The notes under the pieces are model-generated. The model saw nothing but the letters and a program-made list of their open reading frames with translations, was not told the origin of the DNA and searched no databases. From assembly GCA_029204225.1 (NCBI GenBank), contig CM055103.1:67001-131000 (forward strand): DNA of 64,000 bases, given 5' to 3'. Both the position numbers and the translations under genes were made by a program. This stretch comes from Diphasiastrum complanatum (Eukaryota; Streptophyta; Lycopodiopsida; Lycopodiales; Lycopodiaceae). How positions within the stretch are numbered: position 1 is the first letter of the stretch; every line of letters starts with the position of its first letter. This document shows, one piece after another, positions 1 to 64,000 of the stretch.

Positions 1-1540
1 TCTTCACGGATACACACAGGGGCGCATCTGCTCAGAATCGCAGATGGTCACCCTCTTCAATCACGATATGCAGAGAAGATTTTTCTTCAGATACGTTCAG
101 GTCTTCCTTTCTTCCAGGCAGCGATGATCTCTTCAAAATCAGATTCTTCTGACCTGTGCAAATCGTTCCTCTCTTCCACAGAAGTAGTGTGGGTTCTTCC
201 TTCCCAGATCGTTCTTTCAGAACAGCAGCAGATCAATTCACCAATCAAATTGCGGAGAATTTGAGGAGGCTTTAATGGCTCAGGCAGCAGAATTGACTGG
301 TTCTTCATTCATTCAACTTCGTTTTGCTTCTTATTCACGACTGCAGGTGATCTCAACCAGCAGCAATTTGTAAATTTAGAATCTTTAGTGAAGCCAATTG
401 CCATGACTATGGAGTATTCAGACAGAGGCAGGGCAATCCTCATCGCTTCTCCACACAGAAAAATTGGCTTCCTGCAACAGCTACTTCCTAGCCTGTAGTG
501 CCCGCTGCCTTCTTTTCTCAAGCAAAATAGGAATGAACCTGCGTTTCTTCTCTCAAGAGTCTTTTCTTCTCTTGAGGGAAACGATTTCACCTTTTCTTCA
601 TAACCGACCTTCAACGAAGGGCAAAACTCTTTAGGAGCATTCTCTACTTTGACAAAAAGGCCCTTCATTTGAGGAAAAAACTCTTTAGGCTTATTTGGCC
701 TCCAAAAACTATTTTCCTAGTTCCTTGTTTTCGAAACTCCGATTTTTTCCCAGATGTCGAACTGTCTCATAGGTATCACTTCCTCCTACATTCTTACCTG
801 TATTACTCGTGACTTCGTATTCAACACGAACCATCATACAACTGGCAACTCAGCATCGCGTACAAACCGACACTTGGTATAATCAACCGTCATCCCCACC
901 AAGGAAAATCAATATTTGGAACTCGGAAAACTTGTCTGACATCAACCCAACAAGTTTGATTTGTAAGTCTGCACTGTACTTTGCCTCAACCATTTTTTAA
1001 CTGCCGTTTTCATTTCGCTTCTTTCAGTAACAAGATTTTTTAAGTCACAAACTGCTCTTCACTGGATACTGCAACATCGTCGTCGAACCCTTAACCTTAG
1101 GACCCTTCCTTGAAACTTAAGTCAGTGCCTTAAAGGTACCTGGGCATCTTTTATAAATCATGATATAAAGTACATTTCATCATTACAATATGGCGAAAAA
1201 TTGTCATTTAATAAAACTACTTAGCAACTGTCGATATTATCATCCATCAAAGTCAATTACGAGTGTTGCTAAAAATAGCTTATTGCTATTTAACAAACTT
1301 ACTAAAAATAGTAACTTAGTAAAAATAGGTCTAATTTGTCTGATATAACTGTCATTTGAAAATTGATTATGACATTTGAACATGTCATAGAATTTCATAG
1401 CTACTCTTTAACATAGCCACATTCGTACATCAGTAAAAAGTGGCATTATAGCAGATTTTGCACATATGAGATACATCTAGAACATTTTCTTCTAGAAAAT
1501 CAATGATTGTAATTGCTGAAATTTTGAAATTTTGACCAAA
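1..1540. other. Unassigned 5' edge sequence
   Basis: No gene is recognised. A loosely open - strand frame runs through 87-668 with one stop at 307-309; its translation is Lys/Ser/Glu-rich and matches no family I know. The part from about 1090 to 1540 is AT-rich and without reading frames. It could be LTR or leader sequence of the elements to its right, but no matching second LTR copy is visible in the window. Confidence 0.3.
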
Positions 1541-1548
1541 AAAATGCA

Positions 1549-1590
1549 CTACATGTTTTCCCCCCACTTAAATGTGAAGCGTCCCCGCGA
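1549..1590 (-). other. Polypurine-tract-like motif (minus strand)
   Basis: Read on the - strand this is GACGCTTCACATTTAAG followed by a run of six G and then AAAACATGTAGTG. The block resembles the + strand motif GACGTTTCACATTTGAGG with AAGGGGATATGTG at 15972-16002. In gypsy elements a purine run before TG marks the start of the 3' LTR, so this is probably the last internal bases of a - strand element whose LTR would extend towards lower coordinates. Confidence 0.4.
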
Positions 1591-1613
1591 ACAGAGGGAA
1601 TAGTCTTTGACAT

Positions 1614-3033
1614 TTGATTTTGTATCATAATAAACGTGACTGGTTACTCTTGAAAGAGACATTTATCAAACGGTTCAAGCCTTTCTGCTTGATAGAAAGT
1701 CCTTTTGTCAAACTAAGTAATATCAAAATGACAGAAGACAAAAAAGTACGTGACTATATCGAACGATTTAAACGATTCAAAAGTCAGGTACAAGAGCAAC
1801 CTACCGAGTCCATGCTCATCATTTGGTTCCTCGTTGGACTTCCCCGATGGATCAGACGTGAACTTCGTTCGAATGATGAATATACATCATTTAAACAAGC
1901 CATGACTGATGTCATTCAAGAAGAAGACGAGGGCTCAGATTTTGAGGAACCACGAGAACGAAGAGCACATCGTGTTGTCCAAGAAGCTCGACCAAAGAAT
2001 GACACACAAGAACAATTATGGAAAACACAGATGGAGTTGCTTAATCAGCAACACCAACAACAGATGGAGAAACTCACAAAAGAGTTCCAAAACACTCTTA
2101 AGTCTATCCAACGTTCGATGCCAGGTCAGTTACCCACTGGCCAAATCCATCATAGATGAGAGAACACGTGGTGCCCTCACTGTCGAGGTACACACACTGA
2201 CAATGAGTGCCCTTCATACCAACCGGTCCAAGATACCTCCTTGATCAAATGTGAAATCTGCGACTTTATGGGGCATACCTCCCTTTATTGCTATTATAAC
2301 CCGAGGAATCAGCCTCACAACCAGTCAAGAGGACATTATCAACCTCCTCGACAACCATTTGTTTCACAGCAACAACACACGTCCTATCCACCACGAAACA
2401 ACCAGATCCATATACAAGAGTTGCCCAAACAACCTAGACATGAACCTCAACAACAGTTGGCACTCTTAGGACCACCACCATGAGGACAACAGGATTTAGG
2501 AGCACAAAAACATAGACATCCTTGAGAGTCTGCAACACACACCTGGTAGAAAACTCCTACGGTCAATCATATTATCATGATCCATCAATTCCATCATCTA
2601 GCCATCACCAGTATCATGCTCATGCAAACAAGCTGAGTATTCCACACCACAAGAAAACCCAACTCAGCTAGCCATCCAAGATGGTTACGCTATCGCCACC
2701 GGACCCATGAGCAACCGCTGCTTTATCTGTGGTGAAACAGAACATTTCATGGCTGACCGTAAAGTTAAAAACCAATACCATGCAGAATGTCCCGACTGTG
2801 CTCGCAAAAACAACTTCAAAGACTGTTCTAAACAACCTAACAGGATCCTTCCAGCATGTCATATCACATCCGAACCTGTTAGAGTTCTTACTAGAGCACA
2901 ACGCCAACAACAAAAACAGCAGCAAAACCATGGACAATCAGCTGACCCACATGGAAGCCATTTGACGGCCTCCACATTACCAAACGATTACCTAGACCCA
3001 AAAGTGGAACAAAGGCAATACAACGAATTTTGA
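1614..3033 (+). pseudogene. gag: Gypsy gag with zinc knuckles (frameshifted)
   Basis: The first 180 codons from 1614 carry a retrotransposon gag domain: a Trp-containing start, repeated F..F, a VRDYIERF helix, then a Gln/His-rich coiled segment. The frame is lost at 2157. A Pro/Gln/His-rich stretch with Cys-x2-Cys follows at 2241-2483, and a second Cys/His cluster (CFICGETEHF, later CPDC) at 2707-2860. The last Cys of the first knuckle is Arg here. It would encode the nucleocapsid of element 1 but cannot be translated as one protein. Confidence 0.75.
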
Positions 3034-3291
3034 GATGAATTTTTGCGAGAGGAAGAACATACGGACAGTCCGTTATCAGCTCATATCCCTGAAAAGGAGC
3101 AATCCCTCCAGGGACTTGAAGTATTTTTTGACCTCCTGCAAACTCAACTCACAATGCCGTTCCATAGTGCTATCAAATCCTTCACCGGACTTCAATGTTA
3201 TATCCATTGTAGTTTTTAGCTGTCTCCTATTCCTGATGAACAATGAAAACCAAAAGCGATTCTTGAAATTCCTCAGATTCCTATTAATCTG

Positions 3292-4014
3292 ATGAATATA
3301 GGCGTTGCTAAGGGGAATAGCATCACACTACTCTTGTCCTATAAAGATTATCCCGCAGTATCTGCTATCCTCAATAGCGGATCAAGCGTCAATATAATGG
3401 CTTTGTCATTGGCAAAGTCATGGGGCTTCAATACCCTCGATCAACCACGATATAAACTTCGTATGGTTGATCAACGAGTTACTGACCCTGCTGGTCATTT
3501 ATTAAATATAAAAGTTCGAATAGCAGGTGTCAAGTTTATCATCGATTGTGTCATCTTAGACCTACCAGAAGATGCCAATACGTATAAACTCCTTCTTGGT
3601 ACACCTTGGCTCCAGATGGCAGGTGTTGTCCAAGACTGGAAGAACAGCAAAATTACCTTTGGCAACCACGATAAACGAGTCACGGTTGACTCAAATGGCC
3701 ATGTCAAGCCTGCCAAGGTATACGATGATTGGTCATCTACAACATATGACGAATCAGATAGTGTCCCGATCCAACCAAAAGGCCACTATACACGAACCAT
3801 GGACATAATCAATTGGGGTCATGCACTAGCTACTGTGGACTGTGCGGATTCCAATCGATGTCGTATCGAAATGGCTGCAGAAGATGTGGATATTCTTCCA
3901 TCTTCTACGGACATTGACACACCCATCATCCCCCTTATGATGATAGACCCCATTCCTATAGCTTGGTGCCTCTACTGCCCATGTTTTGGAAGAAGGTATT
4001 CTTTCCATGGATGA
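3292..4014 (+). pseudogene. Gypsy aspartic protease, catalytic Asp replaced
   Basis: The frame holds a retropepsin-like domain: AILNSGSSVNIM aligns with the usual DSG active site, followed by the hydrophobic LLLGTPWL flap/helix region about 90 residues on. The catalytic Asp is Asn (codon AAT at about 3373), so the enzyme would be dead. Frame breaks separate it from gag upstream and from the spacer and RT downstream (4015-4430). Confidence 0.8.
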
Positions 4015-4409
4015 TGTCAAAATGACGGATGATCATCTACTCCTCTATCTAGATGCCCAACATTATCCGTCCAATGTCATTCCTAAGGAGATCAAGTCAC
4101 CAAGACCGTTGGCTCATGTCCAACTAACATCCAAAGTACCAAACACACAAGCATATAGGCCCAAAACCAAAGTATATACTTGGGACGTGTATCTCGATGA
4201 AGTTTGGGATACAATCAATGACGATATGGTAAGTGAGGCCACAACACCACCCATTCAAAAACCACAAAACCCTCGGTTACAAAAAAATTACATTATTGAT
4301 ACAAAATCAACCGAGCGACAAAAACAGATGCGTGCGAAGCTTAAACAGCCAATCAAGCCCAGAGGGGACAGACAACAAACACTCCGACAAAGCTTCCATG
4401 TCTGGTAAA

Positions 4410-6170
4410 GAATCACCTCAAATGATTCCTAAAGTCCCAGAACATTTTGTGGACCAACCTTTCGATCTTCCACAGAAGTTCAAAGACTTTACACTGGATG
4501 ATGTTGTTATCCAGTTACCGCAGCCACATCGAGAACCTACACCAAGTTCCAATTCCTTTGAAGGACCCGCTAAGACAATTCTACTAAACCTTAAAGATCC
4601 TGACGAGGACATAGATCGAATAGTTCATGTTGGTGCACATTTGTCATCAACCCAACTGTCTGATCTAGAGACTTTATTACGCAAATACAGGGATGTATTT
4701 GCATGGAATTATACCGAGATGAAAGGAATCCCCCCTGAAATAGTAGTACATCGGATTCCTCTAGAAGACAATGCTAAGTCTGTTAGGGCTAAACCTTACT
4801 GCAATAACCCAGTCTATTGTGAGAGGATTGACGAAGATATTAAGAAATTGCTGGATGCTGGCTTCATTTATGAAGTCCAACATACTGATTGGATATGGTT
4901 GTACCCAAGAAAAATGACAAGCTTCATATCTGTGTTGACCTCAAGAACCTTAATGCGGTTACGAAGAAAGACCATTTTCCCTTGCCCCTAATGACCCAAA
5001 TATTAGAGGAAATGGCAGGAGCTGAAGCTTTCAGCTTCTTGGATGGGTTCAGCGGCCATTTCCTTGTTCAAATAACCCTTGACGATAAACATAAAATGGC
5101 TTTTGCCACCGAGAGCGACGTTTACGCTTATAACGTTATGCCTTTTGGCTTATGTAACGCCCCCTCAACATTCCAACGGGTCATGCAACTGACTTTCAAG
5201 ATCTGTTACATCAGGTCATGGAGATTTATCTCGACGATCTAGGTGTACATTCTTCCACTGCTATGCACCTAGACGCCTTGGAGAAAATCTTCATTCACTG
5301 TCGTAGGTTCGGCATCTCACTAAACCCTGATAAATGCCAAATATGGGTTACCCACGGGGTTGTACTCGGGCATATAATATCAAAGGACGGTATTTCTTCC
5401 GACCCGTCAAAAATCAAGGTTATCGTGGACATGCGCCTACCTGCAACAGTGAAGGAAATATATGTCTTCCTCGGTCATACCAACTACTATTGCATCTTTA
5501 TAATCGACTATGCCGACAAGGCACGTCTCGTTTATTTAGTTGTGGTAGATCCTCGATGGACCGAAGAACAAATTAAAGCCTTTGAGGAGTTGAAGACAAC
5601 ACTCACAATGGCTCCCATACTCCGCTCGCCAGATTACGCGAAAGAATTCTATGTGCATACTGACGCAAGTAAGTATGCATTTGGGGTCTTCTTGCACAAC
5701 CAGGCAAGTATGGCAAGGACTTTCCCATACGTTTCTTAAGCAGGCAACTGGTGCCTACTGAAGTAAACTATACCACTACCAAGAGAGAAGCATTGGGAAT
5801 GGTCTATGCGGTACAACAACTACGACATTATTTATTAGGCCAGACCTTTTCTTTCTACACAAACCATCAAGCACTCCTATATATCGTTAATAAGTCCTAT
5901 AAGACGGGACGAATAGCTCGATGGCTACTAATTTTGGAGGAATTTAATTTTCGTATAGTCGTTTGGAAAGGGTCCCAACATTTCATGGCGGATCACCTTT
6001 CCAGACTACCAAGTATTGAAAAAGCAACTGCACCAGTCAACGATGATCTTCCTGATGCATGCCTTTTTCAGATCGATGCCACACCCCTATGGGATGAGGA
6101 GATCACTCAGTTCCTCACAACAGGCCGACTAAAAGAAGGCCTGAGTACAATCAAATTTTTTTTTTTTTAA
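4410..6170 (+). pseudogene. Gypsy reverse transcriptase and RNase H (frameshifted)
   Basis: RT is spread over three frames: 4410-4880 (spacer and fingers, DVFAWNYTEMKG), 4889-5200 (CVDLKNLNAVTKKDHFPLP, then MPFGLCNAPSTFQ) and 5218-5739 (YLDDLGVHS in place of YVDD, VLGHIISKDG, and the start of RNase H at HTDASKYAFG). RNase H continues at 5751-6100 with TTKREAL and ADHLSRLPS. The usual catalytic TDH of RNase H reads TNH (5861 region). Frameshifts near 4885 and 5195 and a stop at 5739 show long inactivity. Confidence 0.85.
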
Positions 6171-6183
6171 TAAAAGCAGCGCC

Positions 6184-7370
6184 CTTTCAGTTAATTGCGA
6201 GACAATTTTACAAAAGGGGCGTTGACGACATTATTCGACGATGTGCTTATGAATCTGAGATACGACCGATAATATCTCAGGCTCATGAGGGCATTGGAGG
6301 TGGCCACTTTTCTGCTGAAGCCACAACGAAGATTATCCTTCGAGCAGGATTGTGGTGGCCATCTTTGTTTAAAGACATGTTTGTTGTCATTAAAGCATGT
6401 GATGTCTGTCAAAGAGCAAAGCAAAATACCAAAGCTGACTTCACACCATTGACTCCCATTATAGAAGGCAAAGCCTTCCATAAGTGGGGGATTGACTTTG
6501 TTGGACCCATCAGTCTAGCAGCGAAACTTACCCAAGCTTGATATATCCTCATAGCCACAGATTACGCCACTAAGTGGGTAGAGGCCCGAGCAACGAAGGA
6601 CGCCAACGCAAAAACAGTTGCACGTTTTCTTTACGAAAACATTATTATCCGTTTTGGCTGTCCCATTGAGTTTGTTAGTGATCATGGCACACATTTTTTA
6701 AATGTCATCGTTGATAATTTCCTACGTCATTACCTTGTCGTTCACAAAAAAAGTACACCGTACTATCTAAGGTGTAATGGCCAAGCTAAATCAACTAACA
6801 AGACGATCTGTAAAATTCTAACCAAGATAGTTGAAACTAGTCGCTCTGATTGGAAAACAAAACTTTTCTCAGCTATCTGGGCTTACCGCACCACCCTGAA
6901 GAAAGTCATTGGGTGGGTAACTCCTTTCCACTTAGTATACGATCAAGAAGCGGTAATGCCTGTAGAATTATTAGTGACTTCGCTAAGAGTTACGAAGGCT
7001 TTTTCAACAAATCTCTGTGAAAAAGCTTCAATCAAACAACAAGTCAAAACCAGGCTATTTACGTTAGCCTAGTTATGCGAGACAAGACTAATATCTTATC
7101 ACGCACAACTAGTTAACAAACGACGCCAAAAAGCTTGGCATGACCATCACCTGCGCAATAAAGATCTACATTTAGATGACCAGGTACTTCTTTATACATC
7201 AAAGAAGCACCCCGACAAGTTGAAGTTCAGAAGTGAAGGGCCATACATTATTAAAAAAATATTTCCTAATGGTGCAGTCCAGTTACAAACACTTGACGGG
7301 ACACTCCTAGACACTGTCGTAAATGGTGGTCGTCTACGGCGGTACTACGAAGAGTTGTTCTTTGTTGACA
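6184..7370 (+). pseudogene. Gypsy integrase, catalytic Glu replaced
   Basis: A zinc-binding HHCC region (GHFSAEATT, CDVCQ) at 6290-6420 is followed by WGIDFVGP, then ATDYATKWVEA with the first Asp, and VSDHGTHFLN with the second Asp. The third acidic residue lies in GQAKSTNKT, where family members normally have GQAES, so Glu is Lys. A TGA stop at 6539 and a TAG near 7070 interrupt the frame. The C-terminal SH3-like part (GPYIIKKIFPNGAVQL) runs to NGGRLRRYY, with no chromodomain. Confidence 0.85.
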
Positions 7371-7536
7371 TCTCCTTGATGATAAAAAAAAAAAAAAATG
7401 TTTTTAATGTTATTTTATTCCTTTCCTTGTACATCTCGCCTATTGTTCACCTCGTTCCTTGTTTATACTTCATATCAATACTTATGTACATTCTATGCAT
7501 TTTTTTCTTTTTTTCTTCTGTTCATACTCATGGGTC

Positions 7537-7893
7537 ATGGAAGTTCTAGATCGACAACTGGAAGAAACAACGAAGGCCCTGCAGCAAGTCTTGGACAAGG
7601 TGAACCAATTATGGGACATGGCGTGCAAGGCCCAAGCAGGTGCTCACATAATGAAGCCACAAGACGATGATGGGAATGATGGAGCAGGGAATCAGGATGG
7701 GCAAACCCACCCATCAGATGGTAGCTTAGGATCGGGTGGCCAGAGACCCGGTGCTGCTTCCATGAGCTTTCTCCGACTCCCCCCTCCCACTTTTAACCCT
7801 TCCTCCTACTCCGCATTTAATTTCTCTGAAACATTCATTCCAACTTACCCAATTCTTCCATCTCCCCTTTCTTCATCACTCCTAGTCAAATAA
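7537..7893 (+). CDS. Extra 3' ORF a of gypsy element 1 (coiled coil)
   Basis: From the ATG at 7537 the frame is open for about 118 codons. It starts with a predicted coiled coil (MEVLDRQLEETTKALQQ), then a Gly/Asp-rich linker, then a Pro/Ser/Phe-rich stretch. A strong T-rich tract (7500-7525) precedes the start. The TAA stop overlaps the next ATG by one base (TAATG at 7891-7895). The two ORFs are therefore either translationally coupled or one reading frame split by a single frameshift. Family unknown. Confidence 0.45.
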   Translation: MEVLDRQLEETTKALQQVLDKVNQLWDMACKAQAGAHIMKPQDDDGNDGAGNQDGQTHPSDGSLGSGGQRPGAASMSFLRLPPPTFNPSSYSAFNFSETFIPTYPILPSPLSSSLLVK

Positions 7894-9005
7894 TGGGCCC
7901 ATCAAAAGGTCCAGCTGACACCTACAAAGCTCGACGGGATGAGTTCCTCCAACAACTCCACTCTCCCGGTGCTGCGTATAACTTATTATCTCCGCCTCCT
8001 CCTAAACCGTTCACCCCCGCACCCCTCTCCCCAGATCACTCCATCCCCGACCTTCCGAAAACTAACACAGACATTGGAGCCGATGATGACTTCCTGGCTG
8101 ACCAACCGAAGACAAGAAGATTCTCGCCCAGGCCAGACATGGTTGCAGATGAGCTGTCGACAAGCGAGCGAGCAAAAGAGAAAGACACGGGCACCAAGGC
8201 CCTTGATGATTATCTGGCAAGGCCACCCCAGCTGCGTATGACAACTTTTCCTATCCGACCTAGAAGTAAACTGGCTGATTCAAGAGAATCAGAGACATTT
8301 GAAAGAAAATACCCTCCCAATATGAGGGGCAGCAAAGAAGACATCGATCAAAGCCAATACTCCACCAGGGATGAGATCATTGTCGCACTACAACCACAGC
8401 CAGAATGGCGGAGCAAAGTCCTGAAGGATAGTAGGCGACTCCAGGAATATTTGAGGGCACTGGCATGCATGTCGCTCAAATGCAGAAACCCATGGCCGAT
8501 GGAAAAACCTCAAGTGGAGTTAGTAAACTGGCCAGTCATTCCGGGAATTATAGAGAGAACCTCCTCGGATGATCTGAGGCTACAGTTACTAGACTTCAGA
8601 CACAAATACAAGTCAAGTGTCGATATCTGCATGCAGGAAAGTGCCGAGTGTTGTAGATCCATAGCCTTCCTGATGCAGCAAGAGTGTTTCTGGGATCGAG
8701 GTTCGGATCCCATTAGGATCAACCCAAACACAGCCCTCCAATCAGAAGAAGACCATGAGATGATGGCCAGGCTATACTACAGAGCGGCCTTCATGTCGTC
8801 ATGCTATGTGACCATGGTGGAAGACTGGCAGGAAATGGGCTTCGTAGAAAAAATAAGAGAATATCTGGGGCCCCTTAATTTCGGAAGTAAGCTCCACTTC
8901 CAAGTTTTTGAAGCCCTGGGCCAGAAGATGAGCGAGCGAAAGCAGACGGCGCGACGACGAGGCGAACATAATTCACAAGAAGTGCTCAAGAGGGCTGGTA
9001 TGTAG
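7893..9005 (+). CDS. Extra 3' ORF b of gypsy element 1, intact, 370 codons, unknown
   Basis: An uninterrupted frame of 370 codons follows integrase in sense orientation. The first 150 residues are Pro/Ser/Asp-rich and likely disordered. Residues about 150-370 look compact and helical, with YSTRDEIIVALQP, a Trp/Pro-rich turn (NPWPMEKPQ), Cys-containing helices and a basic end. I recognise no domain. It is richer in GC than the neighbouring pol and carries no stops, although pol is riddled with them. Retrotransposon ORFs in this position include env-like and captured host genes; nothing here shows a signal peptide or a clear membrane segment, so env is not supported. Confidence 0.5.
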   Translation: MGPSKGPADTYKARRDEFLQQLHSPGAAYNLLSPPPPKPFTPAPLSPDHSIPDLPKTNTDIGADDDFLADQPKTRRFSPRPDMVADELSTSERAKEKDTGTKALDDYLARPPQLRMTTFPIRPRSKLADSRESETFERKYPPNMRGSKEDIDQSQYSTRDEIIVALQPQPEWRSKVLKDSRRLQEYLRALACMSLKCRNPWPMEKPQVELVNWPVIPGIIERTSSDDLRLQLLDFRHKYKSSVDICMQESAECCRSIAFLMQQECFWDRGSDPIRINPNTALQSEEDHEMMARLYYRAAFMSSCYVTMVEDWQEMGFVEKIREYLGPLNFGSKLHFQVFEALGQKMSERKQTARRRGEHNSQEVLKRAGM

Positions 9006-9510
9006 CGGCTAATTGAGAGACTTCCAATTTTGGCGAATAAAATTTGCGGATAATAAGCACCTGGTTTTACGGAAGCAAACAAAAATCCACGCTTTTCCAA
9101 GTGCCAAGCGGAAGACATCACCGGTGTTGTAGTGGGTCCTGCAACAGATTAGGGGTGGATAATGTTAGCCGATTCTCTAGTGCCGAGCCAAACTGAAAAC
9201 ATAAGTTATCTCTCACCCATGACTGAGGAGGTCTCAGAAGGAAGAGAGCAGAAGAAGCTGAGAGCCGAGCATGAGAGCCGAGGAAATACTAGCTAGGAAG
9301 ATAGTGATTAACTATGTGAGCCTACATGGTGTATCCCAAAGAACGAATGACCGTGTAGGAGCTAGTAACATTTCCTTGAATTGTTGTAATAAATGTAGAC
9401 CCCCCTTAAAATAGTAAGAGTGAGCCACCTTTTGATGGTGACCTCTAGTGGAAGGGCAAATTCCACATGTAATTTCTAATGACAAGAAAACATCTATGGA
9501 GTCAACCATG
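9006..9510. other. Spacer between gypsy elements 1 and 2
   Basis: No gene and no clear LTR are seen. The segment has a purine-rich middle (9225-9300) and may contain the 3' untranslated end of element 1 and the junction with a 5'-truncated element 2, which begins directly in the protease-RT linker and lacks gag and protease. Confidence 0.4.
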
Positions 9511-9527
9511 GCTATACTAAGGCCAGT

Positions 9528-10920
9528 ATGACAGAAGGTATCATTTTACCAGATTCTACTGAACTGATTGAACTTGCGCCTGGCAGATTTGTGCATGTTT
9601 CGAAGTCACTTGGAGAATCAAAGTTGGTGGAATTCACTGAACTATTGAAGGAGTATCAAGACGTTTTTGTTTGGTCGCTCAATGATTTGAAGGGTATACA
9701 TGCAGAATTTGGAGAGCACCGAATTGATCTTAAGGAAGATGTTGTACCTATTCGACAGAGACAATATCGTCTCATCCTAAGGACGAACTTAACAAGCACC
9801 TTAAGGCAGGTATAATCTATCACGTCTTAAGTAGTGAATGGGTTTCACCCATTGTTGTCGTCCCAAAGAAGAAGATTGGCAAAATAAGAATATGCCAGGA
9901 TTTCCACAAACTCAATGCTGCCACAAGGAAGGACCATCATCCTCTGCCTTTCACTGATTCCATCCTAGATCAGGTTGCTGGTCAAGAGCATTACAATTTC
10001 TGTGACGGCTTTTCTGGATTTAATCAGGTTGGAGTGCGAAAGGAGGATTGTTCAAAGACCACATTCCCTACGAATTGGGGCACTTATGCCTACAACAAAA
10101 TGCCCTTTGGTCTTATTGATGATTTCTGTGTATACAGTCATATAAAGACACACTTGTAGAAGCTGAAATTAACATTGCAATGATGTCGAGAAACTTGTTT
10201 ATCTCTTCATCCAGAGAAATGTTTTTTTGGTATGAAAGAAGGAATATTGCTGGGACACAGAATATCTAACAGAGGAATAGAAGTCGACAAAGATAAAGTC
10301 GAGCTTATAAAGAATCCTCAGATACCAACCAATTTACGTGAACTAAGAGCTTTCTTAGGACATGTTGGCTATTACAGAAGATTTATTCAAAATCATGCTT
10401 CTATTGCTGCCTCTCTTACACATCTACTGAAGAAACAAGTAGAATACATGTGGACGAATGAACAGCAGAAAGCATTCGAAGATCTTAAGCAAAGGTTGAT
10501 TAATGCTCCTATTTTGAGACCACCCAATTGGGCTATTTTATTTCACAGTTATGTGGATGTTTCTGCATTCGCTATTGGCGTCTGTCTAAGTTAGAAGGAC
10601 GACCAGAAGAAGGATCATCCCATTTACTATGCAAGTCGACATCTCAGTGCATCAGAGAAGAATTATTCGGCTACAGAAAGGGAAGCACTTGGCATGATTC
10701 TCACTGTTAAAAAATTTCAGCATTATTTGCTGGGATATGTATTTATTTTGCATGTGGATCATTATGCTCTTAAGTATCTCGTAAATAAACCAGATCTATC
10801 AGGACGAATTGCTCGATGGGTTTTACTCCTGCAAGAATTTACTTATCAAGTAGAGCTTCATCAAGGGAAATATCATACGAATGTTGATTATCTATTGCGA
10901 CTCAGCACCGGAAAAATTGA
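9528..10920 (+). pseudogene. Gypsy 2 RT and RNase H with in-frame active-site deletion
   Basis: The linker (MTEGIILPDSTELIELAPG) and RT fingers are at 9528-10110: VVVPKKKIGKIRICQDF and PLPFTDSILDQ. At about 10110 MPFGL is joined directly to IDDFCVYS, so roughly 35-40 residues that normally lie between MPFGL and the YxDD motif are gone, including its Tyr. The RT thumb (LLGHRISNRGIEVD), connection and RNase H (ATEREALGM, VDHYALKYL) follow at 10200-10920 in several frames with stops at 10592 and elsewhere. Confidence 0.85.
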
Positions 10921-12187
10921 AGACCCTATCAATGATGATTTTCCAAACAAACATCTATTCGAGATTTCATTTGCAAATTCATTATATTCTAATATTATTA
11001 TTTATCTTAAGGATCAGATGTATCCAGGTGGTTACGATTTGGAGCAAAAGATAGTTTTTCAATATAAGGTAGCACCTTATACAATTATTAACAATGTTTT
11101 GTACAAGCTTGGTGTTGACCATCAACTACGAAGATGTCTCAAAACTGAAGACATTAAAAAAGTCATTAAAGCCTTACACTCAGAAGATGCTGGTGGACAT
11201 TTTGCTTTGAAGAATACAGTTAATAAGATATTGACTGCCAAGTATTGGTGGCCAACAATGTTCAAGGATGAATAAAATTTTATTCGATCATGTGATCCAT
11301 GCCAGAGACCTGGTAAGCCTACAAAGGCAATGAATTGGCCGTTGACACCAATCTTGCCTCTTGCACCATTCAAGAAGTGGGGGATTGACTTTGTCGGTCC
11401 AATCAAACCTGTTACCCGACATACGAAATGTCGTTATATTCTAGTTGCCACGGATTATGCTACCAAGAACGTTTAAACAGAGGCGACGAAACGAAACGAT
11501 GTGAAAACTGTCGCGACGTTCTTATTCAAAAGTATAATCACAAGATATGGTTATCCACTTGAATTAGTAAGTGACCGAGGAACACATTTTCTAAATGATA
11601 CGATACAGTTGCTGACAACTTATTTTCTGATCAAACACAGAAAAACTACACCGTATAATCCAAAAGCAAACGGGTTGACAGAAAGAGCTAATGGAATTTC
11701 ATGTAAGGTCCTGACTAAAATTACTATTGCACATGCAACGGATTGGGATCAGAAACTACCATCAGTTCTCTGGGCTTATCGCAACACAGGGAAAATCACG
11801 ACGAAACAGACACCATATTTTCTTACATATGGTATGCATCCTATCTTGCCAATTGATTTCGAGGTGAAAACCTTTCGTATTCAAGCTCAACGAATAGATG
11901 CAGGATTTATGAACGGAAGGTTGACTAATATTAACGGAGGAAATCCAGAAACAAAGAAAGAAGAAATATGACAGTCATATAAAAAAATGTGATCTTAAAG
12001 TTGATGATTATGCTTTGATATATGACAGTTGCCATTAAAAGTTCCCTAGAAAACTCCGTATGCGATGGCTTGGACCGTATAAAGTCATAGAGGTGTTTGA
12101 CAATGGTTCTGTGCAACTTCAATCACTTGAAGGTGAACTATTACCGACATGTATTAATGGGTCCAGACTGAAGAAATACTACCTTTG
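10920..12187 (+). pseudogene. Gypsy 2 integrase
   Basis: The HHCC zinc region spans GGHFALKNTVNK to CDPCQ (11190-11310) with a TAA stop inside it at about 11273. The core reads [17 protein letters not shown] followed by a stop, VSDRGTHFLND and GLTERANG, so both Asp and the Glu of the DDE triad remain. The C-terminal part (MRWLGPYKVIEVF, then NGSRLKKYY) ends with a TGA at about 12186. Broken by at least three stops or frameshifts. Confidence 0.85.
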
Positions 12188-12670
12188 ACCAGAATTTTTT
12201 TTATTTATTCCTATTATTTTCTAGTATTTTTCTAAAAATAATCACGAATTTTCTTTTATCTTGTCTAAATTTTTTTTCGCAACATTTCTTTATTTTTTTT
12301 CTCTTCTCTTTTCTTTCTAGAAATTTTCGTGAATTTTTCTTGACTTCTCTCAATCTTTCAATATCATTTTAAAAGTATTTTTGAGATTTTTTCGAGAGAT
12401 TTTTTTTTTCGCGACACTAAAATTGTTAAACAAATTTTTGTAAATTGTTTTCGAGAATTTTTCTAGAATTTTTCTAGCATTATCTCCAGTTTTTTGAGAA
12501 ATTTTCTAGTATGTTGTTAAAATTTTCGAGAAATTTTCGTAGCTGTACATTTTTTTTAAAGATACTTCGAGAAAGTTTCGCGAAACTTTCTAGAATCTTT
12601 CTAGCATATTTTCGAGAATCTTTCGAGAATCTCTTGACCTACTTTTTGTATCCCTCCATTAAAGATGATG
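12188..12670 (+). other. T-rich low-complexity spacer
   Basis: About 480 bp of pyrimidine-rich sequence with many copies of short palindrome-like strings (TTTTCGAGAA, TTCTAGAA, TTTCTAG). No coding potential. It separates integrase from the extra 3' ORF of element 2; a shorter T-rich tract sits at the same place in element 1 (7383-7525). It could supply a 3' splice site or a translation initiation context for the extra ORF; this is inference. Confidence 0.6.
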
Positions 12671-13041
12671 GCCACATGATCATCATTATTCACACGTGTG
12701 TACGCTCACAGATATTGTTTTTTCCTAATTTATTGTTTTCTTTTTACAAATGGTCTTCCTTCATTAAAGATCGATATGGCAAATTATAGTTTCAAACACT
12801 GAGCCATGCACGTCCTCCATAAATGGAAGTGACAGATGTAAATGGAAGTGACAGATGTCAAGTCACCATGCCACATCATCATCCCTTCCACACCGCTACT
12901 GCTTATCAGAGTTATTTTCCATTTTTCCTCTTTACACTTTCCACCTGCGAAGTTTATGCTTTCCTGCACTCACTCTTTGTGATCAAAGCACCTTTTTGTG
13001 AACTATTGCGATCTACGAAGCTATCGTTTAACATTCGAACA

Positions 13042-15560
13042 ATGGCTTCCGCATCAAGTTTGAGCTCTAATATTATTTGGAAAGCACGCGCAGGAATCCG
13101 TCTGGCATCCATCCAGTCCTTTTTGGATCGATGCAGATTGGGTGATTTGAAAGTGGACCCCTCTATCATCCTCTCTGAAGTCAGTATTGAATTCGTGAAC
13201 CCCATCCATTCAATTTCGGAGGCGGACTGCAAAGTTCACGTACAAGGCCAATTCTTCACTATCACTGAAGACCTGTTCTGCACAGCTCTCGGATTACCTC
13301 TGGATGGGAAGCTGCTTTCAACTAATAAAGATTCGGTAGATGAAGCTGCCCATTTCTTAAGCAAATGTTTCGTACCCACGAAGGGGTACAAAATCTCTAT
13401 GATTCGAAATACAACATTCAAGCTGTTTTGTAAATATGCAAACCAAGCAATCTTTTTGACGGATGCAGATGCTACCATTTCAGTTCAAAATTTTGGATAT
13501 ATATTAGATGCTCTTGCGGGTAATCCAGTGTGCTTCGGCGTTATCACATACAAAGCCTTTTTGCGCTGGATTAAGCACCGCAATTTTTTTGGAGTTGGAG
13601 CCCATGTATCTCGACTCTACGCTCATTTTGACATATTGAACGATCAAGAGAAAACCATGCTGACAGGAAGATTGTTGGTTCCCAAGCCAATAGATCTTTC
13701 CAGCATCTTTTCTATACCTATTCTGGTTTTAGTTGATGCTGCACCAGCAATCGAAGTAGCAGCCACCACTGCTATGGAGACTGAGGTTGTGGCAATGGAC
13801 ACCGATGGAGCTGCTGCTGCTGTGGATTCTTCAAAGCCAGCATTTGCTTCCACATCTCAGAAGCAGCCGAGCGCATCCACCTCTGAGGATGACGAAACCC
13901 AGTCAGATACATCAAACAAGGGACGCGTAGCTGCTGAAGGCGACACTGGGGCACATGTGGTAGATGACGAAGAACCAGACGACCAGCCCCAGTGGTTTCA
14001 ATCCATAAGAAAGCCAAGAACCTTGGGGCTGAAGTATATGAGTTCGACAAGTACCACTGTCAACTCACAATGCAGCTTATCACCTCAGAGAGAAAATCAC
14101 TCGACTCTTTGAAGGAGTCCTTCGAGAATATCGATTCGCTTGAATCAAACAACACGAAGCTGATTGAACAACATCGTTCCTTCGAAACACAGCTTCAGAC
14201 TTTAATAAAAGAAGCCGATCCTTTGAAACAGACCAATAAGGCGATTTAGGCCAAGTCTGACAATTTTCAGATTCAAAACGATTCTTTGAAACAGCAAGTT
14301 TTGACTGCAAACCAACATAATGTCGCGCTCCAGAAACTTCTATAGGAGGAGCGAATGACAAGATTAAAGACAGAAGCTGTTTTGTCTCTGAGCACCACTG
14401 CCGAGTCAATCACTGTCGATCTCACGAAGCTGAACCAGCTCCAAGGCCAGATGCTCGATAATTTTCGAGTCGAGTTCTTACAACCGCTCGAGGATGCGAA
14501 GGCTCTTGTCGAGGAAGAGTTGGCGGAGCTCTCCAGTGATGCCACCCCATCTTGCAGCGGGCCCGATGCGCACGATGATTATTTGCAGGCCTTGCTGCGA
14601 ATTGATGAACTTACATAACAACTCCAAGCTGTGCATGCCTGCACCGGAGCCTCAGACCATCCAGAATTCCTGGAGGCTGTCGCAAAGATTGACCAGCTTG
14701 AACAGGAGCTGTCAACCCAAAAGCAACAAATGGAAGATTAGAAGCTGGCTGCTGAGTTGCAAACTCAGGATTTCGCAACTACATCTACACAGCCAAAGCG
14801 AATGCGACAAAATTAGTCGAAGGTATGTGCTGACAGATTCCGTGCATTTGCTGATCGCTTCTGGAAATGGTGTCCACATGCTTTTAATATTGAGTTGCAA
14901 TGGCGTGTGGATTACATGATGTTACCAGGCACAGTAGGCATCGCCTTCGACGACTGGAAGCGACCGTGGGAGAAAGACGACTTTCTCTGGTTATGGGCCC
15001 AACTCACTATGGAGCAGAAATGATGTCTCTGCTGGGGCATAATCCAGGGTAAATTCCAGGTCGTACCTTTCGGATTGGCAGAGTTATACATACGCTCTTC
15101 AGCTATGTATGCTCTCAAATATATCCATATCAAAGAACTTCAATTTTTGTGAAACGAAGATAATAAACGACATTTTTGGAAGCAAAAGTCACAGTTTCAG
15201 CTGTACAAACCACAAGCCGTTGCAGATTTAGGCGCATTTGACGATGCAGGTCTGCTAATAAATATCAATATGGCTTATCCAAAATTATTCAGTCTATATG
15301 TGGATTGGGAGCGAAACCTTGCAGAATATTTTGCGGAGATTTGCCATAATTTGCAAGATAGAAGGAAGTCATTTCGTTATAAGCAATTTTGTACATATAC
15401 ATTTTGGCAGTTTGGTACCTTTGCGGCGGAGACATTAATTTTTGTTCTAAACCTTTATGTTAAAGGCAATTTTATTAGATTTTCAGCTCGTTACTGTAAA
15501 GAAATCGCTCTACGAAGTGATTCAGATGAAGATACCAAGTTAAACATTACTCTCGGTTAA
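13042..15560 (+). pseudogene. Extra 3' ORF of gypsy 2: plant transposon-protein-like domain plus coiled coil
   Basis: From the ATG at 13042 (MASASSLSSN) the frame is open to 14112. Residues about 10-215 resemble the domain annotated as putative plant transposon protein (Pfam PF20167 type), with SIEFVNPIHS, CKVHVQGQFFTIT and ALGLP. An Ala/Ser/Asp-rich linker follows. Translation continues only in other frames: a coiled coil at 13990-14800 (KSLDSLKESFENIDSLESN), then a Trp-rich region (FWKWCPHAFN, GIAFDDWKRPWEKDD) and a last block to 15560. The whole was probably one protein of about 800 residues, now cut by four or more stops and frameshifts. The Pfam assignment is from memory of the family pattern. 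Confidence 0.55.
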
Positions 15561-15985
15561 GTTAGAAGAATTCGACAACTTACCAGTTGGCCGCTATACC
15601 AAATCGAAAGAATACTTGCTCTTGATCGAAGCTCAACAGAACTTGGAGCTTGTTCAAGAAGTTATATAAAGAATTAAATCATTCCTGAAAATTCATTCGT
15701 GTCTTTGTCGTGGTGATGTTTCTGTGGCATGCTGACTTTTTGAAGTTTATAGATGTTTTGAAGTTTGATTCCAGTTTTCATCAGCAATTCAAAGATCGAC
15801 TCAAAACAACCTATTCAATTAAAAGAAACAGCAAGACATATATTCTCTAAGATGAAGAAATATCCAAAGGACGAAATACACGAAGAAATATCTTTTTGCC
15901 TCAACGAAAAAATCTGACGAACAAGAATGTTTCTCAAATACTCCTCAAAATAAAGATGATATGTTCACGAGGACGTTTCACATTT

Positions 15986-17230
15986 GAGGAAGGGGATATG
16001 TGATGCCACGAAAATGTTAAAAATTAAAATATCAATATAAATATGGCATGATATACTCGAAAATGAAGATATGACTTGGATAAATATAAATCATGAAGAG
16101 GCCTAAGTCATTTTTCGGGAATATATCTCCTAAGTACTTGCCTTGTAATTAAGGACAAGACCTTTTAAACGAAAAGATATTGTCTTGGACAACCTTTACT
16201 AGGTTGTCCATACGAAACGACTAGATACGAAAAGACCTGATAAACTAGAGTAACTTTAACTCATAGTTAAGTATACCTCCTATGGTATAGGTGAACGTAT
16301 TTTCAGTCTAATCGTTAACTAGACCCTTTCACGGGAGCGACGCACCTGTTGTTTTAGAGGTGTGTTTGTTCGTCCCATAGAACATATATTGATCTCAGAC
16401 TTCAGTCTCAATCATCGAGAGAGAAGAGTTTATGCTTATGTAAGAGATTGAAGAAGTGAATAGAGTTCTGTGAGTTATTCTCCCTTATCTCTGTTCTCCG
16501 CACTGCTGAGTGTGAGTGATCTAGAGTCTGCTAACAATCTCTAATGCATATCATAAATTTCTCTCTGATCAGACCGACGCTCTAGTGCATTATAGTCGTT
16601 TGTTGAGTTTCTGTAAAGCATGCTCTAAAGAACTGTCTTTAAACTATCTTATTCGTCTGTCACGAATACTTACTTTTTGGCACTCGAATAACGACTATCT
16701 TTGGTACAGTTTAGCACGATCATTGAATGAAGCTGTATGTATACATATGAGATGACAATCCTTGCCTGAAGAATTAAGTCTCTAATCTATCTTTTTGATT
16801 GGCATTGACATAAGTTTCTAACGTACTCTAAAACTTTTCGTGTTCTTTAACCATTAAGTTGGACTTTAGTTGTTGAGGACTTCTGTTGAGAAACAAATAG
16901 TTCACGAACGCAATTAATTAATTGTCTGCACAGTCGCGAATACATCGAACAATTCTCGATTCTCTGTTGACACCTTAATCAGCCAGAGCGTAGTACCGTT
17001 GTACTACTCTGATAACATCTCATTTGTAGAACGCGCTTCATCCAATTCGATAGAGGCCAGATTGTTGTTCTGAATTTATTAACACTACCCATCCCAAATA
17101 TAAGTAATACTGGTTACTTTTTAATGTCTGTCGACAACCAGAATAACACTCGAAACCACTTGCCATAATTGTACCAAAAACATAACTTTCTAACGCTGTC
17201 CTATGTGGGAACGACATTATTTACTATAAA
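15986..17230 (+). repeat. Polypurine tract and putative 3' LTR of gypsy 2
   Basis: GAGGAAGGGGA at 15986-15996 is a polypurine tract, immediately followed at 15999 by TGTGATGCCACG, a typical LTR start. The right end is not certain because no second copy is in the window; CA dinucleotides at about 16970 and 17080 are candidates. The interval contains no genes. It includes paired short strings such as AGGTTGTCCATAC and is AT-rich, as LTRs here usually are. Confidence 0.5.
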
Positions 17231-17232
17231 AT

Positions 17233-18986
17233 CTATATTAACCCTATTGGTATAGTATGACAAGGATCCATCCTGATCCCCTCATCGGAGATAATATGTC
17301 TGAGGTAGTGAATCTCTTCCTTGAAGAATTCACATTCTGATTCCCTTGTTTTTCGTTTCCGCACTAGCCGCTTGAACTGCACAGAAGAAACAACTGGCGA
17401 AGCCGGCACACTTGCATTTTCAACCAACTTAACTTTCTGACCTCTATGAACAAACTCCAAAGTGTTATCAACATAGCTACGCACAAGACCACCAGTAGTT
17501 TCTAACATAAACAACCATTCATGACCAAGTATTACATCTGCCAAGGCCAAGCTTATTACTTGAAAGTCTACAGTATCTTGATATTCTTGGATTTGTATGG
17601 GAACTTGTGGAACGAAAGTATCATAAATATCTTTATGCTGACCATCAACAAGTATAACTATGTATTGATGATTGCTTGGTTTTTGCTCTAACTTCAGCTT
17701 CTTCACCAAAGAATGGTTTAGAAAGTTGTGGGTTGCCCCATCGTCCACCATTATCCGAACTTTCTGGCCATTAATACTTCCTAACAATTGAAAAATAGTA
17801 TGAGGTCCGACCGCAAGTTGCCAAATGTTAGCAGTAATCGAACAGGTATGTGTCTCATTTGTATGAGACACGTGAACAGACTTTACCTTAGGGGACTGTC
17901 CCAAAGGCAAAACTTGGACAGTGTGAACTTGCTTCTCCCATTTCTTAAAAAGGACCATTTTGGTTCTTACCTGGAGTTTCGTCAGTGTTCCCTTTATGTT
18001 GTACATTAGGACACTGACTCTTGTTATGACCTTTTCCCATACAAATGAACACAAGTGCTCCCTCTTGGATCTTTCTATATCACTTCTCGACAATCTATAC
18101 CTCTTTTTATTCGAAGAATTAGATGTTGGAATTTTTTTCTCCTCTCCATGCTTGGAGGATTCAGGTCAGGTATCTTCCACTATTCTTTTACCTTTTGGGC
18201 GAACTATGTCATCATAAGTCTGAGCTAGTGTGATAGTAGTTTCCAATGTTTTAGGCTTTAAAGGCTGAAGATACTTCTGGTATTCGGCTTGCAAGCCCTG
18301 AACGAATCCCCTTACCTGATTGTAATCATCGAAGTCAGATAATTTCATGGTAGCATCCCGATAACTGGCGATATATTGGGTGAGAGGATGGTTTCCCATG
18401 CAACAGGTTTCCCAATCTTCCCAGTTTCTATCGGTCTCATTTTCAGGTAGGAAATTTTTCTTGAACATATCATGAAAACTATCCTAAGTCTTTGGTTCTG
18501 AACCATTTCCCCGCAGACTTATCCACCACCTAAAGGCTTTTTCTGCCAGGGGGATGCTTGTCTCTAAAGGCTGATCCTCATCAGGAGTTCCTTTTAATCA
18601 AAAGCATCATCATGCTTAACAAGAAAGGCAACAATCGAATCGCGGTTACGGCCTTTTTCTTCTCCACCAAAGGTGGGAAGGCGCAAATCTTTAGGTACTA
18701 CCTTATGGGGTGATGGTGGGACAAGTAAACTACTACCGTGGATAGTAGAATTCAGTCGGTACTGTGCTAAAACTGATTGTTTTAAAGCATTAAGACTTTG
18801 AACATTATCACGTACTAGTCTTTCAAGTTTGGAAAGCCTTTCATTAGTCTCTTGCTGGATATTGGCTTGTTCCTCAACATGCTCTTCTAATTTTTTAAGA
18901 TGATCATAAGTTTCTACTACCCACTGCCTAAACTCAAAAATGTTTAATAATATTTCTTCATTTTCGTCCCCCTGATTCATGTCCAC
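17233..18986 (-). pseudogene. Ty3/gypsy element 3 remnant: gag, protease, fused RT end
   Basis: Read leftwards: gag at 18986-18594 (a coiled coil with EEQANIQQETNERLSKLE, then KDLRLPTFGG) and at 18468-18166 (LTQYIASYRDATMKLSDF). A CCHC knuckle near 18030 reads FICMGKGHNKSQC with the first Cys lost and lies out of frame. The protease VDDGATHNFLN is at about 17740. At about 17350 the same open frame passes directly into CEFFKEEIHYLRHIIS, which is the region after the RT active site. The entire RT catalytic core is therefore deleted. The remnant ends at about 17260. Confidence 0.8.
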
Positions 18987-18989
18987 ATC

Positions 18990-19430
18990 TCATGCAAGGA
19001 GGGATTTTGAGAGGGTTCTTGAGTAGGCGGTAAAAGAGGAACTGACTGGCTCTTTTCTACTGGAGAAGTTCCATGAGGCAAACTAGGCATGACTATATCT
19101 TCAAGTTTGTCTACAGGAGTATGACTCATGTCTATAAAATTAAGCATGTGTAATAGAACAGAGACAACAATGTTTAATTACACCCCAAAAAATTGACTTA
19201 CTAGCACATGCAAAGAGTGTATGACCTCATGCATTGACATGCAAAACAAAAGCAAGAGATGTTAGAAATAAATGACTATGCTAAAGTTAATCCATAGGTT
19301 AAGATGACCCAAAAGGTCGAGATTTGTGTAACCATGGGTATTTAGTTATTTATGCCATCTTAAGTTTGTCTTAAGTTCAGTTGGACCCAATTTTGGTCAT
19401 GTACTGACTCGTGGGTCCTTAGGGGTCATA
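18990..19430. other. No gene seen; probable leader or LTR scrap of gypsy 3
   Basis: The sequence upstream of the gypsy 3 gag is pyrimidine- and AT-rich and has no recognisable PBS, repeats or coding frame. It probably includes the untranslated leader of that element. Confidence 0.35.
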
Positions 19431-19436
19431 AACTTC

Positions 19437-20055
19437 GTACAAAGCTTGAGGATAAAGGAGTTAAATGCATTTTTGTTGGCTATAGTAGTGAAAGCAAAGG
19501 CTATAGGCTATTCAATTTGAGCACTAACAAGATTATTGCTAGTCGTGATGTGCATCTTGATGAAAAGAATTCAATGGATGTGGCCCCAACTCATATCTTG
19601 AAGGGGGACAGCCCACATAGTGTGAATGTTGAAGTTTTTCCAGATTTGGTACCATCTTCTATTGTTGGAGATAAGGGGCAGCAATCAACCAGTTTCGACC
19701 TGCCCAACACCTCATCAAGTTTAGAGCCTAATGTTCATCAAGAACCGCCCATTGTTGCTCATAATCAGCCTGCAGAAACTGTTGGACAACAAGGACCACT
19801 TTTGGAAGTGAAGAAAAAAAATGTTTCTGATTACAAAGCCTTTCTAGCTTTCAGCCCTTTGCCTGACGAAGATGTTCGCGAACTCAAACATCTGGAGACA
19901 CGAAACACGAAGAGTTTCGCGAACACGAAAGTCAACCGAGATGAAGATGAACGGTTCGCGAACACGAAATATTCACGAACGAGATTCCTTCGTAGTCCAG
20001 TACGAAAGAAGGCAGACGAGGTAAACAAAACCCGTTCAGCGCTCACGTCCTATTC
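19437..20055 (+). pseudogene. Copia integrase C-terminus joined to a 3' tail
   Basis: The frame reads GVKCIFVGYSSESKGYRLFN then ASRDVHLDE, the conserved end of copia integrase, followed by the Ser/Pro-rich linker that normally precedes RT. At about 19815 the linker passes directly into a segment (19816-20055) that reappears at 22885-23115 behind the RNase H of the copia piece at 21549. RT and RNase H are thus deleted between linker and tail in this copy. Confidence 0.8.
19816..20055 (+). repeat. Copia 3' tail, direct repeat copy 1
   Basis: About 235 bp shared with 22885-23115 in the same orientation (for example GATTACAAAGCCTT and ACGAACGAGATTCCTTCG occur in both). It is the region between the end of pol and the 3' LTR of this copia family. 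It contains several CGCGAACACGAAA-like short repeats. Confidence 0.75.
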
Positions 20056-20194
20056 TCCTGTCTGTTCTGTGCTGATCTGTTTCTTGGGTTTTGGCGGCAA
20101 TCCATGGCTGCATGACCCTTCTTATGGCAATGGATACACTCAATCTTGGGATTGTGCCCGCAGGTATCTACTGTATGCCCGTCTCTTCTGCATC

Positions 20195-20846
20195 TCACGC
20201 AGGTCTTCTTGTTTGTATCTTGTCATTTCGACCTCCCTTTGGTCTTCCAATTGCTCTTGCTGGTCCTCTTTGTTTGCTAGTCACGATCCTGCCTCTGATT
20301 TGACTCCCTCTTAGGGTTGAATTATTTCTTGGATTTTTCTCTGTTGTCGTAGAGAGCCTGATCAAAACCATCCTTGTAATCAAGGTGTTCTCTGGCCTCA
20401 ACTTCCTCTCGAATCTCGACAATCGCCTTTCTGAGGTTTACGGTAGGATCTTTCGCGAGCAGGGTTCGTGTCGTCTGAAAAGACCTAGGTAAGGCTCTCA
20501 ACAGGTACGTGAGCTGCTTCTCAGCTGATACTGCATTCTCTGCTCCAGAGTTGTGTAGAGATAGGAACAGATCCTTCATCTTTCTCATGAAGGAGGTGAG
20601 GTCTTTTCCATCCCATTGTAGATTTGTGAACTGATCTTCCAACATCATGATCTGACCTCTTGATTTCGTCTGAAATCTTGTGAGCAGTGTATCCCACATC
20701 TCCTTAGCTTTGGAGAGTGTAGCCAGGTCAAGTGTAAGGCTATCTTCAATGGAAGATGATAGCAAGGCTACAGCCTTGTTGTTTTTTTCCCTCCATTCGC
20801 GTAGCTCCTTGTCTGTTGTCGTAGGCATTTCTTCTGTGCCATCCAC
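20195..20846 (-). pseudogene. gag: Copia gag (UBN2 type)
   Basis: The - strand frame from 20846 gives the classic UBN2 gag pattern: ALLSSSIEDSLTLDLATLSK, AKEMWDTLLTRFQ, MKDLFLSLHNSG, LLRALPRSFQTTRTLL and EVEAREHLD. It ends at a stop near 20322. The zinc-knuckle region further left (20050-20320) is no longer in frame. The N-terminal residues before MDGTEEMPT are missing or frameshifted. Confidence 0.8.
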
Positions 20847-21085
20847 CTAGGAGAAGAGTCCTTTGCCCTTGAGTATTAAAGATGTCTGAACTTTCTAGGC
20901 TAGAAATTTAGATTTTGAAGAATCAAGTATAGTGCAGATCTTGCTCTGCATGCTGCCGATCGAAGCCATTGTTTCTTGAAGTCTGTTTCTTTGTTGATGG
21001 TTGTTTGTCTGAATGCTTGGCCTCCTGGATCTGCTAGCTTCTTGTCTATGTCAGAATATGACAAGAATCCCTGTTCTGATACCAC

Positions 21086-21548
21086 TGATGAGAAAAAAAG
21101 TGATTGACTGATGAGAAACTCATCAGATTCACGAAATTTTTGCAAAGGCGAATCAATCATGATTTTCTTCAGCTCGGATGGAGTTCAGATGTGACCGTTG
21201 GACACTGCCAGCTGAATCGCTCCTATAATCCTCTAGAGTGTAGTCAGTCACTGTTGATCTGCGTTCATAAAATTAATGCAGCGTTCAACAAAGTTTCAAC
21301 CAAAGTGCGGAATTCAAAATGAACAAGAAAACACAGACATATGAAATATCAGCATAAGCATTCAACATCCAAGATCAGACACAACAAGAAAATAATCTAT
21401 ATTAATTTTTTTTTAAATTTTTTCAAGCATTGCATGCGAATCCACGCAGTGCGTTGGCGTGAAAGAAACACTGTTCTTTCACAAGTAGTAGTCTCGCTTC
21501 ACTAGCAGACAATTGGATCTTCTGATCCTAGACAAAATTGTCTTCGCG
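21086..21548 (-). repeat. Inverted LTR arm (left)
   Basis: 463 bp that are the reverse complement, with scattered differences, of 23410-23872. On the - strand it ends CTCATCA one base before the PBS, so it is the 3' part of a 5' LTR. At 21549 it joins RT sequence of opposite polarity. Confidence 0.85.
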
Positions 21549-22882
21549 TGCATCCTGAAACCTTTTCTCATGTCATCAAACATTCGTCCCTACGTCTATT
21601 ATTTACATATGTAACAGCTTATGACCTCAGGATCCACATTGTGAACGAGAAGATAGCCTTCTTACATGGCGAATTAGACGAAGGGATCTACATGGATCAG
21701 CCCCTAGGATTCGTCTCGAATTTACTTCCTGACTATGTATGCAGAATGCATAGAATCATCTACGGTCTGAAATAGTCAGTCCGAAAATAGTACACGAAGG
21801 AAGATCAAGCCCTGAAATCATTAGGATTCAAGCCTCTGTTGGCTAACTCCAATGTGTATGTCAAAATTACAGATGGGTAGATCATCATAGTGGCTGTATA
21901 TGTGGACGACACTCTGATACTTTGTAGGAGTGAGCAGCTAATTGTTGAGGTGAAGACATATATCTCGAAACATTTCAAGATAGTGGATCTGGGAGAAGCC
22001 AGGTGTTACCTAGGCTTACAAATTGAGAGGGACTATGTGGGAGGTAAGTTATACCTTCACCAGTCCAGATACACCCAGAAGATCCTAGAGGACTTTGGGA
22101 TGCTGAATTGCAAAGGAGCGAGCACTCCAATGCTCGTAGAGATGGTGCTAACAAATGATGACTGTACAAGGACTGACGAAGAGAGAGAACAAATGCATTT
22201 CACACCTTACAGAAAGCTGATAGGATCAATGATGTACCTTGCAGACAACACACATCCTGATATTGTCTATGTAGTATTTAGGATGAGCCAATTTTGCACG
22301 AATCCAGGCTCGACACATAGGAAGATTGCGAAACAAATTTTGCAATATCTTCAATCAATGAGGGATTATGGCTTGTGTTATTGTTGTGGTGCAGGTTTCA
22401 GGATACTTCCCTACAACGATGCTAGCTGGGCATCTCTCAAGGACGATTGTAAAAGCATGTTAGAAGGATGCACCATCGCATCAGGAGCAGCAGTTCTCTG
22501 GGTCAGCAAGAAGTAGACCATTGTAGCCCAGTCATTTTGTAAAGCAGAGTACGTAGCAGCAGCAAAGATGGCCAACGAAATAATTTGGCTAAGGCAGTTC
22601 CTGGACGAATTGGGCGAAACAAGGAACGAGCCTCTGGTCTTGCAGATGGACAACACCTCTGCAATATACCTGACGAAAGATCTCAAATTCCACTCCAGAA
22701 CGAAGCACATTGCGATCAAGTATCACTTGATTAGGGATCTGATTGAAAAGAAGATGATGCAGACCACCTTCATAGGAACGAAAGACATGGTTGCTGACAT
22801 CTTCACAAAGGCCTTGGAGAAAGGACTCTTTGAGAGGCAAAGGAGAAGCCTCGAGATCGTAAAGCTTTTGAGAGGAAGCTGA
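21549..22882 (+). pseudogene. Copia reverse transcriptase and RNase H
   Basis: RT starts abruptly at ETFSHVIKHSSLRLL; the first catalytic Asp (normally MDVKTAF) is Asn in IVNEKIAFLHGELDE. AVYVDDTLIL (21896-) retains the YVDD motif. The connection reads YLGLQIERD, and RNase H has NDASWASLKDD, KAEYVAAAKM and DNTSAIYLTKD, with the end KDMVADIFTKAL. Stops at 21774, near 21880 and at 22515 interrupt it. The end at 22880 is the normal end of copia pol. Confidence 0.85.
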
Positions 22883-22884
22883 AG

Positions 22885-23115
22885 AAACAAAATGTTTATG
22901 ATTACAAAGCCTTGCTAGCTTTCAGCCCTTTGCTTGATGAAGATGTTCTCGAACTCGAACATCTGGAGACACGAAACACGTAGGGTTTTGCGAACATGAA
23001 AGTCAACGGAGACGAAGACGAAGGTTTGCAAACACGAAATATCCACGAACGAGATTCCTTCGCGGTCCAGTACGGAAGAAGACAAACGAGGTAAACGAAA
23101 CTCGTTCAGAGTTCA
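22885..23115 (+). repeat. Copia 3' tail, direct repeat copy 2
   Basis: Direct repeat of 19816-20055, here in its native place between RNase H and the 3' LTR. Confidence 0.75.
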
Positions 23116-23173
23116 TGCCCCCAAGAGTACCACCAAAGATCACGCAAGTACCCAAAAGTACAATAATCTGATC

Positions 23174-23872
23174 TGATGGCATGACGTCAGTAGATACTCC
23201 CTAGGTTGTGGCTAATCTATCACTCTTGTAATTCTCTGGTTAGTTGTAGATGCTTAATCACTCTAATCTTAGATTTACATAGAGAGACCATACTTACTGG
23301 ATCATACTTGACATATAGATCAAAACAAAATACACAGAGTGTAACAAAGTGAAGAAGTCTAATGCTAGTAAGCAATCAAGACGATATACAAAATACATGT
23401 CTGCCTGCGCGCGAAGACAATTTTGTCTAGGATTAGAAGATCCAACTGTTTGCTAGTGAAGTGAGACTACTACTCATGAAAGAACAGTGTTTCTTTCACG
23501 CCAACGCACTGCGTGGATTCGCATGCCGTGCTTGAAAAAATTTAGAGAAAATTAATATAGATTATTTTCTTGTTGTGTCTGATCTTGGATGTTGAATGCT
23601 TATGCTGATATTTCATATGTCTGAACTTTCTTGTTCATTTTGAATTCTGCACTTTGGTTGAAACTTTGTTGAACGCTGCATTTATGTTATGAACGTAGAT
23701 CAGCAGTGATTGACTACACTCTGGAGGATTGTAGGAGCGATTCAGCTAGCAATGTCCAGCGGTCACATCTGAACTTCATCCGAGCTGAAGAAAGTCGTGA
23801 TTGATTCGCCTTTGCAAAAGTTTCGCAAATCCGACAAATTCCTCATCAGTCAATCACTTTTCTTTCTCATCA
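23174..23872 (+). repeat. Copia 3' LTR, including inverted arm (right)
   Basis: The right end CTCATCA at 23872 matches the end of the LTR next to the PBS at 21086. The left end is placed at TGATGG (23174), which would give short inverted ends TGATG/CATCA; this is tentative because no purine tract precedes it. The part 23410-23872 is the arm that pairs with 21086-21548. Immediately right lies unrelated copia linker/RT sequence. Confidence 0.6.
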
Positions 23873-23879
23873 GGAAGAA

Positions 23880-24545
23880 CTTGGACAGCCAAGTGCGGTG
23901 TCGGAGGATCTTGAACAACAAATTGTAAGAAGAGACATGGTTGTTGGACATCCCAAAACAGTCCCATGGTGGCTGTTGTCGACTTTGCAAGACAACAAAC
24001 TAAGTTCATTTTATGATGGGAAGACATGTGCCTCTGCAAAATTAGTGGACTATGCTGATTTTTCAGATTTTGCTCTTACATCTCATGGAGATGTTGCAGA
24101 AGAACCTGTTTTCTATGAGCAGGCAAGGGAGTAAAATGTTGGGAGGATGCGATGGAAGATGAGCATGACTCACTTATGAAGAACCAGATTTGGGTTCTTG
24201 TTGATCTTCCTCATGGGAAGAAGGCAATTGGTTCTAAATGGGTATACAAAATCAAGTATAAGGCAGATGGTACCATTGAAAGGTACAAGGCAAGGCTCGT
24301 TGCCAAAGGCTATGCTCAACAAAAGGGGATTGATTATGAGGAGACTTTTTCTCCTACTGCTCGAATGACTACCGTGAGGGTAGTAACCTCTTTGGCTACC
24401 CACTTTGGTTGGCATTTGTGGCAACTTGACATAAAGACAGTATTCTTCAATGGTGATCTCAATGAGGAAGTGTACCTTCAACAACTTGTTGGTTTCATTA
24501 GAGGAGTTCTCAATATCAAAAAGACCCTTTGTAAAGATACTTTTA
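23880..24545 (+). pseudogene. Copia linker and RT N-terminal part
   Basis: Linker residues (LGQPSAVSEDLEQQIVRRD) are followed, after a stop at 24132, by RT: NQIWVLVDLPHGKKAIGSKW, YKARLVAKGYAQQKGIDYEE, FSPTARMTTVRVV and QLDIKTVFFNGDLNEEVYLQ. The first catalytic Asp is present. The frame ends at about 24545 in a T-rich stretch, before the YVDD region. Confidence 0.8.
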
Positions 24546-24917
24546 TTTTTTTTCTTTAGTTTCGACCGTCAGCAGGCCCAATCAAAATGCACAGATTTGA
24601 AATCTACGTAACGTAGTTCAAATTAACTAAAAAATAAAAATACAATATAGAAAACTCTGAAATTTGTGTCTGGGCAGCATGGACGTATCCCATTGGTTTC
24701 TTTTTCCTGTCCGACACGTGCTAATCTGTCCGATGTCAATATCTCAAGTTAAATTTACTAACTATACTAGTTACAGTTATAGAAATATAATATGTACAGT
24801 TACATAAAATATGGTATACGCAGTAACTGTGACTATGTTGGCATTCAAGTGATACGAAAAATTAAAATTAAGTAACATATCAGAAAGATTTTTGGCACCC
24901 AAGCTTTGAAAATAACA
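24546..24917. other. AT-rich upstream region of gene i
   Basis: No coding frame. It contains one CACGTG-bearing string (GACACGTGC at 24714) and AT-rich stretches, and precedes the first ATG of gene i. No terminal inverted repeat matching the right side of the gene cluster was found. Confidence 0.4.
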
Positions 24918-26280
24918 ATGGCGAGGAGACCCAGATCTACAATCGATTATGTGATTCTTTACAATGAGAAAGATGAAGCTGATAACTGGAAGCCAACAAA
25001 ATATACGAAGAACTCATGGGTATTGCTGCATCCATCATCAAAGGGCAATTTTTGACAAAAGAAAAGAGCAAAAATGACTTAGAAATCTTATTGGAAAGCA
25101 AAAAATTTGGAGTTTAAGACTACCCCGGGAGGTCAATCGATATCAGAAGTCTTTATGCAACATGTATATATGCATTCAGAAATCAAAGTACATGACTCAT
25201 GATCATCAAAAATGTAATTGTAAGTATATCAAAACATATGCATCTACAGCAATCATAGGTGATTTCCTTTATTGATGCTCTTCAGATTATGATTTAAATG
25301 CTTCAACATTGTTTTTTTCTTTCAGATTTATATCCATCATGCATAAGTGAATGGGAGCCCACACAATCACTTGCAGGAATATTAGACATGATTTGCTCTG
25401 ATGTTGGAAAGCTACAATACAAAGGAAGAAGTCCAAAGGAATTTGCAGATTGTGGTATCTATTTTTATGAATCTTTATATACGCCACAAACAGATGGAGG
25501 TTTTGGTAAGCTCAAAGCAATTCCATTGCCTAGTTTCAAAGTGATGAGTGGCCTACTCCTGACAGCATTGTTTCTGAATCCTTGAGATGCAAGCTACTCA
25601 TTGATATTAAAAATGCTATGAAGATAAGCACATGCTCCAAAATTGTTCACCTAAGTTGGTTTATCTCATTGCATACATTTGTTGATTTTTTCTCGAGTGC
25701 TAGTGTTCGTAGGACACCAACTTTATTTGTTTGCAAGGATTTATCAGATGAGACTTTGTCAGATCTCATGGATCAAGGCTGGGATAGTAAAACAAATAAT
25801 GACATAGAATGCAGGATTAAAAAGTCCTCAATGATCTTTTGTTATCATATCGAAAAGCAAATGCTCAGTCTCACATTTAGCTACCAGAGATACAAGAAAA
25901 TTGAAGGTACATGGCTACCACTAGATCAAGACTTTGAACTAAATGGTCACACAAACCGAATGGAGATAAGCATTATCTACAATGAGGAATATTTGACTAT
26001 GGTTGAGGTGGAAGAGCACTGGAAGCTTGATTTTATCAGAACATAGCTCATGTTATTACAAACCAATCTACCAACATATTTCAGATTTATCATCAACGGA
26101 AGACTTGTAAGTACTTTATGTTTATTGCCATTTCAAAATAGAACAAAATAATAGAAAATGTCATCATTTACAATTGCACATTCACTAATATTTGCCATGT
26201 CACAGATGCGAAAAAGACAGGAGCTGATAACGTGCTGCAAAGATCTACCTACAACAATCACCATTGTGGGAGAACAATAG
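24918..26280 (+). pseudogene. Cassette gene i: unrecognised protein, possible ubiquitin-like end
   Basis: The first ATG at 24918 gives MARRPRSTIDYVILYNEKDE. A GT-AG intron lies at about 25219-25327, with a second at about 26107-26209. Exon 2 encodes SEWEPTQSLAGILDMICSDV, then FADCGIYFYESLYTP, FVDFFSSASVRRTPTLFVCK, DLSDETLSDLMDQGWDSK and PLDQDFELNGH. The C-terminal 75 residues (MEISIIYNEEYLTMVEVEE, then LPTYFRFIINGR, then after the intron MRKRQELITC) alternate like a beta-grasp/ubiquitin-like fold; this is judged by eye only. Frameshifts near 25060 and 25580 and a stop at 26046 break it. The copy at 37300-38250 confirms the conserved blocks. Confidence 0.55.
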
Positions 26281-26475
26281 TTTCAATTAGACTTTAGTAA
26301 AAATCTGTGTATACACCCTTTCATTCAATAAATGTCAGCCCAAGTTGGGCATCTATACATGTATTTTGTGCTCTCAAATTCATAAACTAGAGCAGCATTT
26401 GATATATCAATGTATATTTTTCTATGAAGTCTATACATATAATTTTGTTCTATGCTATCTATATTTTTTCTGATC

Positions 26476-28191
26476 TTAATTTAGTACAATTACATCATCC
26501 TTTGCACCATCATCAATAACGGGAGACTGAAGCCTTGCCCGAACCAGTATACTCAGGATAATTTCTTGTCTAAATCTATACACCTGGCTTGATGTGTACT
26601 CAAGAAGTGTAAACTGCAAAATAGAACATTCATATATTAGTAATGGCCAATAACATCACCAGAATAGAAAACTAATCATGATTCCAAAATAAGAATAAAT
26701 AGAATTTATTACCTTAGAAATATCAACATCTTGTTGAAGGATGAATCACTCAAAAAACAGCTTGGCATTGTACAATGTGTACCACCCACAGTTGAATGAA
26801 TCATTTTGCTGGGGTGACTGCAAAATAATTCAGCACAAAAGAAATCAATTATGAAACAGAATGAATTAGATTGAAAATATTTCATTAGAATACTGATTTC
26901 AAAATGCTATAAAGAAAGAAGAGTTTACCTCCAAGCTAACGATCTGCCAGTCCACAGAATGGGAAACGTCTATAGGAATATATTTACTTAGATATGGAAT
27001 GAATATATATACATCCTTATGTGTATTTCTCGCAGAATTCATCTTGACACAAAAACATTTAATAATATTATTTACAGATCTCTTAATAGAGATAAGGTTT
27101 AAACTCCAGTGGTCACTGCAAAATAAGATTGAAAGTACTTTAGCGGCAATTCTGAGAACTATTTAAATTGAAAATGTCAATGTTAATGCATAAAACAGGA
27201 AGAAGCACTTAATATATCTTACTTGGTAAGATAAGGAATGACCAGATACTTTGTTGCTGGTGTGAATCCACTTGTCAGACACTATGACAATGTGTCATTA
27301 TTCTCCTTGAAGGCCTGGAGCAGAAAGTTACTCAGCACCAGCAACTCGTTTGATGAATCTCTTGCAATGTCAAATTGTAAGAGTGTCAGCTCGGACTCTA
27401 TCACAGGATCACTGATAGAAGTCCATCTGTCTTTGAGATCCAGGCAATCTAGAACTCTAAAATTAATACTAAAATCAAGTTCTTCTAGTCTAAAACAAAA
27501 AGGAGTACCAATTGTATCTATAGCATCCGATATGTCTTTCTCAAATTTATGATAATCATATAGAAATTGGGAGGAGAGGAGGAGGAGGTGGAAGTGTAGT
27601 ATCTATAGCAATATTAGGAGTATCCAAAACAAAGATAGCTATATTTACAGCATTATCAACAGCAGCATTATCTACAATGGATTCTGGGATAGGCTTCACT
27701 TTCTTAGGAGCACGGTTGGGGGCTGTCTGCTTCCTAGGACGTTTCGTAGGAAGATGAGTCCTATCTACAGGAGTTGGTCTAGGATCAGCAGGTTGAGATA
27801 CATGTAACCTACAATACCTATCCCTCATTCTCATCAGAAGCTGAAAATCCTTGGGCATTATGGTAACCCTCTTGGTATGGATGGCAAGCAAAAAAGAATC
27901 CTCAAAAAAAAGGCTAAAATAGTCTTCAGCAGCCTCCTGAAGCCACTGAAGGGCACTCGGTGTGAAGCTAACGTGCTCTCCGAGATCATTTCTTGTTATG
28001 TTCCGGACAGCACAGTAGAATGGAGCTCTTGGGATCAATAGAGCTGTTGACCTCTGATACTTGCGTATCTCAGAGAGCCACCTGCTACGGGTGCACGTTC
28101 TAGGTCTAGCAGGGGGTGTGATGGCAACCGCAGGAGATGAGGATGAGCTAGGAGAGAAGAAGTCTTTCCTTGTCTGCTTTCTCCTATCCAT
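26476..28191 (-). pseudogene. Cassette gene ii: CENH3-like histone H3 fold followed by Ulp1/C48 protease
   Basis: Four exons on the - strand: 28191-27223, 27115-26929, 26817-26713 and 26613-26476, all with GT-AG borders that keep frame. Residues 1-9 (MDRRKQTRK) resemble the H3 tail start. Residues 38-128 are a histone fold: EIRKYQRSTALLIPRAPF, VRNIT, LQEAAEDYF, FFEDSFLLAIH, KRVTIMPKDFQL. LLIP, AAEDY, KDF and a loop 1 one residue longer than in H3 are CENH3-like. A Pro-rich linker follows. After a one-base frame slip at about 27560 come EKDISDAIDTIGTPFC and the Ulp1 core: PYLTNDHWSLN (catalytic His across the first splice), KMNSA (Asp now Asn) and SPQQNDSFNCGW (Gln and Cys). In-frame stops occur in exons 1 and 3. 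It would act on SUMO-like conjugates in chromatin; that role is inferred. Confidence 0.7.
27695..28191 (-). other. Histone H3-like (CENH3-type) domain of gene ii
   Basis: This stretch of exon 1 is fully open. Compared with plant H3 and CENH3 it retains alphaN (EIRKYQRSTALLI), alpha1 (PFYCAVRNIT), an extended loop 1, alpha2 (SALQWLQEAAEDYFSLFFED), loop 2/alpha3 (AIHTKRVTIMPKDFQL). It lacks the usual C-terminal RRIRGE end and instead continues into a Lys/Pro-rich linker (TKRPRKQTAPNRAPKKVKP) that could serve as a nuclear localisation signal. Confidence 0.85.
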
Positions 28192-28259
28192 GGGTGTGAA
28201 CTATGTGATAGCGGACTTGTGCGTGAAGGTTAGGATGAGAAGGAAGGGATGATAAAGAA

Positions 28260-29023
28260 CTCGTAGAGGACCGCTATGTACGGACAGAATGTACGGTATA
28301 TCGGACCTATGCGAGCCGATTATCAGAGAGAATGATTAGATTTGAGGAAAGATGCACAAGTGCGATATGGGGTGACACGTAGGAAGACGTATCGGACCTG
28401 TGTGCATGGAAGGTAGTAGGAGGAATTTTGATCGTGAAGGGCGCGCACAAATGTGATATGCGGAGCGAAAAAAAAAGTGAAAAAAATTCATCAAAATTTG
28501 TGATTTTATATCGGGGTTCGCACATGCGAAAGAACGTCATGTCACATGTGTGGGAGTTGTACAGACAAATGCAAGAGTGACACATGTCACTCTGTCACAC
28601 TACACGTGTGGGATTTGTACGATCGAATGCGAGAGCGACACGTGTTTATAAGCACTCAAATGAACATGCGACACGTGTCTAGGTGTTATTTCACACGTGT
28701 GTAGGTGTCATCTCACACGTGCCTGTGCCTGTTGTCAAACTGAAAGTAGACACATGTCATAAGTCCGTTGAACACACGTGCGAAAATTTAGTATAAATGG
28801 CACGGAAATTGAATAATTTTTTACCTTTTGCGTTCTCGAAATTTGAGACATATCGCTTTTGTGCACGCTCATTTCTGTCCGTTTGCTTGCAAGTATACCT
28901 ACTCGCACACAAGTGCGATATTCTGTATATGTATGCCGTACATATCCATCTTCTGTGCCATTTTGATTGTTAGTTTTGGTTCGGTTCTCCCGCGCGCACA
29001 AGTGCGATATTCACGCTACTGCC
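28260..29023. promoter_or_regulatory. Bidirectional promoter between genes ii and iii
   Basis: A - strand TATAAAA lies at 28504-28510 for gene ii and a + strand TATAAAT at 28792-28798 for gene iii. Between them (28550-28780) are about nine palindrome-like strings of the type CACACGTGTG or CACATGTG (G-box/E-box-like). A second motif, GCACAAGTGCGATAT, occurs at 28354, 28445 (one variant), 28905 and 28997, with the inverted form ATATCGCTTTTGTGC at 28850. The same GCGATAT core recurs upstream of the paralogous gene at 40410-40585. Confidence 0.6.
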
Positions 29024-30505
29024 ATGGCCTCTTCCTCATCATCCTCACGAGAATCAGGCTTGAGTTCATTTCTGAGTGAATTTGGAATTACTAAAAATCT
29101 GGACTACTTCCATAGCCTATTCAGGCCATATCTACATGTTTTCAGGACTGCACAACCAAATTCTAACGTATTTTATGAACATTATGTCAGATTCAGAGAT
29201 ATACTTAGCAAGCTTGTTTTCTCCATAGGTCAACTCCAGTACATGCATTATACTGATCTTGTTAATTTCTTCCCAGCTTTTAGACATAGACTGAATAGAA
29301 TGTTTACCAAATTGTTTGATCTTTTCAAAAGTAGTTCTATGTGTCCGTATTGCAACAAGAAATGTCGATTGGTTGAATATCATAGTGGTTTCATACTTTT
29401 TCTTTTAGTTCAGATCCCAGATGATGATGAGTTTCCTGTTGCTGACCCTCCTTTTGCACCTTCCTCTGTTCAGTCAGCCATTAAGGATATCAGTCACTTT
29501 TTTATCGACACTCCTGATAAAGAAAGTGACTTCATTGATTTAAATACTGATGTTCTCCGAGATTCTTTCATTGACGAAAATACATCTGATGATGAATCCA
29601 GGTCTATGGAGGATTCGAAATGTCTTTTCAATTTGTCTGTATATTATATTAATGACGATGTATATTTACTACTGCTGATTTATGTAAATTTTTTGACTAT
29701 CGTGAGGATGAGGTTCTATGCTTATTATCCGGCACAATTTCCGAATTCTCCGACTTTGTAGATTTTGAGACAGATGACCTTGTTGTTGATGATGAGGAGG
29801 GTCTTATGACCGGTGAAGAATGTCTGAATAAGAGTTTATCAAATATAGCTGAGGATGGGCGAGGCAGACCATCCGATGAAGAATTCACGACATTTCAATC
29901 CCAGATGGGCTTCCCTCGTCCATCATTAATGCATTTCACTGATGATTCCACTTCAGTACGTGATCATTATATTGATCATCCTAATTTAGTTGTTGTTGAT
30001 GATGAAGAATGTGTACGTGTTTAATCTTCCTTGCAATTGAATGTTTTCAATCACTGAATGTGTTTTTGCTAACATATTTCCTATTGCAGGATGCTCTCAT
30101 AATAGATGATTTTGCTGTGAGACAAGGTAATTTCAGACAACACGCATCTTCATTCCAGAGGGACAATGGACTGGGCCACTATTTTCGGCATTTCTTGAAG
30201 AGTGAGATCTGTATTGCTCATTCCAAGCTGAGCCCAGTCGGGGAGACTCTTATAATTTTATTTAGGAGGACATAAATTTGTTAAGACAAATAAAATCATT
30301 TTTGTCAAAAGATCATGTTTTGAACATTTTAGGCTTTACTGATGGGAATGTTCCTTTAAGGAGCTCCCATTATTCATTGTATTCCACTTATATTGAGCTT
30401 AGTGAAAATAAGGATAATGCACATCTATTAGATGCATACGCTAGCAGAGAATTTCTTCATGACAATACTACCATAGAATCTGATACAAGATCTGATGATG
30501 AATAG
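29024..30505 (+). pseudogene. Cassette gene iii: Ser-rich start, Cys pair, acidic protein
   Basis: The ATG at 29024 gives MASSSSSSRESGLSSFLSEF. Helical and aromatic-rich sequence follows (YFHSLFRPYLHVFRT, HRLNRMFTKLFDLFK), then a CPYC/KKC cluster at 29340 that could bind zinc. A long acidic part has repeated DDE runs (DFETDDLVVDDEEG, VVVDDEE). The reading frame shifts once between 29640 and 29720, possibly over a small intron. A GT-AG intron lies at about 30010-30090, then DALIIDDFAVRQGNFRQHAS. A stop at about 30275 separates a last open stretch to 30505. No family recognised. Confidence 0.45.
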
Positions 30506-30638
30506 TTGACACTTTGTATAATACAATCAATACATTTACATTGGGTATTGCTCCTCTCTTGTTCAATGTATTTGCAAAGCAATTCTGAACATGTCATGAT
30601 GATCTTCTACTCAGCAATGATGATCTTCTACTCAGCAA

Positions 30639-33230
30639 TCACCTAATTTTCTCTTCTTGTATGAACTTGCATGCTTTTCTAAACTTGTTGTATTGTGTAG
30701 ACTTTGTTATATGTCGAATCTGAACTCTGCGGTAGAACCACTGAAACAATTGACAAATGTAGTTTCGTTTTTCATTGGTTCCTTCATGTTGTGTATTTCG
30801 ATGAAATGCTGCTCGTGCTTGCCAGTGTGACTTCTCCATCCCTTGTGATGACCATACACTCAAGCTTCCATATGTATTTGCAAAAAATGTTGTATGATCT
30901 CTTAGTATGTGCTGCATATGTCAAAATCATAATGTTAGTCTTATGTTTAGATCTAAATATATATGAAAATTTGAAAGCATTTTGAAAATTTTATACTAAC
31001 CATGTAATGAGTGATGTGATCTTCTCCCCATGCTTTTGATATTGCATTAACAAACTCGACACAAGTCCTTTGGACAACTTTCTTATCAATATCAGAGTAT
31101 TTTTCTTTTCTTAAAATAGCAATCATACTATCAAGCTTTTTCCATACATCAACTTTTAGTACTCTGGTTTTGCCGTCTTTCTCGAAGTCCTGAGTGGCAG
31201 CAATAATATTTGTCCAGACTGAGTGTTGAATATTAGAAGCCTTACCAGTATGATTTGATAGAAAACGACGTGCTTTTGCTCCTCCTATGCTTGGCTTAGT
31301 TGGCATGTTCTCATTCTTTCCTGAAAGCTTTTCATCTTTTTGAATTTTGACATGTCCTTTATGGAGTCCTGCTTTTGATAAAACATCTTCTAATCGAGAG
31401 ATATCTTCCTTTGCTAATGATGCTGGCTTAGTATTCCAAGCAAAAACTATATGAAGATAAATGATCTTTTCTATTAATCTAACTTCTGCATGAAGAGTGC
31501 AAACATGCACATTTTTTAAGGGAATAGACAGCACAGGCTTCCAGTTTGGATCTGCATATTCTTTAGTAATTCCTGTACTCCTAGTTACATCTTTTGCCAT
31601 TTTCATGCAGTACAAACAAGAGTGTTTTGATGTAGCACCGTGAGAGACATTATACATACATTTCAATGTTTTCAAATCACCTGCTAAGTTCCATTCAACA
31701 TTGAAGTCTCCAACTCCTGGAACATTGAAAAATCCTCCATCCATATGGTCCTTGATGATCCTAGGATAAGATGTCCTTGAGAATATCCATGATAATATAT
31801 CATGATCCTCTTTCAGCACCTGTCCAAAGAATTGATCATACTTAGTTTACAATGTATTAATACTATTCAATGAATGTAATGTAATAATGAGGCTAGTTAC
31901 TTGAAACGCTACCAACCACCATATATCATTTTCTGACTGGACATTGAATTTAAAATATTTTTGGTTCTCTGTTTGGGATAGAGCACCATTCATGAGAGTT
32001 ATACTAACCCCCCTTTCACAATTTCCGACTCATCTAACTTAAGTACTATGATTATTTTGCCATTCACCTTTTCATAGGTTATATCATAGAATGTGACGAT
32101 GTATCTCAACAAGTAATTTAGATCAACAAATAAATTGTTTGATGAATTATAGATTATCGATCTTCCATCAGTTTCAAACACCTCCTCAATATGAAATGGA
32201 GTTCCAGTGATCTTATGCACACCTATGTTTAATGTATCCCTCTCTTTCTTCAAGTGGTATGTCCTAGGGATTGGGACTTTTCTAATTTGAACTTGCTTAA
32301 AAGCTTCTCTAATTAGTTTAAATATTGTTGCATATGCTTCCCTACTAATACCTGCAAAATCACAAGCACCCTGAACTATAGTCTTATCTAAATATTTTGA
32401 ATGTCCACCATCAAAGACTCTACTATTTTACACTTTGCATTTGAAATCCTATTGTTCATCATGATACGCTCAGTGGATTTGCAAGTCAATATTGTGCCCA
32501 ATGACATTCCTAGTGAAGCATTGTCTTTAATATTCCGAGGAGCTACTAATGCAGATCTGCAAAAAAAACAGATAGTTAATAGAATATCAACATAGCTGAA
32601 ATTAAATCCAAATGTCATTAAATGCAAGGATATTCAAATTCTTTTGAAAGCATTTGAATATCCTTGCAACTTTGTCGCTTTCGCTTCTTACTTTCAAATC
32701 CACATCCTGCAGTAATTGTAAGTTTTCAATACGAATAGACTGTAAGACTGATTGCATTTGCTCTAGTTCTGATTTGATATTGATTCCTATCTCCTGTAAT
32801 GATTCATTATTTTTTTAAGTTGTTGATTTTCTTCTAACATCTTTTGGAGATGAAAATCTCTATTCTGACAATAATAGGATATCCGAATTAACTCACCTTC
32901 TAAAAAGTGAAATTTATTCATATAAAGTTGTTTTCCATGGTTTTGCAATCTTTCACAATATCCTAGTAATCCACTATGCCCATTGCATATCCATGTAACT
33001 AAATGAGTTATTGAAGAGAATGTGGGATGTGTCAAAGTGCTTGGATCTTGTGGATATAATGTTCCATCTGTCCACAAATCCACGTTTTTCTTTCCTTCTG
33101 CCCTGTAACAAGAACGATCTTCAGCAGATATTTGAACTCCTTTGCCTCATCTTCTCTGCAAAGGTGCCAAATCAACAGGGATATCCACATGTAGATGATA
33201 TAATGTCATCATCAAAAAAATAATAGAGTA
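30639..33230 (-). pseudogene. Cassette gene iv: coiled coil plus DDE transposase-like protein
   Basis: Exons on the - strand begin near 33230. The N-terminal part (LWTDGTLYPQD) runs into a coiled coil (LQKMLEENQQLKK, then ESLQEIGINIKSELEQMQ). After an intron come the blocks IIIVLKLDES (Asp at 32032-32034), VSITLMNGAL, WNLAGDLKTLKC (Asp at 31676-31678), KHSCLYCMKM, HVCTLHAEVRLIE and, in the last exon, SQGMEKSHWQARAAFHR (Glu at 30834-30836) to a stop at 30639. The spacing D, GD-K, CxxC, LHxxxR, GxEK matches an uncharacterised RNase H-fold family I have seen expanded in animal and fungal genomes; a transposase role is inferred. Frameshifts at about 32810, 32400 and 32000. Confidence 0.55.
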
Positions 33231-33299
33231 ATCACTTGCATCAAAGTACTATGACCAGATTCTATGAAGCAAAACAAAATACTCATCTTTGATTATATT

Positions 33300-33640
33300 A
33301 TATACTATGTACGATCAATCCAATCTCCATGCTTGTATGTTTGATTCAAATTTGGAAATGCCGCTCATTTTTTCATTCCAATAGGTAGTTGGCGCTCATA
33401 TTTCCATTCTCGTGGAAGGAATGCATATGTAAACATTTTGCAATTTTTTCTGATTCGAATTTGGGGATGGCGGCCATATTCTAGATCCAGTGAAAATATT
33501 GCCCTTTTTGTAACCAATGGAGTTGGGGAGGCCTTGGGAGTGGTGTGGGCAAGCAAATAAACAATATTGTTTTATTTATTTTGATATTTTTGTATATCCT
33601 ACATGGCATTCCTTAAAGGGTCTTTTTGATATTGAGAACT
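33300..33640 (-). promoter_or_regulatory. Upstream region of gene iv with imperfect direct repeat
   Basis: Two imperfect copies of TGATTCRAATTTGGRRATG followed by GC-rich CSGYCATTTT lie at 33342-33370 and 33451-33480. A TTGGCGC string (33395) between them is near the E2F consensus. All lie upstream of the - strand gene iv. Right of 33520 the sequence merges into copia remnant. Confidence 0.3.
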
Positions 33641-34068
33641 CCTCTAATGTTTGGTTGAAGGCCAAGAAGATAAAGTTTGTCTTCTCAAGAAGACACTTTA
33701 TGGACTGAAGCAAACTCCGAGGATGTGGTATCAAAAGATACATGCCTACTTTTGTGATCGAGGGTTTACAAATAGTCCTAGCGAATCTACTCTTTATGTC
33801 AAGCATACTTTAGATTATATCATCATTATTTTGCTTTATGTTGATGATATTATTATTACGGAAAGTAATGAGCAGTAGATTGACGCCGTAATACTTGATC
33901 TTGGTATGGTTTTTGAAACCTTTTAGGCCTATTGCACTTTTATCTTGGTCTTGAATTTGTACAGAAAGGGGCTGGAATTTTCATCTCGCAAGAACGCTAC
34001 ATTGGGCAGATTTTGAAGCGGTTCAAAGCCGGTTGCTACACCTATGGAGACAGGTCTGAAATTAAGTA
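33640..34068 (+). pseudogene. Copia RT fragment with YVDD
   Basis: The frame 33651-33878 reads DKVCLLKKTLYGLKQTPRMW, then LLYVDDIIITES. After a stop the next frame continues with the conserved copia block (HFYLGLEFVQ-like) to about 34070. It is a short fragment with no gag, integrase or RNase H attached. Confidence 0.75.
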
Positions 34069-34734
34069 GTCAATAAGAAAAATGCAAAAATAAGCTTGGT
34101 AGAGGCCAAAAATCTTGTACATAGATAAACACACATGTGTGGAGCCTGTTCTCACGTGTGAAACTAGTGTACTTGTCATGTACCATAATCATATATGTTG
34201 TACATATGACTTAATTCAAGTTCTAGTGGCTAAAATGGCCAAAAACTAGTTTTCTAGAGATATGACACATGACATCAATCTATTGATTGCATGAGCCACA
34301 TCCTTTGGATAGGTGTCATATCCCATGTGTAGAGGATAGCTCACACGTGTGGAATAAGTTGAAGTAGGTGAATTTTGACTTCTAGAAGATTTCCAAGTAG
34401 ATCTCCATATAGAAGGAAAATGGACCAAAAGTGCTCAAAATAGAAGGTTTTGTCCAAGTGTCAGTTTTGCATGATGAATCATCATATGACAAAACACCTT
34501 CACACATGTGGGATCAGAGGGATGATCAGTACCATGAGCTCCTACTTATTGTGTATATAGGGCCACATTTGGCCATAATCGATGTGAGACACCAATCTTG
34601 GTTTTGGAAGCAATTTTGAGTGATTCTATTCATTTCTCTACACTTGTTTTGATTGTTTTGAGGTGCTATTAATGTGTACTTGATTTTCAGGTTGGAGTCC
34701 GTACTCAGACAATGTTTCACACGTGTGAAACCAG
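34069..34734 (+). repeat. Truncated LTR, same family as the solo LTR at 44453
   Basis: About 660 bp that are the reverse complement of 45277-44619. It contains a TATA-like GTATATAGGG at 34551 and five CACACGTGTG/CACATGTG strings. It lacks the last 170 bp of the full 825-bp LTR and is joined directly to gypsy protease sequence. Confidence 0.75.
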
Positions 34735-34737
34735 AAA

Positions 34738-35215
34738 ATATGGCAGCTAGTGCGGTTAGCTCCTACTGTGAGGAAGAAGGTGAAACAGATGATAAAAATT
34801 TCAGCACCAAAGAAAATCCAAAGAACCTCTTGTAGAAATGTTGGAAATTGGGGAGTAGATAAACACTGCCCAAAAGTAGATGAACTAGTTGTATCAGGGG
34901 CCATAGTAGATGTGGGATCCGTTGTTAACATTATAAGCCTAAAACTAGCTGACCGCCTAGGATTCGATGTAGAACCAACAACCCTTATTGCCTTAAATTT
35001 AGCCAACAATTCTATTATCAAACCAGACTGAGATGAACTGTGTAATATCCATATCACCTTAGTCGGTAAGACAATTTCGGTGGATTTCTATGTAATGAGA
35101 ATGTATGTAGGGCATAGGGGGTACTCTATGTTGTTAGGATGACCATGGCTAAGGCTATGTTAGCTGATGCCACGTCCCGAGGTGTCGATGCAATGCCTCA
35201 CCACTCAAAAAGGCT
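34738..35215 (+). pseudogene. Gypsy aspartic protease fragment
   Basis: VSGAIVDVGSVVNIISLKLA aligns with the gypsy protease active-site block (usually IVDSGS; Gly here is Val-Gly). It is followed by LADRLGFDVEPT, then after a stop ISVDFYVMRM and SMLLG-PWLR, the standard end of this protease domain. The truncated LTR on its left in the same orientation may belong to the same element. Confidence 0.65.
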
Positions 35216-35224
35216 TCCAGTGGC

Positions 35225-36886
35225 TTCAAAATGAGGAGATACTAGTAGATCCACGAGCTACCACTATGCTTAACTATGATTGGACCACACTTTGTCACCT
35301 CTTAATCGGAGAGCCATCCTAGCTCTCTTTTTGTATTTTTAAACCTCTTGAAGAACTTGTGGTTCTTCTTCAAGGCCAAGAACTATGTCCATCATGTCTT
35401 GAAGGATCAAGATGGACTCCATCCTCATTTTCCAAATTGAATAGTTTGAAGTGGACAATCTTTCACTTGGTTCCAACAAGGATGAACCCATTGAAGACAT
35501 TTGAAGTGAAGAAAACTCAAATGATGAAAATAAATGTTGCTACACACTCTCTATAGGATCCAATAATAGAGTACTATCTCCTCCTATGAAAGATCTTGCA
35601 ACTTTTGTGAATTGATTCTCACTAGCTACACAAATCTCTCTAAAACAAGATCTATTTCACATCAAATGATGGAGTATAGGCAAAGTTAGGATCAAACACT
35701 CTTAGCACGTGTGAAGTACACTAAGAAACCAAATTTGACTCAAATACAATGATAGATCTCAAAACAGTGCCTAGATCGCATACAGATGAGATTGCTAAGC
35801 ATACAACTGTGATTTTGGATCAACCAAGCAATCTCTTGACCAAACCAAATGTGTCCACCCAGGTCTAGGTGCCCACCTAACCCTCTTCAAAAGCTTATAG
35901 CTTCTGATTGGCTCAACCAAATGGAATGAAACTGATTGCATCAGAAACTAGACAAAAATAGCTTCAAAATAAGTTATCAAGCAAGATAAATGGATCAAGC
36001 ATGAGAGAGAACTTCCAAACTGAAATTGGATGTTCCTCACACGTGTCTGAGCACCTGATTCCTTACAGTACCAGGTCAGACCCAATTAATGTCCTTTTGA
36101 TCTCTTTTGATCCAAAATTGAACAAGATAGCTTGGAAAATGGGCCTTGACAATTTCTAGCTCAAGATTGATGAATAGTTTTCACTTAAATGGATCAAAAT
36201 GCATGGTAAACTTAGGTAGGCTCTGATACCATGTTGATCTCACACGTGTGGATTGTCCACTACATGTACTTGTGATCTAAGGTGTGTAGATGCAGCAAGA
36301 TCAAGACTAGATTGATATTCAAGATCAATCTTAGATCCTATAGCAAAAACACACTACTACATGCATTCAATCACTTCCAACTCTCACTCACACATGTGGG
36401 AAGTATTCAAAAAATATTCTAAGTAAAAACAAGCTGCTCTCCTCGGGTAGAGAGAGAAAAACCATCATGAGCTCTCGGGTAGAGAGAGAAAGCTAGAAAT
36501 CCAATAACACTCAAAATCCACATAATCACCAAATCAATTAGCTTCAAAATGAGGAGTACAATAATACTAGTAGATCCATGAGCTACCACTATGCTTAACT
36601 ATGATTGGACCACATTTGTCACCTCTTAATCCTATTGGACCATTGATCCATGCACCTCTTAATTCTATTGGACTATATTCAAGCACACCTCAAATTCCTA
36701 TTGGACCTCACATGGTTCCACCTCTAAATCCTATTGGACCTCTTAGAATTCATCAAACAAAAGCATTACACTTGTCTACACTCTAATTGGCACGAGTTTA
36801 GCCTCTTACTCTATTTTGGCTCAATAGTGGCATTACAAGTGGAAATGCATAATTTGCCATTTATGCCAAATTTGTTCCTATCAACA
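35225..36886 (-). mobile_element. Copia element B remnant: LTR, PBS, leader, start of gag
   Basis: Reading leftwards: a 5' LTR from 36886 to 36232 (TG...CA ends), a PBS matching TGGTATCAGAGCC (complement of 36219-36231), a leader, and the beginning of gag to 35307 (similar to 43858-44450 and 45283-45612). At 35225-35306 gag abuts an 80-bp piece that also occurs inside the LTR at 36541-36627, so an internal deletion seems to have joined gag to the 3' LTR. Confidence 0.8.
36232..36886 (-). repeat. Copia B 5' LTR with internal minisatellite
   Basis: The ends are TGTTGATCTC and CCTATCAACA, adjacent to the PBS. Compared with the LTR of element A (45626-46211) it is longer. Part of the excess is a five-fold imperfect repeat of about 20-28 bp containing CCTATTGGACC at 36618-36742. 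It carries CACACGTGTG at 36241. Confidence 0.8.
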
Positions 36887-37310
36887 TCCTACACCTAGAT
36901 GCTTGATGTAAAAAACATAAGACCCCTATATCTAACACAGATAAACTTTTTCAATTCTTCACAACTCCTAGGACAAAGACTGATCATTTGGATCAAAGGC
37001 ATTCTCCACGAAAGCGAATTATGTTATGGACTTGAATAAAGACACCTTAACTTGCATTATGGAGTGGTTTGTCATGATGGTGTTGAATTAGGGCTTGTAA
37101 TATGGGCTAGTTTGGGACGTTGCTATGGCAGGATCCATTTCAACAAAATGAGATTGGTTTTGGCAGCTATCTATTCTAGTTATCTCAATAAAAACCCGCA
37201 ATTTCCAATCCCATACAAAACCAAGCACCTATGAGTATTGATACATTATTTTCATCTATTTGTTATATTCTAGATTATTTACTTGTAAACCGCTAATCTG
37301 ATCATTTTTC
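36887..37310. other. No gene seen
   Basis: AT-rich sequence between the copia B LTR and the second copy of cassette gene i. A short block (37035-37230) has an open + frame without recognisable similarity. It may hold a decayed first exon of the gene i copy, but no start comparable to 24918 could be found. Confidence 0.35.
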
Positions 37311-38250
37311 TTTTGCAAGTTTATATTCTCCAATAGAAAGGAATGGAAACCATTTGGATCTGTTGCAAGTGTATTGGATGTACTTTAAGCTAATATTGGA
37401 CAATTTGCAATATAAAAGTAGAACTACAATATAAATGATCTTGTTGATTGTGGAATTTTTTTCAATGAGTCAATGTATATTCCCGATTTTGAAAGGGGAG
37501 TTTGGGAGAATCCAGACCATCCCACTATCTTGTTTAGAAGTGATGAATTGATTACTCCTGATGCCTCTGTTTCAGAATCATTTCGATGTAAACTGTATAA
37601 TGAAATAAAAAAATTCATTAAAGATAAGTACTGGTTCAAAAACAGTTTGATTAAGATGGTTTGTTTCTTTGAATATGTTTGTGGATTATTTTGCAAGTGT
37701 TGATGTACACAAAACAAAAAACTATTTTTGTTTGTAAAAATTTATCGAAAAGTATACTATTTAAGCTTATGGATGAAGGCTGAGAATAAGAAATAAAATG
37801 GAGATATAGAATGCAGAATCAAAATGTCCACCATATATTTTCATTATTAAATAGAAAAACAAAAACTTAGCCTCTACTTCCATTACCAAAGATGGAAAAA
37901 AATTAGAAGTAAATGGGTACCATTGGATCAAGATCTGGAACAAAGTGGACACTCTGAGAGGAGCAATATTGACATAATTTACAGTGATGGACTTCTAACT
38001 TGTATTGAGGTGGAGGAAGATTGGAGCCTGAGTTACATTAGACATGAACTATTGCTCCTACAATATGATATATTCACATGTTTCAGATTCATTTCCAATT
38101 GTAAACTGGTAAGTTGTTTTAAACATTTCTATTCTTATGTAGTAGCTTATATCAACAATCGATCATATAATAGCTATTCTTAAATTGTTATTTTAAAAGA
38201 TGTATTTCTAAACGCATCACAATTTGTGTCAATTTTTTGCAAGTATGTAA
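37311..38250 (+). pseudogene. Second copy of cassette gene i (degenerate)
   Basis: After a TTGCAAG acceptor at about 37320 the conserved blocks of gene i reappear in shifting frames: SVASVLDVL, VDCGIFFNESMYIP, VSESFRCKLYNEIKKFIKD, FVDYFAS-like, GDIECRIKMS, EKQKLSLYFHYQRWKKI, VPLDQDLEQSGHSERSNIDI, VEEDWSLSYIRHELLLLQYD and FRFISNCKL, with a donor GTAAGT at the same place. The match is spread along the whole gene, which shows that gene i is a real, repeated coding unit. Confidence 0.65.
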
Positions 38251-38589
38251 AAGACACGAGCCTGAGATCAAATGCAGATATATTGAAAAATCTATTCAAA
38301 TATTGAAGGAACATTAAAATTTAGTATCATAACAATAAAATTTCACCATTATTATGGAATAGAAACCAAGTAGAAATTATAATACAATGATATCACATAG
38401 ACACAGTTTCATTGTAACAATTCATATTCATATCAATGAAAGTTCCAAAGATGAGTTGAGTACAAGTAATATTGTATCTATATTTGATGATAATATGCAC
38501 ATTTGAATTGTAATAAAAGTAAAATTTCTATTCAGTAATTTAAAAAAATAAAATAAATATAGCAAGAGAAACATCAGGTAAGATTGCCT

Positions 38590-40326
38590 TTTTCTACGCT
38601 ATTTCAGAATTAGGAGTTTGATAAAGCACAATATCATGTCCTGATGGTTGCGCTTCCTCTTCATTGGGAAGGACTTGTATCCGTTGACCGTAAGTAATAA
38701 AATTTGCTTCTTGAGCAACCTTAAAAGGCTATCAAAGAACGGGCGGCATTTTTGGTATCACCTTTGGGGATGTCAATTTGAGAAACAAAAAATTTGTTAT
38801 TTGTAACAAAAACGTAAATCAGCTCTTGGCGCAACATGTGCACTTCATCGGAGTTGTATGGTTCGATTGTGAACTGTCATTGACAACAAGACGGATAAGT
38901 AACTTTCTCAAAGTGACACTAAAGAAATAAGAACTAAAATTGAAAAAATCAAATGAAAAGATTTCTCAGTTCCAAATTAAAATTAAATTTATATTACCTT
39001 ACTAAGATCAACGTTCACCTGAAGATTATACCACTCACAAAATAATTTTGTATTGTACAGAACAAGCCATGCACAACTGAACGAATTTCTCTGATGTATA
39101 GACAACATATATTGAAAGAAAAGTATTAACATTCTAAAAAACATTCTCTTCCACAAAAAAAAACACAAAACTAATGTTCATAAAATTATATGAATAAGAA
39201 ATAATGTTTCCTAAACAGATTTTATTTGTATATTGCCAATTGAATGACTTGTACAAAAAAATGTTGAGGCTCCAATGTCGATTGCAATTTTTAAAAGAAA
39301 TTAGTGACCTCATATAAAAAGATTTAAAGATCAAATTAAAAGACAAATATTTCTCAAGTGATTGATGGGAATCGAGACTATTGTTTCTCCACAAAAATTT
39401 TTGAGCTGCTTCAACAATTACGTCCAAAATTTTAGCCATTTTATTTTTCATTTTGTCACAAAATTTGGGACTCATCTGAAAGCTTTTCTAGGAATTTGGA
39501 AGAAAAAATCAAAATAGTTGCTGAGACGATCAATCATGCTGGCTAAATAGGCCTCATACTCATTATAGTGATCAAAATAATAATTTTTTTTTGCCTAGGA
39601 TCGTAGAGGGTTTTTACAAAAAAAAAAACGTATAGGGGTCAGGAGAGAGGAGGAGACAATATCTATAGATCTTCCCACAATGTTGTCAAGTTCCTCTTGG
39701 GTTATCTCTTGTTTGGGAGAAGAAACTTTTTGAATAGCCTAAACAGCAATACGAGGAGAGTCAAAAGACTCTGAGGGTTGGAGAGGATGATGCGTGGGCA
39801 CTTGCTTGGAATCACTCTAGGAGGAGCTGCAGCAACTGGCCTATGCAATTCGGCTTTAAAGGGACGGGTCTGCTTTCTCTTCGTCCTAGAGGTGATGGGC
39901 AGATCTGTCTTGTCCAAAGGCAAATCTCTTGAGGTGCTGGTGTTAACAACGTGAAGATTTGAATAATACGTCTAAAGCTGTCTGAGGATTACAAAATCCT
40001 TAGGCAAGATGATAACATGCTTATCGTGCACGACTAAGAGACAAGAATCCTCAAAAAATTGGGCCAGGTAATCCTTTGCAGCACCTTGCAGGGCCTGCAT
40101 CGCATGTAGTGAATCTCACATGCAATCCCAATGATAGTGTGACATTTCTAATAGATTGATTGGAAGGAGATTTAGGAATCACTAGTATAGTAGATCTCTG
40201 TAATTTCCTAATCTCACTCAACCACACCTGCTTCCGCCCACGACAATGACCAATACTAGGGGGAATACAGGCAGAAGAGGGTTGGACAATGGTATGTTAG
40301 CGAGCTGTGGACTTAACACGGGCCAT
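38590..40326 (-). pseudogene. Second copy of cassette gene ii (H3-like plus Ulp1)
   Basis: The ATG at 40324-40326 gives MARVKSTAR followed by a stop, nearly the canonical H3 start MARTKQTAR. Next come WLSEIRKLQRSTILVIP, a frameshift, then AMQALQGAAKDYLAQFFED and KHVIILPKDFVIL, and a basic linker (39700-39923). The Ulp1 part shows HYNEYEAYLASMIDRLSNYF, RHWSLNIF (His at 39275-39277) and RNSFSCAWLVLYNTKLF (Cys at 39073-39075). The donor GTAATA at 38997 and the final exon (FTIEPYNSDEVHMLRQELI, from 38873) match the gene ii exon borders. Many stops. A - strand TATATAAAAA lies at 40618-40627. Confidence 0.7.
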
Positions 40327-40985
40327 CGTGATTAATAGAAAAACAATAAAACAATAAAAAAACTGAATATCATTTTTGGCAACAACAAAAAAAGTTATCT
40401 ATGCAAATTGTGCTTGAAAGCGATATCGAGAGAGTGATATTACTCTCGAACGTAGAAGGACGGACAAAAGAAAAAACAAAAGGATGAGGTGCGCTCGAAA
40501 GCGATATTAGGCGGTATCGAACTCGAGCACAATGGATCATCTGTACGGTGAGAAAGGGCAAAAGGCATGCTTGAATGTGATATCACAGAAAGCAAAAAAG
40601 AGAGAGCCTTTGAGACATTTTTATATAGTTGATTTGTCCACACGTGCGAAAGTCGACAATTGGGTGGACACATGTCATCATCGGATGATGTCACATAGTC
40701 ATCCGTACAACCAATTATGAGTCATGACTCAATTATTATCCCACATGACATGTGACACGTGTCAATTTCTGATTCACACATGTGTTGACTCCAACATCTT
40801 GATAAAAGTCCTTTTTGATCTTTATGGGAATGAAACCCATTGTTGAGGAATGTAACCTCCATGATCGAAAGGTCTTCAAGAACTAGTCCTGTCATATCAA
40901 AGATGTATTTGAGGAATAAAACTCTTTTGATTTTGATTCTTATGGGAATGAAACCTCGTTGCTCAGATGACATTGATAGAATCAC
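40327..40985 (-). promoter_or_regulatory. Upstream region of the second gene ii copy
   Basis: It contains the GCGATAT-bearing motif at 40410-40428 (GTGCTTGAAAGCGATATCG), 40491-40510 and 40565-40585 (variant), a TATA box at 40618-40627, and ACACGTGCG, GACACATGTC, GACACGTGTC and CACACATGTG strings at 40638-40790. Near 40811 and 40921 a string ending CTTATGGGAATGAAACC-like is repeated. Gene iii is absent from this copy. Confidence 0.5.
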
Positions 40986-40989
40986 CTTG

Positions 40990-43100
40990 ATGACTTATTA
41001 TTTGCAAAGAAGAAAATCAATCTCAAGGCCCAAAATGTAATGGATCTCTCCTAGATCTTGCATTTTAAATTCTTTTCCTATTGCATCTTTGGCTTCTTGA
41101 ACTAGCACCAAACAACTTCAACTAAGAATAATGTCATCTACATAGATTAGAAGAATGACAATATTACTATCATCAAATTTTAAGTACATAGAAGGATCAT
41201 AGTCACTAAGCACAAATCCTAATGAAAGTAAAAAGTTGTTGAGTCTTGAATACCATGATCTAGGTGCTCGCTTTAAGCCATAAAGAGTTCTAAATAGCAA
41301 ACACACCTTAGATTTATCCTTGATAAATCCTTGAGGCTGTTCCATGTATATCTCCTCCTCAAGATAGCCATTCAAAAAAGCGTTGGAGACATCAAGTTGA
41401 AACAGTTTCCACTTAAAAAATAAGGCAAGAGAGATTATGATTCTTATTGTCACCATCTTTGCTACAGGAGCAAAGGTTTCTTCATAGTCAAGGCCATATA
41501 TTTGTGCAAAGCCTTTAGCATATAATATTGCCTTGTACTTGTTGATGGAGCCATCATGATTGTACTTGATCTTGAACACCCACTTGCATCCAATGATATG
41601 CATGTAAGGTGGTGGATCCACTAGCTCCCATGTGTGGTTGGTGATCAAGGCATCATATTCAATCTTCATGGCCTCATACCACTCCTTGGTATTGAGGGCT
41701 TCTTGAACATCTTTGGGCTCCTCATGAGAAACAAAATAAGCATAAGTGGAATCAAGATCCACCTGCTTTCCCTTGTCATCATAAGTGAGCCTCTTGGGCT
41801 CGGATCTCTCCCTCATGGATCTTGTAGGAGTGAAAATCCGAGGACTTCCATCTTCAAATCTTGACTCCTCCATATGTTGATTGTCTTCAATAACAATAGG
41901 TGATAGATTTTGAGGTTGCTTGATCTTGGCCCCTCCAAGATTGGACTTTTCTTCTTCATGAAAAACTACATCTCTACTATCAATTACTTTAGACCTTCTT
42001 TCTCGTTTGCATCCAAATACTCTAAGGTGTTCAACCTTAGGTTTTTTCAAATAGAGTGCTTCATATGGTGACTTTCCTCCAAGTGCAACATGAGGGAGTC
42101 TATTGCAAAGATAGTTTGAACAATTGATAGCCTCACTCCAAAAGTCTTTTGGCAAGGATGCCTCAATTCTAATGGTTTTGGCACATTCACATAGTGTTCT
42201 ATTCTTTCTTTCAGCCAACCCATTTTGAGATGGTGTATATGCACAAGAAAACTCCCTTTTAATACCTTCAAGCTCACAATAATCATGAAATTTATTGGAA
42301 GTGTACTCACCACATCCATCACTTCTAAGAATCTTGATTTTGTAAGAAAATTGCTTTTCAACTAGAACTTTGAACTTTAGAAAATAGTCAAACACCATAG
42401 ATGTTGAAGCTAGAAAATATACCCAAGTAAATCTAGTGAAATCATCAATGAAAGTTACAAAGCAAGTAGCACCACCCTTGCTCTTTGAAGATGAGAAGTG
42501 CACATCCGAGTGTATGAGCTCCAATGGATGTGTAGTCTTGATAGATGACTTTGAAAAAGGCTTCTTATGAGACTTAGATATGGCACAAGCCTCACATGGC
42601 TTGAAATTCTTGGAGATAAGATTAGGCAAGCCAATAGCTTTGGCTTTCTTGACTATGGACACCATGGAATTATAGTTAGGATGTCCCAACCTTCTATGCC
42701 ATAGTTCCTCCAAAGAAATATGAGAAGCAAAAGCACCATCACAAGAGTTAGCATACTCTTTGGGATCAAGCTTGTAGATTCCACCATGTCTAGACCCAAA
42801 TGCAAGGATCTCATCATGCTTCTTGATTGTACATGTATCAACATTGAAATTCACATCTAGTTCACTATCAAACAATTTCCCAACACTAATAAGATTTTTT
42901 GTTAACTTAGGAACAAAAAGTACTTTAGACAGAGAAAGAACTTTTGATGAAGAAAGCTTTAAGGGAATGGTCCCTATGCCTTCAATAGCACACTCATGAT
43001 CATTTGTTGTGTAGATGGACTTCTTGGCTCCTTCATAAGGTGACATGGATGAAAAAGAATACTTGGAGCTACACATATGTGAGGAAGCTCGATATACCAT
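40990..43100 (-). pseudogene. Copia A pol: protease end, integrase, RT (660 codons open)
   Basis: The frame 43100-41118 is open for 660 codons. The protease active site is damaged: WYIE in the gag frame and YRASSHM here replace WYIDSGASSHM. Integrase has HRRLGHPN...CEAC, FIDDFTRFTWVY, LRSDGCGEYTSNKF and NGLAERKNRT, so its acidic triad is present. After VFGCK the frame jumps to SRDVVFHEE, so about 40 residues of the integrase C-terminus are deleted in frame. RT has KWVFKIKYNHDGSINKYKA, QLDVSNAFLNGYL and LLIYVDDIILS. After a frameshift FKMQDLGEIHYILGLEIDF is still readable to about 41000. Confidence 0.85.
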
Positions 43101-43980
43101 GAACCATCCTTCTTGAAAGGTGATGAAGAAAAACTCGAGACCATAAGAGATTCCTCTCCATCACTTGCATGAGCATCTTCCTTCTCTTCATTAGAAATGT
43201 TGACTTGCTTGAATTGACTCTTCTTCTTGAAGCAATTTGTGGCATAATGCCCCTTCTTGCCACAAAAGAAACACTTGATGTTTTTCTTCTTTTTCTTGGG
43301 TGTGGAAGCTTGAGAGGACTCATCCTCTTCTCCTTTCTCCTTGGAAATAAGATTGTTCTTGCTTGAAGAGGATTGGTGTTGATTCTTACTTCTTGTCTTG
43401 TGCTTGTCTTTGGTAAAGAGAGCTTTACCATCAATGTTGAGAGACAGTCTCTCCATTTTCAAGAGTTTATACTCTTGTCTTGATTCTTCAGAAATGAGCA
43501 CACTTTGGAGTGCTTCCAAACTTGGTAGCTTTTCCTTAATGGCATAACTCTGAACAAGGTTGTCATATTCCTCCTTTAACCCATTAAGTATGACTTGAAC
43601 AAGTTCATTTTGGTTGATGGAGTCTCCTATGCATGACAATTCTCTATGGGGGTCTTTAGCTCTCATTACATAAGCTGAAGCACATTCATCACTTCTCTAT
43701 ACACTTTGAAAAACTTGGTTTCTTAGTGTTAGAAGTCTAGAAGTATTCTTTGCCTCATAGATAGACTTGAGAGTATCCCAAGCATCTTTGGCATTAGTAC
43801 AAGCACCAATTTCTCTTAATATGTCATTTGAGACATTCACCTTAATATAATACAGAGCCATCCTGGCTCTCTTTTTGTGGAATTTCTTGAGGAATTTGTG
43901 GTTCTTCTTCAATGCCAAGTACAATATCCATCACATCTTGTAGTATTAAGACAGATTCCATTCTAACCTTCTAAATTGAG
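42974..43980 (-). pseudogene. gag: Copia A gag (UBN2) with zinc knuckle
   Basis: 43924-43697 encodes NVSNDILREIGACTNAKDAW and SIYEAKNTSRLLTLRNQVFQ; after a stop 43666-42974 continues with RAKDPHRELSCIGDSINQNE and VQVILNGLKEEYDNLVQSYA. A Ser/Lys-rich stretch and an intact knuckle CFFCGKKGHYATNC (C-x2-C-x4-H-x4-C) follow. It then overlaps the pol frame. Confidence 0.85.
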
Positions 43981-45625
43981 TACTTAGAGGTTGACAATCT
44001 TTCACTTGCTTCTAATAGAAAGACACTCATTGAAGTCATAAATAATGATGGGAATAAAAAAAGATGGATGAAAGAATTGCTTATCTTCTCACTATAGGAA
44101 CCTATCAAGGGTACAAAACCAAATCCTATATAAGACTTAGCAAAAATATGTGAGATAGATCTCACTAGCTTGACAATCTCTCTAAAACAAGATTTGAATC
44201 ATCAAAAGAGATGAAGTATGGCAAAAGTTATGGTTCTCTGAATTTCACACGTGTGAAATATTCCAAGAATGTCAAATTGACTCAAATACAATCTATTTGT
44301 ATGAAACAATTTGCCTAGAACCTATAAGTTCTGTCTAAATCACATATAGATGAGATTATGTAGCTTCTGGATAATTTTTGTGATCATTCAAGCAATAAAT
44401 GACATGAACACACGATTTGCCACAAGTCTAGGCGCCCTACCTACGACTCTTCTGTGCAAAAAGTACAAAAAAGACCAAGAGTGGATCCCAATCTGATTCT
44501 CAAGAGGTGTCAGATTACTTGATCTATCAATCTACTTCAGATTAAGATCAATCTAGATCAATTCTAGACACAAAATCCTAACAAGAACAATCATTAATTG
44601 AAGGTAGGTGTACTTTCTGGTTTCACACATGTGAAACATTGTCTGAGTATGGACTCCAACCTAAAAATCAAGTACACATTGATAGCACCTCAAAACAATC
44701 AAAACAAGTAGAGACAAATGAATAGAATCACTCAAAATTGCTTCCAAAACCAAGATTGGTGTCTCACACTGATTATGGCCAAATGTGGCCCTATATATAC
44801 AATAAGTAGGAGCTCATGGTACTGATCATCCCTCTGATCCCACATGTGTGAAGGTGTTTTGTCATATGATAATTCATCATGCAAAATTGACACTTGGACA
44901 AAACCTTCTATTTTGAGCATTTTTGGTCCATTTTCCTTCTATATGGAGATCTACTTGAAAATCTTCTAGAAGTCAAAATTTGCCTACTTCAGCTTATTCC
45001 ACGCGTGTGAGCTGTCTTCTACACATGGGATGTGACACCTAACCAAAATATTTGGCTCATGCAATCAATAGATTGATGCCATCTGTCATATATCTAGAAA
45101 ACTAGTTTTTGGCCATTTTAGCCACTAGAACTTGAATTAAATCATATGTACAACATATATGATTATGGTACATGACAAGTACACTAGTTTCACATGTGGG
45201 AACAGGCTCCACACATGTGTGTTCATCTATATACAAGATTTTTGGCCTCTACCAAGCTTATTTTTGTATTTTTCACATCTTCAAAAGCTTATAACTTTTG
45301 ATTGGCTTATCCAACTGTCATGATTGAAATTGCATCAGATTCTGCACATGTCTAGCTTTCTAGTAGGTTAATTTGCTTGAAATCTGGATCTGAGGTGAGA
45401 GAGAACCACCAATCTGAAAATGGGCGGATTTCACACGTGCCAGCACCTGAAATTCCGTACAGTACCTGATCTGGCCCATTCAATGTGGTTTATAGCTTAG
45501 AATCACAAGAAAACTGCAAACTAGCTAGAAGGTAGAATCTAGACAATTCCTAGGTTGAAATCTGATCATATCTGCAAACTTTTTGATTAGATTTGCTTGT
45601 AAAACTTAGGTAGGCTCTGATACCA
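43981..45625 (-). other. Copia A leader with PBS
   Basis: The untranslated leader and gag start are homologous to 35307-36231. The PBS TGGTATCAGAGCC is the complement of 45613-45625, matching initiator tRNA-Met, and directly adjoins the LTR end. The leader is interrupted by the solo LTR. Confidence 0.75.
44448..45282 (-). mobile_element. Solo LTR (825 bp) with 5-bp target-site duplication
   Basis: Flanking TCTTC occurs at 44448-44452 and 45278-45282. The element between them starts TGTGCAAAAAG and ends TATTTTTCACA (TG...CA). The related leader at 35884-35888 has a single uninterrupted TCTTC, which serves as the empty site. The likely transcription direction is minus, from the TATATAGGG-like string. 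A truncated inverted relative lies at 34069-34734. Confidence 0.9.
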
Positions 45626-46211
45626 TGCTGAATTCACACGTGTGGGATGCCCTACACATGTATTTTTGATCTCCTAAGTACAATAACACCATAAAGATCA
45701 GACTAGCATTGGTTGTCAATAGGAAAGTTGATCATACAAGCAATATTATTGTGTTACAAGCAAGATCTGTCAACAAAACATAAGACAAAGCATCATAAAT
45801 GCCTCTACTCGGCTAGAGAGAGAAAATAGCAAGTACAAAACTCGTGGAGAGAGAGAGGGCACAAAGAGCTTGTCTCCAAATTTGCATTACACACAAATTT
45901 CATCATTTTCTCAATGAGAGTACATCACATATATATAGATCCATGGACTCTTCTCTTACTTTGAGTTGAATTGGAGTTGTGGATCCACCTCTCGAGCTAT
46001 CTAGACTTATCCAAGCCACCTCACTATGTCTAATTGTGCCACATAGTCTTTTCATGCATTAAATGTGGCATATAAAGTACAAATGGCAATTTTTATGGTA
46101 GCTCGAGTTTCTACCTCTACCTACCTTGAATAATTTACTCTAAGATGGGTCTATACTAAGCCAAAAGAGCTCAATTCATCTTTGGCATTTTTAGGACCCA
46201 TACTCACAACA
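45626..46211 (-). repeat. Copia A 5' LTR
   Basis: The ends TGCTGAATTC and CTCACAACA give TG...CA; the PBS lies directly left. Homologous to the LTR of element B. It contains CACACGTGTG at 45634. Confidence 0.8.
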
Positions 46212-46224
46212 TTAGATAGATTTT

Positions 46225-46706
46225 TCAATCTTTTGACAGTCTAAAGGGCAAGATCAAGGTGAGACTTCCTCTTTTGGCAAACATAAAGATAAGTCTATGT
46301 TAAAATGCTTTTATTGTGGAATCAAAGGGCATTTTGCTAGTGAATGTTTGAAGAAGCAAAGAGATGAAAGTAGCAAGCAAATAAACTTTACTACTAAAGA
46401 TGAGAATCTAGATGGTTGTGATTCTCTTTTGATGTGTTCTTCAAGTCCAATATCAAGTGAAGGTGACAAAGATTCATGGTGGATTGATAGTGGAGCTAGT
46501 TCACACATGGCTAGTCACAAGGAGTTCTTTACTTCTTTGGTCACTTATGATGGAGCCAAGAAATAAATTCACATGGCCAATGGTGGTGAGTGTGTGATTG
46601 AAGGTATTGGTTCAATTCCTATTTTTCTTTCTACTAATAGAAAAACAAGACTTGATGGTGTTTTTTATATTCTTTCACCTTCAAAGAATTTGCTAAGTTG
46701 CAAGAT
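46225..46706 (+). pseudogene. Copia gag end and protease fragment
   Basis: A CCHC knuckle CFYCGIKGHFASEC is followed by an intact protease active site WWIDSGASSHMA at about 46480. One stop lies at 46564, after which IHMANGGECVIEGIGSIPIF and VFYILSPSKNLLSCKI (the usual protease end) continue in frame to 46706. The fragment ends where a 65-bp tandem repeat begins. Confidence 0.8.
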
Positions 46707-46830
46707 AACATCATGCGAGTGCACCAATGAGTAGTAAAACCCAAAGAGAACCATGTATAATGATGCAAGATAACATCATCCGAGTGCACCAATGAGTAGT
46801 AGAACCCAAAGAGAACCATGTATAATGATG
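46701..46830 (+). repeat. 65-bp tandem duplication
   Basis: Two copies (46701-46765 and 46766-46830) of a 65-bp unit, with very few differences, at the junction between the copia protease fragment and AT-rich sequence. Confidence 0.95.
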
Positions 46831-47104
46831 AAATGAGAGATAGAAGAGAGAAGATACCCCTTTCTCCATGAGTTACAACAATATATAACCGGTCCAAACC
46901 CTACTTTGCCGCTTGGCTTTCCCTCCAATATGAAAAACCCTACTATTTTGGGACTAGATTCAATGTACCCAAAGTTCAAATTTGAATCTCTCTCAAACTT
47001 GACTACCAACTTTCTCACACTTTCAAAAAGTGTTTATTGAATGTATTTTAAACTAATATAACTTCAAAAAATTTATCTCTAAGTCTAAAATGAGTTTTGG
47101 CCTC
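46831..47104. other. No gene seen
   Basis: AT-rich spacer with ATATATAACC at 46889. It possibly belongs to the 3' side of the - strand copia fragment that follows. Confidence 0.4.
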
Positions 47105-47335
47105 AATTGACAATTTACTAGACTATGATTGAACTTGTTGAAATCTCTCACGCATAGGTGTATCACAAGACTTTGCATCTACCATATGAAATCTCTTTAG
47201 AATAGAATTAGCATACTTCTCTTGACAAATGAAAGTAGATTGAGAAGATCTAATCACTTCTATTCCTAAAATGTAATGCAAATGACCAAGATTATGCACC
47301 TCAAATGTTAAATACTTATGAACTAGCAGTACTTC
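47105..47335 (-). pseudogene. Copia RT C-terminal fragment
   Basis: The - strand reads FEVHNLGHLHYILGIEVIRS, then FICQEKYANSILKRFHM and AKSCDTPM, the conserved block just after YVDD in copia RT. Only about 75 residues survive. Confidence 0.8.
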
Positions 47336-47357
47336 AGACCCCTATTGGTCCATTTAG

Positions 47358-48410
47358 TGTTGGGGGCTAAATGGCAAGTTACCCTTGGATAAGGGTTACC
47401 CTTAGGATTAAGGATATGTGCCTTTGGATAAGGGCAAGCAAGTGACTATACCTTGGTCGGAGGTGTGGAGTCACGTGACTCTTGGATAAGGGATACCCTT
47501 CGGATTAAGGATAGGTGTCTTAGATTAAGGTACTAGTGTCCTTGGTTAAGGGCATTAGGTGTCTATGCCTTGGATGGAGGTATGGAACCTAGAGAGGTGT
47601 TAGAAAGTCATTGCATGACTATTTTTCTAAACCTTGGGCCTCAACCTTGAACAAGATCACTTTAATGATCTAGGACCAAAGTATACATGCCCAAGTTGGG
47701 CAATGGGACCTAGTAGGAGGGCGCCCTTCTAAAGTGTCCATTGAGTTCCCAACTCCCACAAGAAAGGCATTCAAAGAGTCATAGGTTATGGAAGGAGTCT
47801 CTTGACCTTCCATAAGCCTATGGAGGTTCTTGGAGATTATTTAACTCCCCTAGGCTTCTCTCTCTCTCATTGGATGGGCATGGAACTCCATAGTGCACTA
47901 GAAGGGACCATGGGACATCTATATGAGGGTAGTAGGGCACCTAGCGGGCGGGGGGGGGGGAGAGATCTCTCTTGCTTGCTTTGCTTATGCTCTAGTGTTG
48001 CTATTAGTGCATAGAGTACTTTCTTGTGTGTAGTATGCTTAGGGTTTGGATCTTGCTTATGGTTTGGGACATAAGTAGGGTTTGGATCTTGAGTATGCTA
48101 TAGTCTGTTGTAGTATGCTTGTGATTTGTTTATGGCTAGCAAGGGGGTGCTAGATAGGTCTTGTTTGGAGTTTGGATGGGTGGTGAATACTTGAGGCTAG
48201 CTTGTTATCTATCTTTGTGTTTAGGAGTAAGGACACAGGTGGGGGAGAGATCCTTGGAGGCTTGCAGATCCTTACTTGCAGGGGAGGCATCCAAGCTTGG
48301 AGTTGGGGAGCATCTTGGAGCTTGTAGGTTGCTTGGAGGACATTTGGAGGCTCTACCTTGGATTTGGAGGACTTCCTCACGTCTACTTGTAAAAGTGGTA
48401 TCAGAACTGG
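47358..48410 (+). repeat. Putative copia LTR with PBS
   Basis: A PBS-like TGGTATCAGAACTGG at 48396-48410 follows a roughly 1030-bp segment that starts with TGTTGGGGGC. Its first 250 bp contain an irregular repeat of CCTTGGATAAGGG and related strings (47392-47560). The exact 3' end is uncertain (no clear CA before the PBS). No second LTR seen. Confidence 0.5.
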
Positions 48411-49204
48411 CCAAAGGATGGTAACCTTTCTAACCTTCTTCAAGTTCTATTAAGATCACCAACTAAATTTTTTTTTGGAAAAGATTATTGGCTTTTCTAG
48501 TTGTAGGAAGCTTGTAGTTGAAGTACCCAATGAATCTAGTTCTCTTTGGAAGAGAGTAATGATGTTTATAAAATTGTTTAGAGGCTGATTTTTTATCATG
48601 TTAGAGAAGTTTTAAACTAGGCTTTGGGTTTTTTAAATTTTTGAAAACAGATTTGTGGGATGGTTAGAGGAAGTCTTCCTCTACATACACAAACTTTTTT
48701 TTGCAAAAAGATTGACTCTAGCTATGTGTTTTGATCAAAAGTAGTGTTTTTTCTTGCATAAATGAAGTGTTTGAAGTTCTAATTTTCATTTTGAAGTTCT
48801 ATATTTCAGACCTGTAAATCTAAAAATCAGATTTGAAAAGTGAAGTTTTCATCCAAACTTCATTAGTTACACCTTTCTATCTCTTAGTTTCATGAAAATG
48901 GCAATGTAGGAAGAGAATGGTGCATCTTTGTGCATAAAACAAGTTTTGAAGTTTTGTAATTTAAGAGGAAGGATAGGGAAGTTGTCAGTGAAACACATCC
49001 CAATTCCAACAATCCTAAGAAAACTAAGAAAAACTTTAAAACCCATCAAGGTGGCATTGATAAAGCTGAAGCTCGTAAGAAAAACATGTGCTTCAAGTGC
49101 AATGGCGAGTCACCTTGCACGTGATCGCGTCAAAAAACAAGCTTCAACCTCAGGTAATCTATCTCGAAGTAATGAGATGGATGTTCGTTTCCTTAGTTCT
49201 TTAG
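48411..49204 (+). pseudogene. gag: Leader and gag knuckle remnant
   Basis: Mostly AT-rich leader. Near 49000-49130 the frame ETHPNSNNPKKTKKNFKTH followed by KAEARKKNMCFKCNGESPC resembles the Lys-rich end of a gag with the first half of a CCHC knuckle; a TGA follows at once. No pol is attached. Confidence 0.5.
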
Positions 49205-50430
49205 TTTTTGGCATAAAGGATGGCTTTTGAAAAGCTATGCTATAAACCAGCATAAATGACGGTTTTGTAGGCTGTCATTTATGCCATTTAATGCATGAAT
49301 TGATATTTAAGTCTAGATATCACATATATCATATACCAACTCATGGATGTTATGCTATTATATCCATCTAACGACGTTTATCTGCCCACTTTTCTAAACA
49401 TTTAAGCCATAAACCCCAAAAAATGTCATTTTTGGCATCAATGACGGCTTCTAAAATATTGTCATATAAACTAGAATATATGACGGTTTTCTAGGCCGTC
49501 ATTTATGCCATTTTTTTTTTTTTGCAAGAATTGATATTTAAGTGTAGATATCACATATATTTATTATATTATGTAGTAATCCATCCATTCATGTCAATAT
49601 GTCTCAAAAAGTATATGACACACACTTATATCAACTTAAGGCTGCTATATTGTGATCTTAATTCAACTAATTTTGTCCACCTCCTTATCTTCACATTTAA
49701 TCCACAAAACTAAAAGAATATACCATTTTTTACATTAAAAAAAAATGATGGCTCTTGAAAGGCCGTCTAACTTATTCATGTATGTGTAAATTTAGCTATT
49801 TATGACGTTGTACATGGCATATTATACGATGTGTTCAATACCATCGGATTCGATACTTATACATTAAAATACATATAATCTACATATATCAAAAAAAATA
49901 TGACACACTTATATCAACTTAAGGGTGTTATACTATCATATCCATCTAACTAATTTAATTATCTGGCATGAGACTTAAAAAATGTCATTTTTGGCATAAA
50001 GGATGACTTTGAAAAGCTATCCTATAAACCAGTCCTATAAACAGCATAAATGACGGTTTTCTAGGCTGTCATTCATGCCATTTTATGCATGAACTGATAT
50101 TTAAGTCTAGATATCACATATATGTTATACCAACTCAAGGGTGCTATACTATTGTTTAGGCCTGCATCATAATAGATTAGATCACTATATCTACTTTTAT
50201 CCACTAAACTATCCATAATCCATGCTATAAAATTTGAATGAATTCATTATTGGTATAAAGGATGGTTTTTTAAAAAGCCATCATATAAACTTGAAGAAAA
50301 TGATGATTTTTGCTGGCCGTCATTTTCACCATCATATACGACTATTTTTTGAGCTCATCATTCATGTTATTATACATAGCATATAGTATTTCACTTTACT
50401 ATTGTCAATTTTGGCACAAATGATGGGGTA
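49205..50430. repeat. Tandem repeats with inverted ATGACGG/CCGTCAT strings (CACTA-like)
   Basis: Five irregular units of about 220-290 bp start near 49205, 49430, 49725, 49985 and 50240, each with TTTTTGGCATAAAGGATG-like and AAATGACGGTTTTCTAGGC-like strings followed by the inverted GCCGTCATTTATGCC. Dense inverted short motifs of this kind are typical of subterminal regions of plant CACTA transposons. No transposase was found nearby. Confidence 0.5.
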
Positions 50431-51368
50431 AAACTTAGAATTGTTTATGGGCCAATCTATAGCTTTTGGTCTCTATGCTTGTGATTTTGAGGACAAGTCA
50501 TAAACACTCACTTATAAGGGTAGGATTCTTTGAAGTTTGCCAAGCCCAAACAAAATTCTATGATTGTTTTCATAACAAGAATGCTATGGTGTAGCCTCTA
50601 TGTATGTATGTATATATGCATTTGTAGTTGTAAGCCTTTTATGTGTTTAACATCGGGCATGGTTTTCTGATGATATTTTATAGTAAGTGACGTGTTAAAT
50701 CACTTAATCTTACAATTAGTGACTTTCATTTTAATAAGCTTGCTTAATCTTATGGGGTGGGGCTTCTAGCCCTAACTTGTGAAACGTTGGTGGGATGGTT
50801 GAGATAACCCAAGGGCATATATATTCGAGTATATTGCTAGTACTTTAGAGCATATTGTCTCTGTATTGACGAGCTAGTACTTTTTCATATTTCAAATTTT
50901 CTTCTATGTATAGAAACCATTCAAATTGCAATTTTCAATTGATGAATAATCTTTTTGTTGTAAATTTTTGTTTTTAAATTCTTTAGATGTTCATTTATGC
51001 ATGTTGTAAAAATCAAAAAGATTTTCATAGTAAAAGAGATTCGTATGGAAAATTTTTATATTGCAATATTTTCATATTTCACTTTTCATGTATAGAGAAA
51101 ATAAAAAATATCCTATTTTAGCAAAACATTTCTTTATATACACTTTTCTATAAATGTAACTTATTATCTAGGAAATTTTAAATTGCAAACTTTATATTAC
51201 AACACTGGAAAAATTTAAAGAGATCTTATAAAGAAAATTTTAAAGAGATCTTATAAAGAAAATTTGAATGTTAATTTTCTAGATGAGACTTTTTTTGAAA
51301 ACTCTATTTTCCCATATAGAAAAGCTCAAAAGATCTTATCTAGGAAATTTGAAAGTTAATATTCCTAT
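50431..51368. other. No gene seen; AT-rich
   Basis: Only a short tandem duplication (AAAGAGATCTTATAAAGAAA, twice at about 51216-51262) stands out. Confidence 0.5.
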
Positions 51369-51590
51369 ATGAAAAATCTTTGCAAACCTTATTTTCCTAC
51401 ATAGGAAAAAGTTATATGAAAAATCTTTGCAAACCTTATTTTCCTACATAGGAAAAAGTTATATGAAAAATCTTTGCAAACCTTATTTTCCTACGTAGGA
51501 AAAAGTTTATAGTGTCTCTTATCTAGGAAATTTCAAAGTTAATTTTGCAGTTGCAAACCTTATTTTCCTACGTAGGAAATGGTTTAAGTT
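51369..51590. repeat. 47-bp tandem repeat (x3) with palindromic core
   Basis: Units start at 51369, 51416 and 51463. Each contains TTTTCCTACRTAGGAAAA, which is a perfect 18-bp palindrome in the third unit. A related palindrome lies at about 51565-51580. Cruciform or hairpin formation is possible. Confidence 0.9.
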
Positions 51591-51829
51591 TCCTAGTATT
51601 TCCTTCCTTTTTTTTAGTTGTCTTCAATTGCAATTAGGAAAAAGCTTCTTTTTTTACATCTAGGAAATTGTCATATTTTTCTTGTGAGCTGATAATAGTG
51701 ATATTATGGAATCCGTGAAGACAAGACAAAACATAAGATGAATACACTGAAGTTATCAAATATAAAGAAGGCACTTTTTACCAAAGTTATGAGTACTTGT
51801 GTTTTATGCACACAGCCCACAACCCGCTT

Positions 51830-52206
51830 GCAAACAAAGTGCAGACTCAATGCGTTTACTTTCAAACTACATAAAAGCTGGAAACTATGAGCTCAACTTC
51901 CACAGAGCTCGTGCAGACTCGATGCGTCTACTTTCAAACTACATAAGAGCTGGAAACTATGAGCTCAACTTCCATAGAGCTCGTGCAGACTCGATGCGTC
52001 GACTTTCAAACTACAATATAAAAGCTGGAAACTATCAGCTCAACTTCCACAGAGCTCGTGCAGACTCGATGCGTCTACTTTCAAACTACATAAAAGCTGG
52101 AAACTATGAGCTCACCTTCCATAGAGCTCGTGCAGACTCAATGCGTCGACTTTCAACTACATAAAAGCTGGAAATTATGAGCTCAACTTCCACAGAGCTC
52201 GTGTCT
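51830..52206. repeat. 72-bp minisatellite (five units) directly after the PUD1_2 gene
   Basis: Units of 72 bp (one of 75 bp, the last with a 1-bp deletion) each start near GCAGACTCRATGCG. The + strand is open through four units as a 24-residue repeat (ADSMRLLSNY, AGNYELNFHRAR). The array stops at the - strand gene's stop codon and so would lie in its 3' untranslated region. Confidence 0.9.
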
Positions 52207-53013
52207 CTACATCTGTAATAGCACATTTTGAAACTCTTCTAATTCGCCCACCTCCCCATGGGCACGATCTGCGTGAGCAGCCGCTGAGCGGTCTTCTGCG
52301 TTTCCCTTGATGTTCACTTTCCCATCCTGTAGGATCTCGATCTGTTCGTACACAGTTGCGGCATTTCCCGAGGGGGCGTTGAAGGTGAGCTTATTGCCAG
52401 CGTGAATAGTGATGGTCACCCACGCACCGGTGGTGATGGCATCCTCTGAGCGGAGGATGAATTGCTTGAAACCGCAAGTCTTCTCGTTGTTAAGGAGGGC
52501 CTTCGAGAGGGACCCCGCAGCCACAGCAGCACCCGCAGCTGCGAGCGGAGATGCCGCACAGCCAGCGACTGGAGGGAGGCCACATGCGGCCACCCCCGCT
52601 ATGGCGGCTGCCGCGGCACTGAGCGCGGCCGGGCCAGCGCCCTCAAGGATGTCAATTGCACAGCGGAAGTTGTTGGGATCGGTCTGGTAGATGGCCTTGG
52701 TGTCGCTGAAAACCCATGTGACATACCACCAGTCTCTGCCTGTGGTCAGAAAGCCGGTAGTATAATCTACAAGCTGATTGCCATTGCCATCATCTGTCTG
52801 CCCTTGCTGAAGGCCCTTGCCGAAGACGAGCTGGTTCTTGTAGTCGTCGCTGTACTTGTGGCTCACGTATATGCTGCCAGGTTGAATATTCCTTCCGCTG
52901 TTGTTCGTGATGCGCACTCGGGCCTTGCGGTGATCCTTGGCGCGAGAGCTGGCCACAAGGGAAAGGCAGATGACGGAGAGCAGGAGGAAATTAGCCTTGA
53001 GGAGACTCCTCAT
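52207..53013 (-). CDS. Secreted PUD1_2 (up-regulated in daf-2) family protein
   Basis: 268 codons, uninterrupted, starting at the ATG 53011-53013. Residues 1-25 are a clear signal peptide (LLLSVICLSLVASSRA). The mature part shows the family signature: VRITNNSGRNIQ, VSHKYSDDYKN, VDYTTGFLTTGRDWWYVTW, DPNNFRCAIDILEGAGP, an Ala/Gly-rich hydrophobic insert, CGFKQFILRSEDA and TFNAPSGNAATVYEQIEIL. This matches Pfam PUD1_2, best known from nematodes and fungi; biochemical function is unknown. The Ala-rich insert could be membrane-active, but that is speculation. GC content is far above the flanks. TATA at 53134-53140 gives a 5' UTR near 95 nt. No intron visible. Confidence 0.8.
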   Translation of the reverse strand: MRSLLKANFLLLSVICLSLVASSRAKDHRKARVRITNNSGRNIQPGSIYVSHKYSDDYKNQLVFGKGLQQGQTDDGNGNQLVDYTTGFLTTGRDWWYVTWVFSDTKAIYQTDPNNFRCAIDILEGAGPAALSAAAAAIAGVAACGLPPVAGCAASPLAAAGAAVAAGSLSKALLNNEKTCGFKQFILRSEDAITTGAWVTITIHAGNKLTFNAPSGNAATVYEQIEILQDGKVNIKGNAEDRSAAAHADRAHGEVGELEEFQNVLLQM

Positions 53014-53133
53014 GATGGATCGATTGAAAGGACTGTCACGTTAGCGCGAGTGAGATGTTGAAGAAGAAATTGAGGAACAACGCAGGCAAAAAAGAGTTCG
53101 AATGAGGATGGAGAATGTGGTTCAAGAACTGCA

Positions 53134-53140
53134 ATTTATA
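53134..53140 (-). promoter_or_regulatory. TATA box of the PUD1_2 gene
   Basis: TATAAAT on the - strand, about 120 bp upstream of the start codon, in CACTATAAATTGCAG. It fits a plant core promoter with transcription starting near 53105. Confidence 0.6.
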
Positions 53141-53311
53141 GTGAGCTCTAGCGGCCTCTAGCCTGTGGTGTAATAAGTTGACTGTGGCGCGTGCTTTGCA
53201 TGGATGGGCCTCATTTTTTATGACTCACGACTCACGACTCGTCACGAGCATCATGTTGTGCGAACTTTCCACGATTCTTTTCAGATCCACAATGGATTAT
53301 CAGACTGCTCA

Positions 53312-53482
53312 TGATTATAATCTCTTTTTGAAACCATGCACAGTGCGAGAATGCCGAATACCCACGTGACACAAGTATAAAATATATACATATATGAATG
53401 CCAAAATTGACTTCGGAGAGTGTGTGCAGTGGTGCACTGTGCACTTAGACAGATAACGAAAAACAACAATAAATGCCTAGAA
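53312..53482 (+). repeat. Direct repeat, copy 1
   Basis: About 170 bp nearly identical to 54522-54719 (both contain GATTATAATCTCTTTTTGAA and AATACCCACGTGACACA). Copy 2 has small insertions. The pair brackets 1.05 kb of locally repeated sequence. Confidence 0.9.
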
Positions 53483-53974
53483 ATCCGCCACTGTCAGGAC
53501 AATGATGGTTTGAACGTTTGAGCTTTGAACTTTAAAATAAGCTTAATTATAGTAGATTCATACTATTAGGCCCTGGCTCGGATTAAGAACAGCTCGGTTG
53601 CATAAATAATCTCTTAAACCTCGGGCGTTAAAACATAATAAAAGGTCACGTCAGCTTACGGGTACTAGAGCAGCAGTAGAGCTGGTCGAAGCTGGATTGA
53701 TGTAATAATGCAATGTGTAGTGCATAATACATATTTTATAATGTGTTTGTTGACTTTAGCTACCAAAAAGGATGACTGCTAGTTAATCTACGTAACACCA
53801 ACAAACTCAAAAAAAAAAACAACAGAGACTTAATGACCATACACAGCAAGTTTTCGTGGGCTGTTTATATATCTAGAGAAATTAGATGTCAAGAAGGAGA
53901 AGCTATGGATTGACAGCCTTGAGAGTTGGATTGCTGATGTCAAGAAACACAAGTGTGTTTTGTTTGACACCATC
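53483..53974. other. No gene seen
   Basis: AT-rich intergenic sequence between the two direct repeats; no motif recognised. Confidence 0.5.
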
Positions 53975-54508
53975 AGAGTGTTTGTGTGTGTATGTTGCTG
54001 CACAAAGATTCTAAATACTACTGCAGTCTGCAGTAACCATCAGTAACCATTGTGTGACACTGTGAGTAGTGAATCGTGTGTGTATGTGGCCGCACATAGA
54101 TTCTAAATAGTACTGCAGTCTGCAGTAACCATTGTGTGACACTGTGAGTAGAGTAGTGAATCGTGATCATTCGTGATGGAGGTTCGAGCCTCGAGGGATT
54201 CAATGACATGGATAAGAGGGTATTGAATTCTTGTTAAGTTGTTCTCCAGAGTCCATAATCTAGAGACTCTACACTGTACAACATTATTTTGAAGGAATCC
54301 CTGAATAAATTTGTTGTGAGTCGTGGGTCGTGACCAGGCAAGTAAACTACAGATAATACTAATAGTACTGTCGTGATCCTGAATTTGTTGTGAGTCGTGG
54401 GTCACTGGGTCAGTAAACTGCAGGTAATAGTACTGTCGTGATCGTGAATTTATTGTGAGTCGTGGGTCGTGACCAGGCAAGTAAATTACAGGTAATAGTA
54501 CTGTCGTG
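53975..54508 (+). repeat. Two local tandem repeat arrays
   Basis: First, two units of about 90 bp (near 53983 and 54078) with CTGCAGTCTGCAGTAACC. Second, three units of about 66 bp (54311-54508) each with TGTGAGTCGTGGGTC and TAATAGTACTGTCGTGA. Together with the flanking direct repeats this is a locally duplicated stretch. Confidence 0.9.
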
Positions 54509-54521
54509 AGCTTATGTCATG

Positions 54522-54719
54522 CATGATTATAATCTCTTTTTGAAACCATGCACAGTGCGAGAATGCCGAATACCCACGTGACACACGTATAAAATATATA
54601 CATATATGAATGCCAAAATTGACTTCGGAGAGGTGTGTGACGTGTCAGTGTGCAGTGGTGCATTGTGCACTTAGACTTAGACAGATAACGAAAAACAACA
54701 ATAAATGCTTAGAAATCAG
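54522..54719 (+). repeat. Direct repeat, copy 2
   Basis: Copy of 53312-53482 with short insertions (for example a GTGTGACGTGTCA stretch near 54640). Confidence 0.9.
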
Positions 54720-55411
54720 TGATCAGGAAACCTCTTTGGAGTTATACTAATTTTTCCTATACACATGTTCATGTATCAGTTTTTTTAAATTAACATCGGT
54801 GGAATCCTAGAATTTTTGAAACGTAGCCTCGTGAATCCTACAATAATTAAAAAATTGTCTAAAAAATTATAATAAAACAAATTATCTAAGGTTTAAAACT
54901 GTGAAAATTTTTAGCTTGCCGTCTAATTTCCTGCACGAATTTGTAGTTGTCCTCCACCCAAAAATAAGACAAACAATAAAACCTTAGCATTAAATTTACA
55001 ACTTACACTAGCATGATCAATTCAACTACAATTATGTTATTGTAACCATGGCAACAAAATTTTGATGCAAAAAAAAAAAGTTAAACAATGCCTTGAAAGG
55101 ATCAAAATGAGATATAACAACATCAAATTGCACAGTAGCAAATACATTAAAGGTCTCCAACAAAGACATCCAAACTTTAATCGTCCATCATTTTCATTAT
55201 CTCAAGAGATGGTGCCATGCCAATGATGAAATACATTAAAAAAAAGCGATATCTGTAAATTCATAACAAGGTGAGGCTTGCAGTCATGCTAGAATCCTTC
55301 AATAGCTCATAAAAAAAGTATATCATAAACTAAAGCCCTACTTAATGGAGTTCTCGAAGATAGTATAATCAACTGAAGCTGGTATTAAAAAACACCATTT
55401 TAACTTATAAG
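54720..55411. other. No gene seen; AT-rich
   Basis: Contains the region downstream of the H4 pseudogene. No repeats or frames of note. Confidence 0.5.
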
Positions 55412-55676
55412 CTAGACTCCAAAACCAGAAAGGATTTTTCCTTGTCTCTTTAAACCATAGACAACATCCATAGCAGGTAAGATTCTTCCAGCCAGCATGC
55501 TCCGTGAAAAAAAATTGCATCATTGATAACATTCTAGAAGAGGATTTTCTTCAGCACGCCTCTTGTTTCCTTATAAATAAGGTCATTGATATGCTTCACA
55601 AATGTACCCATACTATATGGTGCAACTGCAATCTTAACTTCATAGCTGATTTTGTGACATGCCTCAGAAACCTATC
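55412..55676 (-). pseudogene. Histone H4 pseudogene
   Basis: Read on the - strand in three frames it gives VTKSAMKLRL, VKHINDLIYKETRGVLKK, NVINDA, FTEHAGWKNLT and AMDVVYGLKRQGK followed by LSGFGV and a stop. These align in order with H4 residues from about 30 to the end (ITKPAIRRL, VKRISGLIYEETRGVLK, FLENVIRDA, YTEHARRKTVT, AMDVVYALKRQGR, LYGFGG). At least three frameshifts and one stop make it non-functional. The first 30 residues are not found. No intron is visible within the matched part. Confidence 0.85.
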
Positions 55677-56384
55677 AAAATTATGAATGGACAATAGGTC
55701 AAAACATCTCCAAAATTATTTTTAGAAATATTTGCTATCATAACACATGCAATAAACGTCAACCACTACAATCATGCAAACATTTCTTTAAAAATATCAA
55801 CAAAGCTTTGCAAAAGACTTATGCGAACACAAAAAATTGCAATTAAAAACTAATTGTATTCAAGATTCAAAGTGATTTCAACAAATATTTCATGCAGGAA
55901 GCATTTAATTTGATTCATTTTTGTTCATTTATTGATGAACTATATTTTCATGTGAAGAATAGGCACAGTCAACAAACTGGGTCTTACCAAAACCAAAGAT
56001 GTGCAATTCGTTAAGGATATCGAAACCTTACTACAAGAACACCAATTATGCATCAACACGAGAACACATGCTTAAGGACAAAAACAAAAGCCACCAATAG
56101 ACATAACACTTTCTGTAAGATTGCTGCATTTAAATTTCTAAAGCTTACAAAAAAATCTCACAAAAGCCTGAAAACTTACCAAAATAGTACATCGTCGGCT
56201 GAAATGGTGCTTTGAATCATTGTATGAACATGCAAAATTCTATCTGTATTGGACATATTTTTGTCACATCAACTCTACATCGACTTAATACATTCTCGTC
56301 ACATAAAAGGCACATTAGCTTATACCCACATTTCAGCATTAAAACATCAACATACAATGTATAATCAACTCTAAAACATCTAGC
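55677..56384. other. No gene seen; AT-rich
   Basis: Upstream of the H4 pseudogene; no H4 N-terminus, TATA or histone promoter motif could be recognised. Confidence 0.5.
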
Positions 56385-56450
56385 TAGCTACAAGAAAAGG
56401 AGGTTTAAATGATGACTTTTCTGAAAGCCGTCATTTCAGTTGTTCAAATC
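56385..56450 (+). repeat. Possible CACTA terminus
   Basis: GCTACAAGAAAAGGAGG resembles the plant CACTA end (CACTACAAGAAAA), followed by ATGATGACTTTTCTGAAAG and CCGTCATTT, the usual inverted subterminal string. The first C of CACTA is not conserved and no opposite end was found. Confidence 0.4.
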
Positions 56451-56844
56451 AACGTTTGTTGTAGAATGTTGGAACTTCACCACAGAAAATCAGCAAACTA
56501 TGTATGATATCAGAGATGTAAGAGAGAAGGATATGTCTATGATCTTGTAATTGAATAAGGATTCCATATTAAAAATCCCCAATTAGCGCCAATTAAAAAA
56601 TAGCACTACAACGTCAAGAAGCCATTGTTTTATATCAGAAAGTGGCAGTTGTTGCAATAGAAAACTCCACAAAATTCACTTAGAATATGACCCATAAAAT
56701 TTTTGTAAAAAGCAAGTTTTCATCATACAAAATGAGAGATGTAATCACCACATCGGACCAACTTATTTTCATTGAAAGCAATTAGGTCTTCACCTTTAAG
56801 CGAATGGCTGTAATGAACAAGGTAAAGCCTGCAAGATGGATATG

Positions 56845-56995
56845 TTTCTCTCTCCTCTCTTCGGTGGAATTCACTTTCTCTCTCCTCTCTCCGGTGGAAT
56901 GCACATTCTCTCTCCGGTGGAATGCACGTCTCTCTCCGGTGGAATGCACGTTCTCTCTCCTCTCTCCGGTGGAATGTGCATGTGCTATGTGGTAG
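56845..56995 (+). repeat. Short tandem repeat CTCTCTCCGGTGGAATGCA
   Basis: Five to six irregular units of 20-33 bp, each ending CCGGTGGAATGCAC or a variant, differing by the number of CTCTCT repeats. Confidence 0.9.
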
Positions 56996-57139
56996 CCCCT
57001 CATTGGCTGTCCACATCCACATTCCACCACAAACGTAAAAAAAATTGAGAAAAAAAAAACGTAAAAAATAAAAAAAAAAGGAAAAAAAATTGGTCCACGT
57101 ATACGGCCGTACCGTATGGCCAAAACACGGGAAAAAAAA

Positions 57140-57545
57140 AAACCTTCGCACAATGGCATTACATAGGGGAAGGCCCGAAGCCCTCGGGCCTTCCTTGCTG
57201 GTCGGGGCCTGCCCTCGGGCTCCCGCCCTCAAGCAAGGGCCCTCAGGCAGGGCCTTCCCCCCCCACTTAATCTGTGGGGCAAGAGTTGTTTTACACGCAC
57301 CTTCCAGGTAGAAGGTGCATGTTAAAAAAAAATTACATCAAAAAAAAAAAGTAAAAATAGAATTCACACAAGGGAAGGGCCGGCTCCTCGGCCCTTCCAT
57401 CCGCAGAAGATGTGTGCCCTCGGGCCTCCGCCCATGGGTGCACAACCTTCCGAGGCGAAAGGGCCTCAGAGTAGGACCTCCCCCCGTAATGCCAAGACAT
57501 CGATTTTTCTTTGTGTTTCTGATGCACGTCCAGAGGTGAAATTTG
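57140..57545. repeat. Two GC-rich blocks with strong hairpins
   Basis: In otherwise AT-rich DNA, 57150-57330 and 57365-57500 are over 60% GC by eye and share CCCTCGGGC and GGGCCTYAG-type strings. A perfect 11-bp stem with 5-nt loop lies at 57168-57194 (GGAAGGCCCGA / TCGGGCCTTCC). A 10-bp stem with 6-nt loop lies at 57373-57398. Poly-A runs of 8-10 surround them. Function unknown. Confidence 0.8.
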
Positions 57546-59560
57546 CTTGCATCTGAAGTAAGCAGTAGTTTTGTCCAGAATTCTCCTTATTGAATAAATG
57601 CATCAACAATTCTTGACAACGATTCTGACAGAATTCTCACAGATGCCTACCATATGTCTCCCAATTGTCGGTGTCGCTCTTGAGGGTGAAATACAAGGAT
57701 CATGTGTTGGCCTTGCCATCAACATCCTAAAGGCCCTCGGCCTGATCTAGACGTATGGAATGGGTGTCTGAATGGGAAAGGTCAAGTTTCCCAAAAACCC
57801 ACCCTCCTAACATCACTCTTGTAGTGGCCAAAAGTCCCTAAAATTTAAATCGAATTCCAGCAAACAATTAGACATGTATCCTAGTACATATTTAGCAAGG
57901 TATGGAATCAACCGTGAAAGGGATATAAGATGTGCATGTATTCGTGACTCCCGTTGAGTGCTCCCCCCTAAAAGTGACATTGGTTTTGTCTGAAGATGCA
58001 TTGGTTTCATCTCATGTGACAAGTCAACTCAATGTCAAGCTAATAGGGACCAAAATGCTATGTCAAGTGATAGGGACCAAACTCTGGTAATAAACTTGAG
58101 CTATATCGAGTGATAGCGACTAGTTCTCCTTATAAAGGGATCAAACTCAAGCAACATGTTTGTCTTAAGCTTGAATTATCCTTCAACATCAAATTTGAGT
58201 TACCTCATGTGACAGTGTAAAATCCATCGACAAGGGGTCGAAGTCGACAAATCTTAATATACATCTTGAATGGTAGGTAGCAAATATGAGCTATACTCAA
58301 ACTGTCACGAGTTGATGACATCAGATTTGAGCTATCCCAAACTTTAGATTGATCAAGTTCAATCACTCAATCACTTCGATCACTTCAACATCACTCAATC
58401 ATCTTTTATGCTTGGACTGAGAGACTTGGATTGCCTTTTGTCAACCCACATTTCTTCTTTGCTTTTGGATCTTTGTAGATAGAAAACTCTTGTACTCGAA
58501 GCTCCACTACAATGCCTTCACGTCTAAACTTCTTAAAGATTCCTTCTACAGTAAAATCACTCACTATAGCCTCACATTATGCTTAGAGACCGATGCTTTC
58601 CATTTGCTTAGGGACCTCCTACCCAATCCTTGTTTGTCTGCTTAACTAACATCCCATAGATTCTCCCTACAATGTCATTGACTTCTACAGATTTTTCCCC
58701 TTCATAATGACCTATGGTGTATCGAAGGACACAAAACATACGTGCATGATCAAGTAAGAATCAAGTTTATCATCTTAAGTTCATATGACTAGAAGATGAT
58801 GGTTGGAAGATCCTTTCAGATTGATAGGTTTTTTTTCATTTTTTCAGCTGTTATGATATCAATTTCATCTTCTAACTACTTCAAGTGGTGACCTATTGTA
58901 GGTTCTTCTAGCTCATCAGGAGAAGGTGGTCAAATTATACAAAACACATTGATGTTGCCTATGAATGACAGCTATAGTTGTTTGCTTGTTAGCTGGGCTA
59001 CTTGGGCCATATCGCCCAATTAATCAGGTTTATATTCTTGAACATAGCTTTGCGCTTCGCATGACTAAGAAAAGCTAGCAGTCGATCACCTATTGGGTCG
59101 AAGAACTTGGTTCTTGGGTAGATCTAGTGCTAACTAAGAAGAAAATGGCAGTTAGCTAGGAAAATTTTGAAAATAAAGTCAAATTAAATTAAATTAAAAA
59201 AAGCGGCCATGATACATAAGCAAGATTATGAAGGCAGAGTCAAAATACAAAATACTAAAAACAAAACAGGCTCGTTAGCTTAGTTCTATGGTTAGTCATC
59301 TTTAACATACCAAAAGATGAAACACCATATGAAACGACCAACTTATGATTGTGGTGTGATGGCATCTTTCAATCAATAAAGTCAGAGTAGTGCACTAGAC
59401 CAAAGTCCAATCTTTGGAGAGCCTGAGTATGTAGGAACTATTCAAGATATATATAAAGTGTGTTTCAAATGGTGAAAATGGTAAATATTTTTTGTTTGAT
59501 TTGGCCTCCTTTGGATGCTTCTTCTTTCCATTGGTCGTATTTTTTTCCTTAAATGAGAAA
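57546..59560. other. No gene seen
   Basis: About 2 kb without recognisable frames. A few short repeated phrases such as ATAGGGACCAAA (58046 and 58069 regions) occur, but nothing supports a gene. Confidence 0.5.
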
Positions 59561-59569
59561 TTGGCTTTC

Positions 59570-59890
59570 TCATCTCAATGAACTCATTCTTGCCTTGGTC
59601 TGGAGCATCACACACTCTACAGCCACTAATACACTATGAAGTTTTTCTATATTTGGCAAAGTGTCTTGAATGGAAAAACTTTGGACCAAATTTGCAAAGT
59701 CATCTCCTCGACCATTAGGAACAATTTGTACAAGCTCTCCATCATGAATCTTCTCTCCAATGGAAGCCAACTCCCTATTTAGAGACTTGATTCTGAGTAC
59801 ATAATCCTGTGCACTCTCCTCACTTCTCCTCATGTAGCAAGTGTAGAGTGTTTTCAGATGTCTCACAAATCTCCCTCTTAACATTCTAAA
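59570..59890 (-). pseudogene. gag: Copia gag fragment (UBN2)
   Basis: LKTLYTCYMRRSEESAQDYV, LNRELASIGEKIHDGELVQI, FANLVQSFSIQDTLPN and LHSVLVAVE match the middle of a UBN2 gag. The frame is open for 104 codons but is only a fragment; no knuckle or pol is next to it. Confidence 0.8.
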
Positions 59891-60225
59891 ATATCTGGAT
59901 TTGGTCTAATTAGAAGCTGACTTTGCACCTTGTGGACCAAAATAGATCTTGAATCTTCACTCTTGGCTTAAACATTGAGGGTTTTTAGCTACGTGATAGG
60001 ATTTTTTCCTAGAAACTTTTCCACTGACTCCATACAACACAAGATTGTTTTTCTCATAGGTACGTTCTCTCTTTTTCCAAACGTGGCCATTTGATGATGG
60101 TTCTAGTGTCCCATAAGAGTGTTGATTTTCTGTAATTTGATGTTAATAGTTGAAAACTTGATGTGTGGGATAGTTTCTAGGGATGTGATGAGTCTTGATC
60201 TTGGCCTATCAATATTTGTATCAAA
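59891..60225. other. No gene seen; probable LINE 3' flank
   Basis: No frames of note. It adjoins the end of the LINE pol remnant. Confidence 0.4.
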
Positions 60226-62010
60226 TTAGGGGAGACCTGTACAACATGCCTCTGCCGCATATAAAATTGTAGGGGTGACGATGGTGTCAAAGAGGCGACA
60301 CTTACTACGAGCATCCTGAATGGACTTCTGGAAACAAAATTGCTCTAGCTGAACAAGGCAGGCATGTCCCTTCCCCAGTCGAGTGGTAGCGGCCTGTCTC
60401 ATGCTAAAAGGACCCAAGAAAAGGATCCCCAAGTATGTATAGGAAGGGACCACCTCTAGAATCTATCCATCGAAAGTAAGCTCCTGTCGTTGTATGAATG
60501 CTCGAGAAGTGTTGAAGACCATAACCTTGGTCTTCCCAATGTTCACCCCTAGGCCGCATCTAGTGCAAAACTCCTATAAACAATCCAACTATTGTTGTAG
60601 ACCCTCTTTGGTCGGTGAGACTAGTACCACATCATTGGCATAAAGAAGGATAGCAATCAAGATGTCCCCAAGCCTACAACTAGAACCACTGCACTGTGTA
60701 ATGACTCTCTCCAACACATCAATATATAGGCCAAAGAGGACTGGTGAGAGAGAGCAACCCTGCTTCACCCCAATAGTGCTCCAAATGTGATCGAAAATAC
60801 CATTGCTACGTCAAAAGCATCCTAGGACACGCTCATAAAGTGCCATCACAGCAAGAATGATGTCAGTGGAGAAGCCAAGGTCTCGGAGTCTCTGGACGAG
60901 CAATGAGCGAGGAAAAGAATCAAAGGCTTTCCTAAAGTCCACAAAACAACAGTAAATCCTCTCTCTTCTGTGCTTAGCCTCCTCAATCAAGGCCCGTAAT
61001 GTGAAGACATGATTTGTCATAGAATATTGGGCCCGAAAACCTGCCTGACCCATAGCATGTAATCTCCTAGTCTCCACCTCTGAACTCACAACAGATTGAA
61101 GTATAGTACCATATAGCTTTGTCAGGACATGCCCAATGATGATGGTGTGGCAGTTACTTGGAATCATGGGGTCACCATTCTTATGGATGGGGTGGATAAT
61201 GTTAGTGCACTGGGAGGATGGGAAACTGGAAACAATTGTGGAATTAAGAGGAGTGGCTATGGGGGGAGCAAGTAAGTCAGGTGCATGGGAAAGGAGTTCA
61301 GACTCAAGGTCTTCAATATCTCTGGCCTTGTGGGACTTCATCTTCTTAATAGCGGCAAGTACCATATCAGAGGTGAAGAAGGAGAGCTCAGATGGTCGTG
61401 GAGATATAGAGATAGGTGAGTTGGTGGGGACGGTATACAAGCTAGTGGCGTAATCAGTCCAAATGTGGAGGTCTTCCAAGAGAGGTGGTGGAGAGCGAGG
61501 AATGAACTCATGCCAAAAAACGCCTGAGAAAGAACTGAAAAGAAGGTCAATAAGATGTTTCCCTTCAGAATCATCATAAGAACGCTTCTTACAGCGGAGA
61601 ACACGGTGGTAGGAGCTTCGAGAAGATCGAAGTAGATGTGGAGCATGGATACGTGAATAGGTTACTAACTGATGAAGAGAACAACATACGGTATCATACC
61701 ATGGAGGATGCAGTGGTGTAGGTATGCGTTGAGTTTTGCTAGGATGGGGTTTATTAGGGAAGGCTAGTGATGCAGCAATATGGAGAGAGGTGGTGAGAAA
61801 AGTGGCCTAGCTGTCGACTGGACTGTCATGAGAAAATGAGTGTAGAAGCAAAGCCAAGGAATGCCGATATAAAGGCATGTAAATGTGACTAAATGTGTAT
61901 TTTGGTGCTCGGGTAAGCATAGGTAGTGGAGATGGATGAGTGGGCAAAAGGTGCCCGATATCGAAGGAGAGGAAGCAGTGATCAGAGAAGGTGGTCGGGG
62001 AGACATGGAA
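60226..62010 (-). mobile_element. LINE (non-LTR) retrotransposon ORF2 remnant
   Basis: Reading leftwards: the end of an APE-type endonuclease with FHVSPTTFSDHCFLSFDI (SDH motif) at about 62005-61950, then HEFIPRSPPPLLEDLH and, in an open frame at 61479-60811, the RT blocks PIHKNGDPMIPSNCHTIIIG, LTKLYGTILQS, GQAGFRAQYS and IYCCFVDFRKAFDSFPRSLL. After a frame break come LLYANDVVLVSP (normally YADD) near 60640 and SYTYLGILFLGPFSM with YAAEACCTGLP to 60226. The 5' part of the endonuclease is replaced by a (GA)n array. Confidence 0.85.
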
Positions 62011-62033
62011 GTTAGAGACTACGGGTATAAAGG

Positions 62034-62833
<800 letters not shown>

Positions 62834-63153
62834 CATTATATACATCTTAACCCAACGGGGTTGGCTCAGTTGGTTGGCTTGGCATCCAAAGTTTCTTTGG
62901 TCCCAGGTTCGAGCCTCCCCTTGGAAACCAAGAAGCATTATATACATCTTAACCAACGGGGTTGGCTTAGTTGGTTAGCTTGACATCCAAAGTTTCTTTG
63001 GTCTTAGGTTCGAGCCTCCCCTTGGAAACCAAGAAGCATTATATACATCTTACCCAACGGGGTTGGCTCAGTTGGTTGGGTTGGCATCCAAAGTTTCTTT
63101 GGTCCCAGGTTCGAGCCTCCCCTTGGAAACCAAGAAGCATTATATACATCTTA
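62834..63153 (+). mobile_element. tRNA-derived SINE, three tandem copies
   Basis: Three units of about 86 bp are separated and flanked by four copies of CATTATATACATCTTA (62834, 62936, 63037 and 63138). Each unit has a Pol III A box (TGGCTCAGTTGG, 62862-62873 in unit 1) and a B box (GGTTCGAGCC, 62906-62915), and ends TTGGAAACCAAGAAG. Unit 2 has a few substitutions. The repeated 16-mer looks like the original target-site duplication. Confidence 0.8.
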
Positions 63154-63174
63154 CAAAGCGAGGGTACTTCGTAC

Positions 63175-63425
63175 AATATGTTTCTCAAGAGCTTCATGTC
63201 TTTCTTCTGCATCTTGAGTAGGTAGTTCAGGATGGTCTTCCGGCTGCACATCATCTAGAGTATTGATCTCTATCTACGGTGGAGAATTGTCTACAACTTT
63301 TGATTTATAATATATATGCTCCTCAAATATTACATCTTTGCTAATATGAACAACTCAAGTAAGAGGATCATACAATCTGTATGTCTCCAGAAAATGAACT
63401 CTTTTTTCTTTGGAGGCCCAAAAGG
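63175..63425 (-). pseudogene. Copia integrase end and linker fragment
   Basis: On the - strand: KEKRVHFLETYRLYDPLT, a stop, then VVHISKDVIFEEHIYY and an acidic linker (PEDHPELPTQDAEERHEALE), the standard copia integrase C-terminus and pre-RT linker. Confidence 0.75.
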
Positions 63426-64000
63426 CCAAATTTCCTAGTTTAAGCTTGAAAACTAGAAATACTTACAATATCACTAAGCCTAGAACTAACCAAGCTTATA
63501 ACAGTGAAGGCATACAAATTGGAGTTTATTCCTTGGAGGCATACAAATTGGATGATGCTCTTACTCCCAAAAAGAAAAAGTTTATTTTTTGTTGCAAATC
63601 TTATGTCTAAAGTTGGATTTTCCCATTTTGCACGTATGTTTACCCTTTGTAAGTGTTTCTGCTTCATGCTTTTTCTCTCACGTCATATGTATTTTACACG
63701 ATGCTAATGCCCATCTAGTTAGATGGCCGCTCTTGATTGGGTTCCGCCACAAGAGAGGACTAGATAGGTAGTGACTCTTGGTTGGATCCACCTCAAGAGA
63801 GCTTCTTCCATAGCTAGGGTTTTCCCCATCTTGGTAGGGCAAGCCTCAAGATGGCTTTCTTTTAGGGTTTGGTTAGTAGCCTTACAATTTTTTCTCAGAG
63901 AGAAAATATGTCAGAAATTTAAAGTTTGCACAAAAATAAGATTTCTTGCCAATATTGAAACTTGCCGCTTCACAGAGTCTTAACACATTAGTTGAGAGTT
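63426..64000. other. No gene recognised at right edge
   Basis: A short local repeat (GGCATACAAATTGGA, twice near 63508 and 63538) and several CCNCAAGAGAG-containing phrases (63745-63800) are present. The latter resemble the start of LTR or leader sequence; not resolvable within the window. Confidence 0.35.

Follow-up and report, generated by a model that had tools for sequence, protein, structure and literature searches.

A DNA transposon of Diphasiastrum complanatum carries a gene in which a histone H3 fold is fused with a Ulp1/C48 protease domain

What is a gene with both a histone H3 fold and a SUMO-protease domain, and does it belong to the plant or to a mobile element in its genome? The question is raised by a locus in the lycophyte Diphasiastrum complanatum, where a preliminary description of 64,000 nucleotides of contig CM055103.1 (this whole stretch is referred to as the window) read a CENH3-like histone and a Ulp1/C48 domain in one transcription unit and pointed to the SUMO/ubiquitin control of CENH3 loading and turnover. 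The union of the two parts in one gene, here termed H3-Ulp1 (Table 1), holds: two copies elsewhere in the genome, C7a and C2a, encode intact spliced proteins of 470 amino acids each, and both parts also occur in a fern protein. A host gene acting in CENH3 loading is unsupported, because H3-Ulp1 lies inside a high-copy transposon that has terminal inverted repeats (TIRs) and encodes a transposase, and because the copy in the window is broken.

Table 1. Positions of the two elements and their parts in the window
Feature	Position	Strand	Basis or remarks
Whole DNA transposon	24496..33649		9,154 bp; perfect 35-bp terminal inverted repeats, 92-97% copy alignment, empty-site comparison
Terminal inverted repeat, low-coordinate end	24496..24530	+	Perfect 35-bp pair with 33615..33649
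Gene C	24891..26148	+	Convergent with histone gene; conserved across copies; 42% identical in second element
H3-Ulp1 exon 4 and stop	26476..26613	-	Spliced model, GT-AG border
H3-Ulp1 exon 3	26713..26817	-	Catalytic Cys region PQQNDSFNCGW; one in-frame stop
H3-Ulp1 exon 2	26929..27115	-	Catalytic His region NDHWSLN; GT-AG borders; homologous to C48-positive C7a
H3-Ulp1 exon 1	27223..28191	-	Tail, histone fold, linker, Ulp1 domain start; reading frame broken by the slip and by one in-frame stop
H3-type histone fold, residues 30-125	27817..28104	-	PF00125 5.9e-26; structure model; fold match
Gene B	28970..30502	+	Divergent from histone gene; CPYC zinc-like motif; conserved across copies
Transposase gene (gene A)	30642..33248	-	Several exons, disrupted in window copy; tblastn pieces
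Terminal inverted repeat, high-coordinate end	33615..33649	-	Perfect 35-bp pair with 24496..24530
Second, diverged element, part	37341..40272		tblastn
Second element: gene C	37341-38120	+	tblastn
Second element: C48 pieces	38772-39102	-	tblastn
Second element: histone	39852-40272	-	tblastn

Domain composition of H3-Ulp1

The histone read in exon 1 is confirmed. The Pfam Histone model (PF00125, cut-off 26.4 bits) matches the window open reading frame (ORF) 28191-27559 on the minus strand with an E value of 5.9e-26 (91.5 bits) and the spliced protein of C7a with 1e-27 (97.3 bits). The structure model has the three-helix histone fold (alpha1 55-70, alpha2 78-106, alpha3 113-130; pLDDT about 80-88), preceded by a predicted alphaN helix at 35-47 of low confidence (pLDDT 55-59), whose sequence aligns with alphaN of H3. 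By title, 49 of the 50 Foldseek matches listed from the PDB are of a nucleosome, hexasome or histone octamer, and a PDB sequence search with the first half of C7a found H3 (7e-23).

The Ulp1 domain is also where the preliminary description had placed it, downstream of the histone. The window's separate short exons gave no Pfam match to C48, since it takes a spliced protein from an intact copy to detect the domain; that of C7a matches Peptidase_C48 (PF02902) with an E value of 1.1e-10 (42.2 bits, cut-off 20.7). A PDB sequence search with its second half found a Ulp1-like SUMO protease (8e-4) and yeast Ulp1 (1.2e-3), and in these alignments the catalytic His and Cys and the oxyanion Gln are kept. 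The position of the Asp of the Ulp1 triad is apparently Asn in the aligned H3-Ulp1 family (KMNS); thus, protease activity of the predicted protein is uncertain.

All three splice junctions of the preliminary description (27223/27115, 26929/26817 and 26713/26613) are GT-AG and match the spliced model to the base. The frame slip had been taken for the sole break, which was wrong: besides the slip, the window copy has two in-frame stops, one towards the end of exon 1 and the other in exon 3, and its spliced translation stops at 211. In an exact splice-motif test of ten copies, the window copy included, three had all motifs, namely C7a, C2a and the window copy. The second copy, at 37.3-40.3 kb, does have the same gene order; four of its pieces are 42-54% identical to the first element and a fifth, of 35 aa, is 31% identical (tblastn), and one of its pieces gives a weak Histone match (E 0.16). 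Its ends were not found.

A high-copy transposon

H3-Ulp1 is part of a transposon and not a host gene. The TIR terminus has 1,687 matches with at most one mismatch in the 1.745-Gb genome (5,176 contigs; 828 and 859 by strand), and the reversed terminus, used as a control in the same search, has none. The conserved unit, at 92-97% identity, was delimited from nine genomic copies compared with the window copy, which sits in a copia-like ORF. It contains four genes: the transposase gene A, genes B and C, which have no Pfam match above the cut-offs, and H3-Ulp1. At least 150 genomic copies of the histone ORF were scored from 7,471 first-look candidates, and 39 of the 150 are stop-free in the matched part. 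A 1,939-aa open frame from this search was discarded as an assembly gap of N. One copy on the same contig (L002, C12:332586) has a histone ORF 98% identical to that of the window and has in-frame stops and gapped-codon number in common with it; the two are probably related by segmental duplication.

The motifs KLDE, AGDLK, CLYC, HILRDH and QGMEKSH were read in the ORFs of the gene A pieces, and 33 homologues of the gene were found. One of them, P0016 (39% identity over 87% of the query), has the RAG1/Transib fold, that is, an RNase-H fold with a RAG1-like insertion; the fold assignment is that of the homologue, not of the window copy. The order of the Zn-binding motifs is likewise as in RAG1/Transib, and the motif spacing in the homologues supports the assignment. 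Judged by frames, no copy among the seven examined and the window had all transposase exons open. A search of IMG/VR viral contigs with the transposase and histone profiles gave pattern matches and no relative.

Insertion mode

The element seems to insert without target-site duplication, since none was found in four empty-site comparisons. Flanks were readable at both ends of six copies (AAA/AAA, ATG/AGT, GAT/CTT, CTC/ATC and others); five have no flank repeat, among them C7a and C5a, which show no target-site duplication, and only the window copy is flanked by AAA at either end. By eye, no clear target motif stands at the flanks. Empty-site relatives were found among the retrieved DNA for four of the six. 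The comparison is strong for C18, where three rows are gap-free near the junction and a fourth, L022, is gapped there, and for C2a, where the junction is identical and a 14-base difference lies nine bases off. It is weaker for C16, with small compensating gaps nearby, and for the window copy, with 68% identity.

Comparison with known transposons

In its transposase fold, seen in the gene A homologue P0016, the element is like RAG1/Transib transposons. The latter make a 5-bp target-site duplication and have the terminus CACAGTG/CACWATG, whereas the window element family makes no duplication where this can be judged, and its TIR starts with CATTAGAG. Moreover, in contrast to RAG systems, no RAG2-like gene was recognised in the element.

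The element shares the lack of target-site duplication with Spy transposons (PMC4482050), but membership in Spy was rejected: Spy inserts at AAATTT and encodes a PHIS-type transposase only, whereas the flanks here differ and have no clear motif. CACTA/EnSpm (CMC) was rejected on the absence of Transposase_21 (PF02992) among Pfam matches up to E 1 in the 10 of 33 gene A homologues scanned, the terminus CATTAG where CACTA would be required, and the lack of the 2-3 bp duplication of that group; MULE/Vandal Kaonashi was rejected on the absence of a MULE profile in the same scan. The element belongs to a type of DNA transposon without an established name, probably one of plants, judging by the fern relatives and the repeats in the window.

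Plant DNA transposons that carry a Ulp1-domain gene are known from the Kaonashi (KIU) Vandal/MULE elements, where the domain sits on the VANC anti-silencing protein and its function is unknown (PMC13317346). This is a close functional precedent for H3-Ulp1; the Kaonashi/Vandal elements are non-TIR MULEs with Ulp1 on VANC, whereas in the window element Ulp1 is joined to an H3-type histone fold, and the transposase has relatives with a RAG1-like fold. Ginger1 transposons also carry a Ulp1 (or OTU) protease domain (PMC2836005), in their case on an integrase-type transposase rather than on a histone H3 fold, and the word histone is absent from the accessible main text of that paper. The accessible text of the Ceratopteris genome paper (PMC9477723) makes no mention of histone, DNA transposon, transposase or TIR. 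In the part of the open-access literature that was covered, no description appeared of a histone H3 encoded by a transposon, whether by itself or in fusion with Ulp1. Already known are transposons that carry Ulp1 and, in Spy, transposons that insert without duplicating their target; this analysis establishes the gene structure, its membership in a transposon, the copy number and selection on both domains. It also shows that target-site duplication is lacking in the cases that can be judged and that a fern protein contains both parts.

Relatives and origin of the histone

The profile search scored 7,993 candidates, of which 2,975 had E <=0.01. The best 120 of these 2,975 comprise many ordinary H3 proteins, double-length H3 models and a distinct set. 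Among the 23 members of this set that were compared, 8 start with MARTKQTA and two basic residues and 19 with the looser MARxK. P0001 and P0002 had high profile scores and were set aside as tandem H3 models. Many plant entries named histone H3-like centromeric protein (CSE4, CNA1, CENH3), e.g., P0054, P0059 and P0063-P0070, are about 275-310 aa long, close in size to P0001 and P0002; these names are probably wrong.

The distinct set includes P0106 from Ceratopteris richardii (13 member sequences). It also includes the fern protein with both parts, P0126 from Adiantum capillus-veneris (511 aa), with a Histone match of 2.2e-23 and a C48 match of 0.013 (15.8 bits, below the Pfam cut-off of 20.7); its C48 part matches that of C7a at 1e-10 in a single pairwise comparison (35% over 60 residues). 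At profile level, the regions that follow the histone in the fern-type and lycophyte-type families gave no significant match, and the other exon-1 pieces scanned did not reach the C48 profile. Of six further D. complanatum regions, L069 is a close copy and three consist of tblastn pieces only; the remaining two, L070 and L073, are diverged copies with open exon 1 frames and an H3 tail start (MARTKQTAR and MARTKQTVR, respectively). Both close exon 1 with an IPY motif at the place of C7a's own, and L070 matches Histone with 8.5e-25. The H3 part and the start of the Ulp1 domain thus recur in diverged subfamilies of this genome, and the ancestral tail was probably ARTKQTAR.

The CENH3 character attributed to the histone stands in part. 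The element histone shares with plant CENH3 the H3 fold, LLIP, EAAED and a loop 1 that is one residue longer, and its relatives add the Trp at the start of alpha2 and RVTLM.KD; it differs from both plant CENH3 and canonical H3 in being fused to C48, borne by a transposon and extended after alpha3. In a 39-sequence tree, in which two of the three CENH3/CENP-A rows are approximate sequences, the element histones form a group of their own (UFBoot 78) adjoining plant CENH3 (77), both values being below 95. On the other hand, an AU test did not reject their grouping with H3 (p 0.11). The element-histone group was not recovered in a 37-sequence tree without L070 and L073, which placed the window sequences apart from the remaining element histones, without support (UFBoot 32 for grouping with P0147); adding these two joined the window sequences to the element histones with the UFBoot of 78. 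From these sequence comparisons, a CENH3-like origin is favoured but not proven. An approximate Arabidopsis CENH3 query found 13 likely canonical H3 places first (59% identity) and then, at lower score, at least 137 H3-like places, of which many have long open reading frames. Among the matches listed, none was recognised as an exon of a separate host CENH3.

Selection on H3-Ulp1

The histone fold and the C48 domain are both under selective constraint. For variants common to at least four of 34 copies, the per-site ratio of non-synonymous to synonymous variants (pN/pS) was 0.08 in the tail, 0.28 in the H3 fold, 1.18 in the linker, 0.24 in C48 and, from few changes, 0.17 at the C-terminus. The corresponding all-pair ratios were 0.39, 0.40, 0.80, 0.57 and 0.86. 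The set is biased towards well-kept copies, because 30 of the 34 were stop-free in the histone part when selected, and it includes L041, L044, L046 and C3a among the few copies only partly homologous at the 3' side. The aligned frame, with insertions relative to C7a left outside the scoring, is free of in-frame stops in 11 of the 34. A TAG at histone-fold codon 97 is common to four copies (L003, L005, L006 and L007), which suggests that a stop-bearing subfamily spread in trans.

Proposed role and alternatives

We consider H3-Ulp1 best explained as an accessory gene of a transposon with a RAG1/Transib-fold transposase, encoding a chromatin-tethered deSUMOylase that would protect the element from silencing, and give this reading a probability of roughly 0.55. 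The gene would yield one spliced protein with a histone H3 fold, leaning towards CENH3, followed by the Ulp1/C48 domain. Its histone half may pair with host H4 and enter, or dock on, nucleosomes, and the protease, thereby placed on chromatin, could remove SUMO from silencing proteins or from histones. The element might then be transcribed, or its ends or targets might become accessible to the RAG1-like transposase. More tentatively, and with somewhat less than even odds, H3-Ulp1 could be a transposon-encoded histone variant in the full sense, derived from CENH3, entering host nucleosomes and carrying a SUMO protease there to undo silencing, in a plant superfamily with a RAG1-like transposase and no target duplication.

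The apparent Asn in place of the usual triad Asp speaks for a different account, in which the protease is inactive and the protein serves the transposase complex as a structural or targeting subunit, binding SUMO or nucleosomes. RAG2 reads the H3 tail, and a role like that of RAG2 would suit both the RAG1-like transposase and the H3-tail-like N-terminus of the relatives. Nevertheless, C7a keeps the His, Gln and Cys positions, C48 is under constraint, and other cysteine proteases can function with a Cys-His-Asn triad; we regard this account as unlikely. The tails bear on a further alternative: the histone half could be a decoy that never enters nucleosomes and instead titrates or mimics H3 before tail readers, chaperones or CENH3 loading factors. 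Such a decoy would agree with the H3 tail start kept in relatives (the 8 of 23 above) and with the altered tail and loop 1 of the window subfamily. Yet constraint extends to the fold and not to the tail alone, and the window subfamily has kept the fold while the start of its tail moved away from ARTKQTAR; we find a decoy rather improbable, slightly more so than an inactive subunit.

Two further readings were considered. Plant transposons do capture gene fragments (PMC13317346), and H3-Ulp1 might be a functionless, Pack-type capture of host H3 and Ulp1 fragments. This is disfavoured to the point of being very improbable, given the low pN/pS of shared variants in both domains, the recurrence of the H3 part and the Ulp1 start in diverged subfamilies, and the presence of both parts in a fern. 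The CENH3-like residues could also point to a repeated host kinetochore or chromatin gene; against the placement of the gene inside a TIR element with a transposase, and with at least 150 scored copies and 1,687 termini, this is scarcely credible.

If the deSUMOylase reading is right, the element may act directly on host chromatin. With a fused H3 fold, the protease would have an address, namely chromatin, and a direct test of what Ulp1 domains do in transposons would become possible. If a plant has a RAG1-like transposase that works without duplicating its target, the known range of the group that gave rise to antigen-receptor recombination would be wider as well. Histone annotation may also be confused by the first-look histone candidates of this genome, which number in the thousands.

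Other features of the window

The window is a nest of mobile elements. By eye, Gypsy-like, copia-like and LINE-like fragments were seen in the ORFs at 1611-11971, 19364-22882, 41118-43696 and 60811-61806. A 277-aa ORF at 52207-53040 on the minus strand, with a signal-peptide-like start and a KARVRITNNSGRNIQPGSIYVSHKY stretch, is likely a host gene, and an ORF at 51793-52164 on the plus strand is built from repeats of a peptide about 25 residues long (RADSMRLLSNYIKAGNYELNFHRA).
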